Assembly: GCF_001945525.1 (NCBI RefSeq)
Contig: NZ_MPJW01000098.1
Span: 1-60,767 of the forward strand
Direction of reading: 5' to 3'
From: Ileibacterium valens
Lineage (GTDB): Bacteria; Bacillota_I; Bacilli_A; Erysipelotrichales; Erysipelotrichaceae
DNA length: 60,767 nt
Shown: positions 1 through 60,767 of the stretch, piece after piece
How the letters are laid out: every line of letters starts with the position of its first letter
How positions within the stretch are numbered: the stretch's first letter is position 1
Notes under the pieces: generated by a model
What the model was told of the DNA's origin: nothing
The model's input: only the letters and a program-made list of their open reading frames with translations
Databases searched by the model: none
Translations under genes and position numbers: made by a program

Positions 1-255
1 CGGGAGAACATGTCTTCAGATGCAGGACATGAGATTATGGTCAGCCTGACCTTTCAGGCTGAAGGAACCTTCGGAGATCTTAAAGAAAACTACAGATACA
101 GCCGATTGAGACGCCGGGGACTGGAAAACGTAAAATTTGAGGTGCTTATTGTGGCCATGGGACACAATATCAGAAAATTAAACAACAGAAATCGGATGAG
201 TTGCCCAGAACTCGAACGTTATGGAAAATTAAAGGAGCAGAAAAGCGAAATCTGA
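1..255 (+). CDS. IS transposase, C-terminal fragment (cut by window edge)
   Basis: The reading frame is open from base 1 (the first codons read R-E-N before the first Met at 10), so the gene starts outside the window. The 84 visible residues match the C-terminal end of DDE transposases of the IS1182/IS5-like type: EGTFGDLKENYRYSRLRRRG followed by a VLIVAMGHNIRKLNN-like helix. In that family the glutamate of the EG-F-G segment is the last acidic catalytic residue. The tail after NNRN is short and hydrophilic. A symmetrical hairpin follows at 367-424. Family assignment is from memory of the motif; I am sure it is a transposase, less sure which IS family. Confidence 0.8.
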   Translation, partial: RENMSSDAGHEIMVSLTFQAEGTFGDLKENYRYSRLRRRGLENVKFEVLIVAMGHNIRKLNNRNRMSCPELERYGKLKEQKSEI

Positions 256-366
256 AAAAGATTATAAACAGTCTTTTTGAGTTTTGGCTCTTTTCAGTGC
301 GTTCGAAAATTGACTTGAGCGGAAAAACACATCATAAAACAGGATTGAATCAGATAAAAAGCATAG

Positions 367-424
367 AAAAAGGGGCTGTAAATCTCGCTGATGAAAAATC
401 AGTCGAAATTTAACAGCCCCTTTT
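367..424. terminator. Bidirectional stem-loop between transposase and mgtE
   Basis: Arms AAAAGGGGCTGTAAAT and ATTTAACAGCCCCTTTT pair almost perfectly (one bulged base) around a 24-nt loop. T-runs lie on both strands, so it can end the transposase transcript on the plus strand and the mgtE transcript coming from the right on the minus strand. It may also be the right end of the IS. Confidence 0.75.
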
Positions 425-448
425 ACATGGTCAAATCTTTGTATATGA

Positions 449-1903
449 TCAAATATGGAGCATATTGATAAGAAAAATCCAGGCTAAACCATAATAAGTA
501 ACTACTCCGACTAGGTCATTCACAGTAGTAATTAATGGACCACTGGCAACCGCTGGATCAACTCCCACCTTTTTAAACAAAAGAGGAATGGTTGTACCTG
601 TGATTGAAGAAATCAGCATGGCCAGCCATAAGGCCACGCCAATACATCCTGAGATCGCATAAGCATCAAACCAGCCATAGCCTTTTGCCAGATGAATATA
701 GAGTCCAAGGAATATAAAGGAGACCAGACCGGTAATTAATCCATTGGTAAAGCCGACTTTGGCTTCCTTGAATATCAGATACGTTTTCTGTTTGGAAGTT
801 AAGGAATCATCCATTAATACCCGAATGGTGACACCCAAAGACTGAGTCCCGGCATTACCGGCCATACCCAGGATCAGGGCCTGAAAAGCCATGACGATGG
901 TCAGCTGAGCGACGACACCTTCAAACATGGATACAACACTGCTGACGACAAGGCCCAGGAACAGAAGAACAATCAGCCAGGGCAGACGTTTTTTCAAAGA
1001 ATCAAACAGGGTTTCTTCAAGATCTTCTTCTGAAGAAAGACCAGCCAATCTCGCATAGTCTTCACCCATTTCTTCATCTAAAACTTCAAGTAAATCCTGA
1101 GCTGTGATAATTCCTAAAAGCATATTGTCGTTATTCAGAATTGGGATGGAGTCCTCATTATAGTCTTTCAGTTCTTCAACGACGCGGTCGATGGGTTCAG
1201 TCGCATACAGATAAGGATAGGAAGTGGTAATAATATCTTCAAGATCGGTATCAGGTCTTGCGATGATCAGATCTTTTAAAGTGATAGCTCCATAATACAT
1301 GCCGTTTTCATCCTGAACATAAATTGTTGAGATGTTGTCATTTTCAGGAGCCTGATCAAGAAGATGACGCATCGCTTGTTTTACAGAAATTCCGCGGGGG
1401 ACTTCGATGTAGTTGGTAGTCATCTTTGAACCAATTTCTTCATCATCATAAGAGAAGATAGTTGAAATGTTCTTTCGAACTTCTGGTTCAAGCAGTTCGA
1501 GAATGATATCCCGCTTTTCCTTATCGATCTCACGAAGCAAATCAGCCGCCTTATCCGGTTCCATCTCGTTGATAATCGAGATGACTTTTTTGATATTCAT
1601 TTCGTTGAGATAACGAGCCTGATCTTCTTCATCAAGGTATTCGAGAATTTCAGTCAGCCGTTCCGTATCGAGCATTCGATACAGTTTTTCGCGCTCGAAA
1701 TTCGTCAGCTTTTCAAACGTATCCGCAATATCATAGGCGTGGAAATCATCAAGCTTATTTCGTAAAACCTTTGGAGCGGTTATGGTTTTAATAATCTCGA
1801 TGATCTGCTGCTCATAATCTGGTTTTTCGGGAGCACTTTCAGATTCACCCGGATTGGGATTTTTACTTCGATCACGGAGGATTTCGTCCTGGTTTTCAGC
1901 CAT
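449..1903 (-). CDS. mgtE: Magnesium channel/transporter MgtE (copy 1)
   Basis: A Mg2+-gated Mg2+ channel of the plasma membrane, 484 aa, normal for the family. The order is: an acidic 30-residue lead, the alpha-superhelical MgtE_N domain (~35-165), two CBS domains (~166-290), and five membrane helices (~308-480). Two key features are visible. One is the pore signature FQALILGMAGNAGTQS. The other is the conserved TM5 aspartate in TTVNDLVGVVTYY, equivalent to the essential Mg-coordinating Asp of Thermus MgtE. The start is supported by AAGGAGA 6-8 nt upstream. It lies 113 bp downstream of a second mgtE on the same strand and is probably partly co-transcribed with it. A weak AGATGAA/TTCATCT hairpin sits in the gap. 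Confidence 0.95.
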   Translation of the reverse strand: MAENQDEILRDRSKNPNPGESESAPEKPDYEQQIIEIIKTITAPKVLRNKLDDFHAYDIADTFEKLTNFEREKLYRMLDTERLTEILEYLDEEDQARYLNEMNIKKVISIINEMEPDKAADLLREIDKEKRDIILELLEPEVRKNISTIFSYDDEEIGSKMTTNYIEVPRGISVKQAMRHLLDQAPENDNISTIYVQDENGMYYGAITLKDLIIARPDTDLEDIITTSYPYLYATEPIDRVVEELKDYNEDSIPILNNDNMLLGIITAQDLLEVLDEEMGEDYARLAGLSSEEDLEETLFDSLKKRLPWLIVLLFLGLVVSSVVSMFEGVVAQLTIVMAFQALILGMAGNAGTQSLGVTIRVLMDDSLTSKQKTYLIFKEAKVGFTNGLITGLVSFIFLGLYIHLAKGYGWFDAYAISGCIGVALWLAMLISSITGTTIPLLFKKVGVDPAVASGPLITTVNDLVGVVTYYGLAWIFLINMLHI

Positions 1904-2016
1904 AAGGATTCTCCTTTCTTCTTTTAAATAATTTCATTACATACATAACAAGTATATGCATGATAAAGATGAATATCTAAAACTTTCATCTGAATTCATA
2001 ATCTGGTCTCAGTTTA

Positions 2017-3447
2017 TTAAATATGAAGAATCTGAATCAGGATCAACCAGCAAAGGGAATAGTAGGTGACCACTCCAATCAGATCATTGAGGGTCGTAAT
2101 CAATGGTCCGCTGGCAGCTGCAGGATCTATGTGCAGGGCCTGAAAGAAGATTGGAATTCCTGTTCCGGTAAAGGATGAGATGACCATACTGATAATCATC
2201 GAAAGTGAGATGCATCCAGCAATGGAAAACGATGCCATCCATTCAAATCCATCGGCATAATGGATGAAAAAGGCACATATGAGCCCGCTTGCCAACCCCA
2301 GGATAATTCCGTTGACAAAACCCGTTCTGACTTCTTTAAAGACCAGATTTAACCGATCTTTTGTGGTTAAATCAGGATCAGCCAGAACTCGAATCGTAAC
2401 AGAAAGGGATTGAGTTCCAACATTACCTGCCATATCGAGGATTAAGGACTGAAAAGCCATCAGGATGGTTAAGGAAGCTACAACCGTTTCAAACATGGAT
2501 ACAACGGCAGAAACCCCTAAGGCAAGTCCTAACAGCAGACAAAGCCATGGGAGTCGTTTTTTTACTGATTCAAACAGAGTTTCTTCCAGATCTTCTTCAG
2601 CACTGACCGCGGCAAAACGCATATAGTCTTCACCGCTTTCGCGGTCGAAAACTTTCAACAGATCCTGCGAAGTGACAATACCAAGCAGTCTGTTTTCATT
2701 GTTCAGCACAGGAATTGAATCTTCTGAATACTCTTTCAGATCATCAAGGACACTCTCTACTGGTTCGGTTGCATAAACAAAGGGAAAATTTGTTTCAGCC
2801 AGTTCTTCTAAATTATCATTGAGCCTGGCCCCAAACAGATCAGCAATTCGGATGACTCCATAATACTGATCAGAAGCATCCTTTAAATAAATAATTGAAA
2901 TATTATCATTATCTTTTGCCTGCAGGCGAAGCTGACGCATTGCATCGGCAATTGAAAGATCTTTCGAAATTTCGATAAAATCCGTTGTCATATCCGATCC
3001 GATTAGGTCATCGGAGTATGAGATGATCAGATTTAATTCTCTGCGCCGCTCCGGTTCAAGCAGTTCGATAATGATGTCTTTTTTTGTTTTGGAAATCAGT
3101 CTTAACAGAGAAGCAGCTGCAGAAGGTTCCATCTCATTTAATAATGCGATGGCCTTGCGAATATGTACTTCGTTAAGACACTCGACCTGTTCTTTCTCAT
3201 CAAGATATTCAAAAATATTAGCCAGGCGGGCAGTATCGAGTAATTTGTACAGTTTTTCGCGTTCAAAGGGTTCTAAGTCAAATAATGCATCTGCAATGGA
3301 AGAGGCGTGAAACTGCAGCAGTTCATCACGGAGAACCTTGGGTGAGGCGGCTGATCGAATGATCGATAATATTTTGCGATCATAGTCAGGATGGACTTTC
3401 TGAATGACATCCACCTTGTTTTCCGGATGAAGGATATTTTTTATCAT
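2017..3447 (-). CDS. mgtE: Magnesium channel/transporter MgtE (copy 2, diverged paralogue)
   Basis: A 476-aa paralogue of the neighbouring gene with the same architecture: MgtE_N ~25-160, CBS pair ~161-285, five helices ~300-475. TM5 keeps its aspartate (TTLNDLIGVVTYY), but the pore signature reads FQSLILDMAGNVGTQS. A Gly of copy 1 is therefore Asp here, and the Ala after GN is Val. These sit at the ion path, so selectivity or gating may differ. I see no strong Shine-Dalgarno before the ATG (GGCAGCC...GGTGATGCT). A small ORF with a good ribosome site and a long-range inverted repeat lie upstream (3477-3688), which may control expression. I looked for an M-box (ykoK) leader and did not recognise one. 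Confidence 0.93.
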   Translation of the reverse strand: MIKNILHPENKVDVIQKVHPDYDRKILSIIRSAASPKVLRDELLQFHASSIADALFDLEPFEREKLYKLLDTARLANIFEYLDEKEQVECLNEVHIRKAIALLNEMEPSAAASLLRLISKTKKDIIIELLEPERRRELNLIISYSDDLIGSDMTTDFIEISKDLSIADAMRQLRLQAKDNDNISIIYLKDASDQYYGVIRIADLFGARLNDNLEELAETNFPFVYATEPVESVLDDLKEYSEDSIPVLNNENRLLGIVTSQDLLKVFDRESGEDYMRFAAVSAEEDLEETLFESVKKRLPWLCLLLGLALGVSAVVSMFETVVASLTILMAFQSLILDMAGNVGTQSLSVTIRVLADPDLTTKDRLNLVFKEVRTGFVNGIILGLASGLICAFFIHYADGFEWMASFSIAGCISLSMIISMVISSFTGTGIPIFFQALHIDPAAASGPLITTLNDLIGVVTYYSLCWLILIQILHI

Positions 3448-3476
3448 AGCATCACCAATCAGGCTGCCTTCGAGAA

Positions 3477-3609
3477 TCCTGGATCAATGGAATTCAGTAC
3501 TATCCAAAAATATCAGGGGGTTAGTAAAAAAAAACTGTATCAAAGTGACTTCAGAATAAGAAATAATGCTTACCACTGACTTGTGCTTGAGGATGGTTCT
3601 TGATCCAGG
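3477..3609 (-). promoter_or_regulatory. Long-range inverted repeat in the mgtE copy 2 leader
   Basis: CCTGGATCAA near 3478-3487 and TTGATCCAGG near 3599-3608 are perfect complements 111 nt apart. In the minus-strand transcript one arm is inside the 45-aa ORF and the other ends about 30 nt before the mgtE start codon. A closing helix of this kind could form the base of an RNA domain whose folding depends on translation of the small ORF. The role is inferred. Confidence 0.35.
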
Positions 3610-3688
3610 GATTTATTAATGATTTTAAGAGGCGGCCTGCCTTTCTTCTGTTTAATTTCTCCGGACCGCTATCGTCATTATTCAGCAT
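3551..3688 (-). CDS. Possible 45-aa leader peptide upstream of mgtE copy 2
   Basis: Minus-strand ORF starting MLNNDDSGPEKLNRRKAG and ending HYFLF. It has a clear ribosome site (TTGGAGGTGG, about 7 nt before ATG) and a TATAAT-like -10 about 30 nt further upstream. It stops 103 nt before mgtE copy 2. The middle (NPWIKNHPQ) is encoded by one arm of an inverted repeat whose other arm lies just before mgtE. Its signals are better than those of mgtE copy 2 itself. It could be a regulatory leader or the stub of a decayed gene; I recognise no domain. Confidence 0.4.
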   Translation of the reverse strand: MLNNDDSGPEKLNRRKAGRLLKSLINPWIKNHPQAQVSGKHYFLF

Positions 3689-3718
3689 CAGACCACCTCC
3701 AATCGTTATTCATGAATT

Positions 3719-3724
3719 ATTATA
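3719..3724 (-). promoter_or_regulatory. Putative -10 box for the mgtE transcript
   Basis: Minus strand reads GGATTTATAATAATTC, a perfect TATAAT. The expected start would be ~12 nt before the ribosome site of the 45-aa ORF. I see no good -35, so confidence is modest. Confidence 0.4.
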
Positions 3725-3815
3725 AATCCTTATTACTGAATTTCTTTGGCGGTTACAGGAAGTCATGCCAATTTAGTGATTCCAAAGAAGTGAAAAGAAG
3801 CAGAATAGGAGAGCA

Positions 3816-3929
3816 GTGATTGCAGTTGAAAAGGAATTCGATTTGGCGGATGTTCAGAGTGTGATTTTATATGGAAAAAGTCCTGCTTTGAGTTCTGATT
3901 ATGAGGATGAAATCTGCAGAACGGTATAA
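3816..3929 (+). CDS. Small ORF (37 aa) or gene remnant before rlmD
   Basis: GTG start preceded by AGGAGA, reading VIAVEKEFDLADVQSVILYG and ending EDEICRTV. It ends 30 nt before the rlmD start. The acidic, structured-looking composition suggests the C-terminal scrap of a larger protein rather than random sequence, but I recognise no family and the frame is closed by a TGA just upstream. It may be co-transcribed with rlmD. Confidence 0.25.
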   Translation: MIAVEKEFDLADVQSVILYGKSPALSSDYEDEICRTV

Positions 3930-3959
3930 TGGAAAAGAACAGTGGAAATGAGGTTTTTT

Positions 3960-5231
3960 ATGAAATGTCCTAAAGCGAAACTGTGCGGAGGCTGTCCTCT
4001 GATTTCAGTTCCATATAAACAACAGGCTCAGAAGAAACAAAAACAGGTTGAAGAACTTGTAAAAAAATCAGGATTAAAGATTACAGTCAATCCAGTGGTT
4101 ATGGCCAAGGAACCTTTTGGCTATCGAAACAAAGTGATTGTCGGTTTTGCAAAAGACAGGGAGAAGAAAGTTTATTCCGGACTTTATGCTCCAAAAAGTC
4201 ACCGGGTAATTAACACTTCCGGCTGTGCCATGCAGCCAGCCATTGTAAACAGAATTATTGATGCAATCACTCGGATGGTTGGATCGATGAAGATTCAGAT
4301 CTATAACCCAAAAACGGGAACTGGCTTGCTTCGTCATGTCCTGATTCGATATGGCAAGGAAACTGATCAGGTAATGGTTGTCTTTGTCACAGCTGAAAAG
4401 AATTTTCCATCCCGAAAAAATCTGGTGAATGCTCTGAGAACAGAGTTTCCGCAGATTACAACGATTTTGCAGAACATTAACCCAAGAGATACATCGATCG
4501 TCTTACAGGATGAAACGCTGCTTCTTTATGGCAAAGGTATGATCGAAGACCAGCTGGGTCCAATCAAAATTGCCTTCTCGCCCAGTGCTTTTTATCAGAT
4601 CAATCATGATCAGTGCCTGGTACTCTATGAGATGGCTAAGCAGAGTCTGGGCCTGACAAAAACAGAAGCTGTACTTGATACCTATTGCGGGGTTGGCAGC
4701 ATTGGCCTGTTTATGGCGGATGCCTGCAAACGGGTCGTTGGGGTTGAAATCAACAAGGACGCCATCGTCAACGCCAGATATAATGCTCAGCTTAACCATA
4801 TAGACAATATTCGCTTTGTCGCCGAAGATTCGACAAAATTCATGGTTGATGCGGCGAAGCGGCACAATTATTATGATGTGATCATTCTCGATCCGCCTCG
4901 CGCTGGAACCACCCCTGCGTTTATTGAAAGTGCCTGTGCCCTTAAACCAAAGAAAATTCTGTATATTTCCTGTGATCCAACGACACAGATTCGGGATTTA
5001 CTGATATTTAGAAAACATGGTTATGTAACTCATCAGCTTTCATTAGTGGATATGTTTCCAAACACTGAACACGTCGAGAGTATATGTCTGCTGACTCCTT
5101 CCAAGAATGCGTCTAAGAAATTTGAGAAAAAAGGACCATCAAAGGGTGCTCAGAAGCCGAAAAAGGACCTGAATCCTTATGAAAAAGCCCTTCTTGAGCT
5201 TAAGCAGTCCAAAAAGAACAAGAAACGCTAA
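3960..5231 (+). CDS. rlmD: 23S rRNA (uracil-C5)-methyltransferase, RlmD/RlmCD type
   Basis: SAM-dependent enzyme that makes 5-methyluridine in 23S rRNA. The N-terminus holds three cysteines of the [4Fe-4S] cluster (CPKAKLCGGC, C-x5-C-x2-C), and the fourth is probably in NTSGCAMQ. The SAM site is LDTYCGVGSIGLF. The catalytic pair is DPPRAG with SCDPTT, whose Cys attacks the uracil. A Lys-rich C-terminal tail of ~45 aa follows the catalytic domain. The ATG at 3960 is chosen because TGAGG lies at the right spacing; an in-frame GTG at 3942 and ATG at 3948 are less likely. Host housekeeping gene with its own terminator. Confidence 0.93.
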   Translation: MKCPKAKLCGGCPLISVPYKQQAQKKQKQVEELVKKSGLKITVNPVVMAKEPFGYRNKVIVGFAKDREKKVYSGLYAPKSHRVINTSGCAMQPAIVNRIIDAITRMVGSMKIQIYNPKTGTGLLRHVLIRYGKETDQVMVVFVTAEKNFPSRKNLVNALRTEFPQITTILQNINPRDTSIVLQDETLLLYGKGMIEDQLGPIKIAFSPSAFYQINHDQCLVLYEMAKQSLGLTKTEAVLDTYCGVGSIGLFMADACKRVVGVEINKDAIVNARYNAQLNHIDNIRFVAEDSTKFMVDAAKRHNYYDVIILDPPRAGTTPAFIESACALKPKKILYISCDPTTQIRDLLIFRKHGYVTHQLSLVDMFPNTEHVESICLLTPSKNASKKFEKKGPSKGAQKPKKDLNPYEKALLELKQSKKNKKR

Positions 5232-5241
5232 AAGCAAAGAA

Positions 5242-5278
5242 CACCCGGGAATTCTAAGATTCCCGGGTGCATTTGTTT
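5242..5278 (+). terminator. Terminator of rlmD
   Basis: Perfect 11-bp stem CACCCGGGAAT/ATTCCCGGGTG with a short loop, followed by a T-rich tail. Confidence 0.9.
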
Positions 5279-5307
5279 TAGAGATACAGTCCTTGTTCCC
5301 ACTTGTG

Positions 5308-5450
5308 GGAAGGTTGACCTGACAAAATTGCGAAAAGGGCAGGGTCGAGTAGACAACTTTACTATTTTGGCTGGGTCGACCTGACAAAAATGCTATATGG
5401 GCAGGTTGAGTTGACAAGACTGTTAACAGGCGCTTGACTTGACAAGATTG
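5308..5450. repeat. Five imperfect ~30-bp direct repeats next to the type III locus
   Basis: Units share GGTYGACCTGACAAAATTGC. The GACAA core starts at 5321, 5352, 5383, 5413 and 5441 (steps 31, 31, 30, 28). The array runs from the rlmD terminator to the last codon region of res. Each unit contains a near-palindrome around GTCGAC. Multi-repeat termini of this kind are what I associate with IS21-family ends. A CRISPR is excluded because there are no unique spacers. Confidence 0.7.
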
Positions 5451-8400
5451 CTACTTCATTACTTTCTGGATCAAATCATCATAACTGGAGACAACATCAT
5501 ACTTCACATTCTCAGAACTGATGGCCTTGAAATGCTGACGGGCACAGTCGATCTTAGCCTGCTCAGTTGGAGTGATGTGGTTAAGATTCAATGAATCCAG
5601 GGATCCTTTGGTCTCAGCAACAAAGTAGATGTGTTTGACGTTCCCTTCATAAAACGCAATCGCCCAGTCCGGATTGTATTTTCCAACAGGCGTAGAGATG
5701 AAGAAGCCGTCCGGCAGTTTGACGTAAACAGAAACTTCGTCACTGGTATCCAGCTCTTTAGCGAACTTCTCTTCATTGGTCGAATCATAACGGACATGGT
5801 CAAACAGATGTTTGTTCGCTTTCATTGCATTGACACCCAGCTTTCCTCGAATGGAAGCATCGGTGAAAATATCCGTGCCGTATTCATCATCCAGAACATC
5901 GTAGGTAATGTGCTGAATGATGGCTGTAGCTTTTTCATCATTGATGATATTTGAAGTCCGAATGATGAACTCTTCAGGATTGTCTTTAAACTGGTTGAAT
6001 GTATCTTCCCGGATTCCTTTCAGAATACGGACAATTGTCTTTCTGGTCAGTCCTGTATTTTCCACCAGTTTGCCGATCAGGTCATATTTCACATGAGAAC
6101 CAGCAGAAGGAGCGGAGACCATCGTTTTTGAGGTCTTGACAGTCATTGCATTTCCGCTTTCAAGATCTTCTTTCGACTTGATTGCATCCATCATTCCTGT
6201 TCGAACCTGGTAATAGATTTTCGGGACCCGCAGTTTGTTGTCGAGGCTGCGGATGCTGTTGGCAATCAGTTCTTCTGTATCAAAATCGACAACATAAACC
6301 GATTTCCTGTTGATCTGATTCCAGAGATTTCTGAATTCTTTTGCGTTCAGCTTCTCCTGATCAACCTTGAGTTCGACGTTATTTCCACGGGCGTCTTCTG
6401 GCTGAAGGACACGTGGGTCGTAAACAGAGTCAAGAATATCGAGAATAGAAGCAGAGTTCTGAATGACTTCTTCCGGAAACTGAACAGTCCCGTTAGCCTT
6501 GTCTTCATAGTACTTATCGGTTAAAGCACCTCTTCTGACATAGCCATTTTCGATCAGACTTTCGTAAATCGTTAATGCCATATCATCATCGATGCTGGAC
6601 TCGTTTCCATCTATATCCTTGATTGTTTTTCCAGTGAAGAGAGACTTCTCAATCTTAACCGGTCTTTCCGCAATCGCTTCAGCCATTTCCGTCTGAAGGC
6701 CTTTGGCAAAGCTGTCGTAGCTCTCACTGGCAATGACCGTCAGCAGGTTTACGTTATGAACGTCTGCGCCCAGAACAGTTGAATCCATTCGATCCCCATT
6801 TTGATTCACGCAAAGGCGCAGGCCTCGTCCCACTTCCTGGCGTTTCCGGACTTCAGAATTGCTTTGCTTCAAGGTACAGATCTGGAAAACGTTTGGATTA
6901 TCCCAGCCTTCTCGAAGTGCGGAATGAGAAAAGATAAACCGTACAGGTGAGCGCTTTGGATCCCGGTCAAGAAGCAGCTCTTTGTTTTTCATGATCAGAT
7001 CGTAGGCATCAATATCGTCCGATCCGCCTTCAGCTTTTTTGACCTTTGAGTCGATCATTTTTCCTTTTTTGTCAATGGAGAAATAACCGGCATGCGTGTC
7101 ATGAGCCGTGATGGACTTCAAATATTGGGAATACTCATCTTCCGGATTGTTTTTCAAATATTCATCGACAATCGACTGATATTCCTGCTCGAACATCTCC
7201 GCATACAGACCGTTTTTCTGATCGCCAGCTGCATCATATTGACGGTATTTATCCACTTCGTCGATGAAGAACAAAGACAGAACCTTGATACCTTTGTAGA
7301 AAAGATCCCGTTCGCGTTCCAGGTGAGACAGAATTGTTTCCCGGATCTGGATCCTCCGGAGCTGATCTTCACTGACATCGCCGATCACATCCCCGGCATA
7401 GATTTTCGTTCCATTTACAAACTCAATGGAATTGTCACGTCCATCAATGCGGCTGATGGTAAATCCCTTCCTGTATTCTTCCAGACCACCGGAATGCTCA
7501 TAGAGGTTAAAGCCTTCAGAAACAATCCGGGTTGTTTTCCGAACAGAGTTTTTTCCTTTGGCTTCAAATTCTATGGTTGCCGTTGGTGCCGACTTGGAAA
7601 GATTGATTCCTTCTAAATAGACATACCCTTCCGAAGCAGAACTGGATTTCTGTTCAATGCCTTTTACAGCGATCTTTTTGACCAGATTCTTGTTATAGGC
7701 GTCCATGGCATCCAGGCGATAGACCATGTTGTAAATGCTGTCGGCTTTATGTGTCGCTGAGTAGCGAAGCGTCATCAAAGGATTGAACTTTTTCAGATTC
7801 TCCTTCGTTTTCTTACCTTCAACGGACTGCGGTTCATCGATGATGACGATTGGATTGGTTTTCGCAATGACATCAATCGGCTTTCTGGACTGGAATTCAT
7901 CGAGTTCCATATAGATCCGGCGGGCATCTTTACCGGTCGCATTGAAAGCTTGCGAGTTGATGATCATCACGTTGATATTGGAATCCGAAGCGAACTGGTT
8001 GATCTCGGCCAGCTGGGATGAATTGTAGATGAAGAAGTGGATCTTCTTTCCATACTCTTCTGCAAAGTGATCCTGGGTCACTTCAAAGGATTTGTAGACC
8101 CCCTCACGAATGGCGATGCTGGGAACCACAATGATGAACTTGCTCCATCCGTAGAGCTTGTTGAGCTCGTAGATGGTCTTGATGTAGGTGTAGGTTTTTC
8201 CGACACCTGTTTCCATTTCAATCGTCAGATTGAACGTTCCTTCCAACTTGTCAGAAGGTTTGATCAGGTTGCTTCTTTGAATGTTTCGGATGTTATTGAG
8301 GATTTTCTCATTTGTAAGACCGGGAACAATCTTATGGTTTTTGAAGCCAGTGAAGTCGTCTGCAAATAAGGAGATCTGCCGATTTCCCCGTCCCTGATCG

Positions 8401-8501
8401 ATCATATAGGTGGAAGTCTCATAAGGCTGACCAGCAAAAACATCAGTTACAGCTTTTGCGGCATCTGCCTGAAATTTCTGGTGCTTGAATTTAAGTTTCA
8501 T
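5451..8501 (-). CDS. Type III restriction endonuclease, Res subunit
   Basis: ATP-dependent translocating and cleaving subunit of a type III restriction system, 1016 aa, a typical size. Superfamily-2 helicase motifs: Walker A METGVGKT (~97-103), motif II IDEPQS (221-226), motif III RYSATH (~247), and motif VI QEVGRGLRL. The C-terminal nuclease is visible as NPDWAIAFYEG followed by YFVAETKG, the PD-(D/E)xK signature, so the enzyme looks intact. The gene follows mod by 9 nt with AGGGG before the ATG and is the last gene of the operon. It needs Mod for site recognition. Confidence 0.95.
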   Translation of the reverse strand: MKLKFKHQKFQADAAKAVTDVFAGQPYETSTYMIDQGRGNRQISLFADDFTGFKNHKIVPGLTNEKILNNIRNIQRSNLIKPSDKLEGTFNLTIEMETGVGKTYTYIKTIYELNKLYGWSKFIIVVPSIAIREGVYKSFEVTQDHFAEEYGKKIHFFIYNSSQLAEINQFASDSNINVMIINSQAFNATGKDARRIYMELDEFQSRKPIDVIAKTNPIVIIDEPQSVEGKKTKENLKKFNPLMTLRYSATHKADSIYNMVYRLDAMDAYNKNLVKKIAVKGIEQKSSSASEGYVYLEGINLSKSAPTATIEFEAKGKNSVRKTTRIVSEGFNLYEHSGGLEEYRKGFTISRIDGRDNSIEFVNGTKIYAGDVIGDVSEDQLRRIQIRETILSHLERERDLFYKGIKVLSLFFIDEVDKYRQYDAAGDQKNGLYAEMFEQEYQSIVDEYLKNNPEDEYSQYLKSITAHDTHAGYFSIDKKGKMIDSKVKKAEGGSDDIDAYDLIMKNKELLLDRDPKRSPVRFIFSHSALREGWDNPNVFQICTLKQSNSEVRKRQEVGRGLRLCVNQNGDRMDSTVLGADVHNVNLLTVIASESYDSFAKGLQTEMAEAIAERPVKIEKSLFTGKTIKDIDGNESSIDDDMALTIYESLIENGYVRRGALTDKYYEDKANGTVQFPEEVIQNSASILDILDSVYDPRVLQPEDARGNNVELKVDQEKLNAKEFRNLWNQINRKSVYVVDFDTEELIANSIRSLDNKLRVPKIYYQVRTGMMDAIKSKEDLESGNAMTVKTSKTMVSAPSAGSHVKYDLIGKLVENTGLTRKTIVRILKGIREDTFNQFKDNPEEFIIRTSNIINDEKATAIIQHITYDVLDDEYGTDIFTDASIRGKLGVNAMKANKHLFDHVRYDSTNEEKFAKELDTSDEVSVYVKLPDGFFISTPVGKYNPDWAIAFYEGNVKHIYFVAETKGSLDSLNLNHITPTEQAKIDCARQHFKAISSENVKYDVVSSYDDLIQKVMK

Positions 8502-8510
8502 GCCAGACCC

Positions 8511-10397
8511 CTAGATGACCTTGACTTGCGTCACTGGCTTATTGTTTTCGTCCACAGAAAGCACCTTAAAGATTTCAGATACGTTAATTTTTGAGGGGCT
8601 ATCTTGAAAACTAGAATCTCTAAAAACAGCACGAAGCGGCTTCCGCTTTGCGATTTCCTTGATGACTGAATCAGAAATGTTTTCATCAAAGCAAGCAATC
8701 AAGTCTCCATCGTTGTAGTTGTGAACAGTAAACCCATCAATTTCCTCAGAAGTATAAGGCAGAGAAAGTGGCAATCCCCAATCAAGAAGGCAGCCAAACA
8801 AAAGATCCAAAGAAGTGCGGTCTTCCTTGATGTTGGATTCAAGATGATCAAGAAATCCCTGGTTGTAGTCATCGGGCGCATAGTAGACATCATTCATGTT
8901 TGAACTGTCAACTTTGAAAACGCGGAAACCCGGAGCTTTGGATTCAAATAGTGTATCTTCTTTGTAGATTTTATTTTCGGCTTTTTTGATTCGATCTATC
9001 CCAATATCACAAATCGTTCGATATCCAGCTTCATAGGCTTTGCTTTTGGGATCAATCGGTTCTGGTATCTGAACAAGTACGTATTGAATGTGCTTGTCAC
9101 TTTCATAATTCACTTCCATTACCGCCTGCGCTATGGAAGCAGATCCAGAGAAGAAATCCAGCACAATCGAATCTTCTTTCAAATTAGCAAGCGTTAGTAA
9201 GCGTTTCAGAAGTCTAACAGGTTTTGGTCCGTCAAAATAGCCTCCGCCAAGGAGCGCGGAAACTTCTTTAGCACCTTCCTGGCTGTGTCCTACATCCTTG
9301 TAAAACATAATCGAGGTAGGAGCCATTCCATCGAACTTCAGTTCTGAGAGAAACCGTTTCATGCTCGGAACAGAGTCGCCATTCACACCAAACCAGATAC
9401 GGTTATCCTGGAGTCTCTCCAAAAATTTATTTTTGGAGAGCCTCCAGCAGCGTCCTGCTGGAGGCTCTACCACCCTGCCGGAAGGCAGGGTGATAGGATA
9501 ATCAGATGCAGCAGAGTATGTTTTTACAGACAGATCGCTAGATTTCCACGGTCCTCTAGGATCATTATCCGGATTTGAATAGCGTGCATTAGCCTCTTCT
9601 GTTCTTGGAAGTCGTCCTATTTTGAATACATCCAAATTTTTCGCATACATTAGTATGTAGTCATGGCTATTCGAAACGTGCTTTGCATCGTTTTTTGGAG
9701 CATAGGCTCTTTCCCAGATAAGTTGCGCAACAAAGTTGTGTTCTCCAAACACCTCATCGCAGATTTTCCGAAGGTTTTCCTGTTCGTTGTCATCGATGCT
9801 GATGAAAATCACGCCATCTTCTGTAAGAAGATTTCTTGACAGATGCAGCCTAGGATAAATCATGGAACACCAGTTCGAATGAAAGCGACCGTTGGTTTCT
9901 AAATTACGGATAAGTTGGACTCCATCATCTGATCTCACGTTATTCATTTCTTCAAATTCTGATTTTGAGGATTCAAAGGTATCTCTATATATAAAATCAT
10001 TACCAGTGTTATATGGGGGATCAATATAGATCATTTTCACTTTTCCAAGATAGCTTTCCTGGAGAAGCTTTAAAACTTCGAGATTGTCTCCTTCGATGTA
10101 CAGGTTTTCAGTGGTATCCCAGCTTTTACTTTCTTCTTTACAGGGTCTGAGTGTTTTTCGAATTGGGGAATTCGCTTCAATGATTGCTTCCTTTTTCCCA
10201 GGCCAGGTAAATTCATAGACTTCTTTGCCTTCTGTTACGGAATCAGAAAGCATCTGTTTTAACATGTCAAAGTTGATCAGTTTCTTGAGCTGACCGTTTT
10301 CATCTTTCCCTTCAGTTATACAATTTGGAAACAGTTCCGCTATCTTCTCGATGTTCTGGTCGGTAAGATTGGGAGTTTCCATCTTCATTTTTTCCAT
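8511..10397 (-). CDS. Type III DNA methyltransferase, Mod subunit
   Basis: Recognises the asymmetric target and methylates adenine N6. It is 628 aa. The amino-methylation motif DPPY is at 126-129 (IDPPYNTGNDF). The SAM motif DFFSGSAS comes later (~405), the beta-class order usual for type III Mod. The part between them, which includes PSGRVVEPPAGRCWR, holds the target recognition domain. The start ATG has GAGGA upstream and lies 11 nt after the DUF4391 gene. Two perfect GC-rich hairpins (9437-9492) lie inside the coding sequence. I see no simple-sequence tract that would suggest phase variation. Confidence 0.95.
   Translation of the reverse strand: MEKMKMETPNLTDQNIEKIAELFPNCITEGKDENGQLKKLINFDMLKQMLSDSVTEGKEVYEFTWPGKKEAIIEANSPIRKTLRPCKEESKSWDTTENLYIEGDNLEVLKLLQESYLGKVKMIYIDPPYNTGNDFIYRDTFESSKSEFEEMNNVRSDDGVQLIRNLETNGRFHSNWCSMIYPRLHLSRNLLTEDGVIFISIDDNEQENLRKICDEVFGEHNFVAQLIWERAYAPKNDAKHVSNSHDYILMYAKNLDVFKIGRLPRTEEANARYSNPDNDPRGPWKSSDLSVKTYSAASDYPITLPSGRVVEPPAGRCWRLSKNKFLERLQDNRIWFGVNGDSVPSMKRFLSELKFDGMAPTSIMFYKDVGHSQEGAKEVSALLGGGYFDGPKPVRLLKRLLTLANLKEDSIVLDFFSGSASIAQAVMEVNYESDKHIQYVLVQIPEPIDPKSKAYEAGYRTICDIGIDRIKKAENKIYKEDTLFESKAPGFRVFKVDSSNMNDVYYAPDDYNQGFLDHLESNIKEDRTSLDLLFGCLLDWGLPLSLPYTSEEIDGFTVHNYNDGDLIACFDENISDSVIKEIAKRKPLRAVFRDSSFQDSPSKINVSEIFKVLSVDENNKPVTQVKVI
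9437..9492. repeat. Two back-to-back perfect hairpins inside mod
   Basis: Hairpin A: 14-bp perfect stem AGAGCCTCCAGCAG/CTGCTGGAGGCTCT with a 4-nt loop (9437-9468). Hairpin B: 9-bp perfect stem CACCCTGCC/GGCAGGGTG with a 4-nt loop (9471-9492). Both stay in frame and encode a conserved-looking PSGR...PPAGRCW stretch. Confidence 0.85.
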
Positions 10398-10408
10398 GGT
10401 TTATCCTC

Positions 10409-11062
10409 TTATAGTTTTTCGTATTCTTTTTTCAGTTTCTTCAATTTGCCATTAAGCTCGACCTGTTTATTGAATTGCTTTTCTTTTCTGACTTGAGCCT
10501 GGAGTTTTGCAATTTTCTTTTCCAGGTCTTTTTTCTTTTTGGACCTTTCGATCGAGTCCTTCAGATTGCTGCTGGTTTGACTGTCATCCTTCTCAATCGC
10601 ATCTTTGGCAATCTGTCTGACTAAACCTTCATACAGCTCTCTCATTGTCAGACCGTTGATAGTCAGCTTCAGGTCATCTTCGTTCTGCCAGTCGGTATGG
10701 TAGTAGAGATCTGTCTTATAGCTGCCGTTTGCGCTCTTTTCTTTGTAAGGTATCCAGATTTGGTATTTTCCTTCGTACTCAAGAACGTAAAGAATGTGAT
10801 AGGGAATCGACTTGTCAATCGTTCTTAGAATGGCTTCGTTGATTGTATTGGAGTTTAGCTGAATCTCAAATACTTCAAGTTCTTCAATTCCTTCGCTTGG
10901 CTGAAGGTTGATTGTTGCAGGTGAAAGTTTGTTTTTCCAGGTGATTTTCCTGATCTGGTCGACAAAGGCTCGCTTAATGGCAGGTGATAATTGGGCATTG
11001 TCGTAAAACTTCTGCTTTGGAATTCTTCGATTCAGTTCTGTTGATTTTGGAAATCCCGGCAT
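10409..11062 (-). CDS. DUF4391 family protein of the type III locus
   Basis: About 217 aa from the preferred start MPGFPKSTELNRRIPKQKFY, an opening I recognise from DUF4391. The domain fills ~1-160, and a highly charged Lys/Glu coiled coil (~165-217) ends the protein. The ATG at 11062 is preferred over an upstream in-frame ATG at 11095 because AAAGG sits at the right distance. It overlaps the 3' end of the helicase gene by 31 nt, so translational coupling is likely. Function is not established. Its constant place between helicase and Mod suggests an adaptor or accessory subunit; that is inference. Confidence 0.75.
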   Translation of the reverse strand: MPGFPKSTELNRRIPKQKFYDNAQLSPAIKRAFVDQIRKITWKNKLSPATINLQPSEGIEELEVFEIQLNSNTINEAILRTIDKSIPYHILYVLEYEGKYQIWIPYKEKSANGSYKTDLYYHTDWQNEDDLKLTINGLTMRELYEGLVRQIAKDAIEKDDSQTSSNLKDSIERSKKKKDLEKKIAKLQAQVRKEKQFNKQVELNGKLKKLKKEYEKL

Positions 11063-14000
11063 GTTTTGGTGCCTTTCTTTACGACGAAGAAACATATCAG
11101 CTCAAAATCTTCCAGACCAGAAATATCGGACATTAAAGCCGTCGTTCCGCCCAATGTAAACAGGCTGTCCAAATCGCTTTCCTCCTTGGAGTTGATAATT
11201 GATGAAATCGCAAGATCCAGAAGCTCGGAAGCTTCGCTCATATCCTTGCCGTCTCTGGTTTCTTTATTGAAGCGGCTACAGAGTTCTTTAATAGGTTCAG
11301 TTTTGCCTTTACTTAGTTTTCTAATAGTATCCAGCATTGTTTTTGGGTTCAGGTAATCACAGACAATTTCACCATCAATTCCGACATAGACCATGTAGAA
11401 GGGGTGAATTCGATTCTGGTGATCCACATTCACTTCTTCGTTAATATTTTTCAGGACAAAGATAATACCTTCTGGATCATCTTTATCCGCAGGAACGATC
11501 GTGTGAAGGCCATGCGGAAGTTTATCGATATCCTTGTGGGTCTTGCTGTAGTCGATAAGATCCATCCGGAAATCATTCAGTCCAAGATCCATGATGGAAA
11601 TCCCATCTGACATATCTTCAATATCGACGACTTCGCTCTGCAGCTTTTTCAGCTGCTGTTTTCTGTATTCCAGGTCTCCTTTTTCTTCCGGACTAATGAG
11701 ATTGTCATCGCCTGTAGCAGTCAGGATGGTCGCTTTCATTCGCGTTTCAACCCGAGCTTTCAGATTGATATATTTGTCCAGATCCATGTTTGGCCAGAAG
11801 TTGACCAGCTGGATCTTTTCGTTTTTACTTCCTATACGATCGATACGACCAAATCGCTGGATAATCCGAACCGGATTCCAGTGAATATCGTAGTTGATCA
11901 GATAGTCGCAATCCTGGAGGTTCTGACCTTCAGAAATGCAGTCTGTCGCAATCAGAATATCAATGTTTTCTTTCACATCTGGAAGGAGCATGTCCTTTCC
12001 TTTTGAAATAGGGGAGAAGCAGGTCAGAATCTCATTCAGGTCAGGATGGAATTTTTTGTTCTTAATAGTTGAACGTCCTTCTTTGGTTCCGGTTACGATT
12101 GCTGTATGAAGCCCATATTTTTCCAGCATATATTTGCTGACATGCTCATAGAGGTAGTCTGCTGTATCAGCAAAGGCTGTGAAAATAATGACTTTCTTGT
12201 TACCAGGGTTGATCGGATAGTTGATTTTATGATCGAGAAGCTGTTTGAGTTCCTGGAGTTTTGTGTCGTGACGGTACGTAATATCCTCTATCATCGATTC
12301 CAGCAACTTCAGGTTTTCAGCATCGGCCTCCAATTCTTCTTTCCAGGATTTCCAGTCCATATCGGCTAAATCAATCTTGACTTTGTTGCCGACAGTGAAA
12401 AGAACCGAGTTTTCATCATCCAGATCTAAATCTGAGAAATCTCCAAACTCCTGAGTGAATAGACCCTTTCCGGATTTTTCAAACTGATTGATCATCTCGA
12501 TTGTGCTGTCAATTTGCTTTTTTACCCTTTGCAGCGTCAGCCTGAACGAGTGGACAGAACTTTCTAGACGTTTGAGAAGATTTACTCGCATCAGCTTCAT
12601 CTGGCCACGCTGTCGTCCAGAAATGCTCAGTCCTTTTTCCTTTCGGTTGTCATATTCTTCGTATTTATAGAGTTTGCTGTCCTGGATAAAATCGAATGGG
12701 GTATAGATGCTCAAATAGAGTTCGTTCAGAATGTCATTGATGTCTTCGAACGTTATAGCGGAAGGGAGGTCTGTCAGATCAGATCTTTCCGTTATCGGTT
12801 TAAGACGATTCGGGAATTTTCCAATTTTAGCTGTGTCATAGTATTTTTCGATATGCTTTCTGGATCGGGCAATCGTTACACTGTCCAGTACTTCAAAGAA
12901 GTCAAAATCAAGTGTTTTCAATAAAGCTTCTGTCGTTCTTTTTTCAGCCGGAAGATTGCTCCAGGCATTAAAAGCGGTCTGTGCCTGTCTGAAGATTTCG
13001 TCGATGGATTTTCTGGTTCCCAACTTGTCATCAATCAATGCAGCATCTCCCTCATAGGCAAGGGCAAGCTGATTCTTCAGATCATTGAACTTATTGTTGA
13101 CTGGGGTGGCAGAAAGCATAAGCACTTTTGTTTTTACACCTGCACGAATGATTCGGTTCATCAGGCGCTGATAACGGTTTTCTTTTCCATCTTCGGTGGC
13201 TGTAGAATTTCCATTTCTAAAATTATGGGATTCATCAATAACTACAAGATCATAGTTGCCCCAGTTGAGGTTTGCTAAGTTCAGACCATTCGAGTAGCCT
13301 CGCTCCCTGGAAAGATCAGTATGAAAAAGAACATCATAGCGAAGCCTGTCATCTGCTAATGGGTTGTTTTTGTAGTTGCCTTTATAGGTGTTCCAGTTTT
13401 CTGAAAGCTTTTTTGGGCATAAAACAAGCACTGATTTGTTCCGGTTTTCGTAATACTTGATGACTGATAAGGCAGTGAATGTTTTACCCAGACCAACGCT
13501 GTCGGCTAGGATACAACCATTGTATTTTTCTAATTTGTTGATAATTGCAATTGCGGCATCTTTCTGAAAATCATAGAGCAGGTTCCAAACCTTGCTCTGC
13601 TTATATCCGGTGGCTTCGTTTGGAAAGGTGTCTTCGGATATATCAGAAAGAAATTCATGGAAGATATTGTATAGAGCCATAAAATAAATAGACTCTGGAG
13701 AATTTTCCTTATATACGGTTGAGATGCTGTCAATGACCATATCAGTCACGTCCTGCAGCATCTCATTGTTGTTCCATACAGACTCAAAACCGTCTAAAAG
13801 CTGTTTTGCAACCTGATCTTCGGTTTGGATGATCGGATTCAGAAAGCTGTTTCCTTTTTCCAGCCCTAAACCTACAGTTGTAAATTCTTGAATTGGATTG
13901 TATGCGATTTCTTTATTGTCAGATTGAATGCCAATCATACCTTGAATACTGCTATTTGTCGTATTGGTCTTGAATGTAGCCTTTGTCTTTATCCACTTCG

Positions 14001-14313
14001 CGCATTCTTGTGCAATTGCTTTCTGAGTTAATTCATTACGGAGCTTTATCTCGAAATCAGTACCATACAAGCTTGATTCGCGTTTCGCTTTGGGGATATA
14101 GAATTCGCGCTGTTCTTTCTCCTGTTTCTCTTTATTAAAGGTTGGAGACGTAAAAAGGAAGCAAAATTCAGCTGTGTTATCCAGTTCTTTTTTAAGAGCC
14201 TGGTAGGCATAAATTGAAAAGCAAGCCGCAGCAACTGAAACTTTATCCTTACTTTGAATATTGGCTTTTAAGTCATCCTGAAGAAGCACGCTAATGTTAT
14301 CGATTATTTTCAT
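11032..14313 (-). CDS. SNF2/DEAD-type helicase with PLD-like N-terminus, defence-associated
   Basis: A 1093-aa protein. Residues ~1-190 look like the phospholipase-D-like region often found at the front of such helicases. The helicase core follows: Walker A ADSVGLGKT (~270-278), motif II IDESHNF, motif III LSATPVNN, and C-terminal motifs DCISEGQNLQ and RFGRIDRIGS. It presumably translocates on DNA using ATP and works with the Mod/Res pair downstream. The start has AAGGGGGAA upstream and lies 21 nt after a small HTH gene. I considered DISARM, but its marker genes drmA and drmB are absent. Confidence 0.85.
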   Translation of the reverse strand: MKIIDNISVLLQDDLKANIQSKDKVSVAAACFSIYAYQALKKELDNTAEFCFLFTSPTFNKEKQEKEQREFYIPKAKRESSLYGTDFEIKLRNELTQKAIAQECAKWIKTKATFKTNTTNSSIQGMIGIQSDNKEIAYNPIQEFTTVGLGLEKGNSFLNPIIQTEDQVAKQLLDGFESVWNNNEMLQDVTDMVIDSISTVYKENSPESIYFMALYNIFHEFLSDISEDTFPNEATGYKQSKVWNLLYDFQKDAAIAIINKLEKYNGCILADSVGLGKTFTALSVIKYYENRNKSVLVLCPKKLSENWNTYKGNYKNNPLADDRLRYDVLFHTDLSRERGYSNGLNLANLNWGNYDLVVIDESHNFRNGNSTATEDGKENRYQRLMNRIIRAGVKTKVLMLSATPVNNKFNDLKNQLALAYEGDAALIDDKLGTRKSIDEIFRQAQTAFNAWSNLPAEKRTTEALLKTLDFDFFEVLDSVTIARSRKHIEKYYDTAKIGKFPNRLKPITERSDLTDLPSAITFEDINDILNELYLSIYTPFDFIQDSKLYKYEEYDNRKEKGLSISGRQRGQMKLMRVNLLKRLESSVHSFRLTLQRVKKQIDSTIEMINQFEKSGKGLFTQEFGDFSDLDLDDENSVLFTVGNKVKIDLADMDWKSWKEELEADAENLKLLESMIEDITYRHDTKLQELKQLLDHKINYPINPGNKKVIIFTAFADTADYLYEHVSKYMLEKYGLHTAIVTGTKEGRSTIKNKKFHPDLNEILTCFSPISKGKDMLLPDVKENIDILIATDCISEGQNLQDCDYLINYDIHWNPVRIIQRFGRIDRIGSKNEKIQLVNFWPNMDLDKYINLKARVETRMKATILTATGDDNLISPEEKGDLEYRKQQLKKLQSEVVDIEDMSDGISIMDLGLNDFRMDLIDYSKTHKDIDKLPHGLHTIVPADKDDPEGIIFVLKNINEEVNVDHQNRIHPFYMVYVGIDGEIVCDYLNPKTMLDTIRKLSKGKTEPIKELCSRFNKETRDGKDMSEASELLDLAISSIINSKEESDLDSLFTLGGTTALMSDISGLEDFELICFFVVKKGTKTCRDFQNQQN

Positions 14314-14334
14314 TACAAAGTCTCATTTCCCCCT

Positions 14335-14514
14335 TTAAAGATTTGACTTTTTTACTCGATTCTTAGTCGGTTTTTCAGCATTGTCTGGAATAAGCCAGAT
14401 TCGACTGATTTGAATAGCACCAGGAATCCGGTCAGATTTACATAAAATTTGTACTTGTCTGGGCGTAATATTCCACTTTTTCGCTGCTTCATTAGGAGTG
14501 ATAAAGCCCTGCAT
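14335..14514 (-). CDS. Small HTH (excisionase/MerR-like) DNA-binding protein
   Basis: A 59-aa protein in a frame that is easily missed. It begins MQGFITPNEAAKKWNITPRQ, a classic HTH_17 opening (F-T-P-x-E-A-A-x-x-W-x-I-T-x-R-Q-V) followed by the wing IPGAIQISRIWLIP. The ribosome site is GAGGA. It is the first gene of the minus-strand defence operon and probably autoregulates it. A 63-aa ORF in another frame over the same bases is a shadow. Confidence 0.85.
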   Translation of the reverse strand: MQGFITPNEAAKKWNITPRQVQILCKSDRIPGAIQISRIWLIPDNAEKPTKNRVKKSNL

Positions 14515-14554
14515 CTGCGATCCTCATCTTTCTTTATGTTCATATTTTATTCGC

Positions 14555-14586
14555 TTGATCGAAATACGTAAATAATTTTCGGTCAA
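14555..14586. promoter_or_regulatory. Inverted repeat in the divergent promoter region
   Basis: TTGATCGAA (14555-14563) and TTCGGTCAA (14578-14586) are complementary with one mismatch, separated by 14 bp. They lie between the start of the type III operon and hamA. Placement and symmetry suit an operator for the small HTH protein encoded next door. Confidence 0.4.
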
Positions 14587-14658
14587 ACGAAATTCTTTTA
14601 GGTTAAAATGAAGTGTATCTATAGAAAACGGTTATGGAAATTCACTTCTATGAAAATA

Positions 14659-14664
14659 TATAAT
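14659..14664 (+). promoter_or_regulatory. Putative -10 box of hamA
   Basis: TATAAT in an AT-rich run 48 nt before the hamA ATG. The -35 is not obvious at 17 bp. Confidence 0.4.
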
Positions 14665-14712
14665 TAATCGCAAAAATTCGAAGATTGCCTGTTTAGAGGG
14701 AGGTGATAGCAG

Positions 14713-16173
14713 ATGCTTCGGTTATGTTTAGCTACTATGATCAACCTTATCTTTCAGGCAAAGGTAAGTGGAACAACTGTTGAGAAAATTTGTGATGCTA
14801 TATTCTCGGTCTACGGGCTTAATTTTCAGGATTGTGGTAGTACAAAAGACCATTTAAAAAATGGCCACGATGATGCAACACGAGATTTGAAAAATGCTGC
14901 TAATCCTATTAATACCCCCCTGAAAGTCACAAAAGCAAATTTCATTAAATACATTTGCCCTTTAATTCGTCCAGAGTACCAAGAAGCATTAATTAAAAGT
15001 ATTCAGGAAATACTAAGAGCGGATGAGACAATCGACGATGAAGCGATCGTAGGCTATGGAAAGGGATATGAGAAAAGATCTCTAATAAACAAGAATACAT
15101 TTTGCTTTTCTGAGACAATGGTGTCTGTTTTGACTTATGCCATTGTCAATAAAAGAAGTACAGACTGCCAGGATGCAGTTAAGCTCATTAGTAAGAATAA
15201 GAACTTTTTGAATGAAGTTAAAAATAATGGTCGAAAAATCTATCTCGAAGAAAAAGCTTTACTTTTAGGATTGCCAATAAAGGCTACTCTTCATGATCCT
15301 GACTTCGATAAAGCATTTATCAAACGGCATGAAGAAGTACTAGATACTACAAATCCAACCAGAGTATCTGTTTTCACAGTGGGAATGGGTAACAAACAAT
15401 TCAAGTTTAAAAATGCAACTGAATTTATAATGGATAATCTTAGCTCTTATGTGATGTCTAGAGAGGTACTTAATCATCCAGAGAAACAAAAGAATCCTGC
15501 AAGATTGGGAATTGACGCTCTACGAAAACTCACGAAAGAAGCCAATCTGAGAAAGGATGAAGCTCTGGGAGATATTTTTCTCTATATTTTTTTAGAGCAA
15601 GTTCTGGGAGCTCCTAAAATAATGAGCAAATTAGAGCTTAATAGTGTGCCCGGGGAAAGTCATACAGATGGAATGCATCTAATGCAGTTAAAGAAAGAAG
15701 GATTACCTTTTAAACAGATTATTTTTGGTGCAGCCAAAATAGTGAACAGTTTAAATGATGCAATTAATAGCGTCTTCGATAAGGTAGTTAGAATTGAAAA
15801 TCAATCAGATGACGAATTACAAATTCTTGATTACTCGATTGGATCCCGTTTATTTTCTCAAGAAGATTCTGAAGCAATTAGAGAATTTTTAATCCCACAA
15901 AAACAAACAGGGTTAGAGCCAGAAAGAGCGTATGCCTGTTTCATCGGGTACACTCTACAACTCGATCCTAGTGGAATGAGCAACGCACAATATATTGAAA
16001 AAGTTGTGGAGCAAACTAAGTCAGATATGAATATGGCGGTTAAGTTTATTAAAGAAAGAATTATCAAACTGGATTTGTCAGATTATGATTTTTATTTTTA
16101 CTTTGTTCCTTTTAATAATGCTAACGACGAAAGAATCAGTATTATCAACGAAATTACTGCATCAGATAATTAA
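14713..16173 (+). CDS. hamA: Hachiman defence protein HamA (DUF1837), with long N-terminal extension
   Basis: Effector of the two-gene Hachiman anti-phage system. The DUF1837 nuclease-like domain occupies roughly 210-486. Its hallmark GDIFLYIFLEQVLGAPKIMS starts near 286 and is followed by SHTDGMHLMQL and IIFGAAK (~337-342). In other members I recall the last motif as FGE-x-K with catalytic Glu and Lys; here the Glu position reads Ala. Residues 1-200 form an extra domain I do not recognise. The ribosome site GGGAGGTGAT is strong. hamB follows after 12 nt. Base composition is clearly more AT-rich than the phage genes, suggesting separate acquisition. Confidence 0.85.
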   Translation: MLRLCLATMINLIFQAKVSGTTVEKICDAIFSVYGLNFQDCGSTKDHLKNGHDDATRDLKNAANPINTPLKVTKANFIKYICPLIRPEYQEALIKSIQEILRADETIDDEAIVGYGKGYEKRSLINKNTFCFSETMVSVLTYAIVNKRSTDCQDAVKLISKNKNFLNEVKNNGRKIYLEEKALLLGLPIKATLHDPDFDKAFIKRHEEVLDTTNPTRVSVFTVGMGNKQFKFKNATEFIMDNLSSYVMSREVLNHPEKQKNPARLGIDALRKLTKEANLRKDEALGDIFLYIFLEQVLGAPKIMSKLELNSVPGESHTDGMHLMQLKKEGLPFKQIIFGAAKIVNSLNDAINSVFDKVVRIENQSDDELQILDYSIGSRLFSQEDSEAIREFLIPQKQTGLEPERAYACFIGYTLQLDPSGMSNAQYIEKVVEQTKSDMNMAVKFIKERIIKLDLSDYDFYFYFVPFNNANDERISIINEITASDN

Positions 16174-16185
16174 GGGAGGTTAATC

Positions 16186-18813
16186 ATGCACACTCCTAGA
16201 GAAGAATATTTATCAGAAGCTATTAGCAGAGATCTAGAAACAAGTGATTATCTCAAAGAAATATTCAATGATTTACTTTATAACTATTCATTAAAATTGT
16301 TTCATATTAATACTTTAGAAAAAGAATTTAATATAAAACACGGTCTCAGATTTGCGGATTTATTATCAAAATCGTTATTACCCTCACTATCAGCAAAGCA
16401 TAAATCTTGGGCTCAAGAAATTATTATTTTGCTTAATTTGCTTCACCCAGATGATCCAAATGTCAAATACTATTTAGGAAATATACTCTCCACGTTAGGT
16501 AACTTTAGAGGATTACAAACTGAAGTTGCAAAAGGTTTTCAAAGCTTAGACCCACTAGATAGCATTTATTTTGATTACGATAAACAGAATCATCAAATCC
16601 CAGGTGTAGAGAATGCGTATTTTTTTCATGATCAGAAGTTGGTTTATGATGGCCTTCAACGGAAATACTTTTCTTATTCAGGGCCTACCTCAATGGGAAA
16701 ATCCTTTGTGGTTCAGACGTACATTGAAAATGAAATACGTATGGGTGAGAAACGAAATTTCGCAATTCTTGTTCCTACAAAAGCGTTGATTAATGAAATT
16801 AAGAGTAACTTAATTTCTTCATTAAAGGAAAAGCTTCAGGAATCAAATTATAAGATAGTCACTTCGGCAGAAGATATAGCTCTTAAAACGATGCATAATT
16901 TTATATTTGTTATGACTCCTGAACGCTTCTTGTACCTTTTATTATCTAAAAATAACGCCAATATAGATTTTCTTTTTATAGATGAAGCTCACAAAATATC
17001 TGAACGTGGCGGCCGAAGTACCTACTATTATAAGATTTTATCTATTCTGGCAGAACGTGACCAAAAGCCAAATATCGTTTTTGCCTCTCCAAATATTCCA
17101 AACCCAGAAGTCTATCTAAAGTTGATTCCAAAAAAAGACATAATTTCATCTGCTAAGGAAAACTATGGAATAGATAGACTATCAACTGAATATAGTCCTG
17201 TTTGCCAATTTAAGTTTTTGATTGACTTAATGGATCATACAGTTGCTTACTATGACGAATATTCAAAAACAAGTACGATAGTCAATTCGAATTTGAACAA
17301 TTTATCTTTCAATGAAATTCTTTCTAAGCTAGGGGCAGCTAAACAGAACCTGGTTTACTGTAGTGCTAAGAATAAAGTTCTTCAAATGGCGGAACAGTAT
17401 TCTAAAGATCTCCCATATCTAAATAATGAGGAACTAGATTCTCTCTCGAACGATATAGCAAATAGTGTGCATAAAGACTGTTATTTAGCTGATTTTGTTA
17501 AAAAAGGCGTTGCCTACCATGTCGGTTATTTACCTTCAACCATCCGGTTGCGCATAGAAAGATGCTTCGAAAAAGGAATATTAAAAACTATCTTTTGCAC
17601 GAGTACTCTTATTGAGGGAATTAATCTTCCAGCAGATAACTTGTTTATTACCAGCTATAAAAACGGGCGATCTAATCTAGCAGAAGTTGAATTTAGAAAT
17701 CTAATTGGTAGGGTTGGAAGGATCAAGTATGGTTTATTTGGTAACGTCTTCTTAGTCCGAAATGATGAAGCAACGAATAATGAAAAGTATCTAGAATTGT
17801 TAGAAACAAAAATTCCTAATCAACAAGTATCAATAGATTTAAAGCCAAACCAAAAGCTTCTGAATAGCATTGTAGAAGATTTAATGAGAGGCGATATCGA
17901 ATTGTCAAAGACGCAGAAAAAAGCAAATGATAAAGAATTTGATGCGGCAAGGAAATTCTCCCTGATATTAATACGTGATATTGCTGTCGATCGACAATCG
18001 CCTACGATGCAAGCCTTTATTGAAGCAGGGGCCTTAAGTGAAGAACGCAAAAATGATATAAAAGAAAAATTTCCAGAGATTAAAACGGGCGATGATATAA
18101 CGATTTCATTTGATCAACAGAACAACCTAAAAAAAGCCATTCAATCAGGATTGAAATATCCTGAAATTGATAGTGATGGAAAAGTAGACTATCAAAAAGT
18201 CGTCGTGTTTCTTGAAAAATTGAGCAACATTTTCAAGTGGAACATATATGAAAGATCGACTTTGGGTAAGGTTGGAAAGGATGGGTCTAATAGAGTACTA
18301 AGATGGTACGCGTTAATTTTAATCCGTTGGATTAGTGGCAACGGATTGAATACAATACTAGGACATATCCTTTCGTATAAATCAAAACATCCAGAAACTG
18401 GCGTATGGGTCGATGGAAATCCTATTGCAGATTTTTATAATGGAAGCATTGCTCATAGAAATTATGTAATGGCTAGCACGATGAGTGAAATTGAAGATGT
18501 TATTCTTTTTCGCTTATGCAACTATTTTAGAAAGTTTTCGTCTGAATACAAAGAAATAAACGGGGTAGATCATTTTGACAACGACTGGTATGAATTTATT
18601 GAATATGGAACTACCAATAAGGTCATGATTTACTTACAACAACTCGGTTTCTCCAGAGAGACGGCTCTCTACATAAAAAAAGGTGGAAAATATCATTTTT
18701 ATGAATGGGAGGACGATATTGTTTTGGATAAAGACTTGTTAGAATCAACTAATATTGGAATAGCGACTGAAGCTAAGGATGTTAAATACAATTACCCAGA
18801 TTTATTCCTTTAA
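16186..18813 (+). CDS. hamB: Hachiman helicase HamB
   Basis: An 875-aa superfamily-2 helicase, partner of HamA. By published work it acts as a DNA-integrity sensor that releases HamA nuclease activity. Motifs: GPTSMGKS (166-173), FIDEAH (264-269), SPNIPNP (motif III variant typical of this group), STLIEGINLPADN (motif V region) and NLIGRVGR (505-512, motif VI). The C-terminal 350 aa are helical with no domain I can name. The start is backed by AAGGGAGG 7 nt upstream. A strong terminator at 18843 closes the operon. AT-rich like hamA. Confidence 0.9.
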   Translation: MHTPREEYLSEAISRDLETSDYLKEIFNDLLYNYSLKLFHINTLEKEFNIKHGLRFADLLSKSLLPSLSAKHKSWAQEIIILLNLLHPDDPNVKYYLGNILSTLGNFRGLQTEVAKGFQSLDPLDSIYFDYDKQNHQIPGVENAYFFHDQKLVYDGLQRKYFSYSGPTSMGKSFVVQTYIENEIRMGEKRNFAILVPTKALINEIKSNLISSLKEKLQESNYKIVTSAEDIALKTMHNFIFVMTPERFLYLLLSKNNANIDFLFIDEAHKISERGGRSTYYYKILSILAERDQKPNIVFASPNIPNPEVYLKLIPKKDIISSAKENYGIDRLSTEYSPVCQFKFLIDLMDHTVAYYDEYSKTSTIVNSNLNNLSFNEILSKLGAAKQNLVYCSAKNKVLQMAEQYSKDLPYLNNEELDSLSNDIANSVHKDCYLADFVKKGVAYHVGYLPSTIRLRIERCFEKGILKTIFCTSTLIEGINLPADNLFITSYKNGRSNLAEVEFRNLIGRVGRIKYGLFGNVFLVRNDEATNNEKYLELLETKIPNQQVSIDLKPNQKLLNSIVEDLMRGDIELSKTQKKANDKEFDAARKFSLILIRDIAVDRQSPTMQAFIEAGALSEERKNDIKEKFPEIKTGDDITISFDQQNNLKKAIQSGLKYPEIDSDGKVDYQKVVVFLEKLSNIFKWNIYERSTLGKVGKDGSNRVLRWYALILIRWISGNGLNTILGHILSYKSKHPETGVWVDGNPIADFYNGSIAHRNYVMASTMSEIEDVILFRLCNYFRKFSSEYKEINGVDHFDNDWYEFIEYGTTNKVMIYLQQLGFSRETALYIKKGGKYHFYEWEDDIVLDKDLLESTNIGIATEAKDVKYNYPDLFL

Positions 18814-18842
18814 TCTATGAACGATGAGAAGTGTAAGGATGG

Positions 18843-18874
18843 CCTCTTGTTAATAAGACAAGAGGTCTTTTTTT
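18843..18874 (+). terminator. Terminator of the Hachiman operon
   Basis: Stem CCTCTTGT/ACAAGAGG with a 7-nt loop, then a long T run. Confidence 0.9.
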
Positions 18875-18900
18875 ATCCTTTCAGAAAAGCAAAATTAGTT

Positions 18901-18957
18901 TTCCCAGCTTTTTTCCCAGTCCTTCCCAGCTTTACTCCCATATTTTCCAATTCCCAT
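18901..18957. repeat. Short TTCCCAG repeats at the left edge of the prophage
   Basis: TTCCCAG occurs at 18901, 18913 and 18923, with weaker copies near 18934 and 18951, so spacing is 10-12 bp, one helical turn. On the minus strand the same bases read as a glycine/lysine/tryptophan-rich peptide frame (GSKAGKDWEKSWEN then stop), so a coding origin is also possible. Confidence 0.45.
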
Positions 18958-18997
18958 CTTCGAGATAATGAGGCCACATAAAGCAAAGGAGGTGATT

Positions 18998-19153
18998 GTG
19001 ATACCTCAGATGATCAAAAGAACATCCAACAGGGTTGCTTCTATTGCTGGTCGTATCTTGCAGGACAAAAAGTCCAGCAGATCGGCAAAGTCGGTCGCAG
19101 GCAGTGCATTGGCACAGGCAAAGCCTAAAGCAAATTCAAAAAAGAAACACTAG
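18998..19153 (+). CDS. Small basic phage protein
   Basis: About 51 aa from a GTG start with AAAGGAGGTGATT upstream (an ATG at 19010 is also possible). The sequence RVASIAGRILQ...SAKSVAGSALAQ is a pattern I have seen in short phage proteins of unknown role, with a Lys-rich tail. First gene of the prophage reading rightwards. Confidence 0.5.
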   Translation: MIPQMIKRTSNRVASIAGRILQDKKSSRSAKSVAGSALAQAKPKANSKKKH

Positions 19154-19160
19154 TGCCTCC

Positions 19161-19215
19161 AGCAGGACAGCGAAACGGTTTCACGAATCAACCTGTCCTG
19201 CTCCCCACTAGGGGA
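19161..19215. repeat. Nested palindromes after the small basic gene
   Basis: AGCAGGACAG (19161-19170) pairs perfectly with CTGTCCTGCT (19193-19202) around an inner GAAA/TTTC, immediately followed by a TCCCC/GGGGA hairpin (19202-19215). No T tract follows. Could be an RNA fold or a replication or recombination site. Confidence 0.5.
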
Positions 19216-19239
19216 AATCAAAAACATAATCTCAAGCCT

Positions 19240-19372
19240 AATTACGTAATATGGCGAGAGGTACAAAATTGAGCTCTTTATCGCGCAAGCGGTACTGAGC
19301 GCAATCGAAGTACCTTTTTCGTCGTGCGCAACAGGCAGCAGAGTCGGTACTTCGAGTGTCGGCTCTTTTTTT
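19240..19372. repeat. Dispersed-repeat-like palindromic region ending in a terminator-like hairpin
   Basis: Contains GGTACTGAGCGCAATCGAAG, resembling the widely scattered CTGAGCGCAGTCGAAGG-type bacterial repeat. CGAAGTACC also pairs with GGTACTTCG downstream. The last part, GAGTCGGTACTTCGAGTG then CGGCTC and seven Ts, folds into an 11-12-bp hairpin like an intrinsic terminator. A 79-aa minus-strand ORF across this region is an artefact of the repeat. Confidence 0.5.
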
Positions 19373-19410
19373 GACCTCTCGTCCCTTACCCAGGCGGAAA
19401 GGAACGAGAA

Positions 19411-19986
19411 ATGCTCGATTTAAAAATTCAAAACGAAGACAAAGAACAGGTAGTGAGACTGGATGCCAGTGAAGCAAACGGCTGGTTAAACATCTGGATG
19501 GAAGAGAACGAAAGTGAAGAACATTTCGGAACGCGGCTCCAGCAAGAGATTGAACTTCAAATCAATCGTCCCGACTACAACATCTGGCATCGAGAAACCA
19601 GACATCTAGGCTGCAGCAAAGCCAAACCGGATGAAAATGGCATCTATCCGGAAGAACCACTTATGAGTGAGCTTCGCGACCCGTCCATCTATATCAAAGA
19701 ACAGTTGGACAGAGAGCAGCGGTGGGAATACGAAACCTGCTGTAAATGGTTCCGGGATAATTTCAAACCGGCCCAGGCAGACATGATGATTGCCATCATC
19801 CTTGATGACTGCTCCATTGAGGAATACGCGAGACGGATTGGGGACAATCCCAACAACGTCAGTCACCGATTTGTCAGAGCGAAAAAGAAATTGAAAAAAG
19901 TTTATGAGGAATGTCCTATTTCAGCTTCTCCCGTGGCTAACCAATGGGAGGGGCGCCACTCCCACAAACAGAAAGGTGGTAATTGA
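19411..19986 (+). CDS. Phage sigma-factor-like / HTH regulator
   Basis: A 191-aa protein. The C-terminal half QADMMIAIILDDCSIEEYARRIG and following NVSHRFVRAKKKLKKVYEE resembles sigma-70 region 4 (a helix-turn-helix that contacts the -35). Residues 1-110 are acidic and unassigned. It may direct early phage transcription or be a sigma-like relic. The start is backed by GAAAGGA 7 nt upstream. The last ~25 codons run through an RNA hairpin motif that precedes the antirepressor gene, so the natural end may carry regulatory sequence rather than protein function. Confidence 0.6.
   Translation: MLDLKIQNEDKEQVVRLDASEANGWLNIWMEENESEEHFGTRLQQEIELQINRPDYNIWHRETRHLGCSKAKPDENGIYPEEPLMSELRDPSIYIKEQLDREQRWEYETCCKWFRDNFKPAQADMMIAIILDDCSIEEYARRIGDNPNNVSHRFVRAKKKLKKVYEECPISASPVANQWEGRHSHKQKGGN
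19913..19963 (+). ncRNA. Phage RNA hairpin motif, copy A
   Basis: GTCCTATTTC, then stem CTCCC (19928-19932), loop GTGGCTAACCAAT, stem GGGAG (19946-19950). It shares the GTCC-Y-ATTT and GGCTA(A)CC signature with three other copies. A second CTCCC at 19959 could pair with the same GGGAG, giving two alternative folds, 25 nt before the antirepressor start. Confidence 0.55.
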
Positions 19987-19987
19987 G

Positions 19988-20788
19988 ATGCAATTACTGA
20001 AATTTGAAAATAACGAATTCGGTTCTATCAGAACCATCAGCATCGACAACCAGCCCTGGTTCGTCGGGAAAGACGTAGCGGAATGTCTGGGATATTCCAA
20101 TCCGCGAAAAGCGATTATCGATCATGTAGATTTAGAAGACAAATGCGATGGGGTAACGATTCGTGACTCCATCGGTAGGGAACAGACTCCAATGCTGATC
20201 AGCGAATCCGGACTTTACTCACTGATCATGTCTAGCAAGCTTCCAAAAGCTAAAGAGTTCAAGCACTGGGTAACTTCCGAAGTTCTGCCATCCATCAGAA
20301 AGCATGGAGCCTATTTGACTCCAGATACTCTCGGTCAGGCAATTGCTGATCCAGATTTTGCAATCGGGCTTCTCTTTGCTCTTAAAGATGAGCAGACAAA
20401 GAACAAAGCTTTACAAGCTGATAACGATCGGATGAAACCCAAGGAAATCTTCAGTGATGCTGTTGCTACTAGCAAGACAAGCATCCTGATCGGTGACCTG
20501 GCTAAGCTGCTTAAGCAAAACGGTGTAGATACAGGACAGAAACGTCTGTTCGCATGGATGAGGGATAACGGATACCTGATCAAAAGAAAAGGCGCAGATT
20601 GGAATAGTCCGACCCAACGTTCGATGGAGATGGGATTGTTTGAAATCAAGGAAACAAGTATCAATCATCCTGATGGTTACGTGAAAATCGTCAAAACCAC
20701 TAAGGTGACAGGCAAAGGTCAGATTTACTTCACGAATCTGTTCCTCGACCAGAACCGAATGAACCAGGAAATGGAGGTAACTGCCTAA
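19988..20788 (+). CDS. Phage antirepressor, BRO-N plus KilAC domains
   Basis: 266 aa from ATG 19988 (AAAGGTGG upstream). The BRO-N fold is at ~1-105 (PWFVGKDVAECLGYSNPRKA and KHWVTSEVLPSIRKHGAYLT), and the KilAC DNA-binding domain is at ~150-255 (IGDLAKLLKQNG...QKRLFAWMRDNGYL). Such proteins bind DNA or repressor and promote lytic genes. No CI-type repressor is visible in the prophage, so its partner is unknown. It ends with TAATG, shared with the next start, so translation is coupled. Confidence 0.85.
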   Translation: MQLLKFENNEFGSIRTISIDNQPWFVGKDVAECLGYSNPRKAIIDHVDLEDKCDGVTIRDSIGREQTPMLISESGLYSLIMSSKLPKAKEFKHWVTSEVLPSIRKHGAYLTPDTLGQAIADPDFAIGLLFALKDEQTKNKALQADNDRMKPKEIFSDAVATSKTSILIGDLAKLLKQNGVDTGQKRLFAWMRDNGYLIKRKGADWNSPTQRSMEMGLFEIKETSINHPDGYVKIVKTTKVTGKGQIYFTNLFLDQNRMNQEMEVTA

Positions 20789-21171
20789 TGACTCACCAGT
20801 CTTATATGAACAAGAGAATGGCTGGCCAGGAAGATTGGCTGCCACTTACCTATATCTGTAGCCCGTACTCAGGCGATACTAGAACCAATGTTCATAAAGC
20901 AAAGCGGTACAGCCGCTTTGCAATGCTGGAAGATGTTATTCCGGTTACTCCGCATCTTCTGTATCCAAGGTTTATGGATGACAAGAATCCTGAAGAACAT
21001 GAAAAGGCGATGCGCTTCAACTATGTCCTGCTTGGCAAGTGCGAAGAACTCTGGGTATTCGGAGGCGTGATCACCAGGGGTATGCAGGCTGAGATCAATC
21101 TGGCCAAAAAGCGGAACATGATGATCCGCTGGTTTAACAGCGAATGTGAGGAGGTTCCGGCTTATGCGTAG
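20788..21171 (+). CDS. DUF4406-like (nucleoside deoxyribosyltransferase fold) protein
   Basis: 127 aa with TYICSPYSGDTRTNVHKAKRY near the N-terminus and ELWVFGGVITRGMQAEI later. These are the two landmarks of the DUF4406/deoxyribosyltransferase-like fold that binds nucleotides or their derivatives. A role in phage nucleotide metabolism is a family-level guess. Both ends overlap neighbours (TAATG at the start, ATG of the primase inside its end), so it is part of a tightly coupled early operon. Confidence 0.65.
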   Translation: MTHQSYMNKRMAGQEDWLPLTYICSPYSGDTRTNVHKAKRYSRFAMLEDVIPVTPHLLYPRFMDDKNPEEHEKAMRFNYVLLGKCEELWVFGGVITRGMQAEINLAKKRNMMIRWFNSECEEVPAYA

Positions 21172-23413
21172 CTTTACCATATATACCGCGAACGTTACAG
21201 GCAGCAGTACAAACTGCCTGTATCCTCATGCGATGACAGTTGATTCCGAAGAAGCACTGATCGCGGCCACCTCGAAAGATCACGTGGCTGCCAGATATAC
21301 GAATAATTACCGCAGCAGAGAGAACTTTGAATGCTCGGATGTCATTCCACTCGATTGCGACAACGATCACTCGGAAAATCCCGAAGACTGGATGACTCCC
21401 TACAAGCTTTCTCAGCTGATTCCGGGAGTCGGTTTTGCTGTTACCTTTTCCAAAAGCCATAACAAGCAGAAAGGGAATAAGTCGCCTAGACCGAGATTCC
21501 ATGTATTTTTCCCGGTGGAGATGATCTGCGATGAGGAGAAATATACAAAGCTGAAGCAGCAGATTGCTTATGAGTTTCCGTTCTTTGATGCCAATGCCAT
21601 GGATTCCGCTAGATTCCTCTTTGGCTTTGAGTCGGATGGAGTGATTTACCAAGGCGATCAAACGATTGTTGATTTTCTGGAAAATGATCCGTTTGCTGAT
21701 TTGGACGCTCAGACGGAACAGATCGTTCAGGGACAGCGAAATGCCATCATGAGCCATATCGCTGGTCGTTTGATGAAGCGGTATGGAAATACAGAAGAGG
21801 CCCATAACATTTTTCTGGAGCAGGCGGAACGCTGCAATCCACCATTAGACGAAGAGGAACTGGATCATATCTGGAACAGCGCTGCCAAGTTTGGAAAAAA
21901 GGTAGCTGGCCAGAAAGGCTATATTCCACCGGAAGTATTCAACAGTGTCTGCGTTTTGAAACCAGCCGATTTTACCGATCTTGGTCAGGTAGAGATCCTG
22001 GTCAGTGAGTATGGTCGTAATCTGCGCTATTCGACGGCTACCGGTTTTCTTGTCTACAACGGTTCCTATTGGGAAGAAGACGATCCTGGCGCTCAGCGTC
22101 TGATCCAGGAATTGACGGATCGACAGCTGGAAGAGGCCCAGGCTGAAAAGCAGAAAGCCACTCTGGAATTGATCCAAAATGGAGCAATGGATCTGCTGGT
22201 GACTCAAGGAGCAAAAAAGGCAGCTCCGCTTTTCAACAAGAAGCAGAGGATCGCCTATGAACGTTTTCAGCAAGCAGATCTTTATGAAAAGTTCGTTTTG
22301 AAAAGACGGGACTCCAAATATATCAGTTCTGTCTTTAAGGAATGCAGGACAAAGATCACTGTCGATTCCAAGCTGCTAGACTCGCTGGAATTTCTCTTGA
22401 ATACTCCCAGTCGCACTTATGATCTTCGACGCGGCTTGTCTTCTCCACTAGATCACAGCTCTGGCCATCTGATCTGTAAGCAGACCGCTGTTGACCCATC
22501 GAATGAAGGAACTGAAATCTGGAAAGAGGCATTGAATACCTTTTTCCAGCATGACCAGGAGCTTATTGACTACGTGCAAAAGATCGTAGGGTTGTCAGCA
22601 ATTGGCAAGGTCTATGTTGAGGCTCTGATCATTGCTTATGGAGAAGGCCGAAACGGAAAATCCACTTTTTGGAATGTGATCTCAAGAGTCCTGGGCAGTT
22701 ACAGCGGAAATATGTCGGCTGATGTTTTGACCATTGGATGGAGACGAAATGTGAAACCTGAAATGGCAGAAGCCAGAGGTAAACGCCTTCTGATTGCTGC
22801 TGAGTTGGAAGAAGGGATGCGGCTAAGTACATCTAATGTCAAACAGCTGTGCAGCACCGACGATATCTATGCGGAAAAGAAGTACAAGGATCCGTTTTCT
22901 TATACTCCAACACACACATTGGTGCTTTATACCAATCATCTGCCAAGGGTAGGATCGTTGGATAAAGGAACTTGGAGAAGGCTGATCGTGATCCCGTTTA
23001 ATGCGGTTATTGACGGCAGTTCAGATATCAAAAACTATGCTGACTACCTGTATGAAAAAGCCGGTGGTGCCATCCTGTCCTGGATTATCGAAGGAGCCAG
23101 GAAGGTGATCGCCTGCGGATATAGAATCGAACCACCGACGAAGGTGGCCGATGCCATCCGAAATTACCGTGAGTCCAGCGATTGGTTCTCGGCTTTTCTA
23201 GAGGATTGCTGTGAGGTTGATCCATCCTATGTTGAGAAATCTGGACAGGTCTATGACGAATATCGGAATCATTCGATGAGAAGGAATGAGCACGTCCGAA
23301 ATTGTGCTGATTTTTATCAGGCTTTGGATAGTGCCGGCTTTGAGCGTTTCAGGAATAAGAAGGGCCGTTACATCAGGGGATTAAGGCTGAAATCGGAGTT
23401 CGATTCCGAATAA
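21164..23413 (+). CDS. Phage primase-helicase, P4/D5 family
   Basis: About 749 aa. The first ~180 aa resemble a primase/polymerase-type domain (FECSDVIPLDCDNDH with a DxD pair; SPRPRFHVFF). The C-terminal half is a D5/P4 superfamily-3 helicase: Walker A GEGRNGKSTF, then LLIAAELEE, and TNHLPRVGSLDKGTWRRL (sensor and arginine finger). It synthesises primers and unwinds DNA at the phage origin. ATG 21164 is chosen over the GTG at 21146 because GAGGAGG lies 10 nt upstream; it overlaps the previous stop. Confidence 0.88.
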   Translation: MRSFTIYTANVTGSSTNCLYPHAMTVDSEEALIAATSKDHVAARYTNNYRSRENFECSDVIPLDCDNDHSENPEDWMTPYKLSQLIPGVGFAVTFSKSHNKQKGNKSPRPRFHVFFPVEMICDEEKYTKLKQQIAYEFPFFDANAMDSARFLFGFESDGVIYQGDQTIVDFLENDPFADLDAQTEQIVQGQRNAIMSHIAGRLMKRYGNTEEAHNIFLEQAERCNPPLDEEELDHIWNSAAKFGKKVAGQKGYIPPEVFNSVCVLKPADFTDLGQVEILVSEYGRNLRYSTATGFLVYNGSYWEEDDPGAQRLIQELTDRQLEEAQAEKQKATLELIQNGAMDLLVTQGAKKAAPLFNKKQRIAYERFQQADLYEKFVLKRRDSKYISSVFKECRTKITVDSKLLDSLEFLLNTPSRTYDLRRGLSSPLDHSSGHLICKQTAVDPSNEGTEIWKEALNTFFQHDQELIDYVQKIVGLSAIGKVYVEALIIAYGEGRNGKSTFWNVISRVLGSYSGNMSADVLTIGWRRNVKPEMAEARGKRLLIAAELEEGMRLSTSNVKQLCSTDDIYAEKKYKDPFSYTPTHTLVLYTNHLPRVGSLDKGTWRRLIVIPFNAVIDGSSDIKNYADYLYEKAGGAILSWIIEGARKVIACGYRIEPPTKVADAIRNYRESSDWFSAFLEDCCEVDPSYVEKSGQVYDEYRNHSMRRNEHVRNCADFYQALDSAGFERFRNKKGRYIRGLRLKSEFDSE

Positions 23414-23416
23414 AAG

Positions 23417-23488
23417 CCTATAGGGTGTCGTATTAGGACATGTCAATCCTTAACTTTCCTATAGGGGTTAAAAAATAAGCCTATATAG
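23417..23488. promoter_or_regulatory. Repeated CCTATAGGG operator-like sites
   Basis: CCTATAGGG at 23417 and 23458 (each palindromic over CCTATAGG) and CCTATATAG at 23480, in the 136-bp gap between primase and VRR-NUC genes. GGGTGTCGT at 23423 is mirrored by ACGACACC near 23516. The spacing and symmetry suggest a regulator binding region for the downstream operon. Confidence 0.4.
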
Positions 23489-23549
23489 AGAAGTTAGAGA
23501 ATCATACGTCCCGACACGACACCTCCTTTATTTAAAGGACTTCAAGAAA

Positions 23550-23831
23550 ATGCTTGAAAAAGAGATTGAGCGAAAGCTCGTTAAAGAGGTCAGGAAAAAA
23601 GGCGGCCTATGTATCAAGTTTTCATCCCCTGGACTTGATGGTGTTCCTGATCGGATGGTATTGCTGCCGGATGGAATTCTGGCATTCATCGAACTCAAGG
23701 CCCCAGGCCAAAAACCAAGGAAGCAGCAAGTTCGAAGAATGCAGCAGTTTGAAAAACTGGGTTTTCGCTGCTTTGTCCTGGATAACATGGATGGGATTGG
23801 AGGAATGATCGATGCGATATGTTCCTCATGA
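23550..23831 (+). CDS. VRR-NUC domain nuclease
   Basis: 93 aa, single domain. PGLDGVPDRMVLLPDG then AFIELKAPGQKPRKQQ gives the PD...(D/E)xK catalytic pattern of VRR-NUC nucleases, and Q near the end of the helix completes it. In phages this protein accompanies an SNF2-type helicase, and here the helicase gene overlaps its 3' end by 20 nt. Probably a structure-specific nuclease in replication or recombination. Confidence 0.88.
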   Translation: MLEKEIERKLVKEVRKKGGLCIKFSSPGLDGVPDRMVLLPDGILAFIELKAPGQKPRKQQVRRMQQFEKLGFRCFVLDNMDGIGGMIDAICSS

Positions 23832-25161
23832 ATACCAGTCCTTTGCGACAAACTTCATTATTGACCATCCTTCCTCCGCTGTGTTTCTGGAATGCGGTCT
23901 TGGCAAAAGTGTGATCACTCTTTCTGCGATTGAGCAGCTGATGTTTGACTACTTCTCTGTAAATCGGGTTCTGGTCATCGCACCTCTACGAGTGGCCAGA
24001 AATACCTGGCCTGACGAAATTGGAAAGTGGGATCATTTGTCAGACCTTCGCTATTCGGTGGTCATTGGCACTGAAGCTGAAAGAAAAGCGGCTCTGGCCA
24101 GAAAAGCCGACATCTATCTGATCAACAGAGAAAATGTCGACTGGCTGATTACCAAAAGCGGCTATCGATTCGACTTTGATATGGTTGTCCTGGATGAGCT
24201 TTCTTCCTTTAAATCGGCAAAGGCTAAGCGGTTTAAAAGCCTGATGAAGGTCAGGCCAAGGATTAAACGAATTGTCGGCCTGACCGGAACTCCCGGAAAC
24301 CTTATGGATTTATGGCCGGAATTCCGACTGCTGGATCAGGGACAGAGGCTTGGCAGATACATCGGAGCATACCGGACGCGATTCTTTGATCCGGATAAGA
24401 GAAACCAGCAGATGATCTTTTCCTACAAGCCAAAGCCTGGAGCAGAGAAAGATATCTATCAGCTGATCTCAGATATGACGATTTCCATGAAGAGTTTGGA
24501 CTATCTGAAAATGCCTGATTGCGTAATAAATGAAGTAAAAGTCTCCCTCTCAGAGGATGAACGGGAAGTCTACGACGAAATGCGCAAAGAAATGGTTCTT
24601 GATTTGAATGGCGAAGAGATCGATGCGGTGAACGCTGCTGCCCTTTCCGGAAAGCTACTACAGATGGCCAATGGGGCCATTTACACAGAAGACAAAGAAA
24701 CCGTCGTCATTCACGATCAGAAGCTGGAAGCTTTGGAAGAACTGATCGAGGAAGCTAACGGCAAACCGGTCCTGGTTGCTTATTGGTTTAAGCACGATCT
24801 GGAAAGAATCAAAAGTCGGATCAAGGCCCGAGAGATTAAAACGGACAAGGATATCCGCGATTGGAATGATGGGAAGATCCCTGTTGGTCTGATTCATCCT
24901 GCCAGTGCTGGCCATGGTTTGAACCTTCAGGCTGGTGGTTCAACGCTGATCTGGCTTGGTCTTACCTGGTCGCTGGAACTCTACCAGCAAACCAATGCCA
25001 GACTCTGGCGTCAGGGTCAGAAAGAAACGGTGGTCATCCACCACATCATTGCCAAAGACACAATCGATGAAGATGTGATGCGCTCTTTGAAACTCAAGGA
25101 GAAAACGCAGGATGGAATCATCGAAGCAGTCAAAGCCAGGATAGGAGGCGGTGATCATTGA
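23812..25161 (+). CDS. Phage SNF2/DEAD-like helicase
   Basis: 449 aa. Motif I LECGLGKSVIT (~26-36), motif II VLDELSSFK, motif III GLTGTPGN, and C-terminal motifs GHGLNLQAGG and NARLWRQGQ. ATP-dependent DNA translocase of the phage replication/recombination module, paired with the VRR-NUC nuclease upstream. It begins inside the VRR-NUC gene and its stop overlaps the TTG start of the next gene, so translation is coupled across three genes. Confidence 0.88.
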   Translation: MRYVPHEYQSFATNFIIDHPSSAVFLECGLGKSVITLSAIEQLMFDYFSVNRVLVIAPLRVARNTWPDEIGKWDHLSDLRYSVVIGTEAERKAALARKADIYLINRENVDWLITKSGYRFDFDMVVLDELSSFKSAKAKRFKSLMKVRPRIKRIVGLTGTPGNLMDLWPEFRLLDQGQRLGRYIGAYRTRFFDPDKRNQQMIFSYKPKPGAEKDIYQLISDMTISMKSLDYLKMPDCVINEVKVSLSEDEREVYDEMRKEMVLDLNGEEIDAVNAAALSGKLLQMANGAIYTEDKETVVIHDQKLEALEELIEEANGKPVLVAYWFKHDLERIKSRIKAREIKTDKDIRDWNDGKIPVGLIHPASAGHGLNLQAGGSTLIWLGLTWSLELYQQTNARLWRQGQKETVVIHHIIAKDTIDEDVMRSLKLKEKTQDGIIEAVKARIGGGDH

Positions 25162-25613
25162 CTCCAAAAGAATTTCTGAATCAGCCTTTTGAGCTGAATA
25201 AGGAGATTGAGAGGAAGAAGCGGAAAGCTGCTGACTATCGGGAGATGATGGTAGTTGCGAAGTCTCCTGGATTTGAAGAGCACAACAACTCGAATCCATC
25301 AACAGAGTCCTCAGCGCTTCGTTACCTGAACAAAGCGATGGAGTTAGAAGACGAGGTGGTTGAAGATTATAAAGAGCTTGAAAAAGTAAAAAGGGAAGTG
25401 GATGAAGCGATAGAACAAGTCGAGGACTTTAAGCTTCAGAAGGTTCTTCGCTGCCGATATGTTTGCCTCATGTCGATAAGGCAGATGTCAGACTACCTTG
25501 GCTATTCTCCAAGATGGACTAAACGACTCAACAATCAGGCCGTTGAGGATTTTGAAAAAAGCCACCCCCAGGCCACCCCTAAGCCACTCCCTGTTCCGCT
25601 GTCAAGAGTGTAA
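25158..25613 (+). CDS. DUF1492 / ArpU-like late regulator
   Basis: 151 aa from a TTG start (GGAGG upstream, overlapping the helicase stop). It has a long charged coiled coil (~35-100) and then a sigma-region-4-like HTH (VLRCRYVCLMSIRQMSDYLG...WTKRLNNQAVEDFEK). Proteins of this sort sit just before the HNH/terminase genes and are thought to switch on late transcription. The Pro-rich tail is short. Confidence 0.75.
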   Translation: MTPKEFLNQPFELNKEIERKKRKAADYREMMVVAKSPGFEEHNNSNPSTESSALRYLNKAMELEDEVVEDYKELEKVKREVDEAIEQVEDFKLQKVLRCRYVCLMSIRQMSDYLGYSPRWTKRLNNQAVEDFEKSHPQATPKPLPVPLSRV

Positions 25614-25643
25614 TATGTCACTAGTAGAAGTGAATCAAAACAG

Positions 25644-25674
25644 AGCCTTGCTGGAAATCGGCAGGGCTTTTCTT
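25644..25674 (+). terminator. Terminator between early and late regions
   Basis: AGCCTTGC pairs with GCAGGGCT (one G-U) around a 9-nt loop, followed by TTTTC. Confidence 0.7.
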
Positions 25675-25697
25675 ATGCCTGAAGGGAGGTGAACAAG

Positions 25698-26078
25698 ATG
25701 CCAAGAAAACCAAAGCACCCCTGCAGCTATCCAGGCTGTCCTAATCTGACAGACGGCAGGTATTGCAGTGAACACGAGAAAGCTGAAAGCAGAAACGATT
25801 ACAAGTACAGACGGAACAAGGATGTTCATAAACGCTACGGCAGAGCCTGGAAAAGGATCCGAGATAAATATGTAAAGACCCATCCAGTCTGCGAACTCTG
25901 CTATCAGAAAGGCATCATTGTTCCGGTGGATGAAGTCCATCACATCGTTCCGCTCTCGGAAGGTGGAACCCACGACCCTGACAACTTAATCTCCCTTTGC
26001 AAAAGCTGCCACGCGAAAATTCATGGTGCTAGAGGAGACTACCAGCATCACAAAACAATCTACGTGTATGAAAAATGA
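25698..26078 (+). CDS. HNH endonuclease of the packaging module
   Basis: 126 aa from ATG 25698 (GGGAGGTG upstream). Two zinc-binding CxxC groups (CSYPGC, CELC) and the HNH core DEVHHIVPLSEGGTHDPDNL with SLCKSCHAKIH. HNH proteins beside terminase genes in cos phages assist terminase cleavage. The position next to the candidate cos region and small terminase fits that. Confidence 0.92.
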   Translation: MPRKPKHPCSYPGCPNLTDGRYCSEHEKAESRNDYKYRRNKDVHKRYGRAWKRIRDKYVKTHPVCELCYQKGIIVPVDEVHHIVPLSEGGTHDPDNLISLCKSCHAKIHGARGDYQHHKTIYVYEK

Positions 26079-26084
26079 TAAAAA

Positions 26085-26200
26085 ATACCCCAGGGGCGGT
26101 AAAAATCTCTAGTAAAGGCTTGACAAATAACGGGGCCGGCCCTTCGCGCGCAAAAACGCGATTTCAAACGGGTTATAAGGGGCAGTCGCCCTCATAAATT
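26085..26200. other. Candidate cos region
   Basis: A 150-bp non-coding gap between HNH and the DUF4177/small terminase genes. It contains unusually GC-rich symmetrical blocks (CCCCAGGGGCGG, GGGGCCGGCCC, CGCGCGCAAAAACGCG) in otherwise moderate-GC DNA. In HNH-type HK97-like phages the cos site lies exactly here. Cohesive ends cannot be read from sequence alone. Confidence 0.45.
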
Positions 26201-26230
26201 TTTTATCTTTCAAAAAGGGAGATGATGAAA

Positions 26231-26413
26231 ATGAAACAATATAAATTCAAAATGATTCGAACCAATCAGCCATACATGTCTATCCCGGATTTGGAACAGA
26301 CGACAAATGAATTTTCAAAAGAAGGCTGGGAACTGAAATCGGTTCAGCATTTTGATGACATTCTGTCTTTCCTGCTCATTTTCGAGAGAGAAGTTCAAAA
26401 GGAGAAACCTTAA
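26231..26413 (+). CDS. DUF4177-like small protein
   Basis: 60 aa from ATG 26231 (AAGGGAG 9 nt upstream; two earlier ATGs are too close to the ribosome site). YKFKMI...LEQTTNEFSKEGWELKSVQ and LLIFER follow the DUF4177 pattern (a small beta-alpha-beta protein with an L-N-x-x-G-x-E-GWE motif). The function of the family is unknown. Confidence 0.6.
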   Translation: MKQYKFKMIRTNQPYMSIPDLEQTTNEFSKEGWELKSVQHFDDILSFLLIFEREVQKEKP

Positions 26414-26414
26414 A

Positions 26415-26945
26415 ATGGCCAAAGACGGTACAAATCGTGGCGGCAGGCGTCCAGGAGCAGGGCGCAAGAAAAAATCCGCAATTGAAAAAATCGAAGCCGG
26501 AGAAGCTGTTTCTTTGATTCTTCCAGAACCTGCGGATTTGGTTGGAGTCGAAACTCCGCCAGTAAAAGAGTATCTGAAAGCCCATCAGAAATGTGGCATC
26601 GACCTGTGTGCAGAAGAGGTCTTTGAGGATACATGGAACTGGCTGGCAGCTAGAGGATGCGAGAAGCTGGTCAGTCAGAACCTGGTCGAGCAATATGCGA
26701 TGAGCGTTGCCCGGTATATTCAGTGCGAAACGGCAATCTCGGATTATGGTTTCCTGGCCAAGCATCCAACAACGGGAGCAGCTATGCAGTCTCCTTATGT
26801 GGCGATGAGCCAGAACTACATCAAACAAGCCAATCAGCTCTGGTATCAGATTATGCAGGTCGTTAAAGACAACTGCACCGAAGCCTGGTCGGGACAAACT
26901 CCCCAGGACAACATGATGGAGCTGCTGCTCCGTAAGAAAGGATAG
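26415..26945 (+). CDS. Terminase small subunit, P27 family
   Basis: 176 aa from ATG 26415 (AAAGGAG upstream). The basic NRGGRRPGAGRKKK start is typical and likely binds DNA. The helical body FEDTWNWLAARG...VEQYAMSVARYIQCE...SPYVAMSQNYIKQANQLW matches P27-type TerS. It recognises the phage packaging site and recruits the large subunit. Unusually, the large subunit gene is 4.1 kb away, with a cargo block between. Confidence 0.9.
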   Translation: MAKDGTNRGGRRPGAGRKKKSAIEKIEAGEAVSLILPEPADLVGVETPPVKEYLKAHQKCGIDLCAEEVFEDTWNWLAARGCEKLVSQNLVEQYAMSVARYIQCETAISDYGFLAKHPTTGAAMQSPYVAMSQNYIKQANQLWYQIMQVVKDNCTEAWSGQTPQDNMMELLLRKKG

Positions 26946-26947
26946 TT

Positions 26948-27730
26948 ATGATTGAAAAAGTGAATCCGGCCCATCCGGATAAAATAGCGGATCGAATAGC
27001 CGGAGCCATTGTTGATCTGGCTTATCAAACTGAAGAGAATCCCAAGATAGCGGTGGAAGTTCTGATTGGACATGGCAAGTGTCATGCAATCATTGAAACC
27101 ACCGCTTTTATTGATCGGGAAGAAATCGCAAAAGCCATCGGCCGGATTGCTGGAATGCTCGATCTTGAAATAGATGTGGTCAGGCAGGACAAGCTGCTGG
27201 CAAAGAACCAGGAAGGGAAGATCCGCTGCGGAGACAATGGAATCTTCATGGGAATGCCGCTGACCAAAGAGCAGCTTGAATTATCCAGAATTGCCAGGAT
27301 GCTGTATTCCAGTTTTGAAGCGGATGGCAAATACATTCTGGATGGCGACCGGCTAATCATCTGCCAGAGCCACGCCAGTTCTGATTTGATCAGGAGACTT
27401 TTTCCAGATGTAGTGATCAATCCGTTGGGAGACTGGACAGGCGGAACGGATGTTGACACTGGAGCAGTGAACAGGAAGCTGGGCAGCGATATGGCTGATT
27501 CTGTAACTGGAGGAGGGCTTCATGGAAAGGATCTATCCAAAGCTGATGTCTCAGTAAACATCCATGCTTTTCTAAAAGCCCAGCACACAGGCGAGCCTGT
27601 CGAAATCAGCTGCGCAATTGGAGATGAGTTCGTGGATGGGATTCCTTACGAGAAAATCGTTGAAGAAGCCCGAGAGTTCATTTGGTCTGTCGGCGGTTTC
27701 GAGAAATTTGCAGAATGGGGGCTTTTCTGA
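26948..27730 (+). CDS. Reduced S-adenosylmethionine synthetase (MetK-like)
   Basis: 260 aa against ~390 for cellular MetK. It keeps the N-terminal AHPDKIADRIAGAIVD (ATP/Met-site His-Pro-Asp-Lys), the second landmark GDNGIFMGMPLTKEQL, and the C-terminal TGGTDVDTG...GGLHGKDLSKADVS, equivalent to the glycine-rich GG-FSGKDP-KVDRS loop. The middle domain is shortened. It should make SAM from ATP and methionine; activity is inferred. Its stop overlaps the ATG of a DNA methyltransferase gene, so the two are translationally coupled and probably act in one pathway. Confidence 0.85.
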   Translation: MIEKVNPAHPDKIADRIAGAIVDLAYQTEENPKIAVEVLIGHGKCHAIIETTAFIDREEIAKAIGRIAGMLDLEIDVVRQDKLLAKNQEGKIRCGDNGIFMGMPLTKEQLELSRIARMLYSSFEADGKYILDGDRLIICQSHASSDLIRRLFPDVVINPLGDWTGGTDVDTGAVNRKLGSDMADSVTGGGLHGKDLSKADVSVNIHAFLKAQHTGEPVEISCAIGDEFVDGIPYEKIVEEAREFIWSVGGFEKFAEWGLF

Positions 27731-28962
27731 TGAACATTGAAACTAAAAAACTCAAGGATCTTATTCCCGCAGAATACAATCCAAGAAAGGATCTTCAGCC
27801 AGGAGATCCGGAATATGAAAAGCTGAAACGCTCTCTGGATGAGTTCGGCTATGTTGAGCCAATCATATGGAACCGAAAAACCAGTTGCATTATTGGGGGT
27901 CATCAGAGAGCAAAAGTTCTGATGGCTGCTGGCGTTGAAGAAGCGGAAGTTGTAGTCGTTGACTTCGATGAAGAGAAAGAAAAAGCCCTCAATGTGGCAC
28001 TGAATAAAATATCCGGTGATTGGGATAAAGACAAGCTGGCGCTGCTGATCACGGATCTGCAGGCCGCGGATTTTGATGTCTCGTTGACAGGTTTTGATCC
28101 AGCAGAAATCGATGATCTCTTCAAAGATACAGTGAAAGACGGTGTTCATGAGGATGATTTCGATGTAGATGAAGAGCTGAAAAAGCCTGTCTTCTCAAAA
28201 AACGGAGATCTCTGGCACCTCGGAAAGCACCGATTGCTTTGTGGAGATTCCACGAAAAAGGAATCCTATGCCGTACTTCTGGGAAATGAGAAAGCACAGC
28301 TTGTTCTCACGGACCCGCCATACAATGTCGACTATGAAGGATCCGCAGGCAAAATTAAAAATGACAACATGAAGGATGAAGCATTCTACCAGTTCCTCTT
28401 TGATGCCTTTTCCAGAATGGAAGAAGCGATGGCGGATGATGCTTCAATCTATGTTTTTCATGCCGACACCGAGGGCCTGAACTTTCGCAAAGCCTTTAAG
28501 GATGCCGGTTTTTATTTATCCGGCTGCTGCATCTGGAAAAAGCCGTCCCTTGTTCTTGGTCGCTCGCCTTATCAGTGGCAGCATGAGCCTTGCCTGTATG
28601 GATGGAAGAAGTCTGGTAAGCATAAGTGGTTCTCGGGTCGCAAGGAAACGACTATCTGGGAATTTGAAAAATCCAAAAAGAATTCAGACCATCCAACGAT
28701 GAAGCCGATCCCGCTGCTTTGTTATCCAATCATGAATTCTTCAATGACCGGCTGTAAAGTACTCGATCCTTTTGGAGGCTCTGGCAGCACTCTGATCGCC
28801 TGCGAACAGACGGACCGGATCTGCTATACCATCGAGCTAGATGAAAAATTCTGTGATGTTATTGTCAATCGGTTTATTGAGCAAGCTGGTAATGACCGGG
28901 ATGTGTGCGTCGAGCGTGATGGAGTGATTTTAAGATATTCTGATCTGATTCAATCTGAATAA
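27730..28962 (+). CDS. ParB/Srx domain fused to DNA adenine/cytosine-N4 methyltransferase
   Basis: 410 aa. The N-terminal ParB-like nuclease/NTP-binding domain spans ~1-95 (YNPRKDLQ, GYVEPIIWN, IGGHQRAKVLMAAG). The methyltransferase spans ~150-400: LTDPPYNVDY (catalytic DPPY), then HPTMKPIPL and LDPFGGSGST (SAM site), the beta-class order. ParB-MTase fusions are common in Bacillota phages and protect phage DNA from restriction. It starts at TGATG shared with the MetK-like gene. No cognate nuclease is nearby. Confidence 0.92.
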   Translation: MNIETKKLKDLIPAEYNPRKDLQPGDPEYEKLKRSLDEFGYVEPIIWNRKTSCIIGGHQRAKVLMAAGVEEAEVVVVDFDEEKEKALNVALNKISGDWDKDKLALLITDLQAADFDVSLTGFDPAEIDDLFKDTVKDGVHEDDFDVDEELKKPVFSKNGDLWHLGKHRLLCGDSTKKESYAVLLGNEKAQLVLTDPPYNVDYEGSAGKIKNDNMKDEAFYQFLFDAFSRMEEAMADDASIYVFHADTEGLNFRKAFKDAGFYLSGCCIWKKPSLVLGRSPYQWQHEPCLYGWKKSGKHKWFSGRKETTIWEFEKSKKNSDHPTMKPIPLLCYPIMNSSMTGCKVLDPFGGSGSTLIACEQTDRICYTIELDEKFCDVIVNRFIEQAGNDRDVCVERDGVILRYSDLIQSE

Positions 28963-29010
28963 GACCTGGAATAATTTGCTTTATCTATCGTGCTTTAGTT
29001 TATAAATAGC

Positions 29011-29043
29011 TTGCTATGTATCTTCTTTAGAGTGATATATACA
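29011..29043 (+). promoter_or_regulatory. Promoter-like element P1 before the amidoligase gene
   Basis: TTGCTATGTATC, then AGAGTGATATATACAGT, the same arrangement as at 30704-30736. It lies in a 109-bp gap after the methyltransferase gene. I take TTGCTA as -35 and the GATATATA run as -10; the spacing is somewhat long. Confidence 0.6.
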
Positions 29044-29071
29044 GTGCCTGGAGGGGCAAGGAGATGCGAGC

Positions 29072-30004
29072 ATGAAGAATACGGAAGCACAAATCGAAAG
29101 AATGAAGCAGCAGACGATCGGAGTAGAAATCGAGATGGCTGGAATCACTAGAAGAGCTGCGGTTAAAGTGATAGCCAAGCACTTCGGTACTGAAGACACT
29201 ATCGAACACGCGGGTGGCGGATACGACCGATATACCTGCAAAGACAATCAGGGCAGAACCTGGCAGATTATGAAGGATGTCAGCATCAACGATACAGAGA
29301 GCAAAAAAGCCGAGCTGGTCACCCCAATCCTTCACTACGAGGACATTGAAACCCTGCAGGAACTGGTTAGAGCCCTGAGAAAAAGGGGAGCCATTTCCAA
29401 CCCGATCAAGGGATGCGGAGTTCACATCCACATTGGAGCTGAGGGACATAATGCAAAAACACTGCGCAACCTGGTCAACATCATGGCCAGCCATGAATCA
29501 CTGATCAAAGAAGCCCTCAACCTGGACAATGCCCGCGTTAACAGATACTGCCGAATGGTAGATCCCAACTTTCTGAAGAAACTCAATTCCAAGAAACCAG
29601 CAACAATGAGTGATCTTGCAGACATTTGGTACCAGGATTCCTGGGGATCCAGAAGCGCTCATTACAATGAAACCCGCTACCACATGCTCAACCTCCACGC
29701 CACTTTCACCAAAGGCACCATCGAGTTCAGACTCTTCCAATTTGACAACCCCAGCGAAGACCGCAAAGGCGGACTTCACGCGGGCCAGCTGAAAAGCTAC
29801 ATTCAGTTTTGCCTGGCACTCAGTCAGATGGCTAAGGATGCAAAAAGCGCATCTCCAAAGCCTCAGCAAAAGGAAAATCCAAAGTACGCGATGAGAACCT
29901 GGCTTCTGCGCCTTGGCTTTATTGGGGACGAATTCAAAACGGCCAGAGAAGTACTGACGAAAAGACTGAGCGGAAACGGGGCCTTCCGCACCTGCCAGGC
30001 ATAG
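29072..30004 (+). CDS. Amidoligase (COOH-NH2 ligase) family enzyme
   Basis: 310 aa. TIGVEIEMAGITRRAAVK, KDVSI, AELVTPILHYEDIE, GCGVHIHIGAEGHN and TIEFRLFQF are the glutamine-synthetase-like catalytic strands of Amidoligase_2. The family joins an amine to a carboxylate using ATP. Published comparative work predicted peptide-tag or cell-wall roles and noted linkage to gamma-glutamylcyclotransferases, as here. Codons are noticeably C-ending compared with the terminase genes, consistent with separate origin. ATG 29072 follows GGCAAGGAG at ~11 nt. Confidence 0.9.
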   Translation: MKNTEAQIERMKQQTIGVEIEMAGITRRAAVKVIAKHFGTEDTIEHAGGGYDRYTCKDNQGRTWQIMKDVSINDTESKKAELVTPILHYEDIETLQELVRALRKRGAISNPIKGCGVHIHIGAEGHNAKTLRNLVNIMASHESLIKEALNLDNARVNRYCRMVDPNFLKKLNSKKPATMSDLADIWYQDSWGSRSAHYNETRYHMLNLHATFTKGTIEFRLFQFDNPSEDRKGGLHAGQLKSYIQFCLALSQMAKDAKSASPKPQQKENPKYAMRTWLLRLGFIGDEFKTAREVLTKRLSGNGAFRTCQA

Positions 30005-30013
30005 GAGGTCAAG

Positions 30014-30466
30014 ATGAAATACTACGCGGCTTATGGAAGCAACCTCAATACCAAACAGATGGCAAGACGGTGTCCACGGGCAAAGCCCATAGGCACCGCC
30101 CTGCTGAAAGGCTGGAAGCTCTCCTTCAAAGGAAGCCATTCTGGTTTCTACCTTTCGATCGACAGGAAGAAGGGATGGTCGGTCCCGCTGGGAATTTGGC
30201 AGATCGATGACTTCGATGAAAAAGCCCTGGACCGCTATGAAGGGTATCCGAACTTCTACCAAAAATTCATGCTCCCTATAAACATCCATTGTTTTGACGG
30301 CTCGAAAAGCCTAGAACAAGTTCTGATCTATGCATTACCTTCAACAGCCAGATACGGATTGCCGACTGGGTCCTATGTTGGAACCTGTGTAGATGGATAT
30401 GAGGACTTTGGCTTCGACTTGAAATATTTAGAGGATGCTTTTAACGCATCAAGGAGAAACAAATGA
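30014..30466 (+). CDS. Gamma-glutamylcyclotransferase-fold (AIG2-like) protein
   Basis: 150 aa with the diagnostic YAAYGSNLNTKQMARRCP and GIWQIDDFDEKALDRYEGYP (catalytic Glu after the DxYEG turn). The enzyme type releases 5-oxoproline from gamma-glutamyl amides and would reverse or process what an amidoligase makes. It lies 9 nt after the amidoligase gene with AGGAGG, and overlaps the zinc-ribbon gene by 4 nt (ATGA). Confidence 0.88.
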   Translation: MKYYAAYGSNLNTKQMARRCPRAKPIGTALLKGWKLSFKGSHSGFYLSIDRKKGWSVPLGIWQIDDFDEKALDRYEGYPNFYQKFMLPINIHCFDGSKSLEQVLIYALPSTARYGLPTGSYVGTCVDGYEDFGFDLKYLEDAFNASRRNK

Positions 30467-30669
30467 AAACTGAATCTACTCCCCAGATCTGCCCTCGCTG
30501 CGGTAAGCAGTTTACAGAGCCGCCAGCCCTTTCCCGACAGGATAACCGGACGGAAATTTGCCCTCTGTGTGGGACCAGGGAAGCACTGGAAAGCCTTGGA
30601 ATCGACAAATTGGAACAGGAGCAGATCATTACAACGATCCGGTTTTACTCCAATAGAAAACGAGAATAG
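30463..30669 (+). CDS. Small zinc-ribbon protein
   Basis: 68 aa with ICPRCGKQF and ICPLCGTREAL, two CxxC knuckles 24 residues apart, then a helix GIDKLEQEQIITTIRF. The start codon overlaps the upstream stop (ATGA). It probably binds the other proteins or nucleic acid of this cargo operon; no specific role is known. Confidence 0.7.
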   Translation: MKTESTPQICPRCGKQFTEPPALSRQDNRTEICPLCGTREALESLGIDKLEQEQIITTIRFYSNRKRE

Positions 30670-30703
30670 TGCTTTAATTATCGACTTTTCTCCGATTATC
30701 AAC

Positions 30704-30736
30704 TTGCTATGCATCACGATCAGAGTGATATATACA
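30704..30736 (+). promoter_or_regulatory. Promoter-like element P2, near copy of P1
   Basis: TTGCTATGCATC, then AGAGTGATATATACAGTACC, matching P1 over both boxes. GTGCTTTA occurs ~35-40 bp upstream of both. It drives the next small gene. Confidence 0.6.
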
Positions 30737-30759
30737 GTACCAAAACGGAGGACAAGACG

Positions 30760-31062
30760 ATGACAAAAAGAGAAATTTTCCTGAAAGCAGCAGCAAGAAG
30801 AGAAGCACACAGAGAACTGGAAAGAACCTACGCCTACCATGAAGGAAACGACCAGGACGATTACGATGAGATGCAGATGGCTGACTGGACCTTCACCAAA
30901 GCAAACCAGGCTAAGGTCGACAGCTACAACGCCTACTACAACGAAGGTAAGATGCCAAAAGGCATGAAGAACCTGAGCAAAGCAGAAAGAAAAGCAGCCC
31001 TGGAAAAGATGATGGACGAGGTAATCAGAGCCGAGTTCAAACGCTACTGCAAAGCAAACTAA
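30760..31062 (+). CDS. Small charged cargo protein
   Basis: 100 aa from ATG 30760 (GGAGG upstream). Helical and charged: MTKREIFLKAAARREAHREL, an aromatic-acidic middle, and a basic tail. I recognise no family. It is under its own P2 element and is followed at once by a terminator, so it is an independent single-gene unit in the cargo block. Confidence 0.6.
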   Translation: MTKREIFLKAAARREAHRELERTYAYHEGNDQDDYDEMQMADWTFTKANQAKVDSYNAYYNEGKMPKGMKNLSKAERKAALEKMMDEVIRAEFKRYCKAN

Positions 31063-31085
31063 GCCCCAGCACAGGGGCTTTTTTA
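31062..31085 (+). terminator. Terminator closing the cargo block
   Basis: AGCCCC/GGGGCT stem with a 6-nt loop and six Ts. It begins at the stop codon of the preceding gene. Confidence 0.85.
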
Positions 31086-31100
31086 GATAGGAGGAAGTTT

Positions 31101-32708
31101 ATGGCCATTCGAAAGCTGAAGAAATACAAACCGACGAAATTCAAAGCCAGGACTTCTCACTACGATAAGGAGGCTGCTGATTTCGCAGTCAATTTTATCG
31201 AAAGCCTCTGCCATACCAAAGGCACCTGGGCAGGTAAGCCCTTTGAGCTGATTGACTGGCAAGAGCAGATCGTTCGAGATGTGTTTGGAACTTTAAAGAA
31301 GGATGGCTACAGACAGTTCAATACCGCCTATGTTGAGATTCCGAAGAAGCAAGGAAAATCAGAACTGGCTGCTGCGATTGCGCTTCTTCTGACTTGTGCA
31401 GATGGAGAACAACGAGCTGAAGTTTATGGATGTGCCGCTGATCGTCAGCAGGCTGCCATTGTCTTCGACGTTGCAGCCGATATGGTTCGAATGTGTCCAG
31501 CTCTAAATAAACGGGTAAAGATCCTGGCTTCTCAGAAGCGGATTGTGTATCAGCCTACGAATTCCTTCTATCAGGTGCTTTCCGCTGAAGCCTACTCCAA
31601 GCATGGTTTCAATATTCATGGAGTGGTCTTTGATGAGCTGCACACCCAGCCTAACCGGAAATTGTTTGATGTTATGACCAAAGGATCTGGCGATGCCAGA
31701 ATGCAGCCGCTGTATTTCTTGATTACAACAGCCGGAACAGACACACATTCCATCTGTTATGAAACGCATCAGAAAGCGCTGGATATCCTGGAAGGTCGAA
31801 AGATTGATCCAACCTTCTATCCCGTCATCTATGGAGCGGGGCAGGATGATGACTGGTCGGATCCAAAGGTCTGGAAAAAAGCGAATCCTTCTCTAGGAAT
31901 AACTGTTCCAATAGAGAAGGTCAAAGATGCCTGGTTATCAGCCAGCCAGAATCCTGGTGAGGAGAATGCCTTCAGGCAGCTTCGATTGAACCAGTGGGTA
32001 AAGCAGTCCATCCGCTGGATGCCAATGGATAAATGGGATGAATGTCGTTTTCCAGTTATACCGGAAGAACTGAAAGGCCGCGTTTGCTATGGAGGATTGG
32101 ACCTTTCGAGTACGACCGATATCACGGCTTTTGTCTTGGTCTTTCCACCTTTGGAGGAAGAAGAACCATATCAGATCCTTCCGTATTTCTGGATTCCAGA
32201 AGACTCCCTGGACCTTCGAGTGAAGCGAGACCATGTTCCCTATGATATATGGAAGAGACATGGCTTCTTGGAAACGACAGAAGGAAACGTTATTCACTAC
32301 GGCTACATTGAGCAGTTCATTGAGAAGCTTGGAGAAAAATACGATATACGGGAGATTGCCTTTGACCGCTGGGGAGCTGTTCAGATGGTCCAGAACCTGG
32401 AGGGGATGGGCTTTACCGTTGTCCCATTCGGCCAGGGTTTCAAAGACATGTCACCTCCAACTAAAGAGCTAATGAAGCTGGTTTTAGAGAAGAAAATTGC
32501 CCACGGTGGTCATCCTGTACTGCGGTGGATGATGGATAACATCTTTATAAGAACGGATCCTGCTGGTAACATTAAGGCAGATAAGGAGAAATCCACAGAG
32601 AAAATTGATGGGGTAATCGCAACCATCATGGGCCTAGACCGCGCTATTCGCTGTGGAAATATCAGCACCGAAAGCATTTATGAAAGCCGAGGTCTGTTGG
32701 TATTTTGA
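31101..32708 (+). CDS. terL: Terminase large subunit
   Basis: 535 aa. ATPase half: Walker A-like EIPKKQGKSELAA (~85-97), Walker B VVFDELHT. Nuclease half: GGLDLSSTTD (metal-binding Asp), FDRWGAVQM, and the late Asp in EKIDGVIATIMG. It pumps DNA into the capsid and cuts it. AGGAGG lies before the ATG. It is complete, ending RGLLVF as relatives do. An abortive-infection gene follows directly, before portal. Confidence 0.95.
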   Translation: MAIRKLKKYKPTKFKARTSHYDKEAADFAVNFIESLCHTKGTWAGKPFELIDWQEQIVRDVFGTLKKDGYRQFNTAYVEIPKKQGKSELAAAIALLLTCADGEQRAEVYGCAADRQQAAIVFDVAADMVRMCPALNKRVKILASQKRIVYQPTNSFYQVLSAEAYSKHGFNIHGVVFDELHTQPNRKLFDVMTKGSGDARMQPLYFLITTAGTDTHSICYETHQKALDILEGRKIDPTFYPVIYGAGQDDDWSDPKVWKKANPSLGITVPIEKVKDAWLSASQNPGEENAFRQLRLNQWVKQSIRWMPMDKWDECRFPVIPEELKGRVCYGGLDLSSTTDITAFVLVFPPLEEEEPYQILPYFWIPEDSLDLRVKRDHVPYDIWKRHGFLETTEGNVIHYGYIEQFIEKLGEKYDIREIAFDRWGAVQMVQNLEGMGFTVVPFGQGFKDMSPPTKELMKLVLEKKIAHGGHPVLRWMMDNIFIRTDPAGNIKADKEKSTEKIDGVIATIMGLDRAIRCGNISTESIYESRGLLVF

Positions 32709-32715
32709 TATAAAC

Positions 32716-33705
32716 ATGGCAATTAAAACTACAAATGGTCTTATGAAACATCTAAGAGATCATGGTATTGATATAAATGGAAGCACTGAAAAAAGACAAT
32801 TAAGGAATCTTGGATACTATCATTTATATAAAGGATATAGGTTTTATAGAGTAAGTGCCAATCGACTTCCGTTTACGGATTTTGAAAAAATCCATAGGAC
32901 TTATGAGTATGATATTGAGCTAAAAAACCTTTTATATCGATGGACAATCTTCCTTGAGACTGCCTTTAAGAATGTAATTCTTCAATCAACCATTGAGTTT
33001 ATAAAATCCGACAAAATCCGTGATTTTTATGATAATGCTTTAGAAAGCGGGCCTACGTTACCGGCAAACGCAAAACAAAAAGAAAAAAAGGATGCTACAT
33101 CAAGTAAATTAGGTGAGATTAGGTTTTTACAGAATAAGATTCTAGAAAGCTATAATCATAAAAATCCGATTATCCAGCATCATTATGATCAGTCTGATCA
33201 AGTTCCTATCTGGGGGCTTTTTGAAATACTAATGTTTGGAGATCTCGGACAACTCACTCGTTGTTTAAAACTCGATCTTCGAAAAAAGATTTCACAAGAA
33301 ATCGGATTAAATCTTCAAAATGATAAAGAAGCGAGAATGCTCGAACACTACATTTTTTTGATCAAAGATCTTCGAAATGCTATAGCTCATGACAATGTTG
33401 TCTACGATGGAAGATTTATACAGAATACTAAGGCTAAAGGTCTCCGTAATGATTGCATTACCTATTTAGAAAATAAAACTTCTATAAAAGGGATAAACTT
33501 TAACACTATAGAAGACATCCTGATATTGGTTTGCTACCTACTAAAATTATTAGGTGTACAGAAGAGACAAATTAAGTCTCTTGTTAATAGCTATATATCT
33601 TTGACTAAAGATTTTATTGCTGATATGAATGATCCTGCCATTACAAGTAAGCAGATTCGAAGTGATACACTTTCTAAAGCCAATAAAATTCTTGCCTTCT
33701 TATGA
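32716..33705 (+). CDS. Abi_2 (AbiD/AbiF) abortive-infection protein, HEPN type
   Basis: 329 aa. The opening GLMKHLRDHGIDINGSTEKR then NLGYYHLYKGYRFY is the Abi_2 signature. DLRNAIAHDNVVYDG gives the HEPN R-x4-H active site, so it is likely an RNase that shuts down the cell on infection. It is AT-rich, unlike flanking phage genes, and wedged between large terminase and portal, so it is a recently gained cargo gene (moron). I see no clear ribosome site before ATG 32716, only 7 nt after the terL stop, so it may depend on terminase translation. Confidence 0.88.
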   Translation: MAIKTTNGLMKHLRDHGIDINGSTEKRQLRNLGYYHLYKGYRFYRVSANRLPFTDFEKIHRTYEYDIELKNLLYRWTIFLETAFKNVILQSTIEFIKSDKIRDFYDNALESGPTLPANAKQKEKKDATSSKLGEIRFLQNKILESYNHKNPIIQHHYDQSDQVPIWGLFEILMFGDLGQLTRCLKLDLRKKISQEIGLNLQNDKEARMLEHYIFLIKDLRNAIAHDNVVYDGRFIQNTKAKGLRNDCITYLENKTSIKGINFNTIEDILILVCYLLKLLGVQKRQIKSLVNSYISLTKDFIADMNDPAITSKQIRSDTLSKANKILAFL

Positions 33706-33760
33706 GTCAGACATATTGAACTTTTGGCCCTTAGCGGTTAAGATGTAATCACTAATTGAG

Positions 33761-33861
33761 GTACAAAACCATTTGTACTTGAAAGGGCGGCCAATACCCG
33801 CTCTTTTATTTTGCTCAAAACTATATAAATTATCGCGTCCAGAAATGGGCGCTTTTCTTTT
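33761..33861 (+). terminator. Three hairpins between abi gene and portal
   Basis: GTACAAA/TTTGTAC (33761-33778); AAGGGCGG/CCGCTCTT with T-rich tail (33783-33810); GCGTCC/GGGCGC with TTTTCTTTT (33835-33861). The last two look like weak terminators just ahead of the portal ribosome site. They may limit abi read-through or regulate head genes. Confidence 0.6.
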
Positions 33862-33875
33862 GGGGAGGTGATGAA

Positions 33876-35216
33876 GTGAAATTCAAAAATCCATTCAAGC
33901 GGAAAGTCACGGACCAGACGGCTGGGGCTGGCTATCGTTTCTTTCTTGGATCTTCCTCTTCCGGAAAGCGGGTGAACGAACGGTCTGCCATGCAAATGAC
34001 GGCTGTTTATTCCTGCGTCCGGATCCTGTCAGAAGCTGTCGCATCGCTTCCTCTTCATATTTATGAGCAGGAGGATGGGCAGTCTAAGAAAGCCACAGAC
34101 CATCCGCTGTTCTTTCTGCTGCATGATGAGCCGAATCCAGAGATGACGTCTTTTGTATTTCGAGAAACTCTGATGACGCATCTGCTGCTCTGGGGAAATG
34201 CCTATGCACAAATCATCCGGAATGGAAAAGGGGAAGTAGTCGCACTTTATCCTCTAATGCCAGACCGGATGAAAGTCGACCGAGATGAAAATGGTCAGCT
34301 CTACTACGAGTACCAGGTTTCTACGGCTGATCCTAAAGTCAATCCGGCAGGAACTGTCCGTTTGGCTCCAGAAGATGTCCTTCATGTTCCTGGACTTGGT
34401 TTTGATGGTCTTGTCGGGTACTCTCCGATCGCAACGGCTAAGAATTCTATCGGTATGGCAATTGCCTGTGAAGAATATGGGGCTAAGTTTTTTGCTCATG
34501 GAGCAGCGCCTTCTGGAGTTTTGGAACACCCAGGTGTTTTAAAGGACCCTTCAAAACTGCGGGACAGCTGGCAGGCAACATTCGGAGGTTCAGCCAATTC
34601 TGGAAAAGTGGCGGTTTTGGAAGAAGGAGTGAAATACACTCCGATTTCCATTGATCCTCAACAGGCTCAGTTCCTGGAGACGCGTAAGTTTCAGATCAAT
34701 GAGATCGCCAGGATCTTCCGAGTTCCTCCTCATATGGTAGGAGATTTAGAGAAGTCTTCTTTCTCGAATATTGAGCAGCAGTCTTTGGAATTTGTTAAAT
34801 ACACGCTCGACCCCTGGGTTTCCAGATGGGAGCAGGCGATGACTAAAATCCTGCTGACTCCGGAAGAAAAGAAGAAATACACCATCAAGTTCAACGTGGA
34901 TGGTCTGCTTCGAGGAGATTATCAAAGCCGGATGAACGGCTATGCGATAGCAAGACAAAATGGATGGATGTCTGCCAATGACATCCGCAGATTGGAAGAA
35001 ATGGATCCCATACCGGAAGAAGCGGGCGGCGATCTGTATCTGGTGAATGGAAACATGCTGCCGCTGCAACAGGCTGGCAGCTTTTATTCTGGAAAGGAGG
35101 AAGATGATGAAGTTTTGGAAATGGATCAGGAACAAGACGAATCCGGAAATGGAGACTCCAACGGAAACCAGGACTCTGTTCCTGAACGGCACAATCGCAG
35201 AAGAAACCTGGTTTGA
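33876..35216 (+). CDS. Portal protein, HK97 family
   Basis: 446 aa from GTG with GGGGAGGTG 7 nt upstream. MQMTAVYSCVRILSEAVASL and later FGGSANSGKVAVLEEG and FRVPPHMVGDLEKSSFSNIEQQ are classic HK97-type portal blocks. It forms the dodecameric DNA gate. The acidic, Asn-rich C-terminal tail overlaps the protease gene by 110 nt in another frame. Confidence 0.95.
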   Translation: MKFKNPFKRKVTDQTAGAGYRFFLGSSSSGKRVNERSAMQMTAVYSCVRILSEAVASLPLHIYEQEDGQSKKATDHPLFFLLHDEPNPEMTSFVFRETLMTHLLLWGNAYAQIIRNGKGEVVALYPLMPDRMKVDRDENGQLYYEYQVSTADPKVNPAGTVRLAPEDVLHVPGLGFDGLVGYSPIATAKNSIGMAIACEEYGAKFFAHGAAPSGVLEHPGVLKDPSKLRDSWQATFGGSANSGKVAVLEEGVKYTPISIDPQQAQFLETRKFQINEIARIFRVPPHMVGDLEKSSFSNIEQQSLEFVKYTLDPWVSRWEQAMTKILLTPEEKKKYTIKFNVDGLLRGDYQSRMNGYAIARQNGWMSANDIRRLEEMDPIPEEAGGDLYLVNGNMLPLQQAGSFYSGKEEDDEVLEMDQEQDESGNGDSNGNQDSVPERHNRRRNLV

Positions 35217-35838
35217 TGATGAGATTTCTCCAAAGCAGTTCAAAGAGGAACTGATGGCGGATTCTGGAGATATCTCCGTCTGGATCAATTCGCCGGGAGG
35301 GGATTGCTTTGCTGCAGCCCAGATTTACAACATGCTTTGCGAATATCCTGGAAAGGTTACGGTCAAGATCGACGCCATCGCTGCTTCGGCAGCTTCGGTC
35401 ATCGCAATGGCTGGGGATACCGTCCAGGTAAGTCCAGTCTCGATGCTGATGATTCATAACCCGGCCACAATGGCCATGGGTGATCAGAATGAAATGAAAA
35501 AGGCGGCTGCAATGCTGAGCGAAGTGAAAGAATCCATTATCAACGCCTATGAGAAAAAGACCGGGCTGACACGAGCCAAGATCTCGAAACTCATGGACGA
35601 CGAAACCTGGATGAATGCGGGCAAAGCCATCGAGTTGGGTTTTGCAGATGGCTACATTGAAAAATCTACAGCCACAGAAGATGTGGAAGCACAGGGCATG
35701 GGGATCGCAAACTCCATGCTTTTTTCGAGCCGAAAAGTCATGACCAACCTGACCAACCGGCTTAAAGAAGAGAAAGTTCATGCTGAACCCTATCTTGAGC
35801 GGCTGAACCTGATGAAAACATGGAGGGATGAAAAATGA
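35107..35838 (+). CDS. ClpP-like head maturation protease
   Basis: About 243 aa. The start is at ATG 35107 (or 35104), after GGAAAGGAGG and inside the portal gene. A ClpP-type triad is visible: Ser in AASAASVIAMAGD, His in MLMIHNPAT, and Asp in the helix DDETWMNAGKAIELGFAD. WINSPGGDCFAAAQIYN is the oxyanion region. It cleaves the scaffold segment of the capsid protein during assembly. The stop overlaps the capsid ATG. Confidence 0.95.
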   Translation: MKFWKWIRNKTNPEMETPTETRTLFLNGTIAEETWFDDEISPKQFKEELMADSGDISVWINSPGGDCFAAAQIYNMLCEYPGKVTVKIDAIAASAASVIAMAGDTVQVSPVSMLMIHNPATMAMGDQNEMKKAAAMLSEVKESIINAYEKKTGLTRAKISKLMDDETWMNAGKAIELGFADGYIEKSTATEDVEAQGMGIANSMLFSSRKVMTNLTNRLKEEKVHAEPYLERLNLMKTWRDEK

Positions 35839-37010
35839 ATAAACTTATGAATCTGATTGAAAAGCGCAACCAGGCCTGGAATGCTGCAAAAGTATTTGTC
35901 GAAGCAAGACAGGACACGGATGGCCTTCTGTCCAAAGAAGATGCGAAGGCTTACGAAGCCATGGAAGCAAAAGTCAAAGACTATTCTGTGGAAATTGAAC
36001 GTCTTCAGGGTATGGAGGCTCTGGAAAATGAACTGAATCAGCCTACTTCCAAGCCGATCATGAATAAACCGTCTGCAGGCACTGCCGAACCGGAAAATTT
36101 CAGAGCGACCAAAGCCTATAAGAGTGCGCTGCTTACCGCAATGCGCACGAACTTCAAGCAGGTTTCCAATGTCCTGCAGGAAGGAACAGCTGCGGACGGT
36201 GGTTATCTGGTTCCAGTCGAATATGATTCCAGACTGATCGATGTTCTCAATGAAGAAAACATCGTACGCAAACTGGCAACCAATATAACCACTTCCGGTG
36301 AACACCGCATCAACATTGCTGGTTCCAAGCCTGCAGCTTCCTGGATTGAGGAGGGTGAAGCTCTGACCTTTGGAGATGCGAAGTTCTCCCAGATCATGCT
36401 GGATGCTCATAAGCTTCATGTAGCCGTCAAGGTCACTGAAGAGCTGCTTTATGATAATGCCTTCAACCTGGAAAACTACATCATTGACCAGTTTGGCAAG
36501 GCACTGGCCAATGCGGAAGAAGATGCCTTCCTGAATGGTGCGACAGATGGAAAGCCTGTTGGCATCTTTGCTGAAACGGGCGGAGGAACTCAGGCAGCGA
36601 CGACAGCCACTCTGAAAGCTGATGACCTGATCGATCTGGTATATGCTCTCAAACGTCCTTATCGCAAAAATGCGGCATTCATTCTCAACGACAAACTCAT
36701 CGCAAAAATCAGAAAACTGAAGTATTCGGATGGAAAGGAATACATCTGGCAGCCGTCTTTTGTGGATGGTGAACCGGATCGAATTCTTGGTTATCCGGTC
36801 TATACTTCTGCCTACGCTCCTGAAGATAAAATCGCCTTCGGTGATTTCTCCTACTACAACATTGGAGATCGCGGAACAAGAAGCTTTGCTGAGCTGCGAG
36901 AACTGTTTGCCGGAAATGGCATGATCGGCTTTGTAGCCAAAGAGAGAGTCGATGGAAAACTCGTTCTGCCGGAAGCTGTTCAGATTCTCAAGATCGGGAC
37001 TGGCGCATGA
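35835..37010 (+). CDS. Major capsid protein, HK97 fold
   Basis: 391 aa. The coiled-coil delta/scaffold region is ~1-100 (the protease probably cuts near 90-110). Then come GTAADGGYLVPVEYDSRLID, EGEALTFGDAKFSQIML and the E-loop/A-domain blocks ending DFSYYNIGDRG and LPEAVQIL. It forms the capsid shell. It starts at ATGA overlapping the protease stop. Confidence 0.95.
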   Translation: MNKLMNLIEKRNQAWNAAKVFVEARQDTDGLLSKEDAKAYEAMEAKVKDYSVEIERLQGMEALENELNQPTSKPIMNKPSAGTAEPENFRATKAYKSALLTAMRTNFKQVSNVLQEGTAADGGYLVPVEYDSRLIDVLNEENIVRKLATNITTSGEHRINIAGSKPAASWIEEGEALTFGDAKFSQIMLDAHKLHVAVKVTEELLYDNAFNLENYIIDQFGKALANAEEDAFLNGATDGKPVGIFAETGGGTQAATTATLKADDLIDLVYALKRPYRKNAAFILNDKLIAKIRKLKYSDGKEYIWQPSFVDGEPDRILGYPVYTSAYAPEDKIAFGDFSYYNIGDRGTRSFAELRELFAGNGMIGFVAKERVDGKLVLPEAVQILKIGTGA

Positions 37011-37279
37011 TCAGTCTTGAACTCGTCAAAGAATGGATGAAGCTGGATGGCGATGAATATGATTCTATGGCCCAGGAACTACTGGAGTCTGCTTCATCCA
37101 TTTGTGCTGATGTGCTTCGCCTGAATTCAGTTGAAGAGCTGGAACCTTCTCCAGTCAATAAAATCGCCATTCTCTATTGCATGGCCTATTTATTCGAACA
37201 TCGGGAAGATGCGGATCATAATCAGCTCAAAATCAATCTGAGGGCTTTGCTCGAGTCTGAAAGAAAGGCCGCCTTTTAA
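37007..37279 (+). CDS. Head-tail connector (gp6-like)
   Basis: 90 aa, all helical: LELVKEWMKLDGDEYDSMAQ...LNKIAILYCMAYLFEHRED resembles the HK97 gp6/SPP1 gp15 adaptor that sits under the portal. It begins at ATGA overlapping the capsid stop and ends next to the head-closure start. Confidence 0.8.
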   Translation: MISLELVKEWMKLDGDEYDSMAQELLESASSICADVLRLNSVEELEPSPVNKIAILYCMAYLFEHREDADHNQLKINLRALLESERKAAF

Positions 37280-37614
37280 TGAGAATCGCAGATTTGACCG
37301 AAAGAGTCAGCTTTCAAAAGCTCGTAAAAGAATCCAGCTTTTATGGCGACAAAGTGGTACCGGGTGAGAGTTTTGATCAATGGGCCAACATTAAAGATAA
37401 AGGCGTCACCGAGACTGATTCCAATGGCCATGTCCATGAAGCCAGAGAACTGCTGGTGACTGTACGGTCCTGTCTGAAAACAAGAAGTATTGCTCCCGAT
37501 ATTTATCTCATGAAATATCGGGAGTCTTTTTATGACATCACCCACATCGAAGTGGACTCCCACTATCGAAGATGGATCACTCTTCACGCCAGGAGGAAAA
37601 CACATGGAAGCTAA
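37279..37614 (+). CDS. Head closure protein
   Basis: 111 aa beta-rich protein: RIADLTERVSFQKLVKES (typical start of head-closure/adaptor proteins), FDQWANIKDKG, then VRSCLKTRSIAPDIYLMKYR and YDITHIEVDSHYRRWITLHA. It plugs the head before tail joining. Overlaps the next gene. Confidence 0.8.
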   Translation: MRIADLTERVSFQKLVKESSFYGDKVVPGESFDQWANIKDKGVTETDSNGHVHEARELLVTVRSCLKTRSIAPDIYLMKYRESFYDITHIEVDSHYRRWITLHARRKTHGS

Positions 37615-37954
37615 GAACTTTGAAAAACTGTTTTCGAATTGCCCTTTTCCCGTTACCTGGCATCACTTCCAGACAGAGACATCTCCTCCATTTGTGGTTT
37701 GGAAGGAAGAAGAATCCGACAACGTGATTTCAGATGAAAAGGTACTGGCTCAAATCGATCATTTCCGGGTGGAGTTCTATTACGAAAGCTGGATCCAGAA
37801 GAAACAGTTTGAGCAGTTTTTAATGAGTCTGAATGTCACGTGGCAGAGGGTTGTTTCAGATGTCTGGATTACCAATGAGGACATGTACCTGGCGTCCTAT
37901 GAGATAGGAGATGGTTTTGGCTATGAAAGTGGAAATGCTATCAACCGAGGTTGA
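37604..37954 (+). CDS. Neck/tail-completion protein
   Basis: 116 aa from ATG 37604 (CAGGAGG upstream; the frame extends further left but that is shadow). It has a small alpha/beta build with FRVEFYYESWIQKKQFEQFL. It sits in the slot of tail-completion proteins between head closure and gp10-like genes. The assignment rests on position and general pattern, and the sequence itself I do not recognise. Confidence 0.6.
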   Translation: MEAKNFEKLFSNCPFPVTWHHFQTETSPPFVVWKEEESDNVISDEKVLAQIDHFRVEFYYESWIQKKQFEQFLMSLNVTWQRVVSDVWITNEDMYLASYEIGDGFGYESGNAINRG

Positions 37955-38300
37955 GAAGATCTTCGGAGAGTGCGTTCGGATCGCAAATGCAGCCAACGAG
38001 GAAACACTCAATGAAGTCTCCAAAGAAGCACTGAGAATCGCACAAGACAATGCACCTAAGCGGTTCGGTGATTACGAGAAAACGCTCAAACGAAAGAAAA
38101 CCAAAGACCAAAACGGAGAGGCAGAATATACCGTCTATGCAAGTGGATCAGGAGGAAGCCTCTCCCATCTTCTCGAAAACGGTCATGCCAGCCGTAACGG
38201 GGGCTTCGTTTCAGGAAAGCCGCACTTTAAGCCCGCTATGGATCATGCCAATTCAAAACTGGAAGAAGATTTCAAGAAAAAGCTTAATGAGAAGCTTTAA
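37923..38300 (+). CDS. HK97 gp10-like neck protein
   Basis: About 125 aa (ATG 37923, with AGGAG 12 nt upstream; ATG 37911 is in frame but touches the ribosome site). ALRIAQDNAPKRFGDY, then HLLENGHASRNGG and HFKPAMDHANSKLEED match the HK97 gp10 family pattern (thread of A-P...G-x-L...E-x-G...PFLxPA). It overlaps the preceding gene. Confidence 0.85.
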   Translation: MKVEMLSTEVEKIFGECVRIANAANEETLNEVSKEALRIAQDNAPKRFGDYEKTLKRKKTKDQNGEAEYTVYASGSGGSLSHLLENGHASRNGGFVSGKPHFKPAMDHANSKLEEDFKKKLNEKL

Positions 38301-38315
38301 GGAAAGGATGGAAAT

Positions 38316-38909
38316 ATGCCTGCAACAGCTGAAGAAACCAGACGGGTCGTTTTAGGGTCTGGTGAAAATTACTTAAAAGAGGTGGATGGTGAAATCGACA
38401 CCTCGGATGTCGATAAACTGATCACTGATTTTTTCGTTCCGGAAAACCTTTGGGGAGATACGAAAAATGGCGGTACGCTGACCTACACTCCTTCGACTTA
38501 CACGGTAACGGATGATCTGGGCCGGGTGGTGGAGACCTTCTTAACCAAAGAAGAGGTCAAGCTCGCGCTGGGACTTGTACGAATCAATGACAAGATCCTG
38601 ATCCCGCTGATGGAAACCGCACGAATCGCTACATCCAATGTAACTGGAAGAAAGGTTCTGAAAGTCGGAGGCCTGTCCAACGCTTCTGGTAAGAGCTATC
38701 TGGTCGGCTTTAAGCATATCGACAACAAACGCGGAAACATTTTCGTAATTATTGTTGGTAAAAACGATGGCGAGCTCCAGCTTTCATTCAGCCCTGAATC
38801 GGAGACCATCCTGAACCCTTCATTTGTAGCTGGATCGATGGACCAGGAAGGAACTAAAATCATCCTCGTCATTGACCAGCCTCAGACAGAAACGGAAGTG
38901 GGTGCATAG
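38316..38909 (+). CDS. Major tail protein
   Basis: 197 aa, beta-rich: LGSGENYLKEVDGEIDTSD, GGTLTYTPSTYTVTDDLGRV and YLVGFKHIDNKRGNIFVIIVG fit the tail-tube monomer of siphoviruses. The position directly before the G/GT chaperone pair confirms it. AAAGGATGG precedes the start. Confidence 0.85.
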   Translation: MPATAEETRRVVLGSGENYLKEVDGEIDTSDVDKLITDFFVPENLWGDTKNGGTLTYTPSTYTVTDDLGRVVETFLTKEEVKLALGLVRINDKILIPLMETARIATSNVTGRKVLKVGGLSNASGKSYLVGFKHIDNKRGNIFVIIVGKNDGELQLSFSPESETILNPSFVAGSMDQEGTKIILVIDQPQTETEVGA

Positions 38910-38911
38910 AC

Positions 38912-39208
38912 ATGGAATTCAATTTCAACAAGGTAAAAAAGGAAAATCTCCATCTGGTTTTATCCAATGGCAGTTCTCTGACTCTTCGTCCACCCCGTTA
39001 TGGAAGCCTGAAGAAATTTGTACGCTTAGGCGCGGATGTGGATGACCAGAAGGCGCTTGAACTGGTCGCTGAAATTCTCAGTGAAAATATCGAAAAGAAA
39101 CAGTTCACTGTCCAGGACGTCGATGAGCTTTTTGATTTAAGCGATCTGAGCGCTTTTATCGAACTGTACATGAAATACCTGGATCAGATTACCAATCAAA
39201 AAAACTGA
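38912..39208 (+). CDS. Tail assembly chaperone, short form (gpG-like)
   Basis: 98 aa made when no frameshift occurs. A small beta N-terminus (LHLVLSNGSSLTLRPPRYGS) is followed by acidic helices. It ends NQKN at TGA 39206, inside the slippery signal. It coats the tape measure with the longer form during tail assembly. Confidence 0.85.
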   Translation: MEFNFNKVKKENLHLVLSNGSSLTLRPPRYGSLKKFVRLGADVDDQKALELVAEILSENIEKKQFTVQDVDELFDLSDLSAFIELYMKYLDQITNQKN

Positions 39209-39492
39209 AACTGCCCTTCTTGCCGGACGCAGAGTCCAAAGAAGGGCTTCCTTATGAGATCGAGCACTATTGGGAACAGCTGGTCAGCCAGTATCTGGGC
39301 TGTCCGCTTGTGGAGGTGTTCGATCTTTGTTCCCTGGATTTTCTCGCTTTGAAAAGAGAAGCATTCATTTTTGAGATGTCCAAAACCGAGGAAGGAAGAA
39401 AGTCACTGACGGAAGCGAAAATCTTTGAAGCGGAAGACGCTGACTACCAGGGAATTATTGAGCTGCAAAAAATGCTGGGAGGTGAGGGCTGA
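38912..39492 (+). CDS. Tail assembly chaperone, -1 frameshift fusion (gpGT-like)
   Basis: A -1 shift at A-AAA-AAC (39199-39205) joins the gpG frame to the downstream frame (LKLPFLPDAESKEG...LGGEG), giving ~193 aa. The downstream part has no ATG and no ribosome site of its own but is rich in recognisable T-domain helices (HYWEQLVSQYLGC, CSLDFLALKREAFIFEM). A stem-loop 7 nt after the heptamer completes the signal. The stop overlaps the tape-measure ATG (TGATG). Confidence 0.85.
39199..39247 (+). promoter_or_regulatory. Programmed -1 ribosomal frameshift signal
   Basis: Slippery heptamer A AAA AAC in the zero frame (39199-39205), 7-nt spacer with the TGA of the short form, then a perfect 9-bp stem GCCCTTCTT (39213-39221) / AAGAAGGGC (39239-39247). 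Confidence 0.9.
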
Positions 39493-42400
39493 TGGCGGGA
39501 ACGATTAAAGGTATCACTCTGGAAATCGGAGGAACCACGACCAAACTGACCCAGGCCCTCAAAGCCCCGCAGAAAGAATGCATGGCCCTGCAGTCAAAGC
39601 TGAAAGAGGTCAATAAATCTTTAAAATTGGATCCATCCAACGTTGATCTTCTGAGTCAGAAACAAAGGCTGCTGACCTCGACCATCAGCTCTACCGAGCA
39701 GGAACTGCAGGTCTTAAAAGAAGCGCAAAGGCAATATATAAGCTCCGGAAAGGATATCGATGGAGCGGAATACATCGCTCTTGAATCAAAAATCCAGAAA
39801 ACCGAGCAGTCGCTTGAGTCGCTGAAAAAGCAGCAGAATTTATTTTCTGCAGACATCCAGTCGATGGGAATCCGTATCGGAGAGCTTGGAACCAAGACGG
39901 AAAATCTGGGAAAGAAATTTCTGCCCGTAACGGCTGGAGTCGCAGCGGTTGGAACGGCAGCCACAGCAGCCTGGTCAGAACTCGATGAAGCGTATGACGG
40001 GATTGCTGCCGGAACCGGCGCAACTGGAGAAGCCCTGCAGGAATTGCAGGATAGCTTCGATCATGTCTATGGAAACTTCCCAGCTGAATCTGCTGAGGTA
40101 GGAACAGCGATTGCAGACATCAACACACGGTTTGGACTCAGTGGAAAAGCTCTGGAAGAAGCCAGCACTCAGTTTTTGAAGTATGCCAAAGTCAACAACA
40201 CGGATGTTTCCGGTTCGATTGAAGCCGTCGCAAAAGCAATGGCAGATGCAAAAATCCCAACTTCAGAGCTGGGAAATGTTCTGGATAAATTGACCGTGGC
40301 GTCCCAAGCTTCAGGCCTTCCGGTTGATCAGCTGTCCACCGCACTGTCCAAAAACGGTGTTTCGATGCGAGAGCTTGGTTTCAGCACGGATGAAACTATC
40401 GCGCTGCTCACCACCTTTGAAAAGCAAGGTGTCGATACCAGCGTCGTACTGACGGGTATGAAAGCAGCCGTTAAAAACTGTGCAACTCAGGGTAAAGATG
40501 CCAAAACCGAGATGGCTTCCTTGTTTGAAGCCATTCAGTCAGGATCGGCTACTGCTGCCGATGCCCAGGAGCTCTTTGGCTCCAAAGCCGGTGCTGCTAT
40601 TTACAACTACGCCCGCGAAGGAAAGCTGAACATCCAGGACATGATGGATGTGATTAACAATTCTGCAGGCGGGCTGGACCAGACTTTTAACGATATGTTA
40701 GATCCTGCCGATAAAGTGCAGGTGGCTTTGAACAACTTAAAACTTGTTGGAGCCGATTTGGGCGGTCAGATTCAGGAAACGCTGGCTCCCATGATCGAAA
40801 AGCTGGCAGAAACTTGTCGAAAACTGGCTGACTGGTTTAAAAATCTCTCTCCGCATACAAAAGATCTGATTGTGAAGTTTGGACTGGTCGCTGCTGCGAT
40901 TGGTCCGATGCTGATTGTAATAGGCAAGATGGAGCTGGGATTTAGCAGGATGATTGCCTACTTTGGAAATGCTGCTACGTGGGGCGGTAAGCTGGTCGCC
41001 ATGTTTACAGGGATGGGAAGCGGAATTACTCTCGCCCTGGGACCGGTTCTTGCGATTGTCGCTGCCGTTGCTGCGGTTGGGGCTGCGTTTGTTTCTTTAT
41101 GGAATACGAATTCTGAATTTCGAGACAACATGATTTCGATCTGGGAGAGCATTGTTGGAAAAGTCAGTGCTTTCTGCGACGGAATTGTTCAGCGGATCAA
41201 TTCGTTAGGATTCGATTTTCAGAGTATTACGGATGCCATCAAAGCAATCTGGGACGGCTTCTGCAGCCTGCTGGCAACGGTTTTTGAAGGCGTATGGCAG
41301 CAGGTGGAAATCGTTCTTTCAGCAGCACTCGATGTCATCATGGGACTGGTGGATACTTTCATAGCTCTTTTCCAGGGAGACTGGGACGGCTTCTGGGCAG
41401 GAATTCAGTCGATCTGGGATGCCTGCTGGAGCGGAATCGGGAATACGGTTCAAAACATTCTCGACATTATTTTTGGCGTCATCTCAAATTTCCTTGGCTG
41501 GTTTGGAATCAACTGGACACCGGCTTTTGATACGATCAGCCAGCAATGGCAGGCTATCTGGACAGCCATCCGCGATTTCGTCAACCAGATCCTGACTGCC
41601 ATTCAGGAATTTGCTGCATCGTTTGTGTCGCTGTTTCAGGGAGACTGGGATGGTTTCTGTTCCCATCTATCCACAGCGTGGTCAACTCTCTGGAATGGAA
41701 TTCAGCAGTTTGGATCCACCATCTGGAACGGGATAAAAAGCATCTTTTCGAATGTCTGGAACGGAATCAAAACTGTATTTGACAATGTGATGCAGGGAAT
41801 CAAATCCAAATGCGAAAGCGTGTGGAACGGTATCAAAGGATTTCTTTCCGGAATCTGGGAAGGAATTAAAAGTACCTGTTCGAATGTCTGGAACGGCATT
41901 AAAAGCAGCATCGTCAATCCTATTAATGACGCTCTGGGGTCAGTCAAATCGATTTTTAACAGTATCAAGAACGCAATCTCTGACAGGATTAATGGTGCAA
42001 AAGATGCTGTAAGCTCCGCTATCGGGAAAATCAAGAACCTTTTCAACTTCAAAATTTCATGGCCACATATCCCACTTCCACATTTTTCTGTTTCCGGTTC
42101 AGCCAATCCACTGGACTGGCTGAAAGGCCAGATTCCGCGAATCAGTATCAGCTGGTATGCCAAAGCGATGGACAAAGGTATGATTCTGAACTCTCCGACC
42201 ATCTTTGGCATGGCTCAAAACGGTCAGCTTTTAGGCGGTGGAGAAGCAGGAGCCGAAGCGGTTATTGGAGTGAACAGCCTGCAGCGGCTGATTGAAAATG
42301 CGGTAGATCGTGCTGCGATGAGAAGGCTGGAGCAGATCAAAACGGAAACCCGGAACAGCTCTGTCTCTTACAAGGCTGAAATTGACTATGACCAGATGGC

Positions 42401-42530
42401 AACAGCTCTGCTTTCTGCACTGTCTGGTGTCGTGATTCAAAATTCTGTGAATGTCGGGCTGAAGCCCGTTTTGAATGAAATGATTCCTTTGATTGATAAA
42501 GGACTCGAGAAGAGAAAGAACAGGAGATGA
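39492..42530 (+). CDS. Tape measure protein
   Basis: 1012 aa; length sets tail length (roughly 150 nm by the usual 1.5 angstrom per residue rule). The N-terminal coiled coil spans ~20-130. The family block TAGVAAVGTAATAAWSELDE follows, then hydrophobic segments ~460-545. A striking run of ~11-residue Trp repeats (WNGIKS-IFSN type; ~735-810) precedes a C-terminal globular part with AQNGQLLGGGEAGAEAVIG. It starts at TGATG, coupled to the chaperone fusion. Confidence 0.95.
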   Translation: MAGTIKGITLEIGGTTTKLTQALKAPQKECMALQSKLKEVNKSLKLDPSNVDLLSQKQRLLTSTISSTEQELQVLKEAQRQYISSGKDIDGAEYIALESKIQKTEQSLESLKKQQNLFSADIQSMGIRIGELGTKTENLGKKFLPVTAGVAAVGTAATAAWSELDEAYDGIAAGTGATGEALQELQDSFDHVYGNFPAESAEVGTAIADINTRFGLSGKALEEASTQFLKYAKVNNTDVSGSIEAVAKAMADAKIPTSELGNVLDKLTVASQASGLPVDQLSTALSKNGVSMRELGFSTDETIALLTTFEKQGVDTSVVLTGMKAAVKNCATQGKDAKTEMASLFEAIQSGSATAADAQELFGSKAGAAIYNYAREGKLNIQDMMDVINNSAGGLDQTFNDMLDPADKVQVALNNLKLVGADLGGQIQETLAPMIEKLAETCRKLADWFKNLSPHTKDLIVKFGLVAAAIGPMLIVIGKMELGFSRMIAYFGNAATWGGKLVAMFTGMGSGITLALGPVLAIVAAVAAVGAAFVSLWNTNSEFRDNMISIWESIVGKVSAFCDGIVQRINSLGFDFQSITDAIKAIWDGFCSLLATVFEGVWQQVEIVLSAALDVIMGLVDTFIALFQGDWDGFWAGIQSIWDACWSGIGNTVQNILDIIFGVISNFLGWFGINWTPAFDTISQQWQAIWTAIRDFVNQILTAIQEFAASFVSLFQGDWDGFCSHLSTAWSTLWNGIQQFGSTIWNGIKSIFSNVWNGIKTVFDNVMQGIKSKCESVWNGIKGFLSGIWEGIKSTCSNVWNGIKSSIVNPINDALGSVKSIFNSIKNAISDRINGAKDAVSSAIGKIKNLFNFKISWPHIPLPHFSVSGSANPLDWLKGQIPRISISWYAKAMDKGMILNSPTIFGMAQNGQLLGGGEAGAEAVIGVNSLQRLIENAVDRAAMRRLEQIKTETRNSSVSYKAEIDYDQMATALLSALSGVVIQNSVNVGLKPVLNEMIPLIDKGLEKRKNRR

Positions 42531-42534
42531 TGAG

Positions 42535-43221
42535 ATGGCAGAACTGGGAGTAGCCATCAACGGCTTTCATACCCTGAAAGACTGGGGACTTCACTGGAAC
42601 AGCTGCCAGATCTCTGAGCCTGTTCCAATTACTTCTTATGTGGACATTCCGGGAAGGAAGACCAAACTGGACGCCACTGAAAGTCTGTTCGGACAGGTCA
42701 CCTATGAAAACAGGGCTCTTACTTTCGGATTCTGGGCTCATACAGACTGGACAGAATGGATGGAGCTTTCCAGCCGGATCCAGTCAGCCATTGCAGGAAA
42801 ACGCTGCAAGGTGGCATTGGATATTGATCCAGGAGCTTATTGGATGGGTCGGGCATCAGTAAAAAGCGAGATGAGCGCAGACAATCCGGTGACCAGTTTT
42901 TTTACGATTACCATTGATGCGGAACCCTATAAATATAGGACGAGCAATGCAGATGTTGCAGACAGCGAGATGGTATCCAATTTGAACGATATTCAGATTT
43001 CTGGAAGCAAAACCGTCACTATTACCGCGAAAAGTATCCCCTGCACACCGACGGTTACTGCCACCGCCAATATGACTCTTGTCGTCAATGACCAGACGTA
43101 TCAGCTTTGGGCCAACACTCCATTGCTTCTGGAAGATACGGTTCTCTATAAAAACTCGACGGACTTCATCTTCACAGGAACCGGAACAGCGGCCATCAGC
43201 TTCAGAGGGGAGAGCCTTTAA
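42535..43221 (+). CDS. Distal tail protein (Dit-like)
   Basis: 228 aa from ATG 42535 (CAGGAG upstream), 5 nt after the tape-measure stop. ITSYVDIPGRKTKLDATESL and RALTFGFWAHTDWTEWMEL resemble the ring-forming Dit N-terminal domain. The C-terminal half is beta-rich (galectin-like by family). It forms the hub between tube and tail tip. It ends TAATG, coupled with the next gene. Confidence 0.85.
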   Translation: MAELGVAINGFHTLKDWGLHWNSCQISEPVPITSYVDIPGRKTKLDATESLFGQVTYENRALTFGFWAHTDWTEWMELSSRIQSAIAGKRCKVALDIDPGAYWMGRASVKSEMSADNPVTSFFTITIDAEPYKYRTSNADVADSEMVSNLNDIQISGSKTVTITAKSIPCTPTVTATANMTLVVNDQTYQLWANTPLLLEDTVLYKNSTDFIFTGTGTAAISFRGESL

Positions 43222-45239
43222 TGTATTTTGCTTATCTTGATCAAACCTGCATTCTGGATGCATCCCGCGAAATTCTCCTGGAAAACCCAACTTTAGAGCT
43301 GGCTGACAATACAGCCGGCTCTTTTACTTTTACGATTTACAAAAATAACCCAGGCTTCAAACACCTGAATATGCTCGCCAGCGTTGTAACGGTTTTGTGG
43401 GAAGAGGAAGTTCTGTTTAAAGGCAGAATCATCGAGATGTCTCGAAACTTTGACAAGTCGCTCAGCGTAACCTGTGAAGGAGAACTGGCTTATCTTGCAG
43501 ACAGCATTCAAAGACCAGCCGAATACCACGACCAGTCTGTTCGAAATTACCTGGCAACACTTATTCAGGTTCACAACAGCCAGGTCGAAGCGGAAAAACA
43601 ATTTGAACTTGGAGCTGTTACGGTTACAGACAACAATGATTCTTTGTATCGGTATACAAACTGGGAATCCACTTTAGATTCCATCAAAGAGGACCTGCTG
43701 GACAGCCTTGGAGGGCATCTTCGAATCAGATATGATGGCGCGCATCGCTATCTGGACTATCTGTCCGACTATCCGCATGTGTCGAATCAAAAAATCGAAT
43801 TTGGAGAAAATCTTCTTTCTTATTCAGAAAACACGCAGGCTATCGATCTGGCGACCATCTGTATCCCTTTGGGAGCCCGTCAGGACGAAGGAGCCATTGA
43901 AGCTCTGGAAGAACGGCTCACGATTGGATCGGTCAATGATGGAAAGGACTATCTGGAACTGCCTGATGCCATTTACAAGTATGGCCGAATTGCCAAAGTC
44001 GTAATCTGGGATGACGTTCAGACCGCTACGAACCTGAAATCCAAAGGCCAGAAGTGGCTGCAGGACAACCAGTACGAAAGTATGGAACTGGAACTGACTG
44101 CTGTGGACCTGGCGGATTTTGGAGTGAGTATGGATCATCTTCGATTGCTTGATCGGATCCATTGCTCATCCGCACCACATGGGATGAATCGAGAGTTTCC
44201 TCTGACTTCTTTGAAGGTCAATCTTCTAGATCCATCTCAAAACATTTACACGCTTGGAAGCAAACAGAAAACATTCAGCCAGTCTACTGGCAAGGCGCAA
44301 AAGTCCGTTCAGACTCGGCTGCTTAACATTCCGTCCAAAGAGACCGTCTTAAACGTAGCACTCGATAACGCTAAACACCTGATTACCATGACCGGGAAAG
44401 ACGGTCATGTCATTTTCAGTCCTTCTCTTGCAGAACCCAATGAGCTTTACATAACCGACTATGCCAGTCTTGATGAAGCCGTCAACTGCTGGCGTTGGAA
44501 TATGAATGGTCTTGGCTTCAGCCGTAATGGCAAAGACGGACCTTTCGAACTGGCAATCACGATGGATGGAACGATTTCAGGAAAGTATATAGCGGCTGGA
44601 TCGATTGGAGCGGACCAGATCAACGCGAGCTATACCGCACAGCAGCGAAAGGAATGGCAGGATGAGCTTGGGGAGCATTATCTGACCGCAGATGAAGTTA
44701 CCACGCAAATTAAAAATACGGCATCCAGCATTGAACTGACCGTATCTAATGTCAGTACAAGAGTCGATGGTCTGCAGCAGCAGAAAGTCGAGTACTTTTA
44801 CTATCTGTCCTCATCGGCTACATTGCCGATCGATGGTTCCTGGAGCATCACCAAACCAACCGAGCAAGCTGGAAAGTTTATCTGGATGAAGATGAAAACC
44901 ACCTATGTGGATGGCAGTGTTTCTGAATCTTCTCCAGTACGAATAACGGGAGATACTGGCTCAACGGGAGCTGCGGGAGCCACGGGACTGATTGGCCCAT
45001 CAGGCAAAGACGGTGCTCCAGCCCTTCATATCACGATTACACCAGTATGGTCTGGTGTGTCCTGCACCCTGAATGCTCATGTATTCCTTGGAGGCGAAGA
45101 GCTGACGGATTCACAGATTGCAGATGAGGGCGTTCTTAACTGGTACCTGAACGGCAGTGAAACTAAGACGGCAAGTGGCAAGACGCTGACTCGGACGATC
45201 ACCGCGAAAGAGTCATGGGAAGTGAGGCTGGAAGGATGA
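43221..45239 (+). CDS. Tail tip / tail-associated protein (Tal-like), with short collagen-like and Ig-like parts
   Basis: 672 aa. Residues ~1-370 match the prophage tail endopeptidase-type (Tal/gp27-like) hub domain. After a coiled coil (~500-525) come a short collagen-like stretch (GSTGAAGATGLIGPSGKDGA) and a beta domain ending SWEVRLEG. In relatives the protein usually runs on to the YIRFVDGNIILG-type end, which here is in a separate ORF 40 nt downstream. No peptidase active-site motif is obvious. Confidence 0.8.
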   Translation: MYFAYLDQTCILDASREILLENPTLELADNTAGSFTFTIYKNNPGFKHLNMLASVVTVLWEEEVLFKGRIIEMSRNFDKSLSVTCEGELAYLADSIQRPAEYHDQSVRNYLATLIQVHNSQVEAEKQFELGAVTVTDNNDSLYRYTNWESTLDSIKEDLLDSLGGHLRIRYDGAHRYLDYLSDYPHVSNQKIEFGENLLSYSENTQAIDLATICIPLGARQDEGAIEALEERLTIGSVNDGKDYLELPDAIYKYGRIAKVVIWDDVQTATNLKSKGQKWLQDNQYESMELELTAVDLADFGVSMDHLRLLDRIHCSSAPHGMNREFPLTSLKVNLLDPSQNIYTLGSKQKTFSQSTGKAQKSVQTRLLNIPSKETVLNVALDNAKHLITMTGKDGHVIFSPSLAEPNELYITDYASLDEAVNCWRWNMNGLGFSRNGKDGPFELAITMDGTISGKYIAAGSIGADQINASYTAQQRKEWQDELGEHYLTADEVTTQIKNTASSIELTVSNVSTRVDGLQQQKVEYFYYLSSSATLPIDGSWSITKPTEQAGKFIWMKMKTTYVDGSVSESSPVRITGDTGSTGAAGATGLIGPSGKDGAPALHITITPVWSGVSCTLNAHVFLGGEELTDSQIADEGVLNWYLNGSETKTASGKTLTRTITAKESWEVRLEG

Positions 45240-45279
45240 GAAATCTAATTTGCGAAACCAAAGCTGGAGGTATCCGACG

Positions 45280-45804
45280 ATGATTAAAGCGAGAGGGAGT
45301 ATTGAAGTGGTCAATGAGGTGGCTCTCATCGTTGAAAACAGCACTCAACTGGAACAACGGCTGAATGCGGAAATCACCACAAAGAGTGACTCCATCACGC
45401 AATATATTGAGGAGTCTTACTATTCCAAAGGCGATACAGACACCCTGTTGTCCAAGCAGTCAACGCAGCTGCAGCAGACGGTAGAAGGATGGGAAATGCA
45501 GTTCAACAATCTCGTTTCGACGGTCAACGGCAATCAGCAGGGAACAGATGCGACGTTCCAGGAATGGCAGAAATATATCCGCTTCGTGGATGGCAACATC
45601 ATTCTTGGACAGAATCAGAATCCCATCATCCTGACCATCAAGAATGATCGCATTTCATTTACCCAGTCTGGTGAAGAGGTGGCGTATCTGTCTGACAACC
45701 AGCTCGTCATCACGGACGCTTCTATTTTGCATTCGCTCAAGATCGGTAATTTCGCTTTTGTTCCTCGGGCCAACGGCTCACTCGATTTCAAAAAGGTGTC
45801 CTGA
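45280..45804 (+). CDS. Tail protein, C-terminal tail-tip segment encoded separately
   Basis: 174 aa from ATG 45280 (GGAGG 9 nt upstream; TTG 45250 in frame is weaker). Coiled coil ~15-85, then YIRFVDGNIILGQNQNPIIL and AYLSDNQLVITDASILHSL..FAFVPRANGSLDFKKV. That block normally closes the long Tal-like protein, so this looks like a split or re-initiated half of the upstream gene. The stop codon lies within the terminator stem. Confidence 0.75.
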   Translation: MIKARGSIEVVNEVALIVENSTQLEQRLNAEITTKSDSITQYIEESYYSKGDTDTLLSKQSTQLQQTVEGWEMQFNNLVSTVNGNQQGTDATFQEWQKYIRFVDGNIILGQNQNPIILTIKNDRISFTQSGEEVAYLSDNQLVITDASILHSLKIGNFAFVPRANGSLDFKKVS

Positions 45805-45824
45805 TGATGTCGGACACCTTTTTT
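45794..45824 (+). terminator. Terminator after the tail-tip gene
   Basis: AGGTGTCC (45794-45801) and GGACACCT (45812-45819) pair perfectly, then six Ts. The coding end overlaps the left arm. Confidence 0.9.
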
Positions 45825-45842
45825 CTTGAAAGGATTTGATCT

Positions 45843-48047
45843 ATGGCAACATACACATCAAATACATCAACCGGTTACTCGCTGGTTCTGACAGTCACTG
45901 AAGCCAGCACAAGCGTCGCCAACAACACGTCGACGGTCAATTGGTCTTTAGTCATGAAGGCCACAACGGCTTACTGCCAGTGGAATCCCGGTGCCGGTGT
46001 TGTTACAGCCTACATCAATGGTCAGGCTGTTTATAATGCACGTCCTGCCATGGTGTTCAGCGGCTATAACAGCCAAATCAGTATCGGTTCAGGCACCGTT
46101 ACGGTCAGCCACAACAATGATGGTACAAAGACATGCGGATGCTCTGCATCGTACAGTCCGACATCAAGTGCCAGCTATCTGCCTGGCAGTATGTTTCTGT
46201 CTGGAACCCTGACCATGTCTACTATCCCACGAGCGACCACTCCGTCACTTTCAGCGTCGAATGTAACCCTGGGTTCGGCTGTTACCATCAGCTTGGCACG
46301 AGCATCGAGCAGCTTTACCCATGACGTTACCTATCAATTCGGAAACACCTCCGGCACAATCGCTACAGGTGTTGGTACATCTTGCTCATGGACACCCGAT
46401 GTTACCCTGGCGCAACAGATACCAAACGCCGTCAGCGGTACTGGAACGATCACCGTTGTTACCAAAAACGGAAGTACGACTATTGGTACCAAGAGCGTCA
46501 GCATCACCTTGACAGTGCCTTCATCCGTGGCTCCGTCTATTTCAGCCCATACCGTTGCAGAAGCTACCGCAAACCTGGCATCGAAATTTGGGGTTTATGT
46601 TCAAAGCAAGAGTACATTGAAGGTCACTACATCTGCCGCTGGAGCACAGGGTTCAACGATACGATCCATCATGACCGTCATAGAAGGTAAGTCTTACAGT
46701 GGCTCTCCATGTACAACCGGTACCATCCAGGGTTCAGGAACGATTACAGTCCAGACAACGGTCACAGACACGAGGGGGCGAACAGCCAGTAAGACAACAA
46801 ATATTACTGTGATTGCGTATAGTCCACCTCAGATAACCGCATCCAATGTAACTCGAACCTCGGATGAATCCACCACAGCAACGGCGGTTTACAGTTTTTC
46901 CATCTCAAGTGTAGGAAGCAAGAATACCCACGTCTTTTACATCCAGTATCTTAATGGCTCCACTTGGACAGATATATACCGTAACACAGCGGACTACGGC
47001 GATAGCGGATCGGTAACGTCCGGATCCGTCTTTGGGGTGGATGTTACGACCAAGGTGCGATTCGTGGCGCAGGACTACTTCACTACGGTTACGATTGAGA
47101 AAGAAGTCGGTCCGACGTTTACGCTGATCAACTATGGCGCGAACGGAAAGTCTATCGCATTGGGGTCTGTCAGCGCAAACGATGGTACATTCCAATGCAT
47201 GCTTCCAATAGGAGCCGCACATCGCACGAGTGTTTCCGGTTCCGGTGGCTATTTGAAAATTCTGACATTGAAAATTCTGAATAAGGCCTGGAACTACGGA
47301 GCCATAGAATTCAAGTATTTTTCTGGAGCCATGAGAGGAAAAATCCCGACAGGAAAAATCATTCTCATTGGAGGGAACACAACCGACCCCTCACCAGATA
47401 TCTGCACAACAACCGATCCGGATTTTCCGTTCTGGATCCATAAATCTGCCGCCAATACTTGGGACGTATATGTTCAAAGGACTGGGTCGGAGCAGGCTGC
47501 GGTATTTAATATCTTTCAGTATCTGCCATCCTGTATCTCATGGAGTTTTGCGAATGTGAATGTTTCCAGTCTTCCAAGTGGAGTCAGAAGAGCCAACTGG
47601 GAATTTCTGGATGCGTGTTATCCTGTTGGATCGATTATTCAATCATCTAGTTCGACGAATCCCGGCAGCCGTTTAGGCGGTACCTGGTCTCAGATTGCTC
47701 AGGGAAGAATGTTGATTGGAGTTGGTTCCTTAACCGATTCAAATGGAATCGCCTGGACCATCACATCTGGCCAGACGGGCGGAGTTTTTAACCATAACCA
47801 CTGCTATGGAATCCAGTACAGCCATGTTAACGGGGCTTCTCACATTCGAAATCTGCATCAGTCTGATCTGAAGAGCAACTACAGCTGGATAAACCCAACG
47901 AAGGTTCAATCCAACTTCTCCGATACTGGATGCAATTCCGGTGGACAGCGCTCGGATCCGGGTCTTTGGAATATGTATGCGGATACCACCCCAGCGGATA
48001 ATGCTCCGCCTTTTCTGGGAGTGTATTTCTGGAAACGAACAGCATAA
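45843..48047 (+). CDS. DUF859-type tail fibre / receptor-binding protein
   Basis: 734 aa. The Ser/Thr-rich N-terminal part (TSTGYSLVLTVTEASTSVAN, VTVSHNNDGTKTC) is the DUF859 minor structural domain with stacked Ig-like beta repeats to ~420. The C-terminal part has YPVGSIIQSSSSTNPGSRLG and ends PPFLGVYFWKRTA, the collar seen at fibre tips of many phages. Likely the host-recognition spike. Confidence 0.8.
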   Translation: MATYTSNTSTGYSLVLTVTEASTSVANNTSTVNWSLVMKATTAYCQWNPGAGVVTAYINGQAVYNARPAMVFSGYNSQISIGSGTVTVSHNNDGTKTCGCSASYSPTSSASYLPGSMFLSGTLTMSTIPRATTPSLSASNVTLGSAVTISLARASSSFTHDVTYQFGNTSGTIATGVGTSCSWTPDVTLAQQIPNAVSGTGTITVVTKNGSTTIGTKSVSITLTVPSSVAPSISAHTVAEATANLASKFGVYVQSKSTLKVTTSAAGAQGSTIRSIMTVIEGKSYSGSPCTTGTIQGSGTITVQTTVTDTRGRTASKTTNITVIAYSPPQITASNVTRTSDESTTATAVYSFSISSVGSKNTHVFYIQYLNGSTWTDIYRNTADYGDSGSVTSGSVFGVDVTTKVRFVAQDYFTTVTIEKEVGPTFTLINYGANGKSIALGSVSANDGTFQCMLPIGAAHRTSVSGSGGYLKILTLKILNKAWNYGAIEFKYFSGAMRGKIPTGKIILIGGNTTDPSPDICTTTDPDFPFWIHKSAANTWDVYVQRTGSEQAAVFNIFQYLPSCISWSFANVNVSSLPSGVRRANWEFLDACYPVGSIIQSSSSTNPGSRLGGTWSQIAQGRMLIGVGSLTDSNGIAWTITSGQTGGVFNHNHCYGIQYSHVNGASHIRNLHQSDLKSNYSWINPTKVQSNFSDTGCNSGGQRSDPGLWNMYADTTPADNAPPFLGVYFWKRTA

Positions 48048-48062
48048 CAGAAAGGAGAACGA

Positions 48063-48485
48063 ATGGAGGTTTATGTAAAACTGACCGAAGATGGAAAAGT
48101 AGACGCTATTTGCACATCGCGGCTTATGGATTTTGCGCCAGTCGAATGCGATACCGGATCCATCAATATGGACAGATTGGATGGTTATTCCGTGAAGCCA
48201 AATGAAAAGGGCATCAATAGTTTGGTTTATGACGAAAACGCCTATTTGAAGGCGAAGGCTGAAAAAGAAGCGCTGGAAGCGAAAACCAAAGCCGAGAATC
48301 TATATCAGACCCTGATGAAAGATCTGGTTCTGAAAAGCGCAACCGATGAGCAGGCTCTGCTGCTAAAGCCTCTTTATCCGGTCTATGATCCCACGCATTC
48401 TTATGAGGTGAACGACCGGTGCATTATCGACGGAAAACTTCATGTTTTTTCGACTTCGAAACAATGGATTTGTTTGGAAACTTAG
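48063..48485 (+). CDS. Small tail-fibre-associated protein
   Basis: 140 aa. Beta-rich start, Ala/Glu/Lys coiled coil (~60-85), and a C-terminal YEVNDRCIIDGKLHVFSTSKQW segment resembling a carbohydrate-binding-like fold seen at the ends of phage tail proteins. Probably a fibre chaperone or tip; I do not recognise a named family. AAAGGAG upstream. Confidence 0.55.
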   Translation: MEVYVKLTEDGKVDAICTSRLMDFAPVECDTGSINMDRLDGYSVKPNEKGINSLVYDENAYLKAKAEKEALEAKTKAENLYQTLMKDLVLKSATDEQALLLKPLYPVYDPTHSYEVNDRCIIDGKLHVFSTSKQWICLET

Positions 48486-48509
48486 CTCCTCGAAATTGAG
48501 GGGCTTTTG
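48484..48509 (+). terminator. Terminator before the lysis genes
   Basis: AGCTCCTC/GAGGGGCT stem (one G-U) with a 6-nt loop and TTTTG. It begins in the stop codon region of the preceding gene. Confidence 0.75.
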
Positions 48510-48536
48510 TTTACCAGTAGAAAAGGAGAATCAGAA

Positions 48537-48740
48537 ATGACAAATCGAGTTTATGACATTCTTAAATGGATCGCCCTGGTGGTCCTGCCTGCAACAGCAA
48601 CGCTCTACACGATGCTGGCTAAGATCTGGGGACTTCCCGGAGAAGCAGAAATTCCCATGACGATTACCGCTGTTGACACCTTCTTAGGCGCACTGCTGGG
48701 TGTATCTTCTGTCAAATATCAGCAGGAGGAACAGGAATGA
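48537..48740 (+). CDS. Holin, phi-LC3 type
   Basis: 67 aa from ATG 48537 (AAAAGGAG upstream). VYDILKWIALVVLPATATLY forms the first membrane helix and ITAVDTFLGALLGVSSV the second; the tail is charged. It punches the membrane to release the amidase. Overlaps the next gene by 4 nt. Confidence 0.85.
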   Translation: MTNRVYDILKWIALVVLPATATLYTMLAKIWGLPGEAEIPMTITAVDTFLGALLGVSSVKYQQEEQE

Positions 48741-49096
48741 GTCAGGTGGAAGCAACTCTGATCTGGGCAGCAGGAATCTGCGCAGCGATTGCGACCATCT
48801 GGGGTCTGGTTAATAAAATCAGCGCTGCGCTCAAGAAACCGGTCAATGATCTGGCAGAGTTGGTGGATTCCCTTTCCAAAAGGATGGATGATCTGGAAAA
48901 TACCGCCCGAAAAAATGCCCAGCGGCTTGGAGACGGAGATCACAGTTTTGAAATTCAGGCCCAGATGAACAAACACATGCTGCATTCGATGAGCTTGCTT
49001 TTGAAGCATTGCGCTGATGGGAACCATTCTGGTCAGCTGCAGAAGCAGGCGGAAATTCTCGATGACTTTATCGCCTCGAAAGCCGGAGAACTTTAA
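48737..49096 (+). CDS. Second lysis-module membrane protein (holin accessory)
   Basis: 119 aa. One N-terminal membrane helix (ATLIWAAGICAAIATIWGLV), then a long amphipathic coiled coil. The ATGA overlap with the holin implies co-expression. It could be an antiholin or a spanin-like accessory; the exact role is unknown. Confidence 0.6.
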   Translation: MSQVEATLIWAAGICAAIATIWGLVNKISAALKKPVNDLAELVDSLSKRMDDLENTARKNAQRLGDGDHSFEIQAQMNKHMLHSMSLLLKHCADGNHSGQLQKQAEILDDFIASKAGEL

Positions 49097-49145
49097 CAAG
49101 GACGGGAATGATGGTTTCCGTCCTTTCATTTTGAAAGGAGACATT

Positions 49146-50114
49146 ATGCCAAATTCAACATTAGCTTCTTATAACGCCGATTGTACGAAACGAAATCCAA
49201 GAAACCATATTATTGACAGGCTGACGCCTCACTATATGGCTGGAAATCTTGGAGCCAGGCAGTGTGCAGATTATCTTAAAAGCACAGAGAGACAGGCGTC
49301 CTGTAATTACTGCATTGGAAGCGACGGCTCAATTGCAGTCTGTGTTCCGGAAGATTATCGAGCCTGGACTTCCTCCAGCTATGAAAATGACTGTAGGGCA
49401 GTGACCTTTGAATGTGCGAATATCGACAGCAATGGAACATTGACCGATGCCTGTTATCAGGCTCTGGTTAAGCTTTCGGCTGATGTCTGCAAAAGACATG
49501 GATTTAAACCTCATTATGATGGAACGACAAACGGTTCCATCACCATGCATAAACAGTTCGCAGCTACCAGCTGTCCAGGAAACTGGCTGACGCAGAAAAT
49601 TGAGAGTGGTCAGTATGAAAAAGATGTGCTGGCTGCAATGGGAGAAACCCAGGCTTCCAATCCAGCTTCTGGCCAGCTGTACCGAGTTCGAAAAAACTGG
49701 AACGATGCGGTCAGCCAGATTGGAGCTTTCCGAAATCTTGAGAATGCAAAGAAGGCATGCAAAGCTGGTTACAAAGTTTTTGATGCACATGGGCATCAGT
49801 TGTTTCCTGATCCATCTTCTTCAGCAGAAACAAAGAAAACCAATGACACCATTGCGCAGGAGGTTATTAACGGGAAGTGGGGCAATGGCTCTGATAGAAT
49901 CACCCGTTTAAAAGCTGCTGGATATGATCCCAATACTATTCAGGCTTTAGTTAATCTGAAACTGGGAGCTTCTTCCAAAAAATCGGTGGATGCGATTGCC
50001 AGAGAGGTTATTGCTGGAAAATGGGGCAATGGGCAGGATCGAATCAACCGTCTTTCCAAAGCAGGTTATAACCCAACAGAAGTTCAGCATCGAGTCAATC
50101 AGCTGCTGAGATGA
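49146..50114 (+). CDS. Endolysin: N-acetylmuramoyl-L-alanine amidase with two Cpl-7 repeats
   Basis: 322 aa from ATG 49146 (GAAAGGAGA upstream). The Amidase_2 domain is ~1-160 (DRLTPHYMAG with Zn-binding His; MHKQFAATSCPGNW). A SPOR-like segment follows (LYRVRKNWNDAVSQIGAF...NAKKACKAGYKVF). Two CW_7/Cpl-7 cell-wall-binding repeats come last: IAQEVINGKWGNGSDRITRL and IAREVIAGKWGNGQDRINRL. It cuts the peptide stem from muramic acid. A strong terminator follows. Confidence 0.95.
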   Translation: MPNSTLASYNADCTKRNPRNHIIDRLTPHYMAGNLGARQCADYLKSTERQASCNYCIGSDGSIAVCVPEDYRAWTSSSYENDCRAVTFECANIDSNGTLTDACYQALVKLSADVCKRHGFKPHYDGTTNGSITMHKQFAATSCPGNWLTQKIESGQYEKDVLAAMGETQASNPASGQLYRVRKNWNDAVSQIGAFRNLENAKKACKAGYKVFDAHGHQLFPDPSSSAETKKTNDTIAQEVINGKWGNGSDRITRLKAAGYDPNTIQALVNLKLGASSKKSVDAIAREVIAGKWGNGQDRINRLSKAGYNPTEVQHRVNQLLR

Positions 50115-50118
50115 GTAA

Positions 50119-50171
50119 TAAAAGGCGGTGGGCCCTGCTCCATTAGTGGAGTGAGCCCGCCGCCTTTTATA
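50119..50171. terminator. Strong terminator after the endolysin
   Basis: TAAAAGGCGGTGGGC pairs with GCCCGCCGCCTTTTA (one mismatch), with an inner CTCCA/TGGAG hairpin. It works in both directions, separating the late operon from the convergent reverse-strand pair. Confidence 0.9.
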
Positions 50172-50215
50172 TTGGGTTTCACAAGCAAGAGGGTTCTTTC
50201 AATGGTCTATGAGCT

Positions 50216-50581
50216 CTATTCGTTTCTCGGTCTTCCTGGTGTGAAAGTGAAAGTCTCATTGGCTTTATCGATGAAGTCGTCTAATGGACACCAGTTTTGT
50301 CCTGGATAGTGGTAGCTGAATAGTTTATATAGTTTCCCGTTTTCATCAACGCTGTTCTGAGCGCTAACTGTGATATTTCCCCGGTTAGTCCAGTAGTGGA
50401 AAATCAAGAAACCGGAATTGTCGAGAGAACAGCGGATACCTTTATTGATAGTCTTGGCTAAGTCAGATAATTCAGATAGAGGAACTCCGTGAAAATATTC
50501 CTCTGGTTCTACAGGTCGAGAAACAGGCGCAGGAGCACGTTTGGTATTCCTGCTGCTGGATTTAAAAATGTCCCATAACAT
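50216..50581 (-). CDS. Unrecognised reverse-strand phage protein
   Basis: 121 aa with AAGGAGG before the ATG. The N-terminal 30 aa are basic and Pro-rich; the rest is a compact alpha/beta domain (DLAKTINKGIRCSLDNSGFL, YHYPGQNWCPLDDFID). Second gene of a two-gene unit opposite to the rest of the prophage, 14 nt after its partner. The convergent placement suggests lysogenic expression (moron); no function is known to me. Confidence 0.6.
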   Translation of the reverse strand: MLWDIFKSSSRNTKRAPAPVSRPVEPEEYFHGVPLSELSDLAKTINKGIRCSLDNSGFLIFHYWTNRGNITVSAQNSVDENGKLYKLFSYHYPGQNWCPLDDFIDKANETFTFTPGRPRNE

Positions 50582-50595
50582 ATTGTATTTCCTCC

Positions 50596-50958
50596 TTAGT
50601 ACCAGGCTTCCATGCCATTTTCTGGGATGGAACCAGCGTTATAGCTTTTTATAATCTGATGAACAGCATGACTTCCATAAAAGGTCCATCGCATTTCTTC
50701 TGTAGCAACAGGCCATTCTTCTTCGGTCAGTTCCGGCTTTCCCTCATCGATGCGCATTTGGTTCATGGACTGACGCATGCTGTTTTGCTCTTCTACAGAG
50801 GACGAGCACCAGAAATCACCTTCAGCCAGTTCTAAATCAACTTCTTCTGCTATTCGGTCAATGATTACTTTTCCTGGCTTTTTGGTTCTGTCATTTTCTG
50901 GCCAATAATAATAAACAACATGACTGTCATCTTTCTCAATCAATTCAAATGACACCAT
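50596..50958 (-). CDS. Unrecognised acidic reverse-strand phage protein
   Basis: About 120 aa, starting MVSFELIEKDDSHVVYYYWP. ATG 50958 has GGAG 8 nt upstream; the earlier in-frame ATG 50976 has no good ribosome site. Very acidic middle (EEVDLELAEGDFW), helical end. First gene of the reverse pair. The acidic partner beside a basic protein could be an inhibitor or immunity factor, but that is speculation. Confidence 0.6.
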   Translation of the reverse strand: MVSFELIEKDDSHVVYYYWPENDRTKKPGKVIIDRIAEEVDLELAEGDFWCSSSVEEQNSMRQSMNQMRIDEGKPELTEEEWPVATEEMRWTFYGSHAVHQIIKSYNAGSIPENGMEAWY

Positions 50959-51032
50959 ACAATTCTCCAAAGCCATAACTCTTGTTTTTTAACGATATAG
51001 CAGCATATTTCACGATTCAACCGTAATTTTAT

Positions 51033-51062
51033 TTGAACTGTTTCAGGTTCAGATCTTTTTTT
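51033..51062 (+). terminator. Leader terminator-like hairpin upstream of the DUF2800 operon
   Basis: TGAACTG...CAGGTTCA stem (one bulge) followed by TCTTTTTTT, on the plus strand where no gene lies upstream. It could act as an attenuator ahead of tandem RNA motifs B and C. Confidence 0.4.
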
Positions 51063-51070
51063 GGCCAAAC

Positions 51071-51110
51071 GTCCTGGATCCCTTATTTTCACGGCTACCC
51101 AGTGAGGGAT
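51071..51110 (+). ncRNA. Phage RNA hairpin motif, copy B
   Basis: ACGTCC, then stem ATCCCT (51078-51083), loop with CACGGCTACCC, stem AGGGAT (51105-51110), which ends on an ATG at 51111. First of two tandem copies before the DUF2800 operon. Confidence 0.6.
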
Positions 51111-51156
51111 ATGCAGACGATCGATCAGAAAGAAATTTTAGAAATCTTCTGGAAAA

Positions 51157-51197
51157 CGTCCGATTTTTCCTCTTCCCAAGGCTACCAGTTGAGGAAA
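51157..51197 (+). ncRNA. Phage RNA hairpin motif, copy C
   Basis: CGTCCGATTT, stem TTTCCTC (51166-51172), loop with AAGGCTACC, stem GAGGAAA (51191-51197), about 30 nt before the 67-aa gene. Same signature as copies A, B and D. Confidence 0.6.
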
Positions 51198-51227
51198 GCA
51201 GTAAGCCCTCTGGAAAGGAGGAAACCC

Positions 51228-51431
51228 ATGAAGCAGAACCTTCATATCTGCGTTTCAAAGCAACGGATGGAACAGAGTGCCATCAGCTGCAGAAACATTA
51301 CCATCCGTGAGCGTCTTCTGAACTTTCTGTTTGGAAGAAAGCACCAGATCACCATCCTCGTTCCTGGCGATGCGATCGAGGAACTTGAGATCACGAAGTC
51401 GAAGAAAGGAGAACCCGTATGTGCGAAGTAA
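51228..51431 (+). CDS. Small conserved phage protein before DUF2800 module
   Basis: 67 aa from ATG 51228 (AAAGGAGG upstream). ISCRNITIRERLLNFLFG and ITILVPGDAIEELEI form a pattern I have seen at this place in other Bacillota prophages, function unknown. The open frame continues upstream through RNA copies B and C, which I treat as leader, not protein. Confidence 0.6.
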   Translation: MKQNLHICVSKQRMEQSAISCRNITIRERLLNFLFGRKHQITILVPGDAIEELEITKSKKGEPVCAK

Positions 51432-51748
51432 ATGTAAACACCGAAAATCTGAAGAGCGTGATCGCTGACCTGGAAAGTTTAACCAATCACCTCAAAGCTA
51501 TGCTTCAAGAACCGCCTGAATCGAAAACCGCTCAGAAGAAGAATCCGGATTCCAAAAAAACAAAGGCGGAAAAGAAGAATTGTTCTCTGGAAGAAGTCCG
51601 TGCAATTCTCGCTGAAAAAAGCAGAGCAGGCTTAACCGCTAAGGTGAAAGAACTGATTGCCAAATACGGTGCAGACAAACTGTCCGATGTAGATCCGAAA
51701 TACTATGCGGATCTGACCAAAGAAGCAGGAGAACTTGCCAATGGCTAA
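51419..51748 (+). CDS. Phage protein with C-terminal helical domain
   Basis: 109 aa. Helix ~8-32, a Lys-rich linker, then LEEVRAILAEKSRAGLTAKV and LIAKYGADKLSDVDPKYYADL. The latter block is common in phage proteins often mislabelled as ligase or rRNA-biogenesis protein; I assign no function. It overlaps both neighbours and belongs to the DUF2800/DUF2815/polymerase operon. Confidence 0.65.
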   Translation: MCEVNVNTENLKSVIADLESLTNHLKAMLQEPPESKTAQKKNPDSKKTKAEKKNCSLEEVRAILAEKSRAGLTAKVKELIAKYGADKLSDVDPKYYADLTKEAGELANG

Positions 51749-52871
51749 GCATGCAAAGCTTTCACCGTCCAGTTCCCATCGCTGGCTCGAATGCACACCC
51801 AGTGCCAATCTGGAAGCCGAATTTGAAAGCAAAACAAGCCAGGCAGCCGAAGAAGGAACAGCCGCTCATGCCCTTTGTGAACACAAGCTGAAACGGGCAT
51901 TGAAGAAGAGAAGCAAACGCCCGGTTTCCGTATATGACAGCGATGAGATGGAAGAATGCAGTGATGCTTATGTTCAGTTTGTTCTTGAAAGCTATGAAGC
52001 TGCAAAACAGAACTGCAAAGATCCGCTGATCTTGATCGAGCAGAAAGTCGATTTCTCAAAATATGTGCCGGATGGATTTGGCACTGCCGATTGCCTGATC
52101 GTATCAGACGGCAAGCTTCATGTAATTGACTTCAAATATGGAACCGGAGTTCTGGTTGATGCCAAGGATAATCCGCAGATGAAATGCTATGCGCTTGGAG
52201 CCTTAACACTTTTTGACTCCCTCTACGACATCCAGGAAGTCTCGATGACCATCTTTCAGCCGAGAAGAGAAAACGTCTGTACCTGGACTATTCCTATCCA
52301 CGAATTGCTGCAGTGGGCTGATGAGGTATTGAAGCCGAAAGCGCAGCTGGCCTTGAAGGGTGAGGGTGAATTTCATTCTGGTCCCTGGTGCACATTCTGC
52401 AGAGCGGAAGCTAGATGCAGGGCGAGAAGTGAAGAAAAGCTTCAGCTGGCACAGGAAGAATTCAGACTGCCGCCCTTGCTTACCGATGAGGAAATCGAAG
52501 AAATACTGGCTGTGCTGCCAGAGCTTACCAGGTGGGCCAATGACCTTATGGCCTATGCATCTGAAGCTGCGATTGAACATGGAAAGCAGTGGAAAGGCTT
52601 CAAGGTTGTAGAAGGCCGTTCTAACCGTAAGTACAAGGATGAAGCTAAGGTGGCTGAAGCCTGCAAAGAAGCAGGATATACCGATATTTACCGTCAGTCT
52701 CTGATCCCGCTGACTGAAATGGAAAAGCTGATGGGAAAAGAAACTTTCAAAAAAATCCTGGGTGATTTCATCATCAAACCCCAGGGAAAACCAACTCTCG
52801 TTCCGGAAACGGATAAGAGAAAAGCCATAGAAGTGAAAAACGCGAACAGCGAATTTAAGGAGGAACAGTAA
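51741..52871 (+). CDS. DUF2800 protein, RecB/Cas4-like PD-(D/E)xK nuclease
   Basis: 376 aa from ATG 51741 (AGGAG 10 nt upstream). LSPSSSHRWLECTPSANLE and EEGTAAHALCEHKL open the domain. GTADCLIVSDGKLHVIDFKYG carries the D...DxK nuclease core. CTFCRAEARCRA late in the protein supplies cysteines like the Fe-S cluster of RecB-type nucleases. It likely processes DNA ends in phage recombination together with the DUF2815 protein. Confidence 0.88.
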   Translation: MAKHAKLSPSSSHRWLECTPSANLEAEFESKTSQAAEEGTAAHALCEHKLKRALKKRSKRPVSVYDSDEMEECSDAYVQFVLESYEAAKQNCKDPLILIEQKVDFSKYVPDGFGTADCLIVSDGKLHVIDFKYGTGVLVDAKDNPQMKCYALGALTLFDSLYDIQEVSMTIFQPRRENVCTWTIPIHELLQWADEVLKPKAQLALKGEGEFHSGPWCTFCRAEARCRARSEEKLQLAQEEFRLPPLLTDEEIEEILAVLPELTRWANDLMAYASEAAIEHGKQWKGFKVVEGRSNRKYKDEAKVAEACKEAGYTDIYRQSLIPLTEMEKLMGKETFKKILGDFIIKPQGKPTLVPETDKRKAIEVKNANSEFKEEQ

Positions 52872-52872
52872 A

Positions 52873-53421
52873 ATGGCAAAAGCAAATAAAACAAGAGTGA
52901 TTACAGGACGCAACACACGTCTTTCATATTTCCACGGATGGGAACCCGCATCCATCAACGGTGGACCGGAACGTTATTCTACTTCTGTCCTCATCCCGAA
53001 GGACGATAAGGAAACAATCGATGCCATCAATAAAGCGATTGATGCGGCTATCGAAGAAGGAATTGCAAAATTCGGTGGAAAGAAGCCCAACAAAGCAGCG
53101 ATTAAGCTTCCGCTGCGCGATGGCGATGCAGAGCGAGAGGATGAAGCCTACAAAGGTCATTACTTCCTGAATGCCAATTCGAAGACTGCGCCGCAGATTG
53201 TGGATAAGTCTATTAATCCGATTCTGGATCGTGATGAAGTGTACAGTGGATGCTACGCACGTGTTTCTCTGAATTTCTACGCTTTCAACTCCAATGGGAA
53301 TAAAGGAGTGGCTGTGGGCCTTGGAAACATCCAGAAAATTCGAGATGGAGAATCGCTGGGCGGTCGCTCTACAGCTGCTGAAGATTTCCAGACTGAAACG
53401 GATGACGACTTCCTGAACTAG
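52873..53421 (+). CDS. DUF2815 protein, ssDNA-binding type
   Basis: 182 aa. The start RVITGRNTRLSYFHGWEPAS and the end AVGLGNIQKIRDGESLGGR are typical of DUF2815, regarded as an OB-fold single-strand DNA-binding protein of phages. Acidic C-terminal tail TETDDDFLN, like SSB tails. It directly follows DUF2800 (1-nt gap). Confidence 0.88.
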   Translation: MAKANKTRVITGRNTRLSYFHGWEPASINGGPERYSTSVLIPKDDKETIDAINKAIDAAIEEGIAKFGGKKPNKAAIKLPLRDGDAEREDEAYKGHYFLNANSKTAPQIVDKSINPILDRDEVYSGCYARVSLNFYAFNSNGNKGVAVGLGNIQKIRDGESLGGRSTAAEDFQTETDDDFLN

Positions 53422-53441
53422 GCAATGAGAAGGTTAACGAT

Positions 53442-53624
53442 ATGAATGACTTATTTGAAATTGCCCTTCAGTGGGATGTGATCTTCCTGTTCGCCATCTT
53501 TATCGAAATCTCGATTATCGGCTGGTGGAATATTTTCTCTTCCATCCTGAAGTGGATTCAGAAAAAGCTCGAAAAGAAATGGCTTCGTGAGTTTGAAGAA
53601 GAACAGAACGCCAGAAACCAGTAA
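53442..53624 (+). CDS. Small membrane protein
   Basis: 60 aa. One membrane helix (WDVIFLFAIFIEISIIGWW) and an amphipathic basic/acidic tail. Between DUF2815 and DNA polymerase genes; unknown role. Confidence 0.55.
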   Translation: MNDLFEIALQWDVIFLFAIFIEISIIGWWNIFSSILKWIQKKLEKKWLREFEEEQNARNQ

Positions 53625-53629
53625 AACAC

Positions 53630-53653
53630 GCGGAGGGGAATCGTCCTCTCCGC
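53630..53653 (+). terminator. Hairpin before the polymerase gene
   Basis: GCGGAGGGGA/TCCTCTCCGC, 10 bp with one G-U and a 4-nt loop. No T run follows, so it may be RNA-stability or processing related rather than a true terminator. Confidence 0.5.
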
Positions 53654-53678
53654 TATTTATATATGGAAGGAGAAGCAG

Positions 53679-55637
53679 ATGAAAAACATCAGCATCGATA
53701 TCGAAACGTTCTCCAGCGTGGATCTTGGCAAATGCGGAGTTTATAAATATGCGGAAAGTCCTGACTTCGAGATTTTGCTGTTCGGATATTCCGTTGATGG
53801 AGACCCCGTTCAGGTTGTGGATCTTGCTTCAGGAGAGCAAATCCCATGTGAAATTCTTGCAGCTCTGATGGATTCAAAAATTCGGAAATGGGCTTTCAAC
53901 GCTCAGTTTGAAAGGATCTGCCTGTCAAGATATCTGTCAGATCTGGGAGTGGCTATCGGAACAGGAAATGGATATCTGAACCCTGACTCCTGGTTTTGCT
54001 CCATGGTCTGGTCAGCTACATTAGGACTTCCACTTTCGCTGGAAGGTGTGGGAGCCATTCTGGGATTGGAAAAACAGAAGCTGACAGAAGGAAAAACTCT
54101 GATTCGATATTTTTGCATTCCCTGTTCACCTACTAAAACCAATGGGGGAAGGACTCGAAATTATCCGACAGACGATCCTGAAAAGTGGAAGAAGTTCAAA
54201 GTCTACAATTTAAGAGATGTTGAAACCGAAATGGGCATTCAGTCAAAACTCTCCCGATTCCCGGTCAGCGGCAGCATCTGGTCTGAATACCACCTGGATC
54301 AGATTATCAATGACAGAGGGATTGGCGTAGACATGCCCTTTGTCCACAGCGCAATAGACCTGGATGGCATGAGCAGAGAACTGCTTACTGACGAACTCCG
54401 GAAAAAGACGGGACTAGAGAATCCAAACTCTGTCATGCAGATGAAAGAATGGCTTTCTCAGAACGGTCTGGAAACAGACACGTTGGGGAAAAAGGCTGTT
54501 GAGCAGCTGATTAAAGAATCTCCGGAAGATCTGGCTGAAGTTCTGAAGCTTCGGCAGCAGCTGGCCAAAAGCAGCGTCAAGAAATATACGGCTATTTTAA
54601 ATGCCGTCTGCAAAGACTCCAGAGTGAGAGGTATGTTTCAGTTTTATGGAGCAAACCGAACTGGTCGGTTTGCTGGCCGACTGGTACAACTGCAAAATCT
54701 GCCACAAAACCATATGAGCGATCTTGAAGCAGCCAGAGGGCTGATCAAGGTCAGAAACTATGAGGCTGTCAGTCTGCTCTACGACAACATTCCAGATGCA
54801 CTTTCCCAGCTGATCCGGACTGCCTTTGTCCCTCAAAACGGGAACAAGTTCATCGTTTCCGACTTCTCTGCCATCGAAGCCAGAGTTTTGGCCTGGCTGG
54901 CCGGAGAACAATGGCGGATTGACGTGTTCGAGCAGGGGAAAGATATCTACTGCTCAAGTGCTTCCCAGATGTTTGGTGTTCCAGTTGAAAAGCATGGAAT
55001 TAATGGCCATCTGCGTCAGAAAGGGAAGATTGCGGAATTGGCTCTTGGTTATGGCGGCTCGGTCGGTGCTTTAAAAGCAATGGGCGCTCTTGAAATGGGC
55101 CTTTCTGAAGACGAGCTTCAGCCTCTGGTAAATGCCTGGAGAAATACAAATCCGGCAATCACTGATCTCTGGTGGGAAGTGGACCGTTGCGTAAAAGAAA
55201 CCGTAAAATACCGGGTTCCAACGAAAACGCATGGAATCCGATTCAGCTATGAAAGCGGATTTCTGTTCATCACGCTGCCATCCGGAAGAAGATTGGCTTA
55301 TGTAAAGCCAAGAATTGGAATGAATCAATTCGGCAGCGAATCTGTTACTTATGAAGGAGTAGGCGGAACCAAGAAATGGGAACGTCTGGAAAGCTATGGT
55401 CCGAAGTTTGTCGAAAACATCACTCAGGCAATAGCCAGGGACATTTTGATGTATTCCATGAAGACTTTGGAAGGCTATGCTATCACAGCTCATGTTCATG
55501 ATGAGCTGATCATTGAATGTCCAAAAGAAACGGACCTCGACTATATCTGCAAGCAGATGGGAAAGACCCCACCGTGGGCGGATGGACTTGTTTTGCGAGC
55601 AGATGGATACGAATGCGAATTTTATAAAAAGGATTGA
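53679..55637 (+). CDS. Phage DNA polymerase, family A
   Basis: 652 aa. The exonuclease domain opens with SIDIETFSSVDL (DxE) and has NAQFERICL. The polymerase part has GANRTGRFAGRLVQLQNLPQ, SDFSAIEARVLAWLAGE (motif A), RQKGKIAELALGYGG (motif B) and HVHDELIIECP (motif C with the catalytic Asp). It replicates phage DNA. Strong AAGGAG before the ATG. The coding end precedes RNA motif copy D. Confidence 0.95.
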   Translation: MKNISIDIETFSSVDLGKCGVYKYAESPDFEILLFGYSVDGDPVQVVDLASGEQIPCEILAALMDSKIRKWAFNAQFERICLSRYLSDLGVAIGTGNGYLNPDSWFCSMVWSATLGLPLSLEGVGAILGLEKQKLTEGKTLIRYFCIPCSPTKTNGGRTRNYPTDDPEKWKKFKVYNLRDVETEMGIQSKLSRFPVSGSIWSEYHLDQIINDRGIGVDMPFVHSAIDLDGMSRELLTDELRKKTGLENPNSVMQMKEWLSQNGLETDTLGKKAVEQLIKESPEDLAEVLKLRQQLAKSSVKKYTAILNAVCKDSRVRGMFQFYGANRTGRFAGRLVQLQNLPQNHMSDLEAARGLIKVRNYEAVSLLYDNIPDALSQLIRTAFVPQNGNKFIVSDFSAIEARVLAWLAGEQWRIDVFEQGKDIYCSSASQMFGVPVEKHGINGHLRQKGKIAELALGYGGSVGALKAMGALEMGLSEDELQPLVNAWRNTNPAITDLWWEVDRCVKETVKYRVPTKTHGIRFSYESGFLFITLPSGRRLAYVKPRIGMNQFGSESVTYEGVGGTKKWERLESYGPKFVENITQAIARDILMYSMKTLEGYAITAHVHDELIIECPKETDLDYICKQMGKTPPWADGLVLRADGYECEFYKKD

Positions 55638-55641
55638 GAAA

Positions 55642-55683
55642 CGTCCTATTTCACCTCCTGCCACGGCTACCTGGTAGGAGGTG
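55642..55683 (+). ncRNA. Phage RNA hairpin motif, copy D, burying a ribosome site
   Basis: CGTCCTATTT, then a perfect 8-bp stem CACCTCCT (55652-55659) / AGGAGGTG (55676-55683) around GCCACGGCTACCTGGT. The right arm is the AGGAGG ribosome site of the gene starting at 55691, so folding should block its translation. Confidence 0.7.
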
Positions 55684-55690
55684 TTTTCTT

Positions 55691-55927
55691 ATGGAAGAAA
55701 CAACGATTACCAGACTGGATAAAGGAACTGAAATCTATCCAGAAGCGATGAATAAGATTTCTCATGAGCTGCTCATCCGGGACTGTAAGTACCAAATGGC
55801 CCAAAAAATGACTGCGTCGCTTCTCGAGAACGGGCTGATCAGTAAGAAAGAATTTAACCGAATTACGGAAAAGAATAGAGCTTCATTTATGCCTTACTTA
55901 TCGGAGATTATGCCGAAATTGAGTTGA
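55691..55927 (+). CDS. SHOCT-like small protein before the recombinases
   Basis: 78 aa from ATG 55691. LLIRDCKYQMAQKMTASLLE and GLISKKEFNRITEKNRASF: the latter resembles the SHOCT helix pair (L-x-x-G-I-I-T-x-E-E-F). Such small proteins are often found directly before serine recombinases and may be direction factors. Its ribosome site is inside the RNA motif D stem. Confidence 0.65.
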   Translation: MEETTITRLDKGTEIYPEAMNKISHELLIRDCKYQMAQKMTASLLENGLISKKEFNRITEKNRASFMPYLSEIMPKLS

Positions 55928-55975
55928 TAAGCTTCGGATAGTACGCAAATATGTGCTGACGGAAAGGAGGTCGTC

Positions 55976-57535
55976 ATGACAAAAACAATTACAAAAATCG
56001 ATCTAGATGAACAACAGCTGATAGCGAAGAAAACACGAGTCGCGGCTTACTGCCGAGTGTCGACTTCCAGTGCAGAACAGCTGATCAGCCTGGATGCTCA
56101 GAGAGCTCATTACGAACAATACATCCGATCAAATCCGGAATGGGAGTTTGTCGGAGTCTACTACGATGAAGGCATTTCTGGAACAAAGAAGAAAGACAGA
56201 TTTGGCCTGCTGAATCTCATCCGAGATAGTGAGATCGGTAAAATCGATCTTATTTTAACCAAATCTATCAGCCGGTTTAGTCGAAGCACGACAGACTGTC
56301 TTGATATGGTTCGAAAATTGATGAACCTGGGGGTCAGGGTTCTATTTGAAAAAGAGAACATCGACACAGGAAGCATGGAAAGTGAGCTCATGCTTTCCAT
56401 TCTAAGCAGCTTGGCTGAAGACGAGTCCCATTCCATTTCCCAGAACATAAGATGGAGTGTTCAGAAAAAGTTTCAAGACGGTACATATCAGACTTCCGTT
56501 CCTGCTTATGGCTATCGGAATAAGGACGGGAAGATGGTTCTAATCCCTGAACAGGCCGAAGTAATCAAACGGATTTTTGAAGATTCTGTCAATGGAAAAA
56601 GTACCTGTCAGATTGCCAAAGAACTCAATACAGAGAATACCCCAACACAAAGAGGGGGAAAGTGGCACTCGACAACGGTGAATTCGATCATCAGAAATGA
56701 AACCTATACGGGAGACGCCTTGTTTCAGAAGACCTATACCGATGATAACTTCAACCGCCATTCAAACACCGGTGAGAAAAACATGTACATTGTCGAGAAC
56801 CATCATGAAGCGATCGTCAGTAAAGAAATCTTCGAACTTGCTAACAGAGAGCTTGAACGTCGAGCTGCAGAAAAAGGACATGAAGCAGGAAATGATTCCT
56901 ATGGCAACCGCTATTCCTTCTCTGGAAAAATCTATTGCAAAGAATGCGGATCAAAGCTGAAGCGGATGAAGCATGCAATGCCAGAGCCTGGAATCATCCT
57001 CTGGTCTTGTAAGGGACACCTGGCCGACAAGACAGCCTGTTCTTTGAAGGCAATCAAAGATGAAGAGTTGAAAACCGCCTTTATCACGATGCTGAATAAA
57101 CTACGTTTTGCCAAAGATCAGATTTTATATCCGCTCTTGAAAAGTCTTCAAGGATTCGATAGCCAGGAAAACTTGATCAGAATAGATGAAATTACAGAAA
57201 GACTGGAAAAGAATCTCGAACAACAACAGACCTTAGCTGGCTTAGTCTCTGACGGAATTATTGAACCGGCATTGATGACCAAACTTAGAAACGAGCTGCT
57301 TCAGGAGCAAACGAAACTGGAAAAACAAAAAGCTGAATTATCCGAGTCGATGGTGGGAAATAGGTCACAGATAGATGAGCTAAAGAAACTCATTTCTTAC
57401 CTGACCTCTTCCAACACTCTGGAGGAATTTAGTGACGATCTTTTCGACACCTTCGGAGAAAAAATAATCGCCATTTCCAGAAGTGAAGTGGAATTCGAGC
57501 TGAAATGTGGACTCAAACTTAAGGAGGGACTATGA
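55976..57535 (+). CDS. Large serine recombinase 1
   Basis: 519 aa. Resolvase domain ~15-155 with [11 protein letters not shown] (nucleophile Ser), RFSRSTTD (arginines) and YYDEGISGTKKKDR. Recombinase domain ~180-270, zinc ribbon IYCKECGSKLKRMKH..ILWSCKGH, and coiled coil ~405-460. It cuts and rejoins att sites via a Ser-DNA bond. First of three genes that abut (stop TGA directly before the next ATG). Confidence 0.93.
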   Translation: MTKTITKIDLDEQQLIAKKTRVAAYCRVSTSSAEQLISLDAQRAHYEQYIRSNPEWEFVGVYYDEGISGTKKKDRFGLLNLIRDSEIGKIDLILTKSISRFSRSTTDCLDMVRKLMNLGVRVLFEKENIDTGSMESELMLSILSSLAEDESHSISQNIRWSVQKKFQDGTYQTSVPAYGYRNKDGKMVLIPEQAEVIKRIFEDSVNGKSTCQIAKELNTENTPTQRGGKWHSTTVNSIIRNETYTGDALFQKTYTDDNFNRHSNTGEKNMYIVENHHEAIVSKEIFELANRELERRAAEKGHEAGNDSYGNRYSFSGKIYCKECGSKLKRMKHAMPEPGIILWSCKGHLADKTACSLKAIKDEELKTAFITMLNKLRFAKDQILYPLLKSLQGFDSQENLIRIDEITERLEKNLEQQQTLAGLVSDGIIEPALMTKLRNELLQEQTKLEKQKAELSESMVGNRSQIDELKKLISYLTSSNTLEEFSDDLFDTFGEKIIAISRSEVEFELKCGLKLKEGL

Positions 57536-57952
57536 ATGGCAGCACATATTCCTTACGGCTATCAGATTATCAATGGAAAAGCCATCATCAACGAAGAGGA
57601 AGCAGCTAAGCTTAATATTCTCTTTGAAACCTGTGCATCTGGATCTTCCATTCTCTCAGGAATCCAAAAATCAGGAATCGGAAAAAGCCATGGCCAAGCT
57701 GGGCTCTATCTGCGGGATCAACGCTACCTTGGAACGGAGTTTTATCCACAGATTATAGAAAAGGAGGTCTTTGAAAAGGCCGAACAATATCGCCTGGAAA
57801 GATGCACGAAACTTCGAAAGGGAAGCTGGAAAAAGAAAAGAGAAGTAAAGAAACCAGGGATGAATTTCAGAATGGGAAAAGTCCCTAAACGCTATAAGGA
57901 TCCATATAAGCAGGCGGCATTTGCCTACAGCATGATAGAAAGGATGGATTAG
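57536..57952 (+). CDS. Recombinase-like protein lacking the catalytic domain
   Basis: 138 aa. [20 protein letters not shown] and [25 protein letters not shown] resemble the DNA-binding recombinase domain of serine integrases, but there is no resolvase domain and no zinc ribbon. The C-terminus is very basic. It starts right after recombinase 1 and ends 4 nt before recombinase 2. This three-gene set recurs in Bacillota prophages; the middle member is probably a directionality or architecture factor. Confidence 0.75.
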
Positions 57953-57956
57953 GATC

Positions 57957-59522
57957 ATGAACAGAACCGTTACAGTCATTCCTGCAAGACGACGGAAGGG
58001 AAACCGAGTAGCCAAGGAAGAACGACCAAAATTGAAGGTTGCAGCCTATTGCCGCGTCAGTACCGACAGCGACGAACAGGCTACCAGCTACGAAGCTCAG
58101 GTTGAACACTATAGAGAATTCATCAGCAAAAACGATGAGTGGGAATTTGCAGGCATTTATGCTGATGACGGTATTTCCGGTACCAATACCAAAAAGAGGG
58201 AAGAATTTAACCGATTAATTGAAGATTGTCTTCTTGGAAAGATCGATATGGTAATTACCAAATCGATCAGCCGCTTTGCCAGAAATACCCTGGACTGCTT
58301 GAAATACATTCGAGAGCTCAAGGACAAAAATATCGCAGTCTTCTTCGAAAAGGAAAACATCAATACGCTGGATTCCAAAGGAGAGGTGCTGCTGACGATC
58401 ATGGCTAGCTTGGCTCAGCAGGAATCGGAATCGCTCAGCAAAAACGTCAAGCTCGGACTGCAATTCCGATACCAGAATGGTCAAATTCAGATCAACCATA
58501 ATCGGTTCCTCGGATATACCAAAGACGAGGATGGAAAGCTGGTCATCGAACCAGAGGAAGCTGAGGTAGTTAAACGTATTTATTATGAATATCTTCAGGG
58601 TGCCAGCTTAAAAAATATAGCGGAGGGATTGGAAAAGGATGGAATTCTGACTGGCGCTGGAAGAAAAACCTGGAGAGCAGAAACGGTCAGAGGGATCCTC
58701 TGCAACGAGAAATATGCTGGTGATGCGCTGCTTCAGAAAACCTATACAGTCGATGTTCTCAACAAGAAACGAATTGCCAATAACGGAATCGTTCCTCAGT
58801 ACTACGTCGAGAATAGCCATGAAGCTATTATTCCAAAAAATCTCTTCATGCAGGTGCAGGCAGAGATGCAGCGAAGAACAAATCTACGCGCGGGCAAGGG
58901 CAATAAGCAAAGACATTACTCAAGCAAATACGCTTTATCCGGCATAGTCTACTGCTCTAAGTGCGAAGACGTTTATCGACGTATTTCTTTGAGAAATAAC
59001 GGAAAGCCGGCAATCGTTTGGAAATGTATAACCAGAGCAGAACGCGGACCGTTAGCTTGCTACTCGGAAATTATTAAGGAGCCAGAACTTCACCAGGCGG
59101 TGGTCGATGCCATCAACCAGGTCATTGGAAGCAGAGATGAAATGCTGGAGATTTTGGAACAGAACATTGAAGCTACGATCAGTGAAAATGATGAAAATGA
59201 AGTCGAGAGAATAGATGAAGAACTGGAAAGCCTACAGACGGAACTTCTGAAAAAGGCAAACGCCCATCAGGACTATGATGATCTTGCGGATGAGATTGAC
59301 CGATTGAGGGAAGAGAAGGAGAACATCCTAAAGCGGCAGGCCAACCAGGAAGAAGTCAAAAGGCGAATCGAAACGATGCGCGAATTTCTGAACAACCATC
59401 AGGAAGAATTGAACCAGTACGATGATCAACTGGTTAGAAGAATGATCGAAAAAATTACGATATATGATGAGCGGTTTGAGTTTAAGTTCAAATCGGGAAT
59501 TAACCTAGATGTTGAGAGATAG
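57957..59522 (+). CDS. Large serine recombinase 2
   Basis: 521 aa. [14 protein letters not shown] (Ser nucleophile), [14 protein letters not shown] and [13 protein letters not shown] mark the resolvase domain. The recombinase domain is ~190-290, and the zinc ribbon is [12 protein letters not shown] with WKCITR..PLACY. A long coiled coil ~400-490 and end LDVER follow. It is related to, but clearly diverged from, recombinase 1. Both seem intact, so integration and excision may need a pair. A terminator follows. Confidence 0.93.
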
Positions 59523-59530
59523 ATCGAAGA

Positions 59531-59554
59531 GTGCCTGGAAAGGGCACTTTTTTC
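59531..59554 (+). terminator. Terminator after the recombinase cassette
   Basis: GTGCC/GGCAC stem with TTTTTT tail. Confidence 0.85.
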
Positions 59555-59617
59555 TTGCTCGATTTTCCACACTGTCTTCTACTTAGCTTAACGAAAAATC
59601 GGAATTTGAGGTAGGAT

Positions 59618-59938
59618 ATGGCATCAAGTAAAGAATATTTAGAATTTATCCTGGGTCAGTTATCAGAACTGAACGATATTTCTTATCGAGCCATGATGGG
59701 AGAATTTATTCTCTATTACCGGGGCAGAATTGTAGGAGGCATCTATGATAACAGATCGCTGATTAAACCAGTTCCATCAGCAATCCGTTATTTTCCTGAG
59801 GCCAGATATGAACTTCCTTACGATGGAGCGAAAGAAATGTTGCTAGTACAAGAGGTAGATGACAAATAATTCCTGATAAATCTGTTTGGAGCGATTTTTG
59901 AAGAATTGTCAGAACGGAAAGCGAGAAAAAAGAAATAG
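59618..59938 (+). pseudogene. TfoX N-domain protein with in-frame stop
   Basis: The first 83 codons match the TfoX_N pattern (MMGEFILYYRGRIVGGIYDN and MLLVQEVDDK). TAA at 59867-59869 stands where relatives have the Glu of VDD-x-EFL. Reading on in the same frame gives FLINLFGAIFEELSERKARK and then TAG at 59936, the normal family ending. So one GAA-to-TAA change seems to have truncated it. The 83-aa product may still fold. Host gene next to the prophage edge. Confidence 0.75.
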
Positions 59939-59955
59939 ACAGATTCCAGTTTATG

Positions 59956-60135
59956 GACTTGTTCCCTAATACGCAGAAAAGCCAAAAAACCTAGTTGATT
60001 TGTTTTCACAAACGTAGAATGACCAAAAAATGCTAGTAGACATGTTTTCTCATACAAAGGAAATCATCTAAAACGGATTGGATTTGTTTTCTCAGATGAG
60101 AACGGCCATATTTTCTGTGATTGACTAGTTTTCTA
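59956..60135. repeat. Five imperfect direct repeats of 41-42 bp
   Basis: Units begin GAYTTGTTTTCTCA at 59956, 59997, 60039, 60081 and 60123 (steps 41, 42, 42, 42), with middle ACG-AGAA-GGCCAAAAAA and end CTAGT. Not CRISPR, because the whole unit is conserved and no unique spacers exist. It resembles multi-site ends of IS21-type elements. Confidence 0.75.
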
Positions 60136-60137
60136 CA

Positions 60138-60350
60138 ATGGAACTAATCCATTTAGTACTCACGAGCCATATTGAATCTTTATGTGTGCTTGAATACGAT
60201 CCGAATGTGAAAAAGCAGCAATGGATCAAACCAGCTAAGGAATTTACCAATCGTCCAACTTCTTCCAAGAATAAAAAGATCAAATTTGATTCCGCAAAAT
60301 CCGTTAAGAAATCAGGACGTCCAATGAAATATAAAAAAAACCATCATTAA
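60138..60350 (+). CDS. Small ORF, possible transposase remnant
   Basis: 70 aa, MELIHLVLTSHIESLCVLEY then a Lys-rich tail ending MKYKKNHH. No good ribosome site; the start lies inside the last repeat unit. The aromatic/hydrophobic start and very basic end suggest the C-terminal remnant of a transposase. A perfect terminator follows, which supports that something here was transcribed. Unrecognised. Confidence 0.4.
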   Translation: MELIHLVLTSHIESLCVLEYDPNVKKQQWIKPAKEFTNRPTSSKNKKIKFDSAKSVKKSGRPMKYKKNHH

Positions 60351-60385
60351 CTTTTTTGATCATTCTGTTTACCTATTGTGAATTG

Positions 60386-60428
60386 AAAGCTCTGAACTTT
60401 TATCCAAATGAAGTTCAGAGCTTTTTTG
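60386..60428. terminator. Strong terminator
   Basis: AAAGCTCTGAACTT (60386-60399) and AAGTTCAGAGCTTT (60411-60424) pair perfectly over 14 bp, then more Ts. It works on both strands. Confidence 0.9.
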
Positions 60429-60531
60429 GATCAAATAAAAGCTCACTGAATCGTCTTTCGTATTTTTTTACTCTTCATTATTATAAAAATGCCAATGTCA
60501 TTAAGTTAAGCAGATAGAAGCGCGAATTGCT

Positions 60532-60702
60532 CCGCACTTCATCGTGGTGTTCAGAATCTACCAGAAATTTTTATCTGGAATCAGCCATTTTTCGGCTTCA
60601 AGCCTCACGAATACGATAAAAACTGAGTGATTTTCCGCACTTTATCGCCTCTTTTTCAAAATTAAGGCATACTGAAAACAGCGATAATGTTCTGTTATCG
60701 CT
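60532..60702. repeat. Palindrome-rich non-coding region with direct repeats
   Basis: CCGCACTTCATCG at 60532 and CCGCACTTTATCG at 60635. Hairpins CCAGA/TCTGG (60561-60578) and AGCGATAA/TTATCGCT (60680-60702). No credible gene between 60351 and the window end. It could be an IS end or a structured RNA on the minus strand. Confidence 0.45.
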
Positions 60703-60735
60703 TCGGGATTATTTCTAATCTTGGAAACAGGCTAT

Positions 60736-60767
60736 TTCCAGTGCGAGGTTGAAGCGCTGGAACTTTT
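60736..60767 (+). terminator. Terminator-like hairpin at the window edge
   Basis: TTCCAGTGC/GCGCTGGAA (one G-U) followed by CTTTT, where the window stops. Confidence 0.45.

Follow-up and report, generated by a model that had tools for sequence, protein, structure and literature searches.

The window analysed here, i.e. the whole stretch of 60,767 nucleotides from Ileibacterium valens, carries a phage polA gene followed by a hairpin-forming element (copy D), a gene for a small SHOCT protein and a cluster of genes related to DNA recombination (Table 1). The sequence-only reading had called the small protein SHOCT-like, in agreement with the SHOCT_2 domain encoded by ORF 55691-55927 (Pfam 2.7e-14), and had counted three recombinase genes; two of these encode full large serine recombinases whereas the middle one encodes a 138-aa phrog_7701 protein without a Pfam domain. 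Elsewhere in the window, a gene for HamA (Pfam 2e-36) followed by a gene for a DEAD/helicase protein (14713-18813) lies just upstream of the phage early region and is probably a Hachiman defence pair. Genes for a type III-like restriction enzyme (5454-8501), a DNA methylase (8514-10397) and an SNF2/helicase protein (11035-14313) adjoin this pair on the minus strand (5451-14313), and the Erysipelothrix phage phi1605 also has type III restriction-modification genes near its end. A region devoid of long ORFs (59986-60094) holds three 25-nt repeats at a spacing of exactly 42 nt, which may derive from a formerly repeated coding unit.

Table 1. Coordinates of the element copies, their parts and the neighbouring genes in the window.
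Feature	Positions	Strand	Details or basis
Copy C	19909-19953	+	Box GAATGTCC; GGCTA 19935-19939; arms CTTCTCCC/GGGAGGGG
Segment 3 and antirepressor SD	19959-19979	+	CTCCCA; SD GGTGG 19975-19979
Antirepressor	19988-20788	+	Bro-N and KilAC (ANT) domains
Copy A	51067-51110	+	Box 51067-51074; GGCTACC 51093-51099; stem ATCCCT/AGGGAT; replication operon leader
Copy B	51154-51197	+	Box 51154-51161; GGCTACC 51180-51186; arms TTTCCTC/GAGGAAA; tandem with copy A
phrog_7234 protein, 67 aa	51228-51431	+	First replication-operon gene, 3' of copies A and B
Phage DNA polymerase A (polA)	53679-55637	+	Stop codon immediately 5' of copy D
Copy D, 5' box AAACGTCC	55639-55646	+	Consensus AANYRTCM; repeat and motif comparison
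Copy D, P1 left arm CACCTCCTGCCA (anti-SD)	55652-55663	+	Fold
Copy D, GGCTA loop box	55665-55669	+	18 nt past the 5' box in nearly all found copies
Copy D, P1 right arm TGGTAGGAGGTG with sole SD of SHOCT ORF	55672-55683	+	Fold
U-run TTTTCTT, terminator-like	55684-55690	+	Directly 3' of the stem, between SD and start codon
SHOCT_2 protein, 78 aa, phrog_2996	55691-55927	+	Pfam 2.7e-14
Large serine recombinase	55976-57535	+	
phrog_7701 protein, 138 aa (annotated DNA invertase)	57536-57952	+	No Pfam domain
Large serine recombinase	57957-59522	+	

Between 55639 and 55693, copy D reads AAACGTCC, TATTT, CACCTCCTGCCA, CGGCTACC, TGGTAGGAGGTG, TTTTCTT and ATG. The perfect 8-bp stem that had been claimed here is present, with CACCTCCT (55652-55659) pairing with AGGAGGTG (55676-55683), and it extends inwards by the four pairs of GCCA/TGGT (one of them G-U). 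The geometry is accordingly a stem of 12 bp, P1, with the 8-nt loop CGGCTACC and not 8 bp with the 12-nt loop GCCACGGCTACC proposed before. GGAGG in the right arm of P1 is the sole Shine-Dalgarno sequence (SD) for the ATG at 55691, as the earlier reading had it. The minimum free energy of 55639-55690 is -23.3 kcal/mol compared to -10.3 +/- 2.6 in shuffled sequences (z -5.0; none of 200 shuffles as good), and folding of a longer stretch around copy D gives z -3.3. In three different contexts the SD bases have a predicted unpaired probability of at most 0.02, i.e. the SD is predicted to be sequestered by base pairing in the default fold, and the start codon of the SHOCT gene is predicted to be mostly open.

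The label copy D is correct. In a direct-repeat search, a 33-nt block whose internal spacing does not vary came up at 51067, 51154 and 55639, in line with the pattern scans, and a weight-matrix scan added a diverged fourth copy at 19909; the paired pattern ACGTCC-N8..30-CGGCTACC occurs twice, compared to an expectation of 0.00 in shuffles. A scan of the host genome found no copies beyond these four, which belong to one prophage. The element spans ~45 nt and consists of the box AANYRTC, a fixed interval of 18 nt, GGCTA in the loop and the partly covarying stem P1. Because the first scans required exact boxes, the consensus was rebuilt from copies located by position (after polA, before the antirepressor gene and before the replication operon), and reads AANYRTCM, then either GATTT or TTTTT, followed by a left arm rich in pyrimidines, GGCTA, a short run of bases and GTAGRGG. 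The 18-nt interval is constant while the register of the stem shifts, within the limit that the weight matrix itself carries this interval and would miss copies with other intervals. Copies A and B lie in tandem in the leader of the replication operon, and the left arm of copy B can also pair with the SD of the 67-aa gene at 51217-51221, as it does in the predicted fold. Tandem copies (51067-51197 here) are also present in the closest relatives, L325-L329, and absent from most others. The 3' end of a sigma-like ORF extends into copy C, upstream of the antirepressor gene; in the fold predicted for this copy, P1 forms and the SD of the antirepressor gene is base-paired.

Among 80 polA-encoding viral contigs, 55 carry the motif at one or both of two expected places, i.e. 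~4.3-5.0 kb upstream of polA (before the phrog_7234 gene) and 0-14 nt past the polA stop codon; about 25 carry it at neither. True copies mostly score 20-60 in the weight-matrix scan, compared to 11.7 at most in the reversed-sequence control, and the minus strand of the 80 contigs yielded only two weak matches (12.4 and 15.5 bits). The same positions are occupied in the Streptococcus phages Javan422 and Javan630, in phi1605 and in Ruminococcus NatCom phages, and the motif-bearing Ruminococcus phages are assigned to Ca. Heliusvirales. A third place, that of copy C in the window, lies between the sigma-like ORF and the Bro-N/KilAC antirepressor gene. The gene 3' of polA encodes a SHOCT protein in many phages and an HTH-type protein in others, suggesting that the element is tied to the place and not to SHOCT. 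A second match in L281 is a further copy, with all 12 bp of P1 pairing perfectly (GCCTCCTCTCGC/GCGAGAGGAGGC) and TTTTTGTTT following the stem, a terminator-like arrangement. When the spacing was left loose, pattern scans of viral and genome collections returned chance matches for the most part, and a blastn search of PLSDB with one query gave no plasmid copies. No Rfam family matched the element in the window or in motif-bearing loci, no known aptamer model matched it (it has two short conserved boxes only), and no description of the motif was found in the open-licence literature. The element is real and conserved and, as far as these searches reach, apparently undescribed.

P1 is conserved together with the boxes. 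In 33 distinct copies after polA, the 11 tested P1 pairs are kept in 91.5% of cells compared to 38-56% when slid, and three of the pairs have changed on both sides; covariation by pairs changed on both sides is modest relative to shuffled letters (145/500). Each arm of P1 matches its own partner better than one swapped in from another copy, both after polA (z -6.55, n=35, 0 of 10000 permutations) and at the other places (z -4.42, n=69, 0 of 10000), figures that are inflated by the relatedness of the sequences, and the reversed-arm controls gave z +1.1 and +0.6. Run across all copies, RNAalifold returned no shared structure, owing to the shifting register of the stem, and P1 is slight or absent in a few replication-leader copies (L357, L378 and the first copy of L036). 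For a pseudoknot formed by AANYRTC with GGCTA, no covariation was seen by eye among variants, and the pseudoknot is not supported. A coding peptide with the 6-codon interval (KTSxF...GY) was rejected: in relatives it is interrupted by internal stops, its reading frame is not constant with respect to polA, and Pro, Ser, Leu, Met or Ala codons replace that for Thr. An RNA thermometer is unlikely, as a stem of -23 kcal/mol would be expected to stay closed at growth temperature.

A second potential partner for the right arm exists at the other two places. In the replication leader, the right arm GAGGGC is also complementary to a segment just upstream of the SD (segment 3), and this segment 2:3 pairing covaries (z -5.29, 0 of 10000) with compensating pairs that include GAGGAC/GTCCTC, GAGGGC/GCCCTC, GAGGGT/ACCCTC, GAGAGC/GCTCTC and GAAGG/CCTTC. 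Before the antirepressor gene a similar complementarity is visible by eye, for instance GGAGGTC/GACCTCC in Javan630 and UUAGAGGGA/UUCCUUCUAA in L424. The SD may itself be covered by segment 3, a pairing whose covariation does not exceed that of any anti-SD, and in the window the segment 3 preceding the antirepressor gene has alternative pairings with the right arm of copy C and with the SD.

The place after polA is distinguished by a run of T residues. Of the 40 copies there, 33 have at least four consecutive T between the SD and the start codon, compared to 26 of 567 spacers that follow other SDs in these phages, and copies at the other two places are mostly without a U-run. In copy D, the stable GC-rich stem of 12 bp followed by TTTTCTT has the anatomy of an intrinsic terminator, and most copies after polA resemble such terminators in that the GC-rich stem runs directly into the U-run. 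Unlike in a plain intrinsic terminator, the SD of the next gene forms the 3' arm, and the stem includes conserved boxes for which termination has no need. In several motif-less sister phages, an unrelated hairpin with a T-run, again terminator-like, lies right after polA, as if this junction needs a stop. Given the strong stem and the frequency of the T-run, we regard copy D as a putative terminator and SD lock together, and, judged by its sequence, terminator action is at least as likely as control by translation only.

The polA junctions of motif-less phages are structured in other ways. In L331, L332, L339, L345, L380, L396, L399 and L403, ~10-110 nt past polA, there is a terminator-like hairpin with TTTTTCTTTGCCTGTGA, or TCACAG...CTGTGA hairpins, followed by the same layout of TAGRAGG, CCTTC and GGAGG; possibly, a different sensor has been joined to the same SD switch in these phages. 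GGGGTTCGATTCCATCGG, which resembles a tRNA T-arm, lies ~10-30 nt past polA in the junctions of L332, L333 and L335.

The nearest neighbour of the element in role is the DUF2800 RNA (RF02960), which is cis-regulatory and, in the relatives L339 and L345, is located close to the beginning of the replication operon (DUF2800 exonuclease, ssDNA-binding protein and polA) that has the motif in other phages. Copies A and B occupy the corresponding position, preceding an operon with a DUF2800 gene at 51735. The DUF2800 RNA differs from the element in that it has 158 nt and several stems, whereas the element of ~45 nt is repeated at three operons. RF02960 had no match in the window at the gathering threshold (60.2 bits), none over 50000-56500 at E 10 and none in seven motif-bearing loci at E 1. 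Because the DUF2800 RNA is found in some motif-less relatives, phages seem to use different leader RNAs at the replication operon. The element also resembles SD-sequestering leaders and translational riboswitches in having the SD in a stable stem and alternative anti-SD pairings; unlike riboswitches, it has no known aptamer-like core or ligand, and a single short element is shared by three different expression platforms of one phage.

Combining conservation, position and predicted folds, we suggest that the element is a small cis-regulatory phage RNA that would keep three operons off until AANYRTC...GGCTA is recognised and would act after polA as a terminator and an SD lock, a proposal to which we give an even chance of being correct; that the element is an off-switch for its three gene groups is, from the sequences, probable. 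The proposed scheme has the following parts: (i) the element precedes the antirepressor/early, the replication and the SHOCT/recombinase operons, and at each of them P1 would be built from the anti-SD left arm and the purine right arm GTAGRGG; (ii) at the polA/SHOCT place, P1 would be both an intrinsic terminator and a lock on the SD within its right arm, so that with P1 formed the downstream genes would be off at transcription and any read-through transcript would be poorly translated; (iii) at the other two places, the right arm may pair instead with the downstream anti-SD segment that otherwise covers the SD, and if this switching holds, formation of P1 would mean off there too; and (iv) a common trans-acting factor, which may be a phage protein, a host protein or an RNA, presumably reads both boxes and sets whether P1 forms. 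The conservation of AANYRTC and GGCTA at three unrelated places points to one such factor or signal. The phrog_7234 protein was dismissed as the specific factor because its gene is also present in 15 contigs without the motif. More tentatively, and in our judgement somewhat short of an even chance, the element may define a phage-wide regulon in Heliusvirales, in which one factor or signal reads it at the three operons and coordinates antirepression, replication and integration/excision after transcription initiation, with a terminator that also serves as the SD lock at the integration module.

Several other explanations have to be weighed against this scheme. The sequence-only reading held that P1 buries the SD and that a ligand or protein opens it to allow translation of the SHOCT gene and, with it, integration or excision. 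The translational part finds support in the fully paired SD of the prediction and in the conservation of the SD within the stem after polA in ~35 distinct copies. A lock on translation only is nevertheless unlikely: the T-run, so rare in ordinary spacers, would be superfluous for an SD lock, the same boxes recur at two other operons, and sister phages have other terminator-like hairpins at the polA junction. Similarly, the element is conserved before recombinase genes as expected for control of integration or excision, and its presence before the replication operon and the antirepressor gene argues against a function specific to integration. If one takes the terminator anatomy as the whole of the function, P1 would be a plain intrinsic terminator of the replication operon with the SD as its 3' arm by chance and without regulation; the strong stem and the U-run fit, but termination does not depend on AANYRTC, GGCTA or the fixed spacing between them, which are nevertheless conserved at three unrelated sites, two of them mostly lacking a U-run, making this explanation improbable.

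The nut sites of phage lambda and the put sites of HK022 combine a linear box with a hairpin loop and occur in several copies per phage at operon starts. In layout only, the element is like them, in that a linear box precedes a hairpin whose loop is conserved, the spacing is fixed and copies recur at operon starts, and it could recruit a factor to RNA polymerase, or modify the polymerase directly, for processive antitermination at the three operons, P1 after polA happening to be one of the terminators. We judge such antitermination to be about as improbable as the plain terminator: no sequence relation to nut or put was found, the site after polA itself looks like a terminator, no N-like or Q-like factor was identified, and the copies elsewhere are tied to SD pairing. 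Lastly, the boxes are more conserved than the stem, of which some copies have little, as would fit recognition of the boxes by a protein at the DNA level or their pairing with a phage small RNA; the copy-specific complementarity of the arms, and the location of confident copies at expected places on the coding strand shortly before a start codon, render this the least probable of the explanations.

Many gut Firmicutes harbour such phages. In Streptococcus and Erysipelothrix, relatives contain tetM, mef(A)/msr(D) and spectinomycin-resistance genes, and several of these genes lie close to the recombinases. With its copies before the antirepressor gene, the replication operon and the recombinases, the element would provide a testable control point in these phages and a probe for the factor that reads it.
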